From Bolinopsis microptera (Eukaryota; Ctenophora; Tentaculata; Lobata; Bolinopsidae), in the NCBI RefSeq assembly GCF_026151205.1, contig NC_087082.1, positions 17,701,401 through 17,765,400 on the forward strand: DNA of 64,000 bases, given 5' to 3'. Each line of letters starts with the position of its first letter. Position 1 is the first letter of the stretch. Position numbers and translations under genes: made by a program. Shown here piece after piece: positions 1 through 64,000 of this stretch. Below the pieces are notes generated by a model. That model ran no database searches and had not been told where the DNA came from. It worked only from the letters and a program-made list of their open reading frames with translations.

Positions 1-404
1 ATACGGATTAGCAACACCATTCGTACAAATGACTGACAGAGTTGTCAAATTGAGCGAAAATAGTAGACATAACCAGACAGGTTTTAAATGATTATAAATA
101 TAGGTCTGCAACCAGAGATTGTCATTAAATAGACAAAACATGAAGTTCACTAATCGGTCTTTGCTATCCAAGAGCATTACTTTCCCTTCTCTAATAGCTC
201 AGATTGGACACAAATTTGACTGACAGTATCTATAAACTGACCGCTTACATTTTAGTTTTTAACTAATTAATTACAACAGTAAAAATCTATTACATTTATG
301 GAGTATTATGTATCGTGATGGAAACGTTTTATGCGGGTAAAATCCAGCCTAAACCCTGGTTCCATAACATGAAGGCCTAGTTTTAATTTGAAAAGCATAC
401 TGAC
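1..404. other. Intron, 3' side of exon k
   Basis: Unique AT-rich sequence without splice-bounded open frames or obvious repeats. It is taken as intron because exon k ends at a donor at 404. Confidence 0.5.
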
Positions 405-541
405 CGACAGCAAGGCTGGCAGCTGATCCGGATCTAGCAAGTCTGTCCACGTGGGTATTAGTCTGGGAACCAATGCTGCTCTGAACCATCTTATTCTCTC
501 TGTTACTGTCACTGCTTAGGTTCCTCGCTCTGCTTGGGTGT
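405..541 (-). CDS. Exon k: Ser/Asn-rich exon, gene continues off the left edge
   Basis: The acceptor CTCAATCTCCAG ends at 542, with a good pyrimidine tract, and the donor GTCAGT begins at 404. The first base completes Arg with AG from exon j, then 45 codons read HPSRARNLSSDSNRENKMVQ, SSIGSQTNTHVDRLARSGSA and ASLAV, ending in phase 1. The rest of the gene lies beyond position 1. Confidence 0.7.
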
Positions 542-3500
542 CTGGAGATTGAGAGGTGGGGATCAGAGAATTTACAGGACTAGACGGTGTTGGGGACAAT
601 ATTTGGAAACTGTCATGGTGAACACGCGAGTTTGACATTCGGGTTCGGAAGATTCTCAGAATTCAGATGTATTTTGAGACTTCAATTTATAAAGATATTT
701 GTGGGCCAATTACCTGACACTGTCGGGCACGTGGTTGTCCACGTAGTTTCCATTGACTCCGAATGCGGCCTCACTGAAGGACTGACAGTAGGGGGAGGTG
801 GAGCGTGGACGGTCTTCCACTGGGTCGGGGGAGGTCTTCTTCCACGTTGGCTGGAACATTTCTGGGGTTTTTCTTGCACTCACTGTAGAATGTAGATGGT
901 ATTAAGTTACACGCGGTTTTCCCTCTACTTGTCTCTAGCAGTTCTATCACATATGTTAAAACTAGAAAAATGGTTTTTAAACCACCCCTCCCACCCTCTG
1001 ACGTTAAGATCGTTAATCCTGTCAAAACTTCCCAGTCTAATCACGATATGGAGTACCAGCACCCTTCAAACAGCCGCCGACATTTGCCTTAAATTAAATT
1101 ATCGACAGTTTCTTTGAGATCATTTTAATTTCCGATGAACTTGTAAACCTGGTTTGAGAGTTCCATCATACAGGCCAGAATCTGTTGAAACCCAACTTCT
1201 GCTCTGTTTTGTTAGTTTGCCAGGGTGAGTTGCACACTCGCAGTCATGGCTGAAATATATTGTTTCAAGTTCCCGCACATCAAGTAGTTAGTGTTTAGTG
1301 GCTGGAAAGTGGACGTTTATGAGTATGATTGTAAATATATTCGGGCATGTTCCTGTAGAAATAACAAAACAATTCTAGTAGTTACAGAACTGCCGGAATT
1401 AAGAGATTTAGCAACAACTCAGTCGAACAGAAATGAAGAACGTATGTTAATGAGTAATGGTTAAAGCCAAAGAGAATGGACATTGGACAGCAGGACAGGG
1501 AGGACGCTGTGTAAGCCAGTATATGGAACGAAGTGTGTGTTATATATACAAACAAAGCTAACAGACCAGGTAGCCGGCCCCCCTATAGAGATTCTAATTA
1601 ACCAGTCTAATTTATTACCTTTCTCCTCCTGGATCAGCTAGATTCTCTACACTCCCTAGGTACTTTGACTCAGGTCCCGGAGAGATGGGTCTTCTTCTGC
1701 TGTCAACTGAAATGATACCAGGGTTACGGAATGCGAGTCTTGGCGGGCAGCTCTTTGGTCATAACTCTAGTGAGAGTTTTTCGGCAAAACTATAAATCGT
1801 AGATTGCACATGCCAGTCTTAGTATGTGTCATGGTAAATTGTAAGTTATGCATGTCAACAGTTTCAAATGTCGCAGTTAATTGCTAGGCGCAAAAATAAC
1901 TCTAACTTATAAGATTTAATATTTATGGGTATCGATCACTTAGTACTCAATTTTATGAATTATGCATTAAGGGTGGCACATTGAATTGATTAATATTTAC
2001 TATGTAACGGTCGCGGTAGACATGTCAATGTTCGTATTATATAACAGTAAGATAATATAAGTGAGCTCCACTATTTATAGAAATAATCGTACGTGATCAA
2101 ATAGACGACATATTATTCATAATTCCGAGATTACAGAAAAGAGAATCGATCGATTGACGATTCCTTAGAATCTTTCAGCTTACGATAGGAAGCCAATATA
2201 TTCAAGATTCCGTGATCACAAGGAAAAGAATTTATCGATTCTTTAGAATTTTAGAATTCGGCTACTTACGATAAGAAGCCGGAGTCAAATAGAACATCAA
2301 TATCTTCTAGAACAATCTACGGGGAAACACCACAGCCCCTAACCATCTAAAATCAAATGAGAGTATGACTTCCTATAGTCACAATGTATATAATGTTAAT
2401 CCGGTTTGCTCGCTGCTAATATAGGGAAAATGCAGCTTGATTTACCATACGTCGGAACCCTCCGCTGGTAATTTAAATTAACAATCACAACGCTCCTGGT
2501 CCCGCATTATCGAGCATATTTAATTAAATCGAGGTTATTATTAAACGCTAGAGTCGTCGTCCGTGAAATGAAACTTTAATCAAGAGAACATTATAATTCT
2601 GTCCGACTAACCAACCAACGGCACACAACGCAAGAAGTATAATTAAGAGATAAAACTAAACCAACTTCATGATAAAACGTAACGAAGTTTAAAACGTCTC
2701 GCTCTAAGAGTAAGCCAGTAAGTGTGGAGCTGAGACCAAGTGGAGTGGAGATAGAATATCAGGAACACATGCTGGCATGGAACATGATATCTCACATCAG
2801 CTCACACTAGCTCCCCAGTGTGAGTACCGCTACTTCTCACTTTAAATATGTGTATTATGATTTTATATGACAGGTCTTTAGGGTATAAGTATCACATAAT
2901 ATGGTGATGGTACTGTGCTTGAAAGGTATGTGCTGGTGAGTAGCCTAGCATGACAGCACTCATTATGGAGAGGGTAGAGGGATGATGAGTACTGATCATC
3001 ACAATGGTGTAGAGCTATTCAACATCCAGAGGATTGGAATTGCAAAAAGAAGATTAAAATTGCGCAAGGAACAGTCCTTACTCCTTAATCAGATAAGAAC
3101 AAGCTCAGATCATATGAATAAAATTGCACAATATTTTGATGGTGGATGGAGAAATAAATCAGGTGATTGAAAGTCTAGGGACAGCTGCACCATGTCCACA
3201 AGTTCTTGAACAATCTGAGAATTACATTAGGCGACAAGGTGGAGTCACTGGTCTTAACGGTCACCATAAGGTTAACATACGGTCACTACACGGCTACGGT
3301 TCGGTGCTTTGGTAACAATAGAATGTATATTATAACAATGTGTGTAAACTTATCGAGACAATCCAGCTTCTGTTTATTACAAGGAGGATTGCGCAGACCG
3401 AGACCCCCAGAGTCTGCGGCCCCTTAATCTATGCTGATTAGGGGTCGTACCAGGAGCCAGGGGGACTTTCCAATTCAACTGGTAACAATAGAAGATCACG

Positions 3501-6500
3501 AATTAAGCTGAAATAGCTGGAAAAACAATTTTACAATGATACTCCAAAATTTAAAACAGAGATGAGTCGGACGAATGAAAAGGCTAACAAAATAAATGGT
3601 TTACTTTTATAAAATAAGATAGAGCACGGTAAACGTGGTAAAGGTAGAAGGATGAGCATCTAGCCTGCTTACGTATGAGTTAATGAGCATCTAGCTGGTT
3701 ACTTTATACACTGTATCTCATGGCAAAAAGACTACCGGGGTCTCCTGACGTAATTATTATTCATGTTATACACAGAGTGGGCATCTGTAATAACTACTGT
3801 ACAGTGTTAAGAAACACGTAAGAGAGGAGTGTGGTATTATGAGAGGTTATGAGATGGGTGGTAGAGTTATAACTCCTGCGGTTGTCATGACTACGAGTGT
3901 TTAGTTTTACAGTTTATACTGTAATATCACGCTTCCTCTTGTCTAGACGCGTTTAAATAACAAGTAACGTCTTAAATCTCATGTTTATAATATCATGTTT
4001 ATAATATCATGTTTATAATATCATGTTTATAATATCATGTTTATAATATCACGTTTATAATATCACGTTTATAATATCATGTTTATAATATCATGTTTAT
4101 AATATCATGTTTATAATATCATGTTTATAATATCATGTTTATAATATCATGTTTATAATATCATGTTTATAATATCATGTTTATAATATCATGTTTATAA
4201 TCCGAAACTGAATTATGATTTTCTTTACATCAAAGAAAGCGTTATAACAAACGAACAGGAATAGAACAACACGCACAATAAACTGGTATCTCTGAAGAGT
4301 AAGCTCACAATCTGAAGGATTAATCCTGTTATATATATATATAATAGGCAGGTTCTTAAAGTTATAAGATTTGTTAAGATCAGTATTAAGTTATAAGGAA
4401 CATATTAAAAGTGTTATAAGGAACATATTAAAGTTATAAGGAACATATTAAAGGTGACGAGCAACAGACGTCAAACAAGATCAAACATTAAACTGGCAAG
4501 GGGGTTAACTCATAATTAATGCAAAAGTCATAAAGACGCATAAAATACAAAGTTCAATAACTACAAAGGTAAATTATGATAATGAAACCACATCCAGTGT
4601 AAACTACAGCTGCCGTCCACGCAGTGAGAAGTTAATATAATACTCCACACTTACAACTACCGTTTACTAAAAGTATAGTTTACTATAGTTTATTGGGCGT
4701 AACTGTAGTTTAATTGAACTAGTAGAGGCACAATTAATAAACAGAGGTTATTGATACAACAGCAAATGTAACTGCAACTTAGAGAACATTTAGTCCAGAA
4801 CAAAAGAAAACAACAGTCCTTATACTGTTGTTATAGGCTGAGAAATTATGTAAACGTACTAGACAAAAGGACAGGACCCTCCAATGTTAACTGTGGAGGA
4901 GGAAGTGAAAGTTAGTAGGGCGGCGTGGTTCGGGTCAACATTGAGCCGGAACAGTGATGAATAACCACCTCATTTGCTTGAATACCTCATATGAGTCGTG
5001 CTGATTGGGTACTTGTTCGGCTCTAATAGAGCTACAGACTAGTTAGCATGCAGCTGACTACCGGGCACCTAATCAGTTAATGAGGTGGTCAGTCGATCCT
5101 GCAGCTGCTGAGCCTTGAAACTTTGGGACTCGGTTTCAAATTCTGAACACGAGGAAATATTTTTAAATGGAAAAAATGTCCTAAGTTCTTTAATAAATCA
5201 AATCAGTGCCTATCTGACTGAGGCGTGGATTGGCCAACTGAAAAAGTTCCTAAAGAAGTTTAGTCCCAAACAAAAGAAAACAAAAGAAATCACAACAGTC
5301 CTTAAGAGATTGAGAAATTGTGTATACGTAGACAAAAGGGCAGGTCCCCAGTGTTACCAGTGGTAAGCGGAAGTGAAAGTGAGTCTAGGGCGGCGTGGTT
5401 CGGGTCAACTTTCAGCCGGAACTAACACGACAATTAAAACTAACAAGACTGTTAGTTGTTACTTCAGTGGTTCTTTGAAGAGGAGCCTTTATATCAATAA
5501 CTAAGAGTCGAACTTTAGGGTTTGTCGAACTACAGAGCATGTCGTACGTGTACCTAAATAAATAATAAGCTGCGTACAAAGAGCGACGGAAAATCCTTGA
5601 ACCTAACGAAAGTGTAGCTAAAAATAATTCAGGACTGACATATTACATAATACCTGAGCTACGGAAACTGAAGATGACGTTCGTAAATCTATAAATTAAA
5701 TTAAGGGCCTCAACTGAGTAAGTGTAATTGAGTTGTTATTTTAAGGTCACGTAACTCCCTATTAGCTCTGTAGTGCCCAACAAAAAGGGCGGGCGTTTTA
5801 AAATGTAACATCGGGAACAAATATTGTGTGGATCAGATGCAGGTATACCGGGATATGGGTATAGTGTGAACCTACAATGTCATGGTGATAACCAGCATGA
5901 TAACGGTAACAGTGATAACCGGGGATCGGATATTTGCTAGTATACTGGACGGTAATTGTTAATCGGACATATCTAAAACTTAAAAGTACTGCTGAGTATT
6001 AGTCTATCCATTATCGGTATGAAATCTTTTATCTAGATAAACAGATAAAGATTTAGGTTTTATCTAGATAAAACCGATAAAACCGATAATTTTTCTGCTG
6101 AAGGCCAAAGCCAAAATGTTTTCCAAATTTCGCAAAAACTAATTGTCGACTTTTATTACTGTTTACCAGTAATCTTGCTAAAGTACCACTTCCTTTCTTT
6201 CGAAAATATTAGAGCATCAGTTTTCTTCTCCGGGGAGCAGAAGTGCACCAGTTTTCTTCAAAACAGTAGACCAACGGTTTTCTTCTCCTAAGAACAGTAG
6301 TGTACCAGTTCTCTTCAAAACAGTAGACTAAGGGTTTCCTTCTCCTGAGAACAGTAGTGTACTACCAGTTCTCTTCAAAACAGTAGACCAACGGTTTCCT
6401 TCTCCTGAGAACAGTAACGCACTATTTCTCTTCAAAACAGTAGACCCCACCGGTTTTCTTCTCCTGAGAACAGTAACGCAATAGTTCTCTTCAAAACAGT

Positions 6501-9500
6501 AGACCACCGGTTTCCTTCTCATGAGAACAGTAGTGCACCAGTTTTCTTCAAAACAGTAGACCAAGGGTTTCCTTCTCCTGAGAACAGTAGTAACTTGGAG
6601 CAACAGATTCCTTCTCCTGAAAACAATGTTTCACGCCCAGAACACTTACAGAATTAAATTGAGTGCCCTGCCGGTATTTTTTACTCTTGTTAACAGTTAC
6701 ATGCTCGTTCCCGTCTCCAGAATGATTATAAGGTAAAACGCCAGCACCCTCAAGAGAACAATGTCAATAACCTTCTCTGGATTTCAACAGTTCATGCAGT
6801 TCAACAGTTCCATAGGTATTAGGTATACAAATGTAAATTAACCTCTTAAGCTCACATCTAAGTAAACTACCTCTTCTATCATACTAGAAGACGTTTGGGA
6901 CTGTTTCTTGGATTACTTGGGAAGGCAAAAACACTAATATTTCTTTACAATTTTACGGTATTGAGGCAGCATTTTCGGTAATATCTAGTGAATTTTTATA
7001 CCGATAAAAATATGTTTTATCTAGATAAACAGATAACTTTTTTTAACGAATTATCGGAGATAATTATCGGTTACGATTATCGGAGTGGATAGCCTACTGA
7101 GTATCGTGCTTCGTTTAGTCGCATCCTGGTAAACACAGGTACTCTGTAGTATAGACATTTAGTTTTTATAAACATTATCCAAGAATTATAAATACCTGAT
7201 TTACTAAGTATTTATACTATAACTAAGAACATTATTTATTCATTGGTATATATATACTATATTATACATAATATATAAATAACCACTTCTCTAATATTTA
7301 AGTATATGTTTAAAGAGTTACATATTGAACAGTATATATATATATATTTGAGACATTCAGTGAAACAGTAAAACACGAAATTCACATTAAGCTATCGATT
7401 GTGTAATCTTTACATGTCTCATTCTCAAATTATTTGTTATATAGTAGTGTTGAAAGTATTAAAACTTTCAACATATATATACAACATATGTGTAAGTATG
7501 TATAATATGTATATAACATATTAGTTAGGGCAAGAGTTGATTTTTCTGTGAACAAATTCGTAACAAAGGTTTGTCTACAGGAATGTGTTGTCCATAGTCC
7601 CAGGAACCACAAAAAAAAACCGTCCAGCTGAAACTTTTGGGCAAAAATTTCAGCAATTCTTGCCCTAACTATATGTATAAGTATGTATAATATGTATATA
7701 ACATATGTATAAGTATGTATAATATGTATATAACATATGTACATTGTACAAGTCTGTATAATATGTATAAATCAAACCTGCCCAAGCTAGAGAGCCATGG
7801 CAGGGCCAGCAGGCAAGGCCCGGACCAAAACACACTGAACCATTGGGTATAAAAAATAACAATATGGAAAAATATTAACAATAATAAAGGTATAAAGAAA
7901 GTATAAAGGAAGGAAAAACCGGGGCCTCTCCACTAATATACTCAACAGTCAACAGTATAGCAGTGTTTACTATTTACCTCTGTTAAGACAAATATAGTCA
8001 CTAATACCGATTACCGATGCCCAAGTTTAATTCAGAAAGCACACGGCTGTGTATCAGCGCTTTTCCTCGACAAATGAGACGCACCCTTACATGCTACAGT
8101 CAACAGTGTGTCCCAGAAAAGGGGTATTAACACTTGTCACTTGGTTGCCTTTATTTGGAACACCCTGTATATTACATTACTAAAGATAGTATTAAATAAG
8201 TTATTAAACAAGAACAGCTGTGTTGTGACCACGACTAACACAGTTGAAATCATCAGTAATAATAGTTTAATCAAGAACTAACAAGATTTAATCATCAGAA
8301 CGCAGCTAGCCTTAAAACAAACTGAAACAACTTAACAGAGATGGATCTAGCGGAAATAAAATCTCTGAATAGTAATGCAAAGATTTAATTATGTATTCAA
8401 TGTCTTTGTGTACCGATTCTTTCTAGCAGAAGAATCTATTAAATCCCATATTTCTCAGTTCCATAGAATGATGACTTGAATTGCAGCTGCACTAGCTTAC
8501 TGGACTATAGTTGGTGGTTGCTATGCTACCATGCTAGCAGTAGTGATTAAACTTTTAACCAAATGGGGAAACTAATTTTCTTCAGAATGAAGAGCACTGA
8601 TGTTATAAATAATCCTGCATTTTTAACGTTTTCAAAGTAATCCTGCTACAAGAAAGTGGTGCTCATTTGAAATGTTAAACTTTTTTCCGATAAGCCCTAA
8701 GATTTAAATGTTTCAATAATCAATTGCTAGCTCTTTCGTCTCCCATCACTTCTCATGGGAACTGGTCGGTGACAGCCGAGGGCATACAATAACCAAAACA
8801 CTAGAATCATGTTGGAAATAGCTAATAGGCATGTTTGGGAATGTTTGACATGTTTGGGAATGATGCTTGCTTGCTCTCCCGTGAAGTTAACTGCACTCTT
8901 GCAAGCGGGACCTTGCGTTCCTCTTCACGGGGGTGCCCTCAGATTGTTCATGTTTGAAGCCCTCCGCGATACCTCGTGACCCACCCTGATGTTCCTACTG
9001 GCGCCGTTAGACTTTGTGAATGTTACGATGGACACTCACGCCTTCTTACTTTTAAACTGATCGCTAAAAACTTAAGTGTCACAAATTTTAGTGAGCGATT
9101 TTTTCTTTTTTGTTCATTTTCAATTTTGTAACTACATTTTGTACTGGTAGACCACCCTTGTAGACCGTTTACATAAAAAGGGTGACTTGCAATCTAATCG
9201 GAGGCTATTGTTTGACGGTGTAACAACTGTTGGAGTTCCTCTTCTCTGTACGGTACAAGTTGGCAGAATTTTCCTTTTAAAGGACGAATAGTAATAATCT
9301 AGTAATTATAATCTACACGGAAAACAGTAAACAATTATTACCATATAATTCAATAGATTAAATTTTATGTTATTTTCCCATGTGAGCATGTGGTTACTGG
9401 CTGCAGCTCATGCTTTTCATCCCTACATTTCTCCACTATTTTAAAAATAGTAGAGAGATGGTTCTTATACAACCCGAAATAAAACGTGTGTGAACCTACA

Positions 9501-12500
9501 GAACGGTGAAAGCTGTTCCTACAAAACGTTGAAAACTGTTCTTTCAGAACAGTATCTCAATTGACTGAGTTGTGGTGATGATTTATCTGGTAAAATCGTC
9601 AAATTGTTGCGAAGTGAGACAGATAGTAACTATAAATCCCACTAAAGCGTTATTCGACATTTTAATGACATCTCAATTATAAACGTTTACCAGGATACTT
9701 CCTTGCCTCACTGTGGTGCTGTATTCTGTATAAGTATTGGAAGTGGAAGCTCACCGATCAGTGACGAGTAATTATATTATCACAGTAAACGGTTAATGAT
9801 GATGAACGTGATTACAATAATACCCATGCTATTGCTGCACCTTTTTTCGGGGTGTCACGCAACTTATATAACCAATTTTGAGATAAAGTTGGGTATTTTT
9901 GGGTTTTCATTGGAAAAAACGTTAGCATTGATATTATTTACACCTACATTCATTTGAGATCAAGTTATATATTATCCTCCATCATTCCCATTATCAAATA
10001 TCATATGTTTCATTTGTATCATGTATTTTTGTGTTCTTAAATAATTGAACATAAAGTTACAAAAACAAGAGAAAAAACCAAAAAAAGCCCAACCCCAAAA
10101 TGGGGATTTGAGGTAAAATGGGTTATTTGGGGTTGGACACCCCCAAATTAGTTAATGTCAAAATGCTTGTTAGATTTTGTATTTAATTTGCATTTATTGT
10201 GGTAATTTTTACCATGATAATTTAATTCCTTTGTATTTGCGTTTAATTATGCTAACGAATTTTATACCGTTATGAATTATTTAAATATTTGTGATTAGCG
10301 CCTTATAAATAATTTAGGCGCATCGTAACCTCCTATTCGTTACACGCGATGTTCCACATGATTTCGTTTGTTGTAATTGGTTACATTTGGCAGATGTGTA
10401 ACGTGATGACTGATGAAGTATATCTAAGCTACATAATAATATGGAGTTCAAAACCTCCAGGTTCACTTAGCGACAATGTTAAAATAACCATGAAGAAGAA
10501 CAACTGCACGGTATGTACAGTCATCGGGCCGGTTGGTGGCCGTGTAGTTTGCTACTAAAGGTTCGGGCTTATACTCGCAGAACAATCAAACTGAGTGAGC
10601 TGAACTACCATTCATTCAACGATCCGATAGTCTAAGTCCATATTAGATTCCTTATGTTCATTTCCGATCACATGATACCTGTCATCATGTTAACTGATTA
10701 CTATATCCAATGTCTGTAAATGTTGTTGCTTTTGTTTGATTGCGCACCAATAAGGCTTCAAGCTGGAAACCTCATATATTACGCATTGCGTACAACTGTG
10801 GTTAAAACTTAAAAGTCCTTACATAATGACGTGTAAACAGTCACAAAATCTGCACCTTCTAGATTATTCCCGTATTATATCAGCTCTTGTGTAAAATATA
10901 ATAAAACGAAAATACGAAACTTAAAATGTATAATTGTGTATTAGACAATCATCACGTGATGGTTACAACATAAGGAGGGTTTGAAAGCACTGGCCTCACG
11001 AGACTGCACCATCGGTGAAAAGGTATAAAAATACTTCTATCATCTCTGCTAATTGCTCATTGGTAGACACTCCTATACTTTAAAGAATACGTTCTATTAT
11101 AATTGTAAAACAAAAGGAATAACAACGTTATATTTATGATGTAATTACTTTAAATTAATTACACAACATAAACTACTTACCTTGCATTTAAATTTACAAC
11201 CGCTCGCTCTCCAATAAGTTACTTTGTCAAGCTTTTTTATACTGTTTTCAGGTTCATTTATATCCGCATAATATGACGATGGTATTAACCCACATCTTTA
11301 ATCTTAAACGGTTTCACCAGACGGTTACTTGCGTCACTTTTATGATGGTATTTAGTAATATCAGTAATATTTTGAATTCTCTCTCCCTCTCTCGGTTACG
11401 GTCAACGGACTCTATCCTCCTACGGTAAGCGGGAAGCCTTCTGCCCACAGAATACAACTCCTGCTAGCTACGCGCCAGGACTCCCAAAGTATATACATAA
11501 TCATAAACAAGTTGTGCAATTCTTCTAAAAATTTCAAAACTATTCGCGAATCGAGGTTTGAAAAAACAATTCGGCATTTTCATAATGAAATTTTTGATAA
11601 ATTGGTCAATTCAACAAATGAATCTCGGTATATGTATGATAAATGTTTAAAAACAAAAAATAAAATAAAAGTTACAATGGGTAAAAATAAATTATATTGA
11701 TCGTCACATTGTAAAAAAAACAAACATTATTTTTAATTTTTCCGAAATTAGGACGATTACCGATCATGTTCTCAGTGACCAAATTAGCAAACAATAAATT
11801 TTTGTCTTTAAGTAGCAAAATTGTAAAATTGTTCGAGCACTTTTTTTGGCTGGGTAGAATTGCTTATTAAATGCTTTTGTCAAAATGACAAAATACATAA
11901 ATATCGGTGTCTGTCTCTTGACACCACTTTAGAGTTAAATATTTCCCTGCTAATTCTTGGAACCGTTTTGTTAATGCGTCACGATCCTTCCACTAACTCA
12001 TCTTAACAAAGAACATAACGAACAATATTATCTCAAATATTCCCTCAGCTTGATTTCCGAGAATTCTTTAATTTCAATATTCTCTCTCTTGCTCTCTTTA
12101 ACTGCGAGAATGACAGGTACCGACATACTAATTACTACCACTATAAGAGCATAGTTACTAATTACTATAAGAGCATAGTTACTACCACTATAAGAGCATA
12201 GTTACTACCACTATAAGAGCATAGTTACTAATTACTATAAGAGCATAGTTACTACCACTATAAGAGCATAGTTACTACCACTATAAGAGCATAGTTACTA
12301 ATTACTATAAGAGCATAGTTACTAATTACTATAAGAGCATAGTTACTAATTACTATAAGAGCATAGTTACTACCACTATAAGAGCATAGTTACTACCACT
12401 ATAAGAGCATAGTTACTAATTACTATAAGAGCATAGTTACTAATTACTATAAGAGCATAGTTACTACCACTATAAGAGCATAGTTACTAATTACTATAAG

Positions 12501-15500
12501 AGCATAGTTACTACCACTATAAGAGCATAGTTACTACCACTATAAGAGCATAGTTACTAATTACTATAAGAGCATAGTTACTACCACTATAAGAGCATAG
12601 TTACTAATTACTATAAGAGCATAGTTACTACCACTATAAGAGCATAGTTACTAATTACTATAAGAGCATAGTTACTACCACTATAAGAGCATAGTTACTA
12701 CCACTATAAGAGCATAGTTACTACCACTATAAGAGCATAGTTACTAATTACTATAAGAGCATAGTTACTACCACTATAAGAGCATAGTTACTACCACTAT
12801 AAGAGCATAGTTACTAATTACTATAAGAGCATAGTTACTACCACTATAAGAGCATAGTTACTACCACTATAAGAGCATAGTTACTACCACTATAAGAGCA
12901 CAGTTACTCACGGGATTGTCCATTTAGCGCGTAGTAGTACTGTAACTTGTAGGTGGGCACGTAGTCTCTATCCCAGCTAAACTTCATTTTAAACTTCATA
13001 TCTAAATCACATCCGAACCAGCCCTTAGCTCTGATTTACCCACTCTGGGTGTGCCAAGTTCCAAGATCTAAGTTTCAAGTCGTTCCAAGTTTCAAGTCCG
13101 AGTGGCTCCACAAAAAACCAGGCACAGACAGCAACCCTGTAAATCGTGCAACAAAACAGGACAGACTCTCACTACATGCAATGTAGTAAAAGAGAGAGAG
13201 AGAGAGAGTAGAACGGTTAACGGTCGGAGTGGTAGCCGGAAACCAAGAGTCTTATAAGTGTTGCTATAGCAACAAGCAGTGTAATTGTGGTTTATACAGT
13301 ACATTGATTGGTAAATTACTCGCATAATCATCCGGCTATCCAGTGAGTTGTAATAGGAGGTTAGTTTGTCACGTGGTTTAGTTAAGTACTTTGTCACGTG
13401 GTTAACTACGTCATAAGTGCAGACTGACGGAACTTTGTGCCTGTTACAGCTACTGTAGTGATCCGTGTTACATCAGCACATGTAATGTGGTAACTGGTAA
13501 GTAGTTGGTACGATTTAAGTTTACTGTTTTCAGTTCGCCACTTTCAGTTCACCACCCTATCCCAGGTGATAAAATGGTAAAAGTTAGTAAAAAGATTACA
13601 GACTATCTTGGGGGGTCGTGGTCTGGGCTCTGACGTAATACCCAGTCACAGTGTACAGTAACTGTAAGACCTCTATAATTGAATAATTGAGTAATCATAA
13701 GCGCCTCATCCCCACTAAGCGCCTCATCCCCACTAAGCGCCTCATCCCCACTAATAAATCTGGTATTAACAAGACCTCTACGTGTTTTGCTGTGAAGATA
13801 AAACTAACGTGGCGTCAATGTCAGATGATTGCATAGGTTGTAAAAACACAAGCGACCACAATATATAATATAGATAATATAAACATGGTAAACTAGCAGT
13901 GATTATGGTTTCGAAAAATCTTACATAATCGTAGACTATACTACTATAGTAGTCGAGAGCAACGTATTAATATGTATAAGGATCAGGTATTGAAAGTCGA
14001 TAGCATTATAAATTTATAAATTAGTTAATTAATAATTATCCAATTAACTTATTATCTGACGTAAAAATTGTTAGAACAAAAGTTTTTCTTCTTGATAATA
14101 TGAACACACTCGATTGATCCGCAATCTTTTACGATGTTCACAACTAAAGATATTCGACAAACAAGAAAGGTGGTAAAAAGTGGTAAAGTGGCAAAAAGTG
14201 GCCTTAAGACAAGTGGAAAAGTTTGGAAAAGTTGGTCAGCCATAAAGGGCACCTAATGGGACTCAAAAACGTCAAAAATCCTCCGAAAGCTTGGATGGTC
14301 AGCAGATCGATTTTTTCAGACGGATTTGTCTGTACTAAATAGTCTGTACTAAATTTGTCTGTACTAAATAGTTGAATTATAATTTTGTAAATACTAGACG
14401 TAGTAGTCATACTGTCAATAGTCGCAAAGTACTACATTAACATAGTAGTATTAATAATGGCTATACAGTGGGCACTTACCTTGATTCATACCCTCGAACA
14501 TGGCAACTTTTCTGAGTATCTTGGGAGACGGATACAGTGGTTTTCTGTGGTGAGGACCCAGCTGTTCTATAGGTATAAACACGTTAGGATGAGGAGACAT
14601 CATCCTCATAGGAGGGCTGGGGCTCTTGGCTAGGGGTGGGGAGGTGTCGTTAAATAGCTTCGCTATCGGAGTTCTCCGTTCTGAAAGGAGAGAGAGTTAG
14701 TAAGTAAGGTTGCTGAGATTGCACATTTATATATTATCAAATTTAAATGCAATTAAAAAAATGGAAACATGGATAATTAATGGATTAAGAAGTTTGAATA
14801 TGATTGCATTAGCAATTATTCGGTAATTTGTGAAAGTTAAAAAAGTGCTAGTGATGCAAGAGTGCCACTTTTAGCATGATATTGAGAACCAACCTGTTAA
14901 ATCAGGGATCAAGACTTCAACGTCCACTGGGTTCACCTCATCGTAGCTTATATCAACCTGAAAATTATTTGTCATGAATTACGTAGTTTCACTTCAGTCC
15001 GAATACCGTTCATAATATGCATGATAAGGAACAAAACGCTCATAATATGTCGTTGGTAGACAGCTTGGCTACTTATGATAAGTCTGACAGGATATCTAAC
15101 AATATTTTAAGTAAGTTTTTCCCATGCATTTGTTTAAATAATTATGTGAGACATGTTTCTGAAACATGTTTATTGTTTCATATTTTGAATCATTGTCAGA
15201 TTTATTAAAGACTGGATTAGCAATTAATACACTGTTCGCGTATTACAACATCTTTGTTTTATGTTTAGAGTCGTGTGAAAACTATCATTTCATGATCGCC
15301 AGCATCGTGATAAGCTGTTTTACAGGAGCGAGACGTCATATTCGCAAACATCTTCGCCGGTCCTTTGACTTTAGGCATCTTACTGTCCCTTAAAGTATAA
15401 ACGTTATAAAACTACTGATACGGTCCTTATTATTATTTCTTGATCTTATTGCTGAGTGCTTCCCCGTTGGAGCCGCATCTTAGCTCAACAACGTTACCTT

Positions 15501-18500
15501 TAAACACCTTTCACACAGATGGGGTTAGCTAACACGTCTGATCTTATACTGCATGCGTCTTGGTAAGTATCGTAGTTCAATAACAAAGCTGTCCACTAGA
15601 CCGTTAGGGAGCGGCTCATAAATACGCATGCGGACTCTCCCCCAAATTTCATGTATTCTTTCAGGTCTTTGTTGCTACACTATAAAAGCTAAACGAGTGT
15701 GCTCTTGACCTATATGGTCCAGCCATTAATCGCACCAACGCCTTCATTTAGCCTTTATTCTTTACCTCGATACGTACGCTCAGCTTTCATGTGTCCACTG
15801 TTCAAGATACTGATTGGACAACATGACTAAACTCATGAACCCTTGTTCCAATAGAGCACCACTATGATTTAAACGGTTCCTAAACGTTATTATAACTAGC
15901 AGGAACCCGTCTTACTCTAAAGTGGTGTCAAGACTCAAGAGACTAAAATAACCATTACCTAGATTTAATTCGCGTTTTTGACACCACTTAAGGGTCAAAA
16001 TTTTGGCCACTAAAATTCTTATTCCTTGGCCAATTTTTTATTTTTTCATGCTGATTTGAAAAGCATAAAAGCATTTGACCTAGTCAAAAAAGTTTCAGTT
16101 GTATATCTTTTACGGTTTTAGCGGAAAGTCGTGTTAAAGTTGATGCCGTGGTGTCAGTAAAATGGCACGGATAAACATATATCGTCTCGCTTTATATATA
16201 GTAAGATGGTTGCAAGTTTACAACGAAGAGCCAATCGATAAACTACCATTTATTGCGGTCCCTTATGGTACTAGTCACAGTTTCCGCGTTATTAATGATA
16301 TTATGACTATGTTAACCAGTGAACCTTATCACGCATTATTAATGATATTATTTAGCCAGTAAACCTTATCACGCGTTATTAATGATAATACTATTTAACC
16401 AGTACACCTTATCACGCGTTATTAATGATAATATTATTTAACCAGTAAACCTTATCACGCATTATTAATGATATTATTTAACCAGTACACCTTATCACGC
16501 GTTATTAATGATAATACTATTTAGCCAGTAAACCTTATCACGTGTTATTAATGATATTATTTAACCAGTGAACCTTATCACGCATTATTAATGATATTAT
16601 TTAACCAGTGAACCTTATCACGCATTATTAATGATATTATTTAACCAGTACACCTTATCACGCGTTATTAATGATAATACTATTTAGCCAGTAAACCTTA
16701 TCACGCATTATTAATGATATTATTTAACCAGTACACCTTATCACGCGTTATTAATGATAATACTATTTAGCCAGTAAACCTTATCACGCATTATTAATGA
16801 TATTATTATTTAGCCAGTAAACCTTATCACGCATTATTAATGATATTATTATTTAGCCAGTAAACCTTATCACGCATTATTAATGATATTATTTAACCAG
16901 TACACCTTATCACGCATTATTAATGATATTATTTAACCAGTACACCTTATCACGCGTTATTAATGATAATACTATTTAGCCAGTACACCTTATCACGCAT
17001 TATTAATGATATTATTATTTAGCCAGTAAACCTTATCACGCATTATTAATGATATTATTATTTAGCCAGTAAACCTTATCACGCATTATTAATGATATTA
17101 TTATTTAGCCAGTAAACCTTATCACGCATTATTAATGATATTATTTAACCAGTAAACCTTATCACGCATTATTAATGATATTATTTAACCAGTACACCTT
17201 ATCACGCATTATTAATGATATTATTTAACCAGTACACCTTATCACGCGTTATTAATGATAATACTATTTAGCCAGTACACCTTATCACGCATTATTAATG
17301 ATATTATTATTTAGCCAGTAAACCTTATCACGCATTATTAATGATATTATTATTTAGCCAGTAAACCTTATCACGCATTATTAATGATATTATTTAACCA
17401 GTACACCTTATCACGCGTTATTAATGATAATACTATTTAGCCAGTAAACCTTATCACGCATTATTAATGATATTATTATTTAGCCAGTAAACCTTATCAC
17501 GCATTATTAATGATATTATTATTTAGCCAGTAAACCTTATCACGCGTTATTAATGATAATACTATTTAACCAGTACACCTTATCACGCGTTATTAATGAT
17601 AATATTATTTAACCAGTATACCTTATCACTCGCCAGATCTGCAGTTGAGCTCGACCAGATAATATCAATATAATCTAAAACCAATTTTTAAGTCAGTTAC
17701 AATTAGCGAGCTCCTATGGTTTACTGTTAAATTCATAAACAGGATAATATTAAACATTAGCTGCGAGTGACTGTCTGTTTATTTACGCTATCTGTGCACT
17801 AAAAACTCGGAATTTTAACAGACGAACATTCGGACAAAAATTACATATTACCACAAACATAGAATTGAACTCTACCGGTTTGATTTTTTCTTAGCCATCA
17901 TCTCCTTAGCGATTAAAGTCCTTGTTTATAATCATTTTTTCATATATAATTCCATAAAAAAAATTAATTCTATTTCAAGGTAATCGTCGACTTAAAGGAA
18001 AATGGCGTTTTGTTTTAACTCTTAATTTTGGGATTTGTTTGGATAACTGATCAAGAAACATCTAGAATACTAAAGATGTCAATTGTCAAGCTATCTTGAT
18101 TCTTTGGACAATTAAAAACATGCCGTTCCCAAACAGTAAACACCTTGTTGTTTAAATCACAAAAATTACATTTATTTGGCTAGCTTTACATTCAGTGTCT
18201 TTTGATCTCAGATGGTTGATCGCTGATTTACTTTGTCATCAAAAGCCAGTAAGTAACTACAATCGTATACCATGCCTTCGGCTTGACTTCCTGATCGTAG
18301 ATTTGAATAAATGAAATTAAAATAAATCATTGATAAATGAAATTTACCTGATCAGGTATGACTTGAACTGGAACCCATTTGTTAGTTGCTTTCGTTCGGT
18401 TCTTGTATTTCGATCGCAAGGAGCTCATTTTATCTTTTGGCTTGCTGAACTTCTTTTGTAGTTCACTGAAAATTCAGATAATCAATATAGTTATATTTCC

Positions 18501-21500
18501 AATTTGGTTGGTTCTCATAGTACAGTTTTGATATTTAATCGAGAAAGATTTGGTCGCACCAACTTATCACAATGCTGGCAAGCATTACCGTCGCCCTTAT
18601 ATTCACAACACTATTTACCCCCTAGATACGATTATATCCCCTTTATTGTTTTCCAGGCATTAAGACTCATCGAAAGTAGTTCAGCAGGTACATTTAAGTT
18701 CAAAACATTCTAATTCAATGTTGAAGATGACAGGAATAAGAAATAGTTATATGGAGGTTTTTAAGAAATTTGCGCAAAGACGCGCCAGCATGTTATACGA
18801 AATTAGGTAAAAAACCCAAAATCGCCATATTCAGGTGCCTTAAAAACCATGTTAAAATTGAGTTAGAGATCTGAAACTTTGCAGAGCGTCTAGACCTTGT
18901 CCATATCGCCTGTAAAAAAAATTTCATGTTTCAGGAGTATCGGGAAGTGGGTTTTCTGGAACCCCTGTTTTACAACAGATTGTCGTGAAGCTATATATGT
19001 ATATATATGTATATATGTATTTGACCAAAACCCATAATCATGGGTAGAGTGAACCGCTGCCAGTGTCTCTCTTTTCCAAACAAAAGGAAATGATATTAAT
19101 TTGAGGAACCGTCCGCAAATGCAAATTGATACCGAGAATGAAATCGGTCGCTCGCTTTTCCCATTTAATAAGCTTTATTACAATTCGTAAGCCGTGAATG
19201 AATGGGAAAAGCGAGCGACCGATTTCATTCTCGGTATCAATTTGCATTTGCGGACGGTTCCTCAAATTAATATCATTTCCTTTTGTTTGGAAAAGAGAGA
19301 CACTGGCAGCGGTTCACTCTACCCATGATTATGGGTTTTGGTCAAATATCATCTCTTTTTGATTATAATGTCAGGATAATTTACACAGTCGAAACTTCAT
19401 TTTAATAAGGAGATAATTTCAACGATTTCGAAATTCTGACTTTGAAAACGTTTCCTTGTGTTTAGGTAGGTATATCTGTCGATTACCGACTGAATATGGC
19501 ACTTTTTACTCATTCAAGTTGGCATTAAATTCATATATAATGCCATTTAAATATCGTGGAAAGCAGAATATATTCGAAATCACGAATGAGCAAAATTCTC
19601 ACCTTTCGCACGTGCAAACTTTGAGCGGACGTTGCGTGCGCATACAATATTGAATCACCGTAAATTTTTGCATAGTGGTATTTAATATATAGTTTGATAA
19701 GCATGCAAAGTTTCAGAAGATTTCAAAAAGAACTTGGATCACAACGGGACTCCAAAGTTGATAAAAATCGTGAAAATCAAAATTTTTAGTGATTTTAGCA
19801 ATTTTCTATCAATTTGGGCGTGTCCCCACGTGTGCAACTTTTCGATTTTTAACTTTAAAATTAGCCTATAACACAATTTAAACCTTTAAGAAGCAAAATT
19901 GAGCTCCACAACCCAAGGGATGGCCCAACACCAGAGAATACTAATTTACAACTTTTGTGTTTTTATAAAATTATTCTTCAAAAAAGCACTAACTTCAATA
20001 GCAAATATCTTTATGAAGGAGCAAGGTAGGAAACTTTTCCGGTAGATTTTCGGAATGCTTGAACAATTATCTAAGATGAAAATGTCCTCAGATTTTGAAT
20101 AAAATTACTCCTTAATGGTGTAAAATCGATTTGAAAAGTTGTTACTTTGTCAAAAATCAAGTTTTAAAAACACTTAATTTGATGACGTCATCAAGTGATG
20201 ATGATGACGTTAAATTATTTTTTAATACAATGTAAACTAAAGCTTAAACGATTATCTTTAAAACCTGTGGTTCGAGATGACTGTATCGTTTATACTTTTG
20301 AATCTACGGACACTTAAATGTAGGCTACAATTGACTGCAAAAAGCGTCTATACTATACTTCACGACAATCTGTTGTAAAACAGGGGTTCCAGAAAACCCA
20401 CTTGCCGATACTGCTGAAACATGAAATTTTGTTTACAGTCGATTTGGACAAGGTCTAGACGCCCTGCAAAGTTTCAGATCTCTAACTCAATTTTAACATG
20501 GTTTTTAAGGCACCTGAATATGGCGATTTTGGGTTTTTTACCTAATTTCGTATAACATGCTGGCGCGTATTTTGCGCAAATTTCTTAAAAACCTCCACAT
20601 AACTATTTCTTATTCCTGTCATCTTTAACATTGAACTAGAATGTTTTGAACTTAAATATACCTGCTGAACTACTTTCGATGAGTCTTAATGCCTGGAAAA
20701 CAATAAATGGGATATAATAGTATAGGGGGTAAATAGTATTGTGAATATAAGGGCGACGGTAATGCTTGCCAGCATTGTGATAGACGCTTTTTGCAGTCAA
20801 TTGTAGCCTACATTTAAGTGTCCGTAGATTCAAAAGTATAAACGATACAGTCATCTCGAACCACAGGTTTTAAAGATAATTGTTTAAGCTTTAGTTTACA
20901 TTGTATTGAAAAATAATTTAACGTCATCATCATCACTTGATGACGTCATCAAGTTAAGTGTTTTTAAAACTTGACTTTTGACAAAGTAACAACTTTTTAA
21001 ATCGATTTTACACTATTAAGGAGTAATTTTATTCAAAATCTGAGGACATTTTCATCTTAGATAATTGTTCAAGCATTCCGAAAATCTACCGGAATAGTTT
21101 CCTACCTTGCTCCTTCATAAAGATATTTGCTATTGAAGTTAGTGCTTTTTTGAAGAATAATTTTATAAAAACACAAAAGTTGTGAATTAGTATTCTCTGG
21201 TGTTGGGCCATCCCTTGGGTTGTGGAGCTCAATTTTGCTTCTTAAAGGTGTAAATTGTGTTATAGGCTAGTTTTAAAGTTAAAAATCGAAAAGTTGCACA
21301 CGTGGGGACACGCCCAAATTCATTTAAAATAGCTAAAATCGCTAAAAATTTTGATTTTCACGATTTTTATCAACTTTGGAGTCCCGTTGTGATCCAAGTT
21401 CTTTTTTAAATCTTCTGAAACTTTGCATGCTTATCAAACTATATATTAAATACCACTATGCAAAAATTTACGGTGATTCAATATTGTATGCGCACGCGAC

Positions 21501-24500
21501 GTCCGCTCAAAGTTTGCACGTGCGAAAGGTGAGAAATTTGCTCATTCGTGATTTCGAACATATTCTGCTTTCCACAATATTTAAAATTAAATGGCATTAT
21601 ATATGAATTTAATGCCAACTTGAATGAGTAAAAAGTGCCATATTCAGTCGGTTATCGACAGAAATACCTAACTAAACACAAGGAAACGTTTTCAAAGGCA
21701 GAATTTCGAAATCGTCGAAATTACCTCCTTGTTAATGAAGTTTTGACTAGCTGTGTAAATTATCCTGACATTATAATCAAAAAGAGATGATATTTGACCA
21801 AAACCCATAATCATGGGTAGAGTGTACCGCTGCCAGTGTCTCTCTTTTCCAAACAAAAGGAAATGATATTAATTTGAGGAACAGTCCGCTAATGCAAATT
21901 GATACCGAGAATGAAATCGGTCGCTCGCTTTTTCCATTCGATCACGGCCTACGAATTGTAATAAAGCTTATTGATTTGAAAAAGCGAGCGACCGATTTCA
22001 TTCTCGGTATCAATTTGCATTAGCGGACTGTTCCTCAAATTAATATCATTTCCTTTTGTTTGGAAAAGAGAGACACTGGCAGCGGTACACTCTACCCATG
22101 ATTATGGGTTTTGGTCAAATATAATATATTATCACACTTTCGAGCCAAATTTAGCAGGAAAGCAGAATTGATATTACATGCCCCGATGGGGAGCACTGGC
22201 TCTCACCCGGGGGCATGAAATATCAATCAGTTACTCAGAGAGAGCCCGATATTCCCATCTAGGAACAAGGAGCCCACTCTCAACAACTGTTCTACTACTG
22301 CGAGGTACTGATTTAAATAAAGATTTAAATCAACAACCTTAAGTAGTCTATGACCGTTAATGCAATGATCAGATAAACTTTCCAGTATTAGGAAAAATTT
22401 ATATTTGTACCTGGTTTTGAAAATATTTCCTTGTGTTTGAGATGCGTCAAGCAAAATAAAATTTTTTGTTGTAAAACTTTTTCAAGCTGTTCCCTTTTTA
22501 TTGCACTTTATAGTTCAAAGCCTAATTAGGCTTCGGATGATGAAACAAAGTAAAAACTCCCTGGCTTGTACGAGCTTTAAGTGACTTAAGGTTATTGAAA
22601 ACGAGATCAAAGTTTACAAGCAGACTTGAAAGTTTCACAAAGTTTTGGTACTTGTCAGCGATACAATCAATCAGGATAATTAATTTCCTTAATCGCTTAC
22701 TTGAAATTAAAAAGGAAGTGTCAGAACAAACTACAGTCACCCTCACAAAAAATAGTAAACACTAGACGATGTTTGATTAATTCGAACGAAGAAAACACAC
22801 AAAACAAAGCCAGATTTCAGCCATTTCAGACCTCAATTTTAACCCCCTCTGATCCCTTCTTTGAGCCATATTCCATATAGAAATTGTGCAGAAATTATAC
22901 TTGGCTTTTCCAAACCGGTTTCGCCTAGATTAGCTTGCGAAATTCGTGGCTGATCTATAAACAGACTGATAAAGAGACTTATATGTAGATTCTGTACAAT
23001 AAAGAGCGAAAATTCTATCCCAGGACTAGTTTCAACTGAATTTTAGTTAGTGCAAATAAGTGCAATAAAAACATCCTATAAAATATAATATTTATATAAA
23101 TATATCAAGGGACGAATGACGTAACTTAATCAGCTAATCTGGTTATAAATTAGTCTGGGCACTGGGGCAAACAGGTCCGATGATTAATGTGCTGCCATTC
23201 ATTAGACCAATTCAATATTGGTAACAGTACGGGTGAACTACCTGGCCATGACCAGGGTGGTTATAGGCTGGTGGAGTACTGCGTTCTAAAATGTTGAAGA
23301 GATACATTTGAATATTACAAATGTTCTGATAATTTCCAGTTCAAATAATTTCTAGCTCGAAGCAGATAATGGCAAATAATGGCAAGTAAAGATGAATACT
23401 GACTAAGAACTAAGCAGCATACTTGATAAAATTCTAAGTCAACGATTACAAGTTGCATTGATTAAATCATTCTGAAATAACAGACAATCAAGAATCAAGA
23501 CGGACGATAATATTGTTGATGTAAATTAGGGAGTGTAGTGTATAATGTGGACTGATAAATAGACACTAATTATGACACCACAGCTCTATTCAAATACAAG
23601 AACTAGGAAATTCTTTCACCTCATCGTAGATACAGATTATACGATAAGAACTGTGATGTATAATCAACACTTAAACGGATGTTCTATACATTATACTGCA
23701 TCTACAGTTTTAATGACTCTAAAAATATCTAATAGAAATAAAGTATTAGAATCACCTCACATCAATTGATTTGCAGGATGTAATTACGTATCAAACGCGC
23801 TCGCGGCGGAATATTCTAGACTCATAAGTACAAGACCCATAGGCGGAAAAAACATTAATATTCGATGCACTACGTACCAGAAAAAAGCAAATTGGGCGCG
23901 GCATACAGCATTCACTGTGTCATAAATGTGATACGGGAGATTCTAATTTCACGTATTGTAACTTTAATATCTGAAATACTAACTTATCGAGAGCTATATA
24001 TAGCTTGGACATTATAAACATAAATAAGTTCGACATGTCTAGTTTTGCTTTGGTGAGATTTATAACTAACGTTTGATCAAATTCTGCTTTCCAGGCCAAA
24101 TTTGGCTCCAAATAATGGCAAATAATGGCAAGTAAAGATGTATAGTGACTAAGAACTAAGCAGAATACTTGATAAAATTCTAAGTCAACGATTACAAGTT
24201 GCATTGATTAAATCATTCTGAAATAACAGACAATCAAGAATCAAGACGGACGATAATATTGTTGGTGTAAATTAGGGTGTGCAGTGTATAATGTGGACTG
24301 ATAAATAGACAATCATGGCGCCAACCCTATTCAAATTTAACAACCAGGAAATTCTTTCACCTTATCGCAGATACAGATTATACGATAAGGACTGTGATGT
24401 ATAATCAACACTTAAACGGATGTTCTATACATTATACTGCATCTACAGTTTTAATGACTCTAAAAATATCTAATAGAAATAAAGTATTAGAATCACCTCA

Positions 24501-27500
24501 CATCAATTGATTTGCAGGATGTAATTACGTATCAAACGCGCTCGCGGCGGAATATTCTAGACTCATAAGTACAAGACCCATAGGCGGAAAAAACATTAAT
24601 ATTCGATGCACTACGTACCAGAAAAAAGCAAATTGGGCGCGGCATACAGCATTCACTGTGTCATAAATGTGAAACGCGAGATTCTAATTTCACGTATTGT
24701 AACTTTAATATCTGAAATACTAACTTATCGAGAGCTATATATAGCTTGGACATTATAAACATAAATAAGTTCGACATGTCTAGTTTTGCTTTGGTGAGAT
24801 TTATAACTAACGTTTGATCAAATTCTGCTTTCCCGGCCAAATTTGGCTCCAAATAAAGTGTGATAAAACATTAATCACATGCCTTCTCATGCGATATCAA
24901 CATTTTCAAAACTCGGCAAGCCTCGTGATTGAAAATGTCGATATAACCCTCGGCAAGCCTCGGGAAATATCGAAACTTTCGCTAACTCGGCAAGCCTCGT
25001 GGGCGAAAGTTTTGATATCGCATGAGAAGGCATGTGATAAATGTATAATATCTTATATATCCCCTCCCCATTCTAAACAGACAACATGTGACAGTATTTG
25101 CCTTCCTCCTATACCGCTCTGAACGATGCCATATTTGCCCATAATATCAATAAATTTCGTTTCCGAATCATAAACGTGTCCACTCTTAAAATTTAGCAAC
25201 GTGGGCGATTAACTTAACCTGACATGCCTTTCGTTGGCTAATAACTTAATGAAGTTGTCACTGCAGTTGTCAGGTGACACGTACTATACGCTGCTGCTCA
25301 TATCAAAATGTCAGACTCACCCGAAGATCTGCTTGTCAATCTTGACCACATCGGAGGGTTTAACCGTTCTGTTCCCAGGCCTCCCTCCTACTCCATGCTG
25401 TGCTGACAACCTCTCTGATATAGTCTGAGCCAGACTTGATATCGGGGATAACTGCTCATCTTCACTCTCGTCTCTCTCTTCCACGTGCAGCTCTCTGGTT
25501 GAGCCACCTATATTGTTTTGTAAGAAGAACAGTTGAGCTTCAAGGATCGGATCATTGTTGAAAGAAGATGGCGTGAGTTGAGTACCATGGAGACCAGCGT
25601 ACGCGCTTTGTCGTCCAGGACGGTCCCCAGACGAAGCAGAGCGTTTCAGAGACCCTCTCTGTCCGGCTAGTGAGCCTCTCTGTCCGGCTAGTGGGTGTTG
25701 GACAATCTCTGATAACAGCCCTGTTGATAATACCATTCCGTCAGAATCATAATCGCAGCTTTTAGAGTTGATAAGGTGGGAGGTCTTGCTGGTTCCTTGA
25801 GGGGTGTAGTCTGAGAATGACGTGAGGGATCTAGCTGGTCTAATATCGTCCTCGTCCTCGTCCTCACATACCACCCTCTGAAAAGTAATATCACATTACT
25901 ATTTATATTAGCATGGAGCTGACACACGTACATCGCAAGAGGTTAATCGCAGTTTATTATTATAGGTTTAACAGCTCAGTTGGGCTTCTGAAGCAGCACC
26001 GTGCACTAGCTAATCAGTCTCCGTTTATCTAATCACGATTTAATTATCTTAATTATCTTAATTATAAGATAAAAATAAGCTTTATTAAATCGACTGCTCC
26101 AATCAAAAGAAGAGTTTTATTTTCTATTAAACATGCCGGGCGCACTTAGTTATTAATCTTTTAATTTCTTATATATTTTTATGATTCATACAATATCATA
26201 CAAATATTTTTCGTTTAGAAGGCATTGTTCATACGCCATACTTTCGACTTTGGTCTATGACTTGCGTAATCCATTATCCAAGTCTATATTTATTCTCTAT
26301 CTCTTCGAAAGTTTTGGTGACGAATGGACACTATACAAATTCCTCAACAGAACGTTTACTCGTCAGAACAAAAGAAGAAATGTATATTTAAATGTATTTA
26401 TTGTATATATAATTAATCTACTGAAATAATAACACATATCATATACGTTATGCGTGTATTGACTTCTTTAACAGTTGTGCCCTCTCAACACTTCTATTCT
26501 ATTTGTTTTCTTCTCGTGCGAGTTACATTCCAAGTAGGTATTATGATATTCTGATTTCAGGTATGAGACTTAGACTGATCACCGTACAAATTCAGAATGC
26601 CTTTTTTTATTTTCGTCTATCGTTTAAAATGCCGATTTTTTGTAAGATCAGGTTTTATCAATTACCTCCTGACGAGTATAATCTTTAAATACAAATTTTA
26701 TCCACAACAGAAGACTTGAAATTAATTAAAACATATAATTTAAGTGGAAAATGATTGTACGATTTTGAAATGAAAGTCAATGAAACCACTGTTTTATATA
26801 ATACTAGAGGTCGGTGCACTTAATATATGTCCAAGGTATTTTGAGATAAGAAGAGGCGTGGTATCTACCACAAGCAATAGCCTAACTAAAGTTTTACTGC
26901 CCGGAGAGACCTACTATTGGTGTAGAGCCTAACTAAAGTTTTGCTGCCCGGAGAGACCTACTATTGGTGTAGAGCCTAACTAAAGTTTTGCTGCCCGGAG
27001 AGACCTACTATTGGTGTAGAGCCTAACTAAAGTTTTGCTGCCCGGAGAGACCTACTATTGGTGTAGAGCCTAACTAAAGTTTTGTTGCCCGGAGAAACGA
27101 GAGACCTTCTATTGGTGTAGAGCCTAACTAAAGTTTTGCTGCCCGGAGAGACCTACTATTGGTGTAGAGCCTAACTAAAGTTTTGCTGCCCGGAGAGACC
27201 TACTATTGGTGTAGCCTAACTAAAGTTTTGCTGCCCGGAGAGACCTACTATTGGTGTAGAGCCCAACTAAAGTTTTGCTGCCCGGAGAGACCTACTATTG
27301 GAGTAGCCTAACTAAAGTTTTGCTGCCCGGAGAGACCTACTATTGGTGTAGAGCCTAACTAAAGTTTTGTTGCCCGGAGAGACCTACTATTGGTGTAGAG
27401 CCTAACTAAAGTTTTGCTGCCCGGAGAGACCTACTATTGGTGTAGAGCCTAACTAAAGTTTTGCTGCCCGAAGAGACCTACTATTGGTGTAGACTCGATA

Positions 27501-30500
27501 GCCTAACTAAAGTTTTACTGCCCGGAGAGACCTACTTTTGGTGTAGAGCCTAACTAAAGTTTTACTGCCCGGAGAGACCTACTATAGTGTATAATAATAC
27601 ACTAATAGTAACAAATTAGGTCATGTTATCCAGATCCGAGGCATCTGTTGACAGATGGGTTTGTTGATAGTTCTATATGTTTTTATCCTGTATTGAGTCT
27701 GCTTGTTAGGTATTAGTAAGGTATAATTAGGTATTAGTAAGGTATAATTATATCACGCACCGGTGGACCTTTGGTTATCGGAGGTCGTGTTTTAGTGTCA
27801 TGAAGCTGCTTATTATGTCCTGCATTGGTATGCATAGTACATTTTTTCTTTCCTATTTTTCTAGAGAGAAAAGTTCTGACTTACCTTAGGACTTCGGCGG
27901 TCGTGATTTTTGTCATGCTGTTTATTATGTTTATGTTCATCAAAGATTAACCATGATAAGACGGTATGCCGTGGCAGCCTTTTCTCTCTTAAGTTCTCTT
28001 GAAGTATGGGTTGAGAACTCCATCTTGCCTTGTTTACTATCTATAGACACTATGGCTGTCTTCACGAGACATACCTCAGTCCTGATCCAGTAAGGAGGAC
28101 GTAATAGGAAATCTCACCTTTCATTGGGTTCCACGCCCATGAAACCCCCAGGTTAACATAACTGAGCTTGTCAATCTAGAAGGCTACAAATCGAGCCTTA
28201 GAAAACATACGGTCTATCATCACTTTATTAAAAAAGATATTGTGTCTTGGTGTGATAATATTTTGGTATTTTGTTCCTGACGTACTGCTTTTTACGAGCT
28301 TTATGGGGTATCTTATTATCTTATAACCTGTACAAATACCCAATTACTTTTACAATATATACCATTATTTTGATTTCTGCTTGTTTATGAATTACTTTAC
28401 CGGTAGTTGAGAGCAGGCTCGCAACAGTTAAGTTTCCGACAGATACAGCCATATAAATATTTAAACGAAGTCTTACTTCAGCTCGTACCGGGAAATACCG
28501 AAATATAACATTTTAAAAACTGTCAAAACAATCGACTTCATGAAACTTGAGCTTAACGGTGATAAAAAGCATGTGAAATGTGAAATTACCGGTATGGGTG
28601 GCAGTATAGGTTTGTTCAATGCTTCGTACAGAGTGTCGTACTCTTCGTCACTGTCACCATCTGCATCTGAGGGGGTACTTGTCAGTTTCCACGAGAAAAC
28701 AATCAACACAATGGTATTGTAACAATATGTACTACTAAAAGGTAACAAGAGAAACGTGTCAGCTGGATACGGTAAAAATAAGGCTGTTCACACAAAGTTT
28801 CTAAAGTGTGTAGGGAATCAGTAAGGATTCTTGAAGGGTTCAATATTGACTAGGTCTTCACTCTTCAGGCTGCGCTACACTTTTTAACTCGCCGAGGCAT
28901 GAAATGTGTTGCATTGCTGATTGCATCTACATTGCATCTACATTGCATCTACATTGCATCTACATTGCATCTACATTGGATTGCATCTACATTGCATCTA
29001 CATTGGATTGCATCTACATTGCATCTACATTGGATTGCATCTACATTGCATCTACATTGGATTGCATCTACATTGCATCTACATTGGATTGCATCTACAT
29101 TGCATCTACATTGCATCTACATTGCATCTACATTGCATCTACATTGCATCTACATTGCATCTACATTTCATCTACATTGGTTCAATAATTTGTTTCCTTG
29201 ACGCGTATAAATAATATTTTGTTGCGAATCTGAACTGTAAAACACTGAAGATTGTCGATTAAAAAAGCAAAATTTTCTTGGTTTCTATTTTTAGTTTGTA
29301 TGAACTATTGTCTTGAACTTAGATACTAAAGTGTTTGTTTTTTTTTTCATATCATTGTTTTATCGCATGAACAACTACAAGGATATAAACATTTAGCTTG
29401 TTATTTATCAAGTTTAGATATTTCACAGTCGTGAAACTGCACTGATCAGCTCAGCTTGATCAATTGTCTATTGTTAATTGAGCCTTTGATATAATTGGGC
29501 ATATTATGGTAACAAGCTCTCGCAGCCCTTTGACCTCGATATATATATAATAACACAAGCGACTATTGACTAATTTTTAACGAATAGTTGAACACATTTT
29601 TCAGACTTAATCCTGTTTGATGATACTGTTGCGTATTTATATAGGAGCATATACAGACATTATCAATTATCATGAATATGGTACATCACCCAATAATGAA
29701 AATATGCTTCAGTCGGTGCAATGTGAATACTTCGGGTCAAATTATTTGTAATGGAGCTATTTCGAGAGCTAAGGTAATGTTATTCCGATATATAAGTTGT
29801 TTAAACCACCAGTCTACGGTTTTTAAATCCGAGTTGTTAGGTGGGAGTTATATAGCATGATTATAAAGCAGGCCCATACATACATATTATACACAGTTCA
29901 TACATACGCAGTTTATTTGTCCGCCTTTATTTGTCCGCCTTTATTTGTCCGCCTTTATTTGTCCGCCTTTATTTGTCCACCTATATTTGTCCGCCTTTAT
30001 TTGTCCGCATTTATTTGTCCGCCTTTATTTGTCCACCTATATTTGTCCGCATTTATTTGTCCGCCTTTATTTGTCCGCATTTATTTGTCCGCCCTTTATT
30101 TGTCAGCCTATATTTGTCCGCCTTTATTTGTCCGCATTTATTTGTCCGCCTTTATTTTTCCGCCTTTATTTGTCCGCCTATATTTGTCCGCCTTTATTTG
30201 TCCGCCTTTATTTGTCCGCCTTTATTTGTCCACCTTTATTTGTCCGCCTATATTTAGCCACCTATATTTGTCCGCCTATATTTAGCCGCCTATATTTGTC
30301 CGCCTAAATTTAGCCGTCTTTATTTAACCGCCTTTATTTGTTCGCCTTTATTTGTCCGCCTATATTTGTCCGCCTTTATTTGTCCGCCTTTATTTGTCCA
30401 CCTTTATTTGTCCACCTTTATTTGTCCGCCTATATTTAGCCACCTATATTTGTCCGCCTATATTTAGCCGCCTATATTTGTCCGCCTAAATTTAGCCGTC

Positions 30501-33500
30501 TTTATTTAACCGCCTTTATTTGTTCGCCTATATTTGTCCGCATATATTTGTCCACCTTTATTTGTCCGCCTCTATTTGTCCTCCTTCAGCTATCTAATTG
30601 CCATCAGTTATCAAGCTGGTTTATCTCACGCTTGACCTTTCACCACTATAGCGAATATCTCCCACGAGAACAAACAGTTTCCCAATCCGAGGGGTTGGGC
30701 AACTTCGTCGATGCCCATGTCCATTCGACCAAATGGCCATAATAAAGCATTCGACACAGCCAAAAAAGTTTCAAAAGTATATTCGCTTTTGTTGGCTGGT
30801 AACTGTTGACCGTAAGTCTTGTATTTAGATATGGGTACACGTATAAATCTACATCTGTACTAGTACCTTGGTCGAACTATGATTGGAAAAGTTTGCTTAA
30901 AATGAGTTTAAAGTAAAGCTAAACACTAAACAGTGCTATTTTTACTCACAAAGATTTAACTAATAGACCATTAGACAATATTAGTCACGATTATCATGAT
31001 CATTTGATTCATATCATTACATAACCTACGATAACATGTAACCATACAATTACACGATTACAAATGTAGATGCAGAGGACCGTTAATTAAAACTGTCAAC
31101 TAACCGTTAACTGTGCCTGAAACTGTCCGATTCCGGCCGGTTTAATCAGTAGAAAAGATAAGGTAATGAGTCATTACTACTTACTAGTGGCTTGTTCATT
31201 TGTTATCGACAGTAAACAGCAGCGGCTCAGGGTCCGTCATTCGCCAGTACTTAATAATAACCAGAGAAGTACCGGTGTGAACTTGTCTACGTAGTATCTT
31301 AGGAGCCATCGAAACTAAAGTCATGACTATTTATTATGTGAGTAATGAGTATATGCAAAGAACAGTGTTGAAGGTTGATGCAGTTCACTAGTTTGTAAGT
31401 TTTTATAAGTACTATAATTATTTCTGTTGTTACTAAATATTTACCTGCGTAATTATGCATGCTATGTTTAATATATCCTTTCTTGTAAACTGCATACTAC
31501 GTACTTAATGAACGCATGAATATTGTTTATATGATACTTATCAAGGCTCGGCAAGTTCACACTTATTTAAGAAACTTAGTGGTATCGTTTACAGTAAAAC
31601 ATGTTTGACGACGTCGGGAAATGCTATGTTGTACAAAATCATATCGCCGTTCACAATTCAACAGGTCGGGTACTAATAAACTTATCATAATGAAGTTAAG
31701 GAATAAGGTAAGGCTGGCGCAGAGCTTGGCACACGGTGCAGCTATAATAATTTACACATATAGCAGTTAAAACAAGTAGAAAAACAATTAAAAAGGACTA
31801 ACCAAAGCTAGTAGTTCTGAGTAGATGTCGTGTGACAGTAGGGGTGGTAGGTTGAGGAGTTGGAGTATCTCTGAAGGGATAGGGAGGTTCAGGAGTCTCG
31901 TATCCCGGGACATCAGGGTCATCATCAACATCCAGTAGTTCATCAATACCCGCTAACACTTCATCAATCTCAGAGATTTCATCATCAGCAGCTTCAGAAG
32001 CAGCTGTTGTGTCGTACGGTGGAGGTGCTATGAAGGAGAAGTCAGGCGTATTTTCCATGTACTTCTCCATGTTGTCGGTGATAAAGTTGATTATTGCCGA
32101 TTCAGAGCTTGAATCTCGTGGAGACACCTCCTGATCACCATTTTGGGACACGTTTCTCATCTGAAGTTGGGGCACTTCGTCTGGCTCTGCTCTAAGGAGA
32201 AGCTCTTCTGGGGCATCAACCTCATCGAAGAAGTTATCCAAATCATCCAACAAATTGTCGTCACCAGGTTCATTTGCAGCCATCAGCAGCTCAGCTTCGG
32301 AGATCAAAGAATCTATCTCCTCAGTGATGTCTCTTTCAAACTCATCGTCATCGTATAAGAAATCTTCGTCTAGAGGTTCAGGAAGATCGATACCAAGATC
32401 TTCAATAACTTCTATATCTCCTCCAATCGCATCTATCATATCGATTGCTCTTTCAATGCTGGGTAGATTCTCAATATCTTGCACCTTTCTGATAGATCTG
32501 CCATCTTCGCTAAAAGAGTCTTCAACGACAACCAAAGAATCCTGTCTTTCGGATTCATCAGACTCATGGATGCTATCGGGGATAGACTCAAGGCCCGGCA
32601 TGTCGTCCTCAGAGTCACGGAAATTCATGTCTACGATATGGACAAACTGGTCTTCATCTTCTTTTTTACTTTTCTCAAGGACTTCAGGTTCTTCAAGAAT
32701 ATCTTCAAGAATCTCCTCTGCTTTTGGTTTTACTATGGCTTCCTCAATTTGAGCTTCTACAATTTGAACTACTTCAATTTGAACTTCTTCAATTTGAACT
32801 TCTTCAATTTGAGCTTCTATAATTTGAGCTTCTTCAGTTTGAGCTTCTTCAATTTGAGGTTCCTGGATTTGAGTTTCTTCAATCTGAGCTTCTTCAGTTT
32901 GAACTTCTTCAATTTGAGCTTCCTCGATTTTAGTTTCTTCGATTTGAGCATCTTCAATTTGGTTCTCTACGACTTGAGCTTCTTCGACTTGAGGTTCTTC
33001 AATTTGAGGTTTCTGGATTTGAGCTTCATCGATTTGAGATTCCATAACTTTAGCTCCTAAAATGTTAGCTTCCAGTTGCACAATTCTAGTTTTCACAATT
33101 CGAGTTTTCTCAATTTGGCTTATTTCCCTTTGAGCTGCGTAAAATTGAGCGTCCACTATTTCAGCTCTTTCGCTTTGACTCTCTTCACTTTGGCCTTCTT
33201 CACTTTGAGTTTCTTCGATTTTATCTTCTTCAATTCGAGCTTCGTCTATTTGACCTTCGTCTATTTGAGCCTCCTCCAGAATAGGTATCTCTGAAATGGC
33301 TGGTCGAATTTCTTCAGTAGTGCCCTTGTAACTATTTACAATCTCATCAGAATCTAGAACAGTGTTGCTATAAACTTTGATGTCAAAGTTGTCGGCGTTT
33401 TCAGAGCTATCATTCCCTTCAATATCATCTTCAGTCACGTCAAAAATCATGCCGTTTATATCTCCTTCAGCAGCTTCGGAAGAAGACTCTTGTTGAGGTG

Positions 33501-36500
33501 AATCTTTGGCAGCCAAGAAACTGGATTCATTACAGTAGAAAGTTATGACAGATCCTTGATGGACCATCATTGGAGTGTGTCTCTCCTCAATCTGACCTTT
33601 CAGTTTCGAAGTTGCAGAGATATGTTTTTCTGATGTTTTCGACCGATCGTTATGGAAAACAAATTTGTCGGGGTTTGTCTCGCTTTCGCTATCTTCTTCA
33701 ATGGAGTCATCAACGACAACAAACGGTTCCTGGTCTGGCGCAGTAGCAACTTCTTTATCAAGTCCACTCATTCCGTCATTCGACTTCGGCAATTCTATCG
33801 TTCCAAACTCAGCAGTGTCGACCGATGCTGAATCCTCTCTTCTTCTTATAGAGTCTTCAATCTCTTGCTTCGTTACAGCAGAAACATCAACCCCAGGGTT
33901 GTAAAACGAAATTATATCTGGAAACTCTTCAGTGACGACCAGTACCGAGTTGCTCTTCCTTAGCTCGGGTTGTGATTGGGAATGGGATGGCGCTGTAGCT
34001 ATAATATTGTGGGTAGGTAATCTAGGTATATCGGGTAGATCACTTCGATTACTAAATACTTTGATATCACTGTTGGTAGTGTCTTGGGTATCGATTGCGT
34101 CATCTTCACAATGAATGTCTGGCAAATCTATGTGTATTACATCGTCTGTTCTGGGCATTTCGTGGGGATCTTCGGTATCTGATGCTTCCACATTCGAAAC
34201 TTCTAAAGCTTCCAAAAAGCTTTCTTCAGAACTGTAAAATGAGATGACAGATCCCTGATGAATCATCAACGGTGTTTTCCTCTTTCCAGAAGAATGTTTT
34301 GGTGTCGAAGTCGCAATAGTACTAACGGGTACTGTACTAGCGGATACTGAACGATCATTCTCGAATACGAATTGATCGGGATTGTTTACGGACGTATCCT
34401 CATCTTTGGGGGATTTGAGCTCCTCTTCATCAGCTTCAGCTTCATCTGAACATTGCTCGTCTTGAGCTATTACCGGTTCAGTATCGTATGCCTGAAGGAG
34501 ACTTTCTTCGCTATTGTAAAAGGAGATGATGTCCGAAAAGTTGAGGGAAATATACGGTTTTCGAAAATCGGATTGCGATCTCGGGGGTGGGACTGACAAA
34601 GAATATCTCAGCTTCCGGGGAGTCTCGGTCTTTGTTTCAGTCTGAAGGAAACTGATGATATCTTTGTTGTTCGACTCATTCTCTTTGTTACTTCCATCAG
34701 AAGTATTACAGTCAGGGGTCGTCTCTCCTACTGTCTCTGTAGGCACATATCCATCAGACCCAGCCTCATTCTCCTCTTCCAATGTCTTCTGTCGGCCTAT
34801 CTCAGTTAGGAAGAATGTGATGACATCTTTCTTGTTAGGGGAAACATAAGGGCTAGTCAAGTCTGCTGTCTCAATCTCAAGAGGTTTCTCAGCCGATTCC
34901 ATATCTACAGACGATTCAATACAAGAGGGAGCGGCAGCAAAAGAAATGATGTCCTGGTTCGCACCTACATCCTCAGTCAGCGAATCCTCATCATAACAAT
35001 CCTCGTTATTTGGCAGGTTCTCTTTGTCAAGGCTTCGATCGTTTACTAACGACTCGTACTTTTCAATTAAAGTAGGTGAGATGTAGCCGTCGCATGAGTT
35101 GCTAAAAAGGAAGCTGCCCCCTAGAACAACAGGCCGGCCCGGCGTGGATGCGTCCTGAAAAGAGCGGCTCATTTACAAGTTGTTGGCAATGTGTCGGATA
35201 CATGGTGGGGCAGATGGGGTACCCGGTTAGTATTGGTGGGGCTAACGACTGTCATGTGTAATCGATCTAACACGAAGTTGGACACCAAGCTAAACGAAAA
35301 GTACACTAAAACCTAAACGCCCTTATGCAAGACCCCCTGGCAGGGTCACTCTGCAGGTTGCCATGGCAACCAGGATAGCGAATGATTTTACTACGCTCAT
35401 TAACAGATTTGGTGGCGGTTAGGCAAGTAATTTGATACATGATAGTGGGGAGAAGAATAGCTCGAAACATGAGGTATTGAAGTGCTAACTGGATAAAAGA
35501 GGGGCGTGCGGTGGCATTTAGAAATTGCTCTGTATCATATTCCAAGTGGCAGTTAGAAAACTGCTCTGTATTTTGACTTAGTCCGAGTCGACAGAGCAAT
35601 ACTTCGATAGTTATGATATACCGTTGGTGATGGGAGTTAAGGGAAAATTAATTCTTACATGCATCCCAGTAGATAATCATACGTAAAAACAAGTCTAACT
35701 TTGCAATTAGTTGATTTTCCAGACATAAACTTGAAGTAAAATTACTGAACATTAATGAGCTGCGCCGGTTGCGCAATTTTGCAAAACTTAACGTAAATAT
35801 TAATAAACAACAACTACATGAAACTACATGCCAATAAAATACAGTTGGACACTGTCAATAACCATTACGGGAAGAAACAACAGAAACACATACAATATCA
35901 CCTCTCTGGCAGTGAATGGTTCCCTCATAAAGATATTGAACAGAATCACAGTACTACATTCATAACGTCCTGTTCTTATCAAACAACCCTTATTACTCCA
36001 TTATATATATACGGGTGCACTGTGCATCTTTACTCTTTACAATTACATGTAGGTTTACATACACCTCGTTACTTATGTAAGACGGTTTGAGCAAGGTAGA
36101 TAAACACAGCGTACAGCTGTGCTTCCCCACACTTGTAATCAAAACAAATAACAAACCTCTGCCGATTTGTGTCTCTTGTCGTCAGCAGTTGGGTCTTTTG
36201 ACTCGTCCGGAGAAATGGTGTTGAAAATGCAGATCAAATCCGGGTGGATCATGTAAATTCTCTTCGAGTAATCTAAAGCTGGGAGATAAGTGAGAAGTAA
36301 TCTAAAGCTGGAGAGAAGTGCTAATGTTGTAGAACTATAGATCTACTAGACTAGTGTTGTAATATCAATTATTATGCAACAGGAGGATCAAAAGGGTATT
36401 CGTTAGGGGCAACTGGAGTACAATCTCATACATGCACAGTAAAGTCACAACATGCAAAAACATGATTCGTTAGATTAGCGATGGACAGAAAAACAAACAA

Positions 36501-39500
36501 ACATAAGATAGATCTGCCTTACATAACTTTAAAAAATGTTCCACCAACATGGTACTCACGAATAAAGGTTTCTACTTCACTCTCGTTTAGATCTTGGTTT
36601 TCATCATTAAAAGCTTCCTGTCTTAATAGAGGATATCGTTTTATATCCTGCATTCTGCACCCCTAGGAAGGTACGACAAAATATCGAACAAAGCTCGCGT
36701 ACAGACAAAACGACAGTAATTAATAAGGCACCGGCCAGGCGAGAGTTAGGAATAAATGGGAATTAGCACGATGGAAGATATTTAACTGCTTCAGAGGTTA
36801 AATATCGGAAGGGGAGTGGAGTAAGTTTTGGTAAGGATGTTTGGCCGACAGAAGAAATTTTCATATGTTATTCTAGGGGAATGTCACATAAAACGTGCAA
36901 CAATCTCTTGCAAGGTTGATCGAACAACAGCACCAGGATATGATTCAACGACAAATATATTCCAGATATGTCAATATTACAGATATTTCAACATTGAAAT
37001 CCCAAAGCGTCCCGGCCAACCGCAACAAGGCCACAATTTAGCAACCTGACATATACTCATACACCAGTAAGTAAAATAATGGCTGCTATTAACTGTGGTG
37101 GAGGTAAACATTTGAGTTTAGCTGAGAGCCAAGCTCCTCCAGCCTGTACACAGTCTATTAACCACTGGAGAGATAGAAAAGAGAACGCTAATTCGCTAAA
37201 GACTTCCGTTCATCTCCAATGACAAAACGCTATGCGTCTCAGCAGAAGTCCAGGATCGTCTAATCAGAGCACAGAGGAATGACACGTGATTTAGCAAGAA
37301 CCAACCAGGAAGAAGGGTACAGGTCACGTGGTTATGAAATCCAATGACCGCAGGGTAGGTAAGCTACGTGGATCTATCTGAGAGGAATCCAGTGAGTCAG
37401 TCGGCCAGTTAAGTTGCAGTTGGAGAAATTACCTAATTATAAGGGTTTAAAGGCACGGTTCTAAGTTAAAAGTCAGGTGGTAATGTGGGAATTACAGACG
37501 AATCGTCTACCAAAAGTACATGTATGTTGTAGACGAAAGCGATGAATAGGTAGCGTTAACAAGTATCACAACCCAGTAAATGAGTAAAGTGAATGTATTG
37601 CCTTCTGTTTGCAGGAAAGCAAATACAAAGTTGCACGGCGTAAAGGTCGCGTGATGACGTACAAGTCGTTTATCTACTCAATTACAGTTACTCGCTGAAA
37701 TTATATTTATATATAAATATAATTTAACAGAGTAACTTTAATTAATTGTGTCCATGAATGGAAACACTGCATTCTGCAAGTGCAACCAGCAGATCTATGC
37801 ACGACGGGGTAAAACCTAAAAGACACAATTTTATGAAATTAATAGACCATACATATCATAAAGTGGACCATTCTACTTTCATCAGTATTGCTACTATTTG
37901 CGAGGAACACCACGTTTTAGTTATGTTAAGCAGCATTATAAGGACCGTTAACAGAAGAAGTTTTCTTGGTTGTTGGAGAAATACTACCCTCCTACTCCTC
38001 CTCCTCCTCCACCTACTACTCAACCTGCTGACGACAGAGTCACTACTCTCAACACCGACAGTGTCTCCGAGCAGCAGAAGTCAGTTTTAGCTCTCGGACC
38101 TAACTTCGCCGTGTCTCCGCGAATTGACCAGTCATTAAGGATAAAGTTGCCGTTGATATCGCTCAGTGTGTGTTAGATCAGACACAAACACGCTATCACT
38201 CAGCGTGCCAACTCAGACACTAGTGCGAAGTTAGTGCCCCGATTGAGCCCACCGAGGAGTCGAGTTCCAGCAAAGTGAGGAGATTGTGTCCCTTTCCCTC
38301 ACCATTCACCGGTACACCTGACCCCACCCACCCGGTTTTAGAGGACAAGCTAGCACAGTTTAACCGCTTTGTACTGACGTGACTAACACCAACCCACCGG
38401 ATCGAGCCAAACGGTAAATTAACCAGCAGATTGTACCGCAAGCAGAAACAAAAGGATATTACCCAGGATTTACCCTGCACAACGACTCTTGCCATCCTTA
38501 GTCTGTTAAGATTAATACAGTGAAGAACCTATATAGCGAGGCTTGCCGCATCTCGTCTGGCCCAGCGGAAAAGGAGCACTCTCTCAGACTCCTTGATGAT
38601 CTATTACAGAAAAACGGTTACCAGAACCCAAGACGTTATTGTAGCAGTAGTAATTCTAACAGGCGTCAGAGTGTTGAGGATGATTCCAGGACAGTTCTTA
38701 ATTTATATTTTATTTCGGACAGTGCTAGCAATAAGATTAGAAATTATGTAAAGCAGAATAATTTACCTATCAAAGTAAACTTTCAACCTACTTCGAAGTT
38801 GAGAAATATTTTATGTAGTAACAGACCGTACGATAAACGTGTGTGCAGTATTAATTCATGTAAAATTTGTCCTTTGATAGTTTGTAATAAAGATTGTGAA
38901 GTGAAGAATGTTGTATATAAGATTAAGTGTAAATTATGTGACCAGCTGTACGTTGGAGAAACCAGTAGGAAAGTACATGCTTGTGTAGGTAAGCACTTAC
39001 GCTACGCTACCTACCCTGCTACCCCTTCTAATGTTAGTCAAGCTTTTGCCATACATTATTCGAGCTGTCATGAGGGGTTAAATCCCAGTTTAGAAGTAGA
39101 TGTTTTATGAATTGAGCCCAATACTGTCAGAAGAAAGATTTTCGAAGCGATGTTCATAATTAATCCGAACCCTACAATTAACAAGAGAGAAGAACTGGAT
39201 ACTATTAAGCGTTTTATCATAGCTAGTACTGAATAATTTTAGATATTATAGTTTCATTCCCCCTTTTTATTGCATACAGTTTCAGTTTTCTAGTAGTAGT
39301 AAGTTTTAGTGTTTTTTCACATCGCGCTCATTATCAGTAACCACTCACTATAATTTCACTCCCATTGTGTATACACCATCTCGCATGTATTGTATCTTTT
39401 ACCTTATCATCTGTTAATATAATTCTATTCTAATTTTAGTCTAGTATTTGAACAATTTGTTGTCGTTTAGCCATTTTTGATTAATAAATTTTATGAGACA

Positions 39501-42090
39501 GTTTTCTCACATATTTACCAATTTTGTCAGCATGAATACGAAGTTGTTACTTTGAAACGTCGTTTATCCTAACAGTGCAGTATCATTTGTCGCAAGAAAT
39601 CAGAATAATCAGAAATTATTTGGAACTCCCAAAAACTGTCTATACAGTATACATATCTGTATCTCACGTGAAAACCGAACAATATTGAGCAGTAACAAAT
39701 GAGAATCTTTACTGTTAACCGATTCATTACGGGAAAAAGGTTTCGTTGTCAGATATATTCAGAGGTAATGAACATTTGGCGGTAAGTGCAGTTAAAAGCA
39801 GCGAATGAACAGTAAATGAACAGTAAATGAACAGTAAATGAACACGCTAAAAGGCGCCAATAACATAACATGATAAGTTGTTAGTAGTCTCCTATACTAT
39901 ATACTAGTGTGTGACAGGGTCATTATATCGGGCTAGAAATAAGGTTTGGAATATGCTGGAATAAGGTTTGATATATGCTGTCAAAATGCTGATGGAAATG
40001 TGTTCGACAAAACACCGTCAATCTTTAGCTTCAGCTCGTGCACAGGCTAATTTGTGTCGTTTACCGACAATGTATTGTATATAGGTTTGTGTTAACATGT
40101 TTACTGATTTTACATTTCGACCTCGGCTCCACAAACATTCACTTTTTTACTATACGATTTATTAGAGCTTAATCAACTTAAATTTGATAAAAGGTGAACT
40201 TTACGACGATTATATGAAGTTGGATCAAATGTATCTCTAACTATGCAGTGTGTATCATTATCTCTAACTGTCGATAACTGGTTGCCTTTTACCAGGAGGA
40301 CTCAACTTAAATGAGCACTAAAAACACATATTATCGGTTACTGAACCTGAAAACCGAACCAAACGTTTTGGGAGTCATTAGATAGCATTTACACTTGTGA
40401 GTTGTGAACTTCATTGGACATGATAGACTACTGCTGTGGACGATCATTATCTTACTCTATGTTACTTTTCAATCAGTGATCATCATTTGATTGTTAGGAC
40501 AGAGTTTACTAAATATTTGGATGGTAGAAGCGATTTTTAAGTTGGATTATGGAATAATAGTCGATGATGAAGCCCAGGCTGCATGGCAGAAGATTACAGG
40601 ATTAATGTTTTCCTACCATTTCCGTAACGTTAAGGTTCAGCAAAAATGGTTCGGTAAAATATTTTAGAACCAGCTTAAACGTAACAACTGCTCAAACCAA
40701 AACGTAACGCAAATTTGGGTCGTTTCCTAGTAAAGACTCGACTGAGGAAGATGTTAAACACTATAAACAGGTTAATATGTTGGGACATGACAACCGTCTG
40801 GGAAGTTGATAGCCTAGGGGAACTGATTTTGGATCACGTTTTGTTGAATTAGAACGATGTTTAACGCCTTGAGTTATGGAAATAGAAATAAAATATGGAT
40901 TTCGTATTCCGATTCGCGCCGGCTAATAGAGTTGAAATATTGTCTGCTATATTGGCAGTTTCTAATAAACGGTTTTAAGGCATTTGCTTGCTTCTGCAAA
41001 GTTCTACCGAAAGTTCTACCGAAGATTAAATCTACCAGCCGACCAAAAATATTGCTTTATTGGCATCTCAGTAGACGACTGTTGCTGTTAGCATTAGAAA
41101 AATTACCTGCTGCTTCGACAATTTAGTAGGATAACGGGAACACTACAAAAGTTAAATTAGTTTTATCGTTTGCTCGCCTGAGACTGATTCGAGCATTCTG
41201 CCCTCTCAGTCTCCACTAACCAACCTCCATTTCAGCCTATATTTCAAAAAAAAAAGCTTAAGAACATAGACATTTTTATGGGGCTCAAATGTTTCCCGTA
41301 GCATTAGTTTTTAAGGTAAATAAATACCAATCATAACTTGTCACCCGACTGGCCGACTGAGGAATTAACACGAGGTGACAAATCGCCTGAGAAGCAGTGA
41401 GAATAATCTCTAAAAAGGTAAAAGATGCCAAATATTAAAGATTACCTGTCTTCAGAGGATGCCAGTCCACCACGATATCTTTCTCAGAGCAAACTTTATA
41501 CAATAAACCAAACCAAGCTAACAAGCGCACAAAGTACAATCTTCCAAAATTCAAATGAAGTCTGCAGAGAAGTGACCAATACCAGTGGCCAATGTTCAGG
41601 AAATTCAACTAGCTGATGTGTAATTGTGTCTACTAAACTGAGCGCTGTGGAGCGTTCAAAGGGTGACTGAACTTCACTATTGGAGGTTGAGGGTTCTTAG
41701 GGGATGGTTGCTGTGAGTCGCCATTGCAGATGAAGCAAACAGTGCAGGCAGTGGTCAGGGCTAGGTTGGGTGCGGGCAGACGGGGACTTACAAACTAATT
41801 AGTTTAATTCCACCACTACAAATTGTGAGATTCTAGACCAGAACTTCAAGATATATCTGCTATTGCAGGGTTCTAGTTAGTAAACAATTTAACAAGAAAA
41901 TGGGTGGTACAAAAGTACCAGCTGGAATCTGGATAGCCGGAGATCTAGGGTACTTACACTCCAACAGGCTCATATTCATCCTGCATATTTGGGTATTCCT
42001 CTTTCTGAAGTGAGGTCGCCACAAGAGAATGTAACGTGTCCCAACTATTACTACATTTGTTGAGAAACTCTAGCCTGCTGTCAGATGCTT
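405..42090 (-). CDS. Large acidic low-complexity protein, 11-exon gene (5' and 3' incomplete)
   Basis: Eleven minus-strand exons were joined by hand: 42090-41958, 36654-36560, 36272-36157, 35154-31803, 28666-28590, 25877-25321, 18465-18348, 14957-14894, 14680-14480, 882-714, 541-405. Every one is bounded by AG and GT, and all ten junctions keep the reading frame (codon split 2/1, 1/2, 0, 1/2, 0, 2/1, 0, 1/2, 1/2, 2/1). They total 5,019 nt or 1,673 codons. The chain still lacks its first coding exon (exon 1 here needs one base from upstream) and its stop codon (the last exon ends in phase 1 toward the left edge). The protein begins with a short helical, Trp-containing stretch. A 1,117-residue acidic exon with internal repeats follows, then Ser/Pro/Arg-rich segments. 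No enzyme domain or membrane segment is visible. A scaffold or adaptor role is only an inference from disorder, motif repetition and a PPPY site. I do not recognise the family. Confidence 0.8.
714..882 (-). CDS. Exon j: SARKTPEMFQPTWKKTSPDP exon
   Basis: The acceptor ATTCTACAG ends at 883 and the donor GTAATT begins at 713. After two bases (TG, completing Val with the G from the previous exon), 55 codons read SARKTPEMFQPTWKKTSPDP, then Ser/Arg/Tyr-rich sequence ending NYVDNHVPDSV, with AG left. Another frame over the same bases is also open but is far more proline/threonine biased and not phase-linked. The preceding intron would be 13.6 kb, so an unseen exon inside it cannot be excluded. Confidence 0.7.
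2126..2281. repeat. Diverged direct duplication (~70-80 bp, two copies)
   Basis: Copies at about 2126-2192 and 2203-2281 share a GATT...AGAAAAGA, ATCGATT, TTAGAATCTTT and CTTACGATARGAAGCC order with several differences, suggesting an old local duplication in the intron. Confidence 0.5.
3981..4202. repeat. 14 bp tandem array, about 16 copies
   Basis: The unit is ATGTTTATAATATC, nearly perfect, with two neighbouring units carrying a T to C change (ACGTTT). It ends abruptly at TCCGAAAC. Confidence 0.95.
4792..5420. repeat. Diverged direct duplication of ~160 bp
   Basis: 4792-4951 and 5262-5420 share CAAAAGAAAACA, CAACAGTCCTTA, GAGAAATT, GACAAAAGG, GGAAGTGAAAG and GGGCGGCGTGGTTCGGGTCA in the same order with scattered changes and indels. 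The 310 bp between them is not repeated. Confidence 0.7.
5994..7104. mobile_element. Non-autonomous TIR element with internal minisatellite (candidate)
   Basis: The ends resemble each other inverted (CTATCCA...TTATCGG on the left, reverse of CCGATAAT...TGGATAG on the right), and the flanks carry similar GAGTAT sequence. TTTTATCTAGATAAACAGAT occurs near both ends (about 6027 and 7014). No coding sequence is inside. The interior holds a ~60 bp minisatellite. A superfamily was not assigned, though a hAT-type element would fit. Confidence 0.45.
6217..6632. repeat. ~60 bp minisatellite, about 7 copies
   Basis: Units combine TTTCCTTCTCCTGAGAACAG, GTAGTGCACCAG and TTCTCTTCAAAACAGTAGAC with small indels. 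The 91-codon minus-strand frame across it is a product of repetition, not a gene. Confidence 0.9.
7484..7770. repeat. TATGTATAA/ACATAT microsatellite split by a MITE
   Basis: Repeats of GTATGTATAATATGTATATA flank the MITE at 7484-7521 and 7672-7770. All three minus-strand frames here (I/Y/T-rich) are artefacts. Confidence 0.85.
7524..7669. mobile_element. 146 bp Tc1/mariner-type MITE with TA target duplication
   Basis: The termini GTTAGGGCAAGAGTTG and CAATTCTTGCCCTAAC are inverted copies with one mismatch, flanked on both sides by TA (7522-7523 and 7670-7671). The element interrupts an ATAC/TATGTATA microsatellite that continues on both sides. It has no coding capacity. Confidence 0.75.
9848..10143. 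mobile_element. Diverged MITE-like inverted repeat (~300 bp)
   Basis: The left end (GGGGTGTCACGCAACTTATA onward) and the reverse complement of the right end (GGGGTGTCCAACCCCAAATA onward) align over about 80 bp with many changes, including a shared TTGGG...TTTTTGGTTTT segment. No target duplication is clear. Confidence 0.4.
12128..12906. repeat. 23/24 bp tandem array in two linker forms, about 33 copies
   Basis: An invariant core ACTATAAGAGCATAGTTACTA is followed by either ATT or CC, mixed irregularly. By hand I count 13 ATT and 19 CC linkers. The core is itself a partial palindrome (CTAT...ATAG). Core identity is almost complete, which points to recent homogenisation. Confidence 0.95.
13699..13750. 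repeat. 18 bp unit, three copies
   Basis: AAGCGCCTCATCCCCACT is repeated three times head to tail. Confidence 0.9.
14480..14680 (-). CDS. Exon i: Pro/Ser-rich exon with SPSPP motifs
   Basis: The acceptor CTCCTTTCAG ends at 14681 and the donor GTAAGT begins at 14479. Both are near-consensus. It encodes 66 codons, with stretches RRTPIAKLFNDTSPPLAKSP, SPPMRMMSPHPNVFIPIEQL and KPLYPSPKILRKVAMFEGMN, ending in phase 1. The intron between this and the previous exon is only 213 bp. Repeated SP/TP dipeptides suggest proline-directed phosphorylation, by inference. Confidence 0.82.
14894..14957 (-). CDS. Exon h: 64 bp exon VDISYDEVNPVDVEVLIPDLT
   Basis: The acceptor AATTTTCAG ends at 14958 and the donor GTTGGT begins at 14893. 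The 21 codons read VDISYDEVNPVDVEVLIPDL and T, with one G left that combines with AA of the next exon to give Glu. It is short, and supported by phase on both sides and by the continuous sense with the previous exon (VIPDQ, then VDISYDE). Confidence 0.7.
15896..16201 (+). repeat. Dispersed ~306 bp repeat, copy 1
   Basis: It runs from CTAGCAGGAACCCGT to CGTCTCGCTTTATATATAG. The reverse complement of the same sequence occupies 59907-60216. A shorter diverged piece (around TCTTGACACCACTTTAGAG) lies near 11927. No coding capacity or clear TIR, so it is an unclassified interspersed repeat. Confidence 0.8.
16281..17627. repeat. ~39-45 bp tandem array, over 30 copies
   Basis: Units follow CCAGTAAACCTTATCACGCA then TTATTAATGATATTATTTAA, with variants GTACACC/GTAAACC, CGCATT/CGCGTT and ATATTATTATTT/ATAATACTATTT. 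Variants occur in blocks, so higher-order duplication of several units is likely. Confidence 0.93.
18348..18465 (-). CDS. Exon g: Lys/Arg-rich exon
   Basis: The acceptor TTTTCAG ends at 18466 and the donor GTAAAT begins at 18347. After one base, 39 codons read ELQKKFSKPKDKMSSLRSKY and continue to NKWVPVQVIPDQ, ending in phase 0. It is the most basic part of the reconstructed protein, against strongly acidic neighbours. The start of a complex fold-back repeat region lies only about 90 bp upstream in the intron. Confidence 0.75.
18556..18992. repeat. External inverted copy of the fold-back spacer
   Basis: About 430 bp matching the reverse complement of 20350-20784, with short indels. It ends at a TATATG microsatellite just before the element's left palindrome, and starts 90 bp from exon g. 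Confidence 0.8.
19018..22122. mobile_element. 3.1 kb nested fold-back element
   Basis: The outer arms 19018-20345 and about 20784-22122 are inverted copies of each other (~1.33 kb). Each arm begins with its own ~330 bp palindrome (19018-19350 and 21791-22122), made of ~140 bp inverted halves starting TTTGACCAAAACCCATAATC. The centre (20350-20784) is a spacer, and an inverted copy of it lies outside the element at 18556-18992. No transposase frame is present; small ORFs inside are not conserved between arms. The architecture recalls Foldback/Galileo-type elements, but the superfamily is not shown. Confidence 0.75.
22168..22238. repeat. Short hairpin repeat
   Basis: TTGATATTACATGCCCCG and its inverted copy CGGGGGCATGAAATATCAA flank a ~30 bp loop. 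The flank TTATCACACTTT...GCCAAATTT...GGAAAGCAGAATT reappears inverted near 24823-24868, linking the two loci to one repeat family. Confidence 0.6.
23367..24856. repeat. Tandem duplication of ~0.74 kb, two copies
   Basis: 23367-24114 and 24113-24856 are nearly identical head-to-tail copies (period about 741-746 bp), each running from ATAATGGCAAATAATGGCAA to GCCAAATTTGGCTCCAAATA. The minus-strand frames they share (NLTKAKLDMSNLFMFIMSKL) are broken at the N-terminal side and not supported as genes. Confidence 0.9.
24868..25040. repeat. Palindrome containing three CTCGGCAAGCCTCG hairpins
   Basis: The outer arms TCACATGCCTTCTCATGCGA and its inverse enclose two inner hairpins. Three copies of CTCGGCAAGCCTCG form the loops or junctions, with stems such as CATTTTCAA/TTGAAAATG and CGAAAGTTT inverted. 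It is probably a small fold-back repeat. Confidence 0.7.
25321..25877 (-). CDS. Exon f: Ser/Arg/acidic mixed exon
   Basis: The acceptor ACTTTTCAG ends at 25878 and the donor GTGAGT begins at 25320. The 557 bp frame is open throughout (185 codons plus GG). It starts with an acidic run (RVVCEDEDEDD), then Ser/Thr-rich sequence, a tandem AGQRGSL repeat encoded by a 21 bp duplication at 25650-25690, a basic RxxS-type stretch (SLKRSASSGDRPGR), a possible helix (PILEAQLFFLQNN), and another acidic patch before SLAQTISERLSAQHG. Basic-Ser sites suggest kinase targets, but this is inference. GG plus the T opening the next exon gives Gly. No recognisable domain. Confidence 0.82.
25878..28589. other. 2.7 kb intron between exons e and f
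   Basis: Contains the 47 bp array, a doubled 19 bp GTATTAGTAAGGTATAATT (about 27709-27747) and two related GGTCGTG...TGTCATG...TTATTATGT segments (27783 and 27899). The rest is unique and AT-rich with no convincing exon. Confidence 0.5.
26878..27586. repeat. 47 bp tandem array, about 15 copies
   Basis: The unit starts GCCTAACTAAAGTTTTGCTG and continues CCCGGAGAGACCTACTATTG. A few copies lack AGA, and one carries a small insertion (GAGAAACGAGAGACC, ~27092). Confidence 0.95.
28590..28666 (-). CDS. Exon e: acidic DSDEEYDTLYEAL exon
   Basis: The acceptor is TACCCCCTCAG ending at 28667 and the donor is GTAATT at 28589. Two bases (AT) join the G from the giant exon to give Asp. The frame then reads ADGDSDEEYDTLYEALNKP and ILPPIP and ends in phase 0. 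The acidic start continues the character of the preceding exon, and the Pro-rich end continues into the next. It is short, so the support comes mainly from splice sites and phase on both sides. Confidence 0.65.
28921..29180. repeat. 11 bp tandem array with periodic GGA insertions
   Basis: TTGCATCTACA repeats head to tail. In the middle every second unit gains GGA, making a 25 bp higher-order unit. All three plus frames are open because of repetition, not coding. Confidence 0.95.
29911..30590. repeat. 14 bp tandem array (TTTATTTGTCCGCC)
   Basis: About 48 units, with variants TATATTTGTCCGCC, TTTATTTGTCCACC and TATATTTAGCCGCC. A ~190 bp block containing the AGCC variants occurs twice (about 30180-30350 and 30360-30530), showing segmental duplication within the array. 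Confidence 0.95.
31803..35154 (-). CDS. Giant acidic exon with motif and pentapeptide repeats
   Basis: This 3.35 kb open exon is by far the longest real reading frame here. It starts after an excellent acceptor (CTCTTTTCAG, ending 35155) in phase 0 and ends at a GTTAGT donor (31802) in phase 1. The frame also opens with an ATG at 35172, six codons before the acceptor and just after an in-frame TAA. If the donor is not used, the frame stops at TAG 31800-31798, giving 1,124 residues from that ATG. Numbering from the ATG: motif D/S-I/V-I-S/T-F recurs near 74, 116, 171, 214, 308, 419 and 541; residues 264-376 resemble 500-605; 632-812 is a pentapeptide zone rich in Glu, Gln, Ile and Ala; 935-990 is strongly acidic with Leu/Phe pairs (DNLLDDLDNFFDEV); PPPY lies at 1050-1053. 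Composition predicts a soluble, mostly disordered protein. Function unknown. Confidence 0.92.
35155..36156. other. Short intron (1.0 kb) upstream of the giant exon
   Basis: Unique sequence. Its 3' end overlaps the ATG at 35172, which precedes the acceptor. A 97-codon minus frame inside (35306-35599) has no splice support and is not called. If transcription can start here, the giant exon could serve as a first exon. Confidence 0.4.
36157..36272 (-). CDS. Exon c: YSKRIYMIHPDLICIFNTIS exon
   Basis: The acceptor is AGCTTTAG ending at 36273 and the donor is GTTTGT at 36156, a weaker site. It starts with two bases that complete the C from the previous exon (His), then 38 codons: an ordered-looking stretch YSKRIYMIHPDLICIFNTIS followed by charged PDESKDPTADDKRHKSAE, ending in phase 0. 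The hydrophobic half looks like a folded strand/helix element, unlike the disordered sequence that follows in the next exon. A 15 bp copy of the acceptor region lies about 29 bp further upstream (36297-36311). Confidence 0.65.
36560..36654 (-). CDS. Exon b: MQDIKRYPLLRQEAF exon
   Basis: The acceptor is GTGCAG ending at 36655 and the donor is GTGAGT at 36559. The open frame takes two bases from the previous exon and codes for 31 residues, beginning MQDIKRYPLLRQEAFNDENQ and ending SEVETFI, with one base (C) left. Codon use is protein-like and the other frames close. The Met is internal if the upstream exon is joined, although an ATG at this place could serve a shorter transcript. Confidence 0.65.
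36655..41957. other. 5.3 kb intron with Penelope-like remnant
   Basis: Besides the retroelement (37758-39236) it has an 11 bp AACAGTAAATG repeat (~39806-39843) and unique AT-rich sequence. A plus-strand SDHHLIV stretch near 40481 resembles a LINE endonuclease motif but is isolated. No further exon was found. Confidence 0.5.
37758..39236 (+). pseudogene. Broken Penelope-like retroelement with GIY-YIG endonuclease region
   Basis: The 3' part (38520-39236) reads as the post-RT and endonuclease region of a Penelope-like element: LYSEACRISS...LLQKNGYQ, then RPYDKRVC..NSCKIC (Cys cluster), VVYKIKCKLC, LYVGETSR, a late HYSSC, and EPNTVRRKIFEAMFI. An in-frame TGA at 39108-39110 interrupts it, and the frame then continues to TAA 39234-39236. 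Upstream, 37968-38176 contains the sequence QKSVLALGPNFAVSP, typical of the N-terminal side of these elements. Between the two parts (38177-38519) frames are broken and the RT core is absent, so there was an internal deletion. The usual Arg and Glu of the GIY-YIG helix appear replaced (ACVGKH). The element is inactive and sits in the 5.3 kb intron, antisense to the large gene. Confidence 0.72.
41958..42090 (-). CDS. Exon a: Trp-containing helical segment
   Basis: Reading on the minus strand, the acceptor is CCTCTTTCAG ending at 42091 and the donor is GTAAGT beginning at 41957. Only one frame is open. It takes one base from an upstream exon and then gives 43 codons, starting ASDSRLEFLNKCSNSWDTLH and ending DEYEPVG, with two bases (GT) left over. 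The heptad-like L/F/L/W/L/L spacing resembles a single helix of a spectrin-type bundle, but one helix is too little to assign a domain. The leftover GT plus the A that opens the next exon makes Val. A low-complexity EEYPNMQDEYEP stretch follows the helix. Confidence 0.7.
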
Positions 42091-43346
42091 CTGAAAGAGG
42101 TGGAATAAAGATGGCTGGTTGATAAGATTAGTTGATGCTGCGTTTATTTATATATAAAATCTAACCTACAAATAATTAATAATCCAATGCATCACCATAA
42201 TTAGAGTTACTGAAAAATATCATAAGATGTTCAAAGCATTATTGCTAGGAGTAAAATATCTAGTTTTAACGTGATTGGAATAAATTCTCATAAAACCTGA
42301 TTTCATATTTTGAATATTAAAACAGCATTACAGCACTTATCTAAACTAAACTGTCCAATTATAGAACAGCGTAACAGCTTAATTGAAGTAATTGGTGATG
42401 CTCTAACAAACCGTTCGTCTAAACAGGCATTAGTTATAATTATTTTGGCTATCGTTTAATAAAATTGAGACACTTCAAAGCCTAGAAACCTTTTCATTGT
42501 CTAGGATAATATTATATTATTATTATAATAATATTTATATACTTGCACAGCTGCACCAATAGCATTGTATGTTCTGCATTATTCAATAGACAATAATATG
42601 CTGGATTAATTAACAGTCGCACTAAGTACAATTAACGTTATCATAGTAGTATATTTATTCTTTATAGAGATACAGGTTCTTTTGCGATAGTCAAAACGCG
42701 ACAACTAGCGCTGGATGGCGACAACTAGCGCTATCCAGCGCTAGTTGTCGCCATCCAGCGCTAGTTGTCGCTATCCAGCGCTGGATAACGCTGGCCAGCG
42801 CAAAATATATATGTTCGATAATTGTCGCTATTCAGCGCTAGTTGTCGCCATCCAGCGCTAGTTGTCGCCATCCAGCGCTAGTTGTCGCTATCCAGCGCTA
42901 GTTGTCGCTGGCTATGCGACACTGTCGCACGCGATAGTTTGCGATGGCCAGCGCAACTGGCCATCGCAGAAAACAGTTCGATAACTAGCGCTGGATAGCG
43001 ACAACTAGCGCTGGATAGCGACAACTAGCGCTGGCCAGCGCTAAGCGATAGCCAGCGCTGGCCAGCGCTGGCCATCGATATCCAGCGTAAAATTTTTGCG
43101 CTATTAATCGTCAGCTAGCGCTGGCCAGCGCTAGCCAGCGCTAACCAGCGCTAGCCAGCGCTAGCCAGCGTTAGCCAGCGCTAGCCAGCGCTGGCCAGCG
43201 CTAGCCAGCGCAATGTATCAAAATCATATACTTGCGATATTACTCGGATGATGATTAATCACTTTACAGTTTACACTCGACTGTCACGTGACTTTTTTAA
43301 CCCATTCTCTGACTCTAGCTGGTTCTGAACGACTTTTTGAAACCCT

Positions 43347-43420
43347 AACCCTCTAATCTGATCCCAACCCTAACCCTAACCCAATCCTTAACAAAAACAT
43401 TTGCTGAAACCCTAACCCTA
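43347..43420. repeat. Interstitial telomere-like repeats (CCCTAA)
   Basis: Two short runs of ACCCTAACCCTAACC with degenerate spacers, in the core of the AGCGCT element, flanked on both sides by CACGTGA motifs. Confidence 0.9.
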
Positions 43421-43449
43421 ACGAGAAATTAGACTAACTTCCTTATACG

Positions 43450-43645
43450 GTCATATCACGTGATCGATACAGTTTTTCGCCAATATCTCGTCAGGATCAG
43501 AGCATTTTAACCCTATATCATGGGGGTTGATTCGGAATTAGCGTTCGAAAATACATTGCATCGATTGAAGTTGGTTACAACCATCGGGGGCCCTTTTAGA
43601 ACAATCTCAAAGATCGACTGTAGAGTGATTTAGCACGCTCGATAT
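43450..43645 (+). repeat. Conserved module, copy 1 (CACGTGA...TGATTCGGAATTAGCG)
   Basis: Begins with CACGTGAT, then GTTTTTCGCC, ATTTTAACCCTAT, TCATGGGGGTTGATTCGGAA, AGCGTTCGAAAATACA and GCCCTTTTAGAAC, and ends with GTGATTTAG. Order and spacing match the modules at 61.56 and 62.32 kb. Confidence 0.7.
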
Positions 43646-44713
43646 TAGTACTACTCGTCAGCCAGCACTGGCCAGCGCAATATAGTTGCGATATTACTCT
43701 TACTTACTGGTTAGCGCTGGTTAGCGCTGGTTAGCGCTGGTTAGCGCTGGTTAGCGCTGGCTAGCGCTGGCCAGCGCTAGCTGACGAGTAATAGCGCAAA
43801 AATTTTGCGCTGGATATCGATGGCCAGCGCTGGCCAGCGCTGGCTATCGCTTAGCGCTGGACAGCGCTAGTTGTCGCTATCCAGCGCTATTTGTCGCGAC
43901 AATTATCGAACATTTATCGAAAATTTATCAAAAATTGATATTTTGCGCTGGTTAGCGCTGGATAGCGCTGGCCAGCGCTGGCTAGCGCTGGCCAGCGCTG
44001 GCTAGCGCTGGATAGCGCTGGATAGCGACAACTAGCGCTGGATAGCGCTGGATAGCGACAACTAGCGCTGGATAGCGCTGGATAGCGACAACTTGCGCTG
44101 GATAGCGACAACTAGCGCTGGCCAGCGCTAGTTGTCGCCATCCAGCGCTAGTTGTCGCTATCCAGCGCTATCCAGCGCTAGTTATCGAACTGTTTTCTGC
44201 GATGGCCAGTTGCGCTGGCCATCGCAAACTATCGCGTGCGACAGAGTCGCATAGCCAGCGACAACTAGCGCTGGATAGCGACAACTAGCGCTGGATGGCG
44301 ACAACTAGCGCTGGATGGCGACAACTAGCGCTGGATAGCGACAATTATCGAACAAATATATTTTGCGCTGGCCAGCGTTATCCAGCGCTGGATAGCGACA
44401 ACTAGCGCTGGATGGCGACAACTAGCGCTGGATAGCGCTAGTTGTCGCCATCCAGCGCTAGTTGTCGCGTTTTGACTATCGCAAAAGAACCGAGATACAC
44501 TATAACTAAATAGTACAGTGATGTGGTTCCTTAGTCCTTATGGTTCGATTCATGTGTTATAGACATTAGATTAATCTGAGATCTGAGTCTATTACGAGAT
44601 TAAGGCTCAGATGATAATACACATATTGCCCCAAACCAGCTATTATAATTTAAATAGTAGTGGTGTTTTGCGGATCTGAATTACAAGGACTAACGCTTAT
44701 AGTGTACCCTTAC

Positions 44714-44749
44714 TTCGTCATTAGTGGCTGTGTCATCTCTTGCCATCAT
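44714..44749 (-). CDS. Candidate first coding exon A
   Basis: Minus-strand ATG ATG begins twelve codons (MMARDDTATNDE) that end exactly at a GTAAGG donor (44713). An in-frame TAA lies a few codons upstream, so this would be a true initiator exon. It ends in phase 0, but the first confirmed exon (42090) needs a phase-1 partner. Either an exon was missed between them or this belongs to another transcript. Confidence 0.3.
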
Positions 44750-47700
44750 ACAAATGATATTCCTTTAACTGACGTAGGTATATTGTAGATAAGTAGATCA
44801 AAGCAGATGAAGAGATACGTGGATAGATATATAATTTGTTTATGCATCGGGAGATCCATTCCAATTTCCGATTTTATGTAAAATGTCGACCCATGTTGTT
44901 TCCTAACTTTTAAAGTTTTAAACATTTTAAAAACGTTGCCACACAACCATAACAATTAATTTAATCACATGAAATATTGATATGGCTTAAGTTCCAGATT
45001 ACTCGATAAAATAGTTAGTCCAAAAGCCACACAAGCTTAACAATTTTAAAGTTAATTCGATCACACGAAACATTGATAGGAGCTAAGGTTCTATAAAATT
45101 AGATAGGAAAGTTATGATAGTTGTATATGGCAAGTTTATAGTGGGCTCCTATATTTCGTGCTTTCTATATTTCCTAGTTTTCACTGTAATTTCTTCATCT
45201 CAAGAAGAATTTGGTGAACATTCCAAATTTGTATTTCAGTACGCAATTGTTATATCATTTAAACATTAGTCTTGACATAGGAGTCAGGACCAGGACTGAC
45301 CCTGGCTCCTATGTCATGATGTCCGGACTAATGTTTAAGGACTGAACCTGGTAATCGCCGTATTATCATTTTACATGCTTAAGTAGTCATTCATGTCTCC
45401 AATCGGTCGTAGCCATCTCGTCTCATCAACTGTAATAGAGTACTAGAGACAGCGGTATCAGCCTGGCTAGGTTAATTACAGCTGCCCAACAGCTGGTCAT
45501 TACAGTGCTCATGATCCTCGAGTAGACTCGTCAGTCGCTGATTAGAGACTTTGAAAGTTGTTCATGTTTTCGTCATGCAACTTTTATTAACTCAAGTATA
45601 ATTTCATCGAGCATGTTTTTCCTTTAGCATGAATTTTAATTGGTAAACAAGTTTTTTAATAATTTTATAAAATTATTATAAACTGGTAAGATAATATTTC
45701 ATTGAAAAAATTACATTGGGGATTATAAGTATTAAGTAACAACATGAGCGGCCTGTCACAGCACCTGCGGAAACCAAAAATAAAAGGAATCAAGATCTCT
45801 TGTTATATTCCTTTGCAATTTAATTAACAAGTCTGAATCGTCTGCAGTTGATTCATGGACTTTCTAAATGGGGACTTAAACCGTGTTTATAACGTTTTCA
45901 TCGTGCAAATTAGATGAGAAATAGGAAGTTTGATCATTGTAATCTTTTTTGTTTCTTTTCTCAACGTTGTGTTCATTTTGTTTTACATTTAAATCGGCTG
46001 TATCTTCGGTTGGGATGGATATACTGACTTTCAGAGAATACTATTAGCTGATTAGCTTCCTAGTTCTTTCATAAAAAACCTTCGTACATTTTAAGACATA
46101 ACATCTTGACTTAGTATTTCATAGTTAGTTTCAACTACATTCGGGCTTTATCTCGCGCAGCACTGAACAAGGTATTATGGTATTGTAGCTGCAACCCTGT
46201 TATCATAATTCTCCTTGTGATGCGTACCTACTTGTACTTTGTTCCGGATCAATTTGTATTTTAGACTTCTTGAGCGGTTCAATAATTTATGCAAAATTGT
46301 CCTGGAAAGCTTTTACTTGCATCTGCTTATAGTTATATTGGGTTGATTATTGGCAACCCTGTCTAATCAGTATTCGCTACTCAGTGATGGTAAGATTGAT
46401 GTCAGGAATCCGCATTAGTAAGGAGATGGGAAATGAACGACAGTTAGACCCCGGTTAGACAATAATTATGTTCATTTAAAAAATTATGCATACAGTATTA
46501 CAGTACCCACGTTTTGACTCATCCGCATCATATTGGGAGTCCAGAATTCATCGTACAGAAATTAAGATCAAAGCTAGAGAATCAAACGCTTCAAATGGTT
46601 GCACCGAGCAGTACTTTCTGATTTTCAACATATTATTGATAATTTATGGAATCATCAAGTTGTGAGTTAACATATCAAAGCTTCAAAAGATGATAGCCTT
46701 TGACTTACAAGAATTATACTGTTAATTATACTGTTATGACTACTTGCGTAATTACGTTCATTATTCTTTATTTTTAAATCTTGACTTCGTGTATCCAAAC
46801 GTCTCCAGGTAAGCTCACACGCAGAATTGTCCAAAGAATCGTGAATTTTAAATATTGATTCAATATTTAAAATTAAATTCACCACCAATTTGGTTATTAT
46901 AATCTGCAAACCTCAATCTGGTTCAATTCAATATTATTGAATTGAACCAGATTGAGGTTTGCAGATTATAATAACCAAATTGGTGGTGAACTGATAGAGG
47001 AACTTTTATATCTTGATCATATCTAGTCAGAGTAAGAGCCCAGACTCCAGAACATTAGATGTTCTAACATGGATGTTACTGGTTTCTCCAATCATATAGT
47101 ATATATTTGATGAAAGTTTCAAAATCAAATTACGTGATCTCCTGGTCCCACTTCGTCGATCCAATCATTGAATTTGAAACAAGTTCTGAGGGTTCTCTAT
47201 CAATCCACAATCAGATAGGTTCAAAATATAACATCATGTTGTCATACCAATATAATTTCACGTGTATAAAGAAGTCATGATACTAACATTGGCCTGACAA
47301 GAATAATGGTCTGATAATCTGATACAATATTAGATTGTTGTGGGTTGAGCATCAGGGTAGAACTGATAATAATCACACCTCATGGTAACGTTAGTGGCTA
47401 GTGCTTTAACTTTAAGTAAGTCAAGCACAGGCCATGTCTTCAGTTGTGAATTTTGGTGCACCAACTAGGCATAGATCAGATATATATGAGGGGCTTTTTT
47501 TGGCTGATGAAATAATAAAGCTAAGGACCAAATTTCAAATTGGTTTAAATGAAGATAATGGCTTCTACCGCATATTTTTTCAGAATTAACGTTGATCGGA
47601 GATCAGATCAAAGATTAGATCATTACCCTCAGTGATCCCTCTAACGAACCTACCAAGCTTTTTCAGCACTTCATAATTATATTAATTCTACAATTAACAG

Positions 47701-49298
47701 GGTTGGGTGCCATAATGAGCTAATTGCTAATCCATCATAAAGGCTGCTAAAACACACTCTCTGCCTGCAATGCTGTACCCTTATAAATTATGTATTATCT
47801 CAAGCCAAAATCGACCACATCAACGTATATATTTAGTACGAATATTGTCAGCTAGTCTTTGTAATCACATAATCTGCCTTTGAAACAATAAAGTGCTAAC
47901 AATGTACAGTGCTAACAATGTACAGTGCTAACAATACTGTGCTACAAGGAAAAGGTACGTAAGAATAGCACACCAACAGGACCAAGCTCGTGAGCCTGGT
48001 TCACATTGCATGCTCTCTTTATATTTGACTCTCTGTAGCCGCCTGCCTCGCTCTTTTTTTAGCATGTTTTAAAAGGGAATATTTATTGAATTATTTTAAA
48101 GATTATCCCTTGGGAAATAAAAGTGCGTTGTTCTTCCTTTTTAGGACCAACTAAAACGATGTTTCAAGAGTCCGAGTTGATTTTTGCAAATTCAAAATCA
48201 AAATTAATGAACCCCATGGCCAGGTCACCTCCAATTTGATTCGTAAATCGGTAACCTTACATATGTACCATTGAGGGCCAGGTTAATTAAAACACAAGTC
48301 GATCTCAGTCTTATCAACGGTAAAATCTCGATGGACTTGGCTCAATCCTTAATCTGAAATTCCAGGCACCACTATTTATTCAGCCCGACTGCTATAGTTC
48401 TTACTCATCTCATACGATCGGGCAGATTAATTAGCAAGAACAGTGGGGTATATTTTGTCGCTGTTATTTTCGCATTTTAGTGCGTTCGTACGTCCATTTA
48501 AGAGATGAAACATTAGCCTTGGCCTGATTTAACGTCGCAGTACCTGATCCCCCCCCCCCCCCCCAGCAGCGATCGTATCATTGGTTCAATATTTCTGTAA
48601 TAAAAGTTGCGAAATCAAAAATCTCAGAAAGATGATTTTTGATCGAGATCTTTGTGTCTCCATTAGCAAGTCTCGTACGTCTCATGACTTTAAGGTATGA
48701 AAATAAAATGTAGGTAGCAAGTTTTAAGTAGTAAGTATTTCTCATGGCCAGGTTAAGAGTATGTCGGTAGCGGTTAGTAGGACCGTGTTGTTCATACTTT
48801 TATAGGCCACGCAAATAGCAGGTCTGACCAAGTAGCGTATTTAAGAGGGTGGTTTAAATTGACTTTGAGCTGTTCTAGGTATTAAAAACCTTTATTAGTA
48901 CTCTCCCTCCGCTCTACCTCTTAACTCAGCCCCTACATATAACTAAACTAGCAAACTACTAGGCGCTACTATTGCGATGTTTAAGAACATTATAACTATC
49001 AGAGCGTAACAAGGTCTGCCTGACAGGAAGCAGTATTATGTTAACGTTAAACTGTTAATTTATAACGCTGTCAAGTCTGGTTTTTTATTTGACTTCATAG
49101 AATTGCCTCTGATAAGACATATAAACTCATCTCTTTGAAAAAGTATTCACATAAGTATCATAAACAGATTAAACGGATTAAACGGATTAAACGTTAATTG
49201 GTCAAGAGAAGCCCTAACACTCCTGGTTTGACAATACAAGAATGAAATCATAACATAGAAATAAGATTCGAAAACCGTGAAGAAACAAATATTATAAT
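44750..49298. other. Intergenic or 5' intronic sequence
   Basis: Mostly unique AT-rich DNA. It holds an imperfect hairpin (45258-45340), a perfect palindrome (46878-46990), a 16 bp repeat GTACAGTGCTAACAAT (~47886-47937) and a 14-base C run (~48551). No supported exon. Confidence 0.45.
46878..46990. repeat. Perfect 113 bp palindrome
   Basis: 56 bp arms (TTCACCACCAATTTGGTTAT onward) meet at a single central T within CAATATTATTG, with no spacer and no mismatch that I can find. Confidence 0.92.
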
Positions 49299-49895
49299 TT
49301 AAGCTAAGTCTCTCGGGAAACGAAGTGCATCTATATCAACGAAAAATTTAGCAATTATCTCTTTTAAAAGCTTTGGTTGAGTGGATATGAGATCCATTCC
49401 CTCGAAGAGGTTGGTTTTAGCTTCAGGGCTAAGGCGGTCCCTGTTGTCTTGGTAGAGGGGGCAGGTTCTAAGCACATGAACCTCATCTTCAATTATGGGA
49501 TCAAAGAAGGGCAACTCTGCCATGTACTCCAGAGTGTTCTTGTCCTTAGTGGAACATGTAGAGCAGATACGATTTAGGATGTTGTTTCTTCTGACATGTC
49601 CATGGCGTCCCGTTTCAATATTTAGGCGGTGAGAGCTAGTCCTTATTTGGGCTAGTCTTTTTGACTGGTTATATAGTTATATGGAGGATAGAGAGAAGAT
49701 ATTTTTCACAACCAAAACGAATCGAATTGTAGAATTCAAGTTTTCTGTTGAGCTGTCTCTCTTCATCCCATTGCGTTCTAAAGCAAGAACGGAGAACATC
49801 TCGTTTCTGAATGGGTGATTTTTGCCTTTCGTTCGTTTCTGCCAGAAATTGATTCATCGACGTAATGCCGGAGTACCATGATAGGCCCATTTTCT
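49299..49895 (-). pseudogene. LINE (non-LTR) retrotransposon C-terminal fragment
   Basis: Two minus-strand frames, joined by a shift near 49675, give the characteristic tail of a LINE reverse-transcriptase ORF. First comes RQLNRKLEFYNSIRFGCEKY (49890 side), then KRLAQIRTSSHRLNIETGRH, RICSTCSTKD and DEVHVLRTCPLYQDNRDRLS, with a stop just before 49299. The CxxC...HxxxxC arrangement is the C-terminal zinc-knuckle seen in many LINEs. RT palm motifs are absent, so it is 5'-truncated. The clade cannot be assigned from this part alone. Confidence 0.65.
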
Positions 49896-52800
49896 TTTGT
49901 TCTGTGAAAGCATATCATATAATATTCACATAATATAAGTATCATATAATAACTTACCATACTTTGTAAAATACTAAGTTCTTATGTACATGTTCATTGT
50001 TCATGAGTCGCTTTAGATGGCTTGAACTGAATCTTGAGTTCTTTTTGGTTATAAAGCGATGTATAAATTTCTAATAAGAGGTCTCGACTGCCTAAGCATC
50101 AAACCTTGGCAGTCGGTAATTTTCCTTTGGCCCGGAGTCAGCTGACCCTAGGGACCAGAGGCAAGGTTTTTCTTAAATTTCAGCATATTTTTATTTTTAC
50201 CCGCCATAATAAATAAAATATGGCATAATAATTTTCGAAAATCCGCCATTATTTTTACCCGCCATTAATATACGAACTAAGGTAAGTATAAGCAGTAAAA
50301 GAGTTGCTCGGTAAGTCCATGAACATCGTCTTCATTTGTTTCAATACTGCAGCTAGCTGTTATGGTAAGCTTGAGAGAGTTCAAAGGTAGACTGGCGTTA
50401 CAGGTAGATTGAAGCTATTGCGGTTATTTCACCTATAAAGCACTGGTATAGTGTAGGTTATCGAAGCGCACTCCATATAATCTGATATAAAATGGTAGCT
50501 GCCCATTTAAACTATTCAACCTATTTAAACCATTTGCCAAGACTTTTAGCTAGGCGTGGTAGCCGTCGCGTCGATCATTGCTAAATCATAGGGGAATCGG
50601 ATTGAAATCTTTGCATTCTTAAACTTGGGTCAATCGTGCAACTGGGCAATAACCTATGCTTTAAATTCCGGTTTACTGTTATACAAGTAACGCGTTAACA
50701 GGTGACATTCGTAACTCGTTAAATATTTGTCCCAGGACCGTGGACGAGTTCAACTCGGCGCGTGTCTTGGCAGGTTATACTGTTCTAGTAAGGAGTATAA
50801 AGGTATGGAACTCAGTTCTTTTAATTTAGTTCAAGTATTAGTTTTTAGCTCCTACAAGAAATGCGGCCGCTTTTCTTTTGTGGATGGCCGCTCAATTTCC
50901 AGATCCGTGATGGCGTATTTTATCATATTTCATACAACCTGGGGACCCCATGAGGGTTTAGTGTTTACCCCCGAATTTTCAAAACCACCCCCCCCCCTCC
51001 CCGGACGTCCGGATTTCCAGCTACTTTTAGGAGTACAAATAAAACCAACTCAAATTCATTGTTAATAAAATTCAAAGAGTTGAAATAAAATTCAAAGAGT
51101 TGAAATAAATGGGACTTTTTCGTTAATTCTGCCAAAATTTCCGGACGTCCGGATTTTCAGAAACCACCCCCTCCCCCTGTCCGGATTTGTTCGAAATTCC
51201 AAAACCACCCCCCTCCCTATTTGCCGGACGTCCCCTTAGGAACGTGGGCGACATTTGTGCGTCCACGTTCCTAATATACCTGCGCAAAGTTATAACTAAT
51301 CGGGCACTTACGTACGTACGCAGGCAAGCACGCACGTACGACGGTCGCAACGGCAAAGCTACCATATACAAAAAAAAACTCGTTCGCTAACCCTTGTCCT
51401 TGACTCTTTTGTGCCTTCGGCACTTTGAGTCATGGATCGGGAAAAAATACTCATGACCCCCCCTCTATAGAAAATGCATCTTTTTTATTTTATTTTTCAA
51501 TAATTAATGATTAATTTTTGGCCACGTGAAAGTTGCTAGTTTAGTAGTCAGGCGTTAGCACATTCTGTCACGACGAAAGTTTGATATTTCACAGGCACAA
51601 AAAGGACCTTAATAAGAGAGGCATTGATTTATTTTTCATCCGAGGTGTTAATTTTCTATCTCGAGTTTCTATTGTCAAATGATTCTGGTACAAATATAGA
51701 GGATGACGTCAATGACCAATTACAAGTGGAGTGCTAAAAGCTATCCATCAGAGCTCCTCTCTGTAAAAGCAGTACTGTGAAACTGTGAAATCTTCTGCTC
51801 AGGCCTATATAAACACTAGTGTAATGGATATTGCTGCATTTCTGCATTTCCATTTCTGTGAAACTTTACATTAAGCGAAACCACTTAGGAGTTTGGTGCT
51901 AACTTATCACTCAACGTGGAGGCATCAGTTTCGTTGTCGATGTCACTTTAATATATATTATTCTTTAAGCTGGAGTTTCATTGATATCTTAGTTGTAGTG
52001 CACGTACGGAACGTTCACTAAAAATGTTCTGTACATACGTTCACTAAAACTCATCTCTCGTTCTGAACGTTATGGATAAATTACTAGTAGTGTTCAGTAG
52101 GATTCATTTACTCTAGTTCGACAAATTAAATTCGCCAGATATCACCCCTGTCGTACTTCGGCCCGGTACGTGTCGAAGATGGCGAACTAGAGTCCAGGTA
52201 GCGTACTTTAGTTCGATAAATAGTTTTTGCTTGTGATCCAATGGCTATTGCCGGGTCCTCATCATAGCATCACACGGTCCAATGGCAGATAAAGCAACCA
52301 TGAGCGGTTAGAAATTCCAGAACCTTTCAGTATAGTTTTTATTCTCCTGTTTGCCACTCAGTTCTGGTCTAGCTAATAGGAAAATAGATTGATATCCGAC
52401 TGTTTTCGATTCAGTAGCCAAATCTCTAGACCGGTACTCGGTTACTAGTCTTTTGTGGTAATATAAAGTGTGGTATGTGGTAGATATTTATAAAGCGTAC
52501 TCTACAATCTAGATCTATAAAACCGAGTAAGAGTTAATAGTAATACGTTAGTCTTTTATCTCTCCGCTAAGTCTACAATTCTGCTAACTAACAATTGACT
52601 TACGAGAATGAGGACAATTAAATGTTCATAGATGTTCATGAATAATTATCAGTTGGGGAAATTGATATTTCAAAAAGTTTATTTTCATGAATCACTGACG
52701 TTCACTAACGTTCACTAAAAATGACTGGAACATGCGTTCAATACGTAAAAATCCACTGTTCACTACAACTAAGATTGATATACTGAACTGCTTTATTCCA

Positions 52801-53033
52801 TTTTTCTTACTACAACGGATATGCATCTGTTGCTTTCCAGTCAGCGGTACTATAGTATTGGTAATTTTATCAATTTTGCGTTGCTGACAAATGGGTATGA
52901 GCTTTATACCTCCTTTAAGATTAAGATTCTATATAGTATGTGGTAGAAGAGACACTCAAACTGTCGTATTACAAATCAACTATTAAATTTCCTTATTTGT
53001 CGGCGAAATACTCGATAAAATCTCAATCCATAA
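49896..53033. other. Unannotated repeat-rich sequence
   Basis: Contains repeated TTTTTACCCGCCAT (50196, 50260), several C-rich CCACCCCC...CCGGACGTCCGG segments in both orientations (50984-51235), a small hairpin with CTCTAGTTCG ends (about 52119-52196) and scattered ACGTTCACTAAA copies (52012-52740). The segments look like decayed small DNA elements. No gene supported. Confidence 0.45.
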
Positions 53034-53224
53034 GGGGTCGTTCACATATTACCTACGTAATCAATATTTTAGCAATTTTTACCCCCTCCCCCCTCCGTAA
53101 TCAACCGTAATCAAGACCCAACCCCCCACCCCCCTTCTGACAGTAATATTACGTAATCATGGCCTGACCCCCCCCCCCCCCCTTTGACTTTTTTTCCCTG
53201 ATTACGTAATATGTGAACGACCCC
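53034..53224. mobile_element. 191 bp Harbinger-like MITE with TAA target duplication
   Basis: The ends GGGGTCGTTCACATATTACC and the inverse of GTAATATGTGAACGACCCC are inverted repeats, flanked by TAA on both sides (53031-53033, 53225-53227). A 3 bp TWA duplication is characteristic of PIF/Harbinger. The interior is C-rich and non-coding. Confidence 0.7.
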
Positions 53225-53319
53225 TAATAGTCGGTATAAGCTGACAGTTATTTGTCAGCAAAGATAATCGATATTTCCAATACTACTACCATAGTGCAAT
53301 ATCATAGGATTACTATAAG

Positions 53320-54162
53320 TACTGGTACTGGTAGTACTGGTACTGGTACTGGTAGTACTGGTAGTACTGGTACTGGTACTGGTAGTACTGGTACTGGTAC
53401 TGGTAGTACTGGTAGTACTGGTACTGGTACTGGTAGTACTGGTACTGGTACTGGTAGTGGTACTGGTAGTACTGGTACTGGTAGTACTGGTACTGGTACT
53501 GGTAGTGGTAGTGGTACTGGTAGTGGTACTGGTAGTACTGGTAGTACTGGTACTGGTAGTACTGGTACTGGTACTGGTAGTGGTAGTACTGGTACTGGTA
53601 CTGGTAGTACTGGTACTGGTACTGGTAGTACTGGTAGTACTGGTAGTACTGGTAGTGGTACTGGTAGTACTGGTAGTGGTACTGGTAGTACTGGTACTGG
53701 TACTGGTAGTACTGGTAGTACTGGTAGTACTGGTACTGGTAGTACTGGTAGTACTGGTAGTACTGGTAGTACTGGTAGTACTGGTAGTACTGGTACTGGT
53801 AGTACTGGTACTGGTAGTACTGGTAGTACTGGTACTGGTACTGGTAGTACTGGTACTGGTACTGGTAGTACTGGTACTGGTACTGGTAGTACTGGTACTG
53901 GTACTGGTAGTACTGGTAGTACTGGTACTGGTAGTACTGGTACTGGTACTGGTAGTGGTACTGGTAGTACTGGTAGTACTGGTACTGGTAGTACTGGTAC
54001 TGGTACTGGTACTGGTAGTGGTAGTACTGGTACTGGTACTGGTACTGGTACTGGTACTGGTAGTACTGGTAGTACTGGTAGTACTGGTACTGGTAGTACT
54101 GGTACTGGTAGTACTGGTAGTACTGGTAGTACTGGTAGTACTGGTAGTACTGGTAGTAAGTA
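53320..54162. repeat. Compound GGTACT/GGTAGTACT array (843 bp)
   Basis: Built only from GGTACT, GGTAGT and GGTAGTACT blocks, so every unit is a multiple of 3 and all but a few frames on both strands remain open. The predicted Gly/Thr/Ser, Val/Leu, Pro/Val/Leu and Gln/Tyr polymers are by-products. Confidence 0.95.
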
Positions 54163-54200
54163 GTAGTTAGCTGCATCTCTCGTGTACTGTCCCTCTTCAG

Positions 54201-54446
54201 TTTTCACTACTAAGCTTGCTCTTGAGTAGTAATACTAATAGCGGGAGTTCATATAGTAGGCGGACTGAATCCTTACCGCACACTCTAGCCCTACTGGTAG
54301 ATAAATTTAGGGATTCAGTCTGTTTAAGTGGAGACCGAGAACAAAAGGAATCGCGAATTTTTAGACCAAAATTGCCTCGCCGCAAAGCCAAACATCCTAA
54401 GTTCAATGCTCTGACCAGAAAAACATTGCGAACATGCCACGATTAA
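54201..54446 (+). CDS. Possible terminal exon on the plus strand
   Basis: A strong acceptor-like run (TGTCCCTCTTCAG, ending 54200) is followed in phase 0 by 81 codons and a TAA. The second half has protein-like composition, for example VDKFRDSVCLSGDREQKESR followed by basic IFRPKLPRRKAKHPKFN. It sits just downstream of the GGTACT/GGTAGTACT array. I found no upstream plus-strand exon that joins to it, so it could be a retroelement scrap or chance. Confidence 0.28.
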   Translation, partial: FSLLSLLLSSNTNSGSSYSRRTESLPHTLALLVDKFRDSVCLSGDREQKESRIFRPKLPRRKAKHPKFNALTRKTLRTCHD

Positions 54447-54917
54447 CTTTTGTCTTTGGTGCAGAATGTACCAGGCAGAATAGTGAATACTCGACTCACG
54501 ACTAAACGTCGAATATTTGGTTTATTGTCTGGAGGATAAGCACAATATGTGAGAACTCACTTGTAATTAACATAACCGTTGGATGTACTTATATTCCACC
54601 GGAGAACTATTGTTTGCAGTAAAACAGCTCCGGAGTCTCTCAGCTGTTCACATTAGTTTAGAGGTTCAAAGTGTTTTTAATCACAGACCACATCAAACTG
54701 TTCTGTTTATACATACTTTAACTTAACTAATGTTGTCTTAAAACGTCTATTGAGAAAGATTATTAATATATATACATATGTATGCATGTTTTTTCTTCGC
54801 GAACTTATCTTTGTCGTTCTGTTAGTTCATTTTATGGCATGCATGTCAGATTAATATTTGGTTGGATGTATCTGACCAAATAATAATTAGATATGCATTG
54901 CATTTAGCTTATGGCTC

Positions 54918-56339
54918 CTACAGCTCTGGGTAGCAACTAGCAATATCTACAGCTCTGGGTAGCAACTAGCAATATCTACAGCTCTGGGTAGCAACTAGCA
55001 ATATCTACAGCTCTGGGTAGCAACTAGCAATATCTACAGCTCTGAGTAGCAACTAGCAATATCTACAGCTCTGGGTAGCAACTAGCAATATCTACAGCTC
55101 TGGGTAGCAACTAGCAATATCTACAGCTCTGGGTAGTAACTAGCAATATCTACAGCTCTGGGTAGCAACTAGCAATATCTACAGCTCTGGGTAGCAACTA
55201 GCAATATCTACAGCTCTGGGTAGCAACTAGCAATATCTACAGCTCTGGGTAGCAACTAGCAATATCTACAGCTCTGGGTAGTAACTAGTAATATCTACAG
55301 CTCTGGGTAGTAACTAGCAATATCTACAGCTCTGGGTAGCAACTAGCAATATCTACAGCTCTGGGTAGTAACTAGCAATATCTACAGCTCTGGGTAGTAA
55401 CTAGCAATATCTACAGCTCTGGGTAGCAACTAGCAATATCTACAGCTCTGGGTAGCAACTAGCAATATCTACAGCTCTGGGTAGCAACTAGCAATATCTA
55501 CAGCTCTGGGTAGCAACTAGCAATATCTACAGCTCTGGGTAGCAACTAGCAATATCTACAGCTCTGGGTAGCAACTAGCAATATCTACAGCTCTGGGTAG
55601 TAACTAGCAATATCTACAGCTCTGGGTAGCAACTAGCAATATCTACAGCTCTGGGTAGTAACTAGCAATATCTACAGCTCTGGGTAGCAACTAGCAATAT
55701 CTACAGCTCTGGGTAGCAACTAGCAATATCTACAGCTCTGGGTAGCAACTAGCAATATCTACAGCTCTGGGTAGTAACTAGCAATATCTACAGCTCTGGG
55801 TAGCAACTAGCAATATCTACAGCTCTGAGTAGCAACTAGCAATATCTACAGCTCTGGGTAGCAACTAGCAATATCTACAGCTCTGGGTAGCAACTAGCAA
55901 TATCTACAGCTCTGGGTAGTAACTAGCAATATCTACAGCTCTGAGTAGCAACTAGCAATATCTACAGCTCTGGGTAGCAACTAGCAATATCTACAGCTCT
56001 GGGAAGCAACTAGCAATATCTACAACTCTGGGTAGCAACTAGCAATATCCACAGCTCTGGGTAGCAACTAGCAATATCTACAGCTCTGGGTAGCAACTAG
56101 CAATATCTACAGCTCTGGGTAACAACTAGCAATATCTACAGCTCTGGGTAGCAACTAGCAATATCTACAGCTCTGGGTAGCAACTAGCAATATCTACAGC
56201 TCTGAGTAGCAACTAGCAATATCTACAGCTCTGGGTAGCAACTAGCAATATCTACAGCTCTGAGTAGCAACTAGCAATATCTACAGCTCTGGGTAGTAAC
56301 TAGCAATATCTACAGCTCTGAGTAGCAACTAGCAATATC
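54918..56339. repeat. 29 bp tandem array, 49 copies
   Basis: The unit CTACAGCTCTGGGTAGCAAC plus TAGCAATAT repeats with a strict 29 bp period over 1,422 bp. Variation is almost only GCAAC/GTAAC and GGG/GAG. Confidence 0.96.
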
Positions 56340-56628
56340 TTGGGTTTATCTCCAAATTAAGACACAGGGCCAGCGGACCTCGAAAGAACAGTGGTTTTCT
56401 TTACCAAACAGACTTGATCTGAATATCATGAACCAGAATATGAAGTCTATTGAGTAAGTCATAACTAGATTACTAATCATCACAATGGTGTGAAATTTCT
56501 GATCGCTCATTTTAAGAAAGGTAATATCAATATTAATATGATCTGTCGTTAGTAGCATTTTGATTGAAACGTCGACCATAACCTTCCTTAAAGCGGACGT
56601 GCCTCCTTTGTCGTTCATACCATGTGAT

Positions 56629-57068
56629 TATTGCGAACACTCGACCATGTGATTATTGCGAACACTCGACCATGTGATTATTGCGAACACTCGACCATGT
56701 GATTATTGCGAACACTCGACCATGTGATTATTGCGAACACTCGACCATGTGATTATTGCGAACACTCGACCATGTGATTATTGCGAACACTCGACCATGT
56801 GATTATTGCGAACACTCGACCATGTGATTATTGCGTACACTCGACCATGTGATTATTGCGAACACTCGACCATGTGATTATTGCGAACACTCGACCATGT
56901 GATTATTGGGAACACTCGACCATGTGATTATTGCGAACACTCGACCATGTGATTATTGCGAACACTCGACCATGTGATTATTGCGAACACTCGACCATGT
57001 GATTATTGCGAACACTCGACCATGTGATTATTGCGAACACTCGACCATGTGATTATTGCGAACACTCG
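56629..57068. repeat. 25 bp tandem array, 17-18 copies
   Basis: The unit ACCATGTGATTATTGCGAAC plus ACTCG is nearly invariant; single changes are GCGTAC (~56834) and TGGGAAC (~56908). Confidence 0.96.
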
Positions 57069-57756
57069 AAATGCGGCTTATAAACATTAACAATTTTCCG
57101 ATCCAAAAAGTACACAACCGCGTTTTGTTTTATTTTCTCACCACACTGTTATAAATTTAAGAAGTTCGCTTTACTTTCATTGGTGCAGAAATTTAAGCTA
57201 TTAAAGAGCTAGGCTCTAAGACTTTAAGTTTAAACATATAATGATTTAATGGTTATCAACTTTTTGTATGTAATCTTTTCTCTATGACTACTCATGTTAG
57301 CGTTTACGAGGAGCTCGTCTTTAATCTTTATATTAACTTAGCTGGGTGTTATATCATTGGTTATTCCTGAAGCGCGAGCGCGGCTCTACGAGCTTGCCTT
57401 TGTTTAACTTTATTTAACAAATTAATCACAAATTATACAGCTTTAATTAATTAATTAATCATCTTAACTTTTTATAAGTCAACCAAGTTGAAGCCATTTT
57501 ATTAGACATTTAAAGTTGGCTATGTGTCATTTGTTTTACACGAAGTTGTATAAGTTTGCAATTTCGTGCGGTCGAATAACGGTTAGTTTTTAATCGGTCC
57601 AGATCGAAGTTAGATAAGCTTCTTCGTCATTTTGCTATTGTTTGATACTTTATTTCATACAGTAATCACAAAATTGAATTTATGTACAGGTTCAATTACA
57701 TACCCCAAAACAATTTATGACTGAAACAAATTGAAGTTCATGTCATTTAATTTTAA

Positions 57757-57951
57757 ATGATTCTAATACATGACAACAATGGTTGTGTCGTAAATTTGGA
57801 TAATTACGACCAAGACATAATATATACCTTCTCAGTTCTTATTACCTTTGAGCGGACATATTTTGTTAAAAAGCATTTATACGTTATTAGGTATATTAGT
57901 GTTAGTGTTGATACGGAGGGAGATTGTCCTGCACTGATTTTCGATATTCAA
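57757..57951 (+). CDS. Possible plus-strand exon (65 codons before a donor)
   Basis: An ATG directly after an in-frame TAA opens 65 codons (MILIHDNNGCVVNLDNYDQD to CPALIFDIQ) that end in phase 0 at a GTGAGC donor-like site. The composition looks protein-like and beta-rich. No acceptor exon with matching phase and length was found downstream. Treat it as unproven. Confidence 0.18.
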
Positions 57952-58775
57952 GTGAGCGTATTATTATAAAATCACTGAAGGGAGGAGGGGTATGAGAGTC
58001 AGACCCCTGAACACTGAACAGCAGTCATGATCACAACCTGAACGTGATGAAAATTCAGCTAACTACTTCGCAATCTCGAATTTAATCTTGCGTGGAAATA
58101 TGACATAATTATATTACTTTTCGGTAAATGAGTTTAATCGAGATTTTAAATTGCTTTTTTGTCACCTTCCAGAACATTTTAGTTTTTTTAAATTGGTATT
58201 AAATAAGCTGTAGTGAAAGTCGTACGTATGTAATTCATTAATCGGTGTGATGAGTCCTTTACGCGTAGTTATGCTGATATCACGACCACTCACAAATTGA
58301 AATTATGATTCAGGATTAGGAAGTTGGGGGTTTAGTAAAACTGGGTGTATAACATTAACTGGGTGTATAAGCTTGTACTCAATCCTACATTCAGATACTT
58401 TTACCGCGTGAAACTTAATTCTTGACAATTTAAAATAACATAACTAGAAGATGTAATCTTGCAAAATGTCAATTTAATGGTTGCGCTTTAAGGTTGAAAA
58501 TCAATCCTTGTCGGTATTTATAATAACTCTAATTGTAAAATTGTAAAATTGTTCTGAATACTAGTTTTCAGAAGCATTCGGTTTATATTAGACAATATAC
58601 TCGATCAGTGGCAATCGAGCACAGTCATTCTGTTTCAATAAGATGAGAATAATGTCAAGCACTCGTGATTTGTTTCTATCTATATCCAGCACCAAGAAAC
58701 AATATTGATAAACTGTTTAAAAACCAGTCACTATTTGACTGAACTGTACGAAAAGTTATAGTCTGGATAACTTAC

Positions 58776-58811
58776 CACGTCTTCTTCATCGCGCAAAACA
58801 ATAGATTGCAT
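58776..58811 (-). CDS. Candidate first coding exon B
   Basis: Minus-strand ATG starts twelve codons (MQSIVLRDEEDV) ending at a consensus GTAAGT donor (58775). Like candidate A, it ends in phase 0 and has the same length. It may be a distal alternative start for the large gene, or a chance ORF before a donor-like site. No matching phase-0 acceptor exon was found downstream. Confidence 0.25.
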
Positions 58812-58935
58812 TGTAAGGTTAATAAATTAAATGAGCGAACAGTCTGTCATGTGATACTCATTGACTACCTTATCGGGTATTTATTTGTAAAGGTATTTAT
58901 TTGTTTTGTCTTTTGGAACTTTTGTCTTTTGGCAG

Positions 58936-59161
58936 TACGGGCCACTCCCCAGTCAATCAATCAAACCCCATCACAAACACGCCGCACAGCACTGACCAGT
59001 ACTCAAACAGTAGTCTAGTCGGCGTGTTGTTTAAAAAGCAACAGTGGCTTGGGTTATGTCATTTGTCGTCGGGTTTTATTATTTATAGCTGTGGCAAACT
59101 CGCGACAGAAATTGTTGTCCTTGGCCCAGCTGATATTATACAGAACGACCTGGGACAATAA
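58936..59161 (+). CDS. Possible plus-strand terminal exon
   Basis: A pyrimidine-rich acceptor (TTTTGTCTTTTGGCAG, ending 58935) precedes a frame reading TGHSPVNQSNPITNTPHSTD, then VGVLFKKQQWLGLCHLSSGF, to a TAA at 59159. A second frame is also open for about 25 codons, so the choice is uncertain. It overlaps nothing else recognisable and starts 124 bp from candidate exon B on the other strand. Confidence 0.2.
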
Positions 59162-59245
59162 CTATTTTAATGTGATGATGGGTAGAGGCAGAGCCGTAGA
59201 GGCGATATCTTTCTTTCTTTTTCTATATCTAAAATCTTAATGCAC

Positions 59246-59330
59246 GACTATAAATACCTATTAATACCTATAAATACCTATAAATACCTATAAATACCTA
59301 TAAATACCTATAAATACCTATAAATACCAT
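59246..59330. repeat. 10 bp tandem repeat (TATAAATACC)
   Basis: About eight head-to-tail copies; the first is TATTAATACC. Confidence 0.95.
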
Positions 59331-59906
59331 CAGTTCTCAGGTTTCACCTATTCTGCTTTCTCTGATTTAATTTTAATGTCTTTTATTGAAAAAAAGGCGT
59401 AGCATTGTGTTCATTATAAGCATGTTAATGGTTTTTAAAGACCATCTTGGCAATCTTCCAGCTTTATGATTCTACGCAAGCTGTGGGCGAAGGTGGCAAA
59501 TAGCAATGCCCCATTTTAATTACCTAGTTTTTTCAACATTTTAGGGATAGGCTTGAAATCTCAATAAAAACTTTTTAGCCCACGTTTGGTTGGGATTGGT
59601 ATTTAAATTGCTGCAAAATTTTAAGATTCAGTGAAGAAATTTTGTATGAGTCCCGTGTGCGCCATATAAATTTTCTTGAACTTTTCGTTATTTAGTTTGT
59701 AAGTATTTTGCCCGTTTGCCCAAAAATTGGGGAATAAATGGGCATGTAGTTGCCTCCTCCTGATACTGAAGTATGTTATATGATCTAGTAATCTATATTC
59801 AGCGAGATCTGTTGTCAAGATAAATTGCTTATAAATTTTAAAGAATTTATTTTCACTGAAATGATATCCTTGTCAGGCGCGAAGGTTGGTGGCTTTGTTT
59901 GCCATC

Positions 59907-60216
59907 TCTATATATAAAGCGAGACGATATATATGTGTATATATCCGTACCATTTTACTGACGCCACGGTATCAAATTTAATGCGACTTTCCGCAAAAAC
60001 GTAAAAGATATACAACTGAACCTTTTTTGACTGGGTCAAATGCTTTCATGGCCTCCAAATCAGCATGAAAAAATAAAAAAAAGGCCAAGGAATTAAGGAA
60101 TAGGAATTTTAGAGCCCAAGTGGTGTCAAAAACGCGAATTAAATAGGTAATAATTATTTTAATCTCTTGAGTCTTGACACCATTTTAGGGTTATCCGTTA
60201 TACGGGTTCCTGCTAG
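59907..60216 (-). repeat. Dispersed ~310 bp repeat, copy 2 (inverted)
   Basis: Inverted copy of 15896-16201 with matching end points (CTATATATAAAGCGAGACG to ACGGGTTCCTGCTAG), differing by scattered substitutions and small indels. The matched ends suggest a discrete mobile unit. Confidence 0.8.
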
Positions 60217-60329
60217 GCTAATTTCACCCTCAAATATTTCACTTCCTTTTTCTTGCCTCTAAAATATCACGTCTTTTTAAAGTATACATTTGGGCAAGTT
60301 TCCATAAACGATATTTTATGATCGTCGCC

Positions 60330-61319
60330 GATAATCGCTTATTGAGCGCTTTTTCGGCGCTTTTTTTTTTAAAACCCGTTTACAATCGCTTTTTTTACGA
60401 TTATAAACGGTTCAAAAAAAATCGCTTATAATCGACTATAATTGATGTCATAATTCAAAAAAGCGCTTTTTTGAATTTAAAAGCGCTTATAAGCGCTTTT
60501 AAGCGCTTACTAGCGTCGCTGAGCGATTTGAAAGCGGTTTTCCAGTAGGATTGGCGCCAAAAACGGGTGGATAAGCGGTTGGCCGGATTAGCGATTCGTA
60601 GGCGCTTTTTTGAACCATTTATAAGCGATTATAAGCGCTTATAAGTGGGGTGCAATTTAGCTGTTTGTAAAGCGCAAACAAAGCGCTTATAAGCGCTTTT
60701 AAAATTGAGTCAGGAAAACGCTATATTACATCTTATAACCGCTTATAATCTATTATAATCGCTTTTTTAGAAATCGCTTATAACGGCTAATTCATCGCTA
60801 TTTTACCGCTTTTACCGCTTTTCCTATCATCCATGGCCAGGTGAGCAGGAATTAAAAAGCGCTTATAAGCGCTTTTTCGATGCTGCCCCTAACCTGGTCG
60901 GAACGGGGTAGTGCCCGGAATTTAAAAGCGCTTATAAGCGCTTTTTCAATGCTGCCCCTAACCTGGTCGGAACGGGGGAGTGCCCGGAATTAAAAAGCGC
61001 TTATAAGCGATTTCTCAATTCCCCTTTGGCTTTACCTGGTCGAGTCGGAACTGGAAATCAGAGTGCCCGCTTATAAGTGCTTTTCTGTGCAACCTGGGCC
61101 TGGGGTGCACCGGCAGAGTCAGGATTTAAAAGCGCTTATAAGCGCTTATGATCGCTTTTCTACCGCTTTTCCTATCGCCCATGGCCTGGTTGGCAGGAAT
61201 TAGAAAGCGCTTATAAGCACTTTTTCAATGCTGCCCCTAGCCTAACCTGGTCGGAACAGGGGAGTGCCCGGAATTAAAGAGCGCTTATAAGCGCTTTCTC
61301 AATGCCCCTTAACCTGGTA
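60330..61319. repeat. AAGCGCTTATAAGCGCTT palindrome-rich block with ~70 bp sub-array
   Basis: Dozens of GCGCTT/AAGCGC and GCTTATAAGCG palindromes. From about 60840 to 61319 they sit in a ~70 bp unit that also carries TGCTGCCCCTAACCTGGTCG and GGAACGGGG.GTGCCCGGAA, in about six diverged copies. Non-coding. Confidence 0.85.
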
Positions 61320-61562
61320 AAAGTCGCGTAATTTGACCAAATTCGTAGATTTTTGTCGTATTATTTCGGACACTTTCCTTGTAAGTCTATGAGTAAGCTC
61401 ACCAATTTTTGTTGCAATCGGAGGTCGGGAAGGATACTCAATATCTTTTTGTTTGAAGAAAATTGTGCTGGCCGAAATTAGCGCTAAAAACCATACTACT
61501 ATACAGTCGGCACGCGCGGCTCACTGTCGATGGCGGACTACCTATCTGGATAGAGCAACGGC

Positions 61563-61745
61563 AGCACGTGACTAAAAGTAAAACGGTTTTTGCCCATGTA
61601 ACTCTCCAGGGAAGTATTTTTACCCTACTTCATGGCGGGTGATTCGGGATCAGCGTCCAAAAAATACACCGATTCAGATCAATATCATACCCAAAGGCCT
61701 TTTCACAAGAATTTTCTTAAAATTTGGGCGAGCGATTTCGTAGGA
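61563..61745 (+). repeat. Conserved module, copy 2
   Basis: CACGTGACT, GTTTTTGCCCATG, CTCTCCAGGGAAG, ATTTTTACCCTACTTCATGG, GGTGATTCGGGATCAGCGTC, AAAAATACACCGATTCAGAT, CCTTTTCACAAGAATTTTCT and GGGCGAGCGATTT. Closely related to copy 3; not preceded by telomere-like repeats. Confidence 0.8.
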
Positions 61746-62206
61746 GCGACTCAAACGCGCAAGCTGGCGCGGTTTATTTGTTGCAGTTTTACTACAATGG
61801 GGTGACATATGTTTTCGTCACTTCTGAATGCGCGCATTTTAGCGCGCGAGTTTGCGTGCACGTCACGTGATATTGTTAGCAGTGAGTGTAATCACGAGTC
61901 TGGAGAATTTGTCTGGTACAAGGCCCAGACCCTTTGGCATATCTGTAGTAAATTTTTTGGCGATGTAATATCTATGACCAATGACACCACTAAAAATTGA
62001 GGAATTGGGAAGTGTTCACAATATCCAACTTAGCATGGTAAACTTATGCTATCTCTGGCTGAAGATTAACAACTCTAACAGTATTTATTTTAATCAACTG
62101 AGAAACATTTGGTCTTGTTACCGGCTTTTACTAATTCGCTCGCCCAAAAATTTCACGTGACTTTGGTTTTTATGGTTTTGCAGCCGTACAAAACGGTTTT
62201 ACATAA

Positions 62207-62293
62207 ACCCTAATCCCAACCCTAACCCTAACCATAACCCCGAAGCTATCCATAACCCTAACCACAACCCTAACCCTAACCCGAGCCCTAAAC
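62207..62293. repeat. Interstitial telomere-like repeats (CCCTAA)
   Basis: Degenerate and perfect CCCTAA units between two CACGTGA motifs (62154 and 62324), the same arrangement as near 43.3 kb. Confidence 0.9.
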
Positions 62294-62323
62294 AATCGAA
62301 TTCATGTTTTATTACCATGTCAC

Positions 62324-62493
62324 GTGACCAAAACGGTTTTTTGCCCATAACTCTCCAGGGAAGCATTTTTACCCTACGTCATGAGGGGTGATTCGGAATC
62401 AGCGTCCAAAAATACACCGATTCAGATTACTTTCATACCCATAGGGCCTTTTCACAAGAATTTTCTTAAAATTTGGGCGAGCGATTTAGTAGA
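62324..62493 (+). repeat. Conserved module, copy 3
   Basis: Same order as copy 2 with few differences (TTTTTTGCCCATA, CCCTACGTCATGAGGGGTGA). Preceded by telomere-like repeats and a further CACGTGACTTT at 62154. Confidence 0.8.
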
Positions 62494-62979
62494 AGCGCTT
62501 GTTACCTCATAAATTTTATCGAAATCGAACGATGCAGTACAAAAATATTCCGTTTTAAACTTCATGGTAATATTGAAGTAGAAAAAAGTTCGTCGCTTGC
62601 TATTAAAACATGTGCTCCTTCATAAATAGTATCATTATCGTGATCAAACCTCTTATTTATATTTATGGGCCTGCCAGTCTCTTCTGAAGCACGAATGAAC
62701 TTAATTTCTACTATCCGAGAAAAGTTCAGAATTTTCTCTAAACACCCATTTTTGAATTTTGTAAATCGGTGGTCCGGAAGCGGAGTTATGGTTTAATGAA
62801 AATTGTTAGTTTAACGCTGTTTGTATTGTCATTATCAGAAGTGACGAAAACATATTATGTCACCCCACTGTATCTAATAACCAGATTTTACAAGCTATCT
62901 CAGCACGCGCGCGGCTTTTCTAGCGTATACATTACTTTTTTTCCTATTGGTACTCAGCGTGCTTGACGGATGTTACTCG

Positions 62980-63066
62980 TCTAAATTTCTTCGAAGTAGC
63001 GCGCGCCGCTTTCTTCTCGAAATATTACTTGCCCGATGGCAAGTGCTACGAAGTAGCGCGCGCCGG
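62980..63066. repeat. GAAGTAGCGCGCGCCG repeat pair
   Basis: The 16 bp GAAGTAGCGCGCGCCG occurs at about 62994 and 63050, separated by a TTACTTGCCCGATGGCAAGT hairpin. Unusually GC-rich for the window. Confidence 0.6.
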
Positions 63067-63411
63067 GCCAGACCATTAACAATGGTCAATCAGCGTGCAC
63101 GTGTTTTTTATGTCCACGATTTGCGATTGATTATGAACAAGTACTTAAATCATAAATGCTGGTCACCAGTCACGCACACACTAACTTTCAATGAGCACCG
63201 CACTTTTTTCAGACGTCGTGATTCGCTCAGCCCGACTAGAGATTCTTTGGAATAACATAAACAGGCCTGTCATACTCGTTGACAGACTGAGCGTGGCCCA
63301 GCGCAATAATTTAATTTCATATACTATACTTTTCTTTTGCAAGTTCTGAATGTGAAGTGTGTATGACTGATGACGCAGCGGGCATCGACCGCCACCGTAC
63401 CAGGACATACA

Positions 63412-63796
63412 TACTATGGTGGCCGAGGAGGGTCATTTTTAAAAATAAAATAAAAACCATATACTCACGTGGCCGAGGAGGGTCATTCGGCCGAGGAGGG
63501 TCATTTTTTAAAAATGGCCCTCCTCGGCCATGGCCGAGCAGGGCCAAACAATATGACGAAAATGGCCCTCCTCGGCCATCGCCGAGCAGGGCCAAACAAT
63601 ATGACGAAGAAATGGCCCTCCTCGGCCATGGCCGAGCAGGGCCAAACAATATGACGAAAATGGCCCTCCTCGGCCATGGCCGAGGGGGGCCATTTCTTCG
63701 TTTTAAAAAAAAATGACCCTCCTCGGCCGAATGACCCTCCTCGGCCACGTAAGTATGGTTTTTATTTTATTTTTAAAAATGACCCTCCTCGGCCAC
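63412..63796. mobile_element. GGCCGAGGAGGG fold-back element
   Basis: The ends GGTGGCCGAGGAGGGTCATT and their inverse face each other. Each arm has two to three GGCCGAGGAGGGTCATT copies and an A/T spacer with AAAATAAAATAAAAACCAT. The centre is a ~50 bp repeat (ATGGCCCTCCTCGGCCATGG, then CCGAGCAGGGCCAAACAATA) in three to four copies. Flanks share ACCGCCACC and CAGGACA. The six ORFs over it are artefacts of the repeat. Confidence 0.75.
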
Positions 63797-64000
63797 CATA
63801 CAGGACAACCGCCACCATTAACAACATATAAATAAACGCTTGCAAGCGCTTTACAATTTCTGACAATTATTGTCGGAGAACTTTGCCGCGCCGTGCACTT
63901 AGCCTTTTTGCTTGGCTTCTAGATCGCCAGTCAAACAACTATGTTTAAATCCATGTTGATAAATGATAGATAAAGCGGTAAAAACCAGTAATAAAAAGTG

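What the first reader, a model, noticed from the sequence alone, without database searches (positions are those of the whole stretch)
43250..62493. CACGTGA - telomere repeats - CACGTGA - conserved module cassette, present twice
Around 43.30-43.65 kb and 62.15-62.49 kb the same order appears: CACGTGACTTT, degenerate and perfect CCCTAA repeats, CACGTGA, then a ~170 bp module (TTTTxGCCxATA, TTTTxACCCTA, TCATGxGGGxTGATTCGGAA, AGCGTxC, AAAATACA). A third module lacks the telomere part (61563). The flanks are different palindrome-rich repeats (AGCGCT and AAGCGCTT). A shared core with swapped palindromic arms suggests a modular repeat class I cannot match to a known element. CACGTG is an E-box, so a protein-binding or replication role is possible.
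Basis: partly seen in the sequence, partly recalled or inferred. Interest (0 to 1): 0.78.

Follow-up and report, generated by a model that had tools for sequence, protein, structure and literature searches.

The report
Mobile DNA families sharing one core
The repeated cassette is a pair of short, non-coding "jumping gene" families in what appears to be a comb jelly genome; their ends have diverged, but both keep nearly the same inner 100 bases next to telomere-like repeats, which suggests that this inner part helps them spread.

Summary
The "cassette" is two related non-autonomous terminal-inverted-repeat transposon families (MITEs), A and B. The window's A copy (62123-62497) has an exact 9-bp target duplication. 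A truncated A right half lies at ~61565-61748. B (43246-43641) is nested in a long-palindrome (foldback) transposon, 42675-44491, with its own 8-bp duplication. Foldback copies with an empty site exist, so the "swapped palindromic arms" are another transposon, not part of the cassette. The core 20-mer has 1,329 exact genome hits, mostly far from contig ends; one end cluster on C2 is unexplained.

A and B consensuses are both 375 bp, with both CACGTG boxes, the telomere-like block and the core at matching offsets. The core is strongly conserved (best 60 columns, 56 identical; shuffle maximum 40), while ends and flanks have largely diverged. Individual copies decay in much of the core as elsewhere, except perhaps its 20-mer. 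I infer a cis-acting DNA site that helps copies multiply. No autonomous partner was found; the superfamily (Merlin or Mutator-like) is undecided. The host is probably the ctenophore Bolinopsis microptera, inferred from assembly figures. A telomere or replication role has little support.

The parts
42675..44491 (+). Foldback (long-palindrome) non-autonomous TIR transposon, 1817 bp; TIR GGTTCTTTTGCGATAGTC; arms 42675-43000/44166-44491, 99% complementary; AGCGCT-rich
   Evidence: ends shared with other copies; 8-bp target duplication in 14 of 16 fetched copies (0-1 mismatch) and in the window
42667..42674 (.). Left 8-bp target duplication of the foldback element (GAGATACA)
44492..44499 (.). Right 8-bp target duplication of the foldback element (GAGATACA)
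43246..43641 (+). Family B MITE nested in the centre of the foldback element
   Evidence: free-standing B copies elsewhere have 9-bp target duplications
43237..43245 (.). Left copy of the B target duplication (ATATTACTC)
43642..43656 (.). Right copy of the B target duplication, read as having a 6-bp insertion (ATATTA GTACTA CTC)
   Evidence: an empty site (L117) reads TTGCGATATTACTCGTCAGCC without the extra bases
43285..43290 (.). E-box 1 (CACGTG) of B
43341..43421 (+). Telomere-like (CCCTAA) block of B
43457..43462 (.). E-box 2 (CACGTG) of B
43457..43560 (+). Conserved core of B with near-palindrome TGATTCGGAATTA at 43528-43540
62123..62497 (+). Family A MITE, 375 bp; TIR GGCTYTTACTAATTCGCTCGCCC / CGCTYCTACTAAATCGCTCGCCC
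62114..62122 (.). Left 9-bp target duplication of A (CTTGTTACC)
62498..62506 (.). Right 9-bp target duplication of A (CTTGTTACC)
62154..62159 (.). E-box 1 (CACGTG) of A
62206..62291 (+). Telomere-like (CCCTAA) block of A
62321..62326 (.). E-box 2 (CACGTG) of A
62318..62420 (+). Conserved core of A with palindrome TGATTCGGAATCA at 62389-62401
61565..61748 (+). Truncated family A copy: only the right half (aligned to A 208-375 at 61580-61748); by eye it begins at E-box 2 with a short insertion after it

Best explanation
SHOWN: A (62123-62497) and B (43246-43641) belong to two dispersed families of short TIR transposons without long open frames that make 9-bp target duplications. B sits in the middle of a foldback transposon that makes 8-bp duplications; other foldback copies carry B at the same altered site and others have the site empty, so B inserted once and the composite then multiplied. 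A and B are collinear relatives of the same consensus length whose ends and flanks have diverged while the region from E-box 2 through the TGATTCGGAATCA palindrome stayed nearly identical. INFERRED: they are moved in trans by a transposase that leaves a 9-bp stagger (Merlin-like or Mutator-like). The conserved core is a double-stranded DNA site in cis, probably bound by a host protein or by the transposase, that raises the chance that a copy multiplies; it is kept in master copies while individual insertions mostly decay freely. The telomere-like block is a retained internal spacer or binding array, not a telomere.
For: Target duplications: A, 9 of 9 of L003-L011 exact (8 independent, since L005 and L009 look like one duplicated insertion; L002 shares the window's insertion; the ends of L012 were not both matched). 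C1 sample: 8 of 18 A and 15 of 19 B copies with both ends called have a 9-bp duplication with at most 1 mismatch (chance 1.6e-4 each). Foldback: 14 of 16 plus the window. Nesting: L042 and L088, two other foldback copies, share the window's altered B duplication; two copies with the site empty, L117 and L118, lack the core. Core: consensus A vs B 86 of 100 columns in the best 100 and 56 of 60 in the best 60, against a maximum of 40 in 300 shuffles; left flank 121/211 (shuffle mean 105.8, sd 4.1), right flank 46/82 (mean 41.0, sd 2.7). Landmarks coincide: E-box 1 at 32/33, E-box 2 at 199/199, palindrome at 267/267, length 375/375. Within-family divergence outside the 20-mer is not clearly lower in the core (A in the C1 sample: 0.046 and 0.052 against 0.034-0.094 elsewhere; B: 0.034 and 0.010 against 0.019-0.046). 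No RNA fold better than shuffles in 4 of 4 strands tested, so a DNA-level site is likelier.
Against: No autonomous element was found, so the mobilising enzyme is unproven. The C1 sample was chosen by an exact 20-mer inside the core, which biases that part and could hide families with other cores. Two results hint that resident copies are also protected: in the 11 A copies not chosen by the 20-mer, the 20-mer has 0 changes in 220 cells against 69 in 3,904 elsewhere, and the short B stretch after the 20-mer has 2 in 208. Core similarity could also come from exchange between families. No binding or activity data exist here.
Confidence: 0.72

Rival explanations
1. The core is shared because of recombination or gene conversion between A and B copies, not because it has a function.
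For: Both families are abundant and interspersed. Some copies mix A-like and B-like letters in the core (CAGGGAAGC...CTATGTCATG at C1:127480 and C1:21151329). Rearranged and fused halves occur.
Against: The A and B consensuses keep distinct differences across the core. The landmarks lie at the same offsets along the whole 375 bp, not only in the core. Some mixed letters can also be CpG decay.
Confidence: 0.2
2. A host-exapted regulatory or chromatin-loop anchor: individual copies are kept by the host as protein docking sites.
For: In the ctenophore Mnemiopsis, promoters in loops are rich in DNA transposon insertions and loop anchors hold a GC-rich motif bound by CTEP1/2 (PMC12221973, passages and section 9). 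The 20-mer is unchanged in 11 A copies that were not chosen by it (0 of 220 cells).
Against: Much of the core outside the 20-mer decays about as fast as elsewhere. The CTEP motif letters are not given in the text that I saw, so no match could be tested.
Confidence: 0.1
3. A telomere- or replication-related element.
For: Telomere-like repeats upstream of 48 of 60 sampled cores, bracketed by CACGTG boxes in both consensuses. Some excess near ends in the 28-mer listing: C1 6 of 66 within 0.5 Mb (2.5 expected, p=0.04); C2 10 of 34 listed in the first 0.5 Mb (1.6 expected, p=2e-6), all in one cluster of about 0.28 Mb.
Against: The first 100 core hits are even along C1 (Kolmogorov-Smirnov p=0.45). 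7 of 80 B-type hits are within 0.5 Mb of a contig end (3.7 expected, p=0.08) and 8 of 80 within 1 Mb (7.5 expected, p=0.47). Deletion derivatives without the telomere block exist (L037, L038). The structure is that of a mobile element with TIRs and target duplications.
Confidence: 0.07

Closest known systems
MITEs (miniature inverted-repeat transposable elements)
   Same: Short (375 bp; MITEs are given as 80-500 bp in PMC2874221, passages), no long open frame, imperfect TIRs, target duplications, high dispersed copy number
   Different: Families usually share ends (recalled); here two families share the interior and have diverged ends. Telomere-like block between two CACGTG boxes.
Merlin superfamily (IS1595-type transposase)
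   Same: 8-9-bp target duplications and 5'-GG at the left end, as described in passages of PMC8101967; 58 matches to the Merlin-type transposase family in the same genome
   Different: Right ends of A and B begin CG, not GG; none of 12 Merlin loci scanned carries A, B or foldback ends at its own termini
Mutator/MULE superfamily and foldback elements
   Same: About 9-bp target duplications (Mutator size recalled); 88 MULE-domain matches in the genome; long palindromic arms of the 42675-44491 element resemble foldback elements (recalled)
   Different: A and B have short TIRs (about 25 bp); none of 12 MULE loci scanned carries A, B or foldback ends at its own termini
SINE highly conserved domains; MER6 MITE carrying the V domain (PMC6887750, abstract)
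   Same: A short conserved domain of uncertain function kept while the rest of a non-coding mobile element changes; MER6 is also a MITE
   Different: No sequence relation was tested; here the domain lies in two TIR families, and no SINE was looked for

Membership tests
MITE / non-autonomous TIR transposon | Terminal inverted repeats | tested here: met
   A: 23 of 26 positions; B: 19 of 26
MITE / non-autonomous TIR transposon | Target site duplication of constant length | tested here: met
   9 bp in A and B
MITE / non-autonomous TIR transposon | Short, no transposase coding capacity, many dispersed copies | tested here: met
   375-bp consensus; longest stop-free stretch 76 codons in the window's A and 40 in its B (ORFs); 1,329 exact core 20-mers
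MITE / non-autonomous TIR transposon | An autonomous partner with the same ends | tested here: inconclusive
   None found: one A-end pattern search, 24 transposase loci scanned, two isolated A ends followed up; no such pattern search for B ends
Merlin | 8-9-bp duplications | tested here: met
   definition
Merlin | TIRs with terminal 5'-GG at both ends | tested here: not met
   A and B: GG left, CG right. The foldback element has GG at both ends
Merlin | IS1595-type transposase between these ends | tested here: inconclusive
   12 Merlin loci scanned (of 58 matches), none with A, B or foldback ends at the element termini; a B MITE lies beside one, L103
Mutator/MULE | MULE transposase between these ends | tested here: inconclusive
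   12 MULE loci scanned (of 88 matches), none; an isolated A end lies beside one, L095, and a weak foldback-like end (4 mismatches of 18) in L108 was not followed
Mutator/MULE | About 9-bp target duplication (recalled) | tested here: met
Telomeric or subtelomeric repeat | Concentration near chromosome ends | tested here: inconclusive
   Even along C1; 7 of 80 within 0.5 Mb, p=0.08; 28-mer listing: C1 6 of 66, p=0.04, and a cluster of 10 at the start of C2

The most novel reading that the evidence does not exclude
The core (E-box 2 through the TGATTCGGAATCA palindrome) is a portable docking site for a ctenophore host protein. Different ends have come to surround it, and the resulting MITEs have seeded more than a thousand identical binding sites, most of them beside telomere-like repeats, through the genome, possibly feeding the loop-anchor system of ctenophores. 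It would be a DNA-transposon counterpart of the conserved central domains of SINEs.
Probability: 0.2. Interest if true: 0.68.

Novelty: new variant of a known kind. Interest (0 to 1): 0.42.

Why it matters
MITE families are usually defined by their ends, which the transposase reads. Two families that keep the interior and change the ends suggest that non-coding transposons may be selected for an internal cis site. That makes a long-standing puzzle, why short non-coding mobile elements carry conserved domains, directly testable with binding assays in an early-branching animal lineage. The nested composite also explains how a core can seem to have swapped arms.

Tried and rejected
RNA structure of the core: 4 of 4 strands folded no better than shuffles (z +0.68 to +1.31). 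Rfam MIR474 hits in the palindromic arms (44028-44187): dismissed as hairpin artefacts, because they match both strands of an AGCGCT palindrome. Viral origin of the core: one 20-base pattern, 0 exact matches in viral contigs. Coding: no long open frame; my first ORF list used a minimum of 130 aa, which could not have tested a 375-bp element.

Autonomous partner: an A-end pattern with excluded interior gave 10 hits. Eight carry the MITE interior with one base changed; one of these (C8:11870158) lies inside an A copy listed. C5:18827833 was fetched but not analysed; its interior reads like a deletion. C9:6657906 has a different interior, with ORFs that look like a RAPGEF-type host gene (recognised by eye) and no partner end. 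An isolated A end beside a MULE (L095) ran 6 kb without a partner. The first fetch for it went to the wrong side because I misread the locus orientation.

Third core family: the fused right-half element L031 has only 2 near-full matches (40 of 808 candidates scored), and these share flanks, so it is a duplicated locus and not a shown family. All 60 sampled cores align best to A (36) or B (24).

Literature: no paper holds both 'miniature inverted-repeat' and 'telomere-like repeats'; none holds the core 15-mer; one nematode review holds all of 'telomeric repeats', 'MITEs', 'interstitial telomeric' and 'terminal inverted repeats' (listing only); the four papers with ctenophore, MITE and transposon looked unrelated from the listing. 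These searches cover only the held open-access library.

Mended on re-checking: the end-of-chromosome test was first reported alone; the 28-mer listing (counted) is less clear, so I moved subtelomeric concentration from 'not met' to 'inconclusive' and that rival from 0.05 to 0.07.
Full report
What is there. The two cassettes and the third module are real and far beyond chance. The assembly has 264,652,675 bases in 232 contigs, and contig C1 has 26,206,493 bases. Bolinopsis microptera is listed with 265 Mb, 13 chromosomes and a largest chromosome of 26.2 Mb in Table 1 of PMC11797021 (passages). I infer that the host is this ctenophore; no sequence identification was done here, and that table lists 346 scaffolds against 232 here.

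The 62-kb copy. The best genome matches to 62110-62510 mostly stop at about 62123 and 62498 (40 of 2,308 candidates were scored). Fetched copies have imperfect TIRs, GGCTYTTACTAATTCGCTCGCCC and CGCTYCTACTAAATCGCTCGCCC, and 9 of 9 of L003-L011 have an exact 9-bp target duplication. L005 and L009 look like one insertion in a duplicated stretch; the ends of L012 were not both matched. The window copy has CTTGTTACC on both sides. It lies in a larger stretch also present on C12 with the same target duplication (L002). The third module aligns to A positions 208-375 at 61580-61748 and by eye begins at E-box 2, so it is a truncated A.

The 43-kb copy. It sits in the centre of a 1,817-bp foldback transposon, 42675-44491, whose outer arms (326 nt) are 99% complementary and whose ends match other copies. 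In 14 of 16 fetched copies and in the window there is an 8-bp target duplication with at most 1 mismatch (L017 and L027 have none). The cassette inside it is family B, 43246-43641. Free-standing B copies have 9-bp duplications. The foldback copies L042 and L088 show the same altered B duplication as the window (ATATTACTC / ATATTAGTA). The query for the pre-insertion site found matches spanning the junction (best: C13:11865248-11865330, 91%; 40 of 238 candidates scored). Two fetched copies, L117 and L118, have AGCGCT repeats, at least one foldback end and the empty site (L117 exactly TTGCGATATTACTCGTCAGCC), and no TGATTCGGAAT core. So B inserted once and the composite multiplied. I read the right B duplication in the window as ATATTA GTACTA CTC, that is, the target plus 6 bases.

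How many and where. The core 20-mer has 653 + 676 = 1,329 exact hits, 0 in the reversed control. The first 100 listed hits are even along the first 17.4 Mb of C1 (Kolmogorov-Smirnov p=0.45; 5 in the first 0.5 Mb against 2.9 expected). A B-type 35-mer has 154 hits, of which 100 were listed. On the six contigs with complete listings and known length (C2, length unknown, and C8, listing cut, were dropped, 10 hits each), 7 of 80 lie within 0.5 Mb of an end (3.7 expected, p=0.08) and 8 of 80 within 1 Mb (7.5 expected, p=0.47). A 28-mer from another part of the core has 659 hits, 100 listed: on C1 6 of 66 lie within 0.5 Mb of an end (2.5 expected, p=0.04), and on C2 10 of the 34 listed lie in the first 0.5 Mb (1.6 expected, p=2e-6), all B-type in one cluster of about 0.28 Mb. 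Most copies are thus interstitial, but some excess near ends is not excluded; the C2 cluster is unexplained and may be local duplication.

Sample. From the 100 listed C1 hits I selected 80 by rank and fetched 60; 20 selected and 20 unselected were not fetched. All 60 align best to A (36) or B (24). At least 2 CCCTAA lie within 400 bp upstream in 48 of 60 (0 of 2,000 random 400-bp stretches of the window's first 42 kb); E-box 2 is in its usual place in 45 of 60 and E-box 1 in 26 of 60. AGCGCT-rich arms occur in 2 of 60 and AAGCGCTT in 3 of 60. So copies need neither palindromic arms nor telomere repeats. With both ends called (up to 5 errors for A; up to 7 left and 5 right for B), 8 of 18 A and 15 of 19 B copies have a 9-bp duplication with at most 1 mismatch. 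Some of the failures are probably ends that I placed wrongly, for example L043; a few copies (L064 and L075; L037 and L038) look like duplicates of one insertion.

The conserved core. Consensuses were built from 23 A and 16 B copies; copies without both ends or of odd length were left out by a length filter. Both are 375 bp. CACGTG is at 32 and 199 in A and 33 and 199 in B; TGATTCGGAATCA is at 267 in both. The best 60 alignment columns have 56 identities (shuffle maximum 40 in 300) and the best 100 have 86. The left flank is weakly similar (121 of 211; 0 of 300 shuffles reach it) and the right flank barely (46 of 82; 11 of 300 reach it). The two families are therefore collinear relatives whose ends changed while the core stayed. 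Within families, the core outside the 20-mer diverges at 0.046 and 0.052 in the A copies of the C1 sample (other regions 0.034-0.094) and at 0.034 and 0.010 in B (others 0.019-0.046). Resident copies are thus mostly not protected, and constraint on the multiplying copies is the simpler reading. Two results lean the other way: in the 11 A copies chosen by overall similarity and not by the 20-mer, the 20-mer has 0 changes in 220 cells against 69 in 3,904 elsewhere, and the short B stretch after the 20-mer has 2 in 208. RNA folds are unremarkable and there is no long open frame, so I favour a DNA site.

What moves them. No autonomous partner was found. The genome holds 58 Merlin-type and 88 MULE-type matches. 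I scanned 24 of these loci (12 and 12): one Merlin (L091) and MULEs L106 and L107 show their own GG-ended TIRs with 8- or 9-bp duplications, and none has A, B or foldback ends at its termini. A B MITE lies beside a Merlin (L103). A left A end without the MITE interior lies next to a MULE (L095), but no right end follows in 6 kb. Merlin elements have 8-9-bp duplications and terminal 5'-GG (PMC8101967, passages); A and B have GG at the left end and CG at the right. I therefore leave the superfamily open.

Known context. In Mnemiopsis, promoters in loops are rich in DNA transposons, and CTEP1/2 bind a GC-rich motif with two CpGs; in placozoans a loop motif lies in Mutator TIRs (PMC12221973, passages and section 9). 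I did not see the motif's letters, so any link to this core is a hypothesis only. A MITE with a conserved domain has a precedent in MER6, which carries the SINE V domain (PMC6887750, abstract).

Verdict. The finding is two MITE families and one nested composite, with an unusual conserved interior. The transposon identity is strong; the role of the core is an inference.

Noticed in passing
G000 contig C1: 2.45, 11.96, 12.19, 12.54, 16.24, 17.12, 22.18, 24.30, 25.54 Mb: Perfect TTAGGG arrays of 36 bp or more occur at nine interstitial places on C1 and none is listed at its ends.
   Followed up: no
window 38502-39110 +: 202-aa open frame that looks to me (recalled) like the endonuclease part of a Penelope-like retroelement; Pfam gave no family at E 0.01.
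   Followed up: partly
window 60461-61297: Array of AAGCGCTT-centred palindromes in a larger repeat that, with the truncated and full A copies, is also present on C12 (L002), about 95% alike.
   Followed up: partly
window 61799-62866: Inverted GGGGTGACAT...ATGTCACCCC ends about 1,070 bp apart that enclose the A element; possibly an older transposon.
   Followed up: no
window 63415-63800: 47-nt, 100% complementary arms with GGCCGAGGAGGGTCATT repeats; another palindrome-rich element.
   Followed up: no
G000:C2:124749-400663: Ten core-pattern hits in about 0.28 Mb near the start of C2, all B-type; a local cluster.
   Followed up: partly
window 54918-56340; 16285-17629; 12132-12908: Long tandem arrays: 29-bp unit (49 copies, 97%), about 42-bp unit (32 copies), 23-bp unit (33 copies).
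   Followed up: no
L030; window 61565: Two A copies begin almost exactly at E-box 2, so the right half may break or move as a unit there (the window copy by eye).
   Followed up: no
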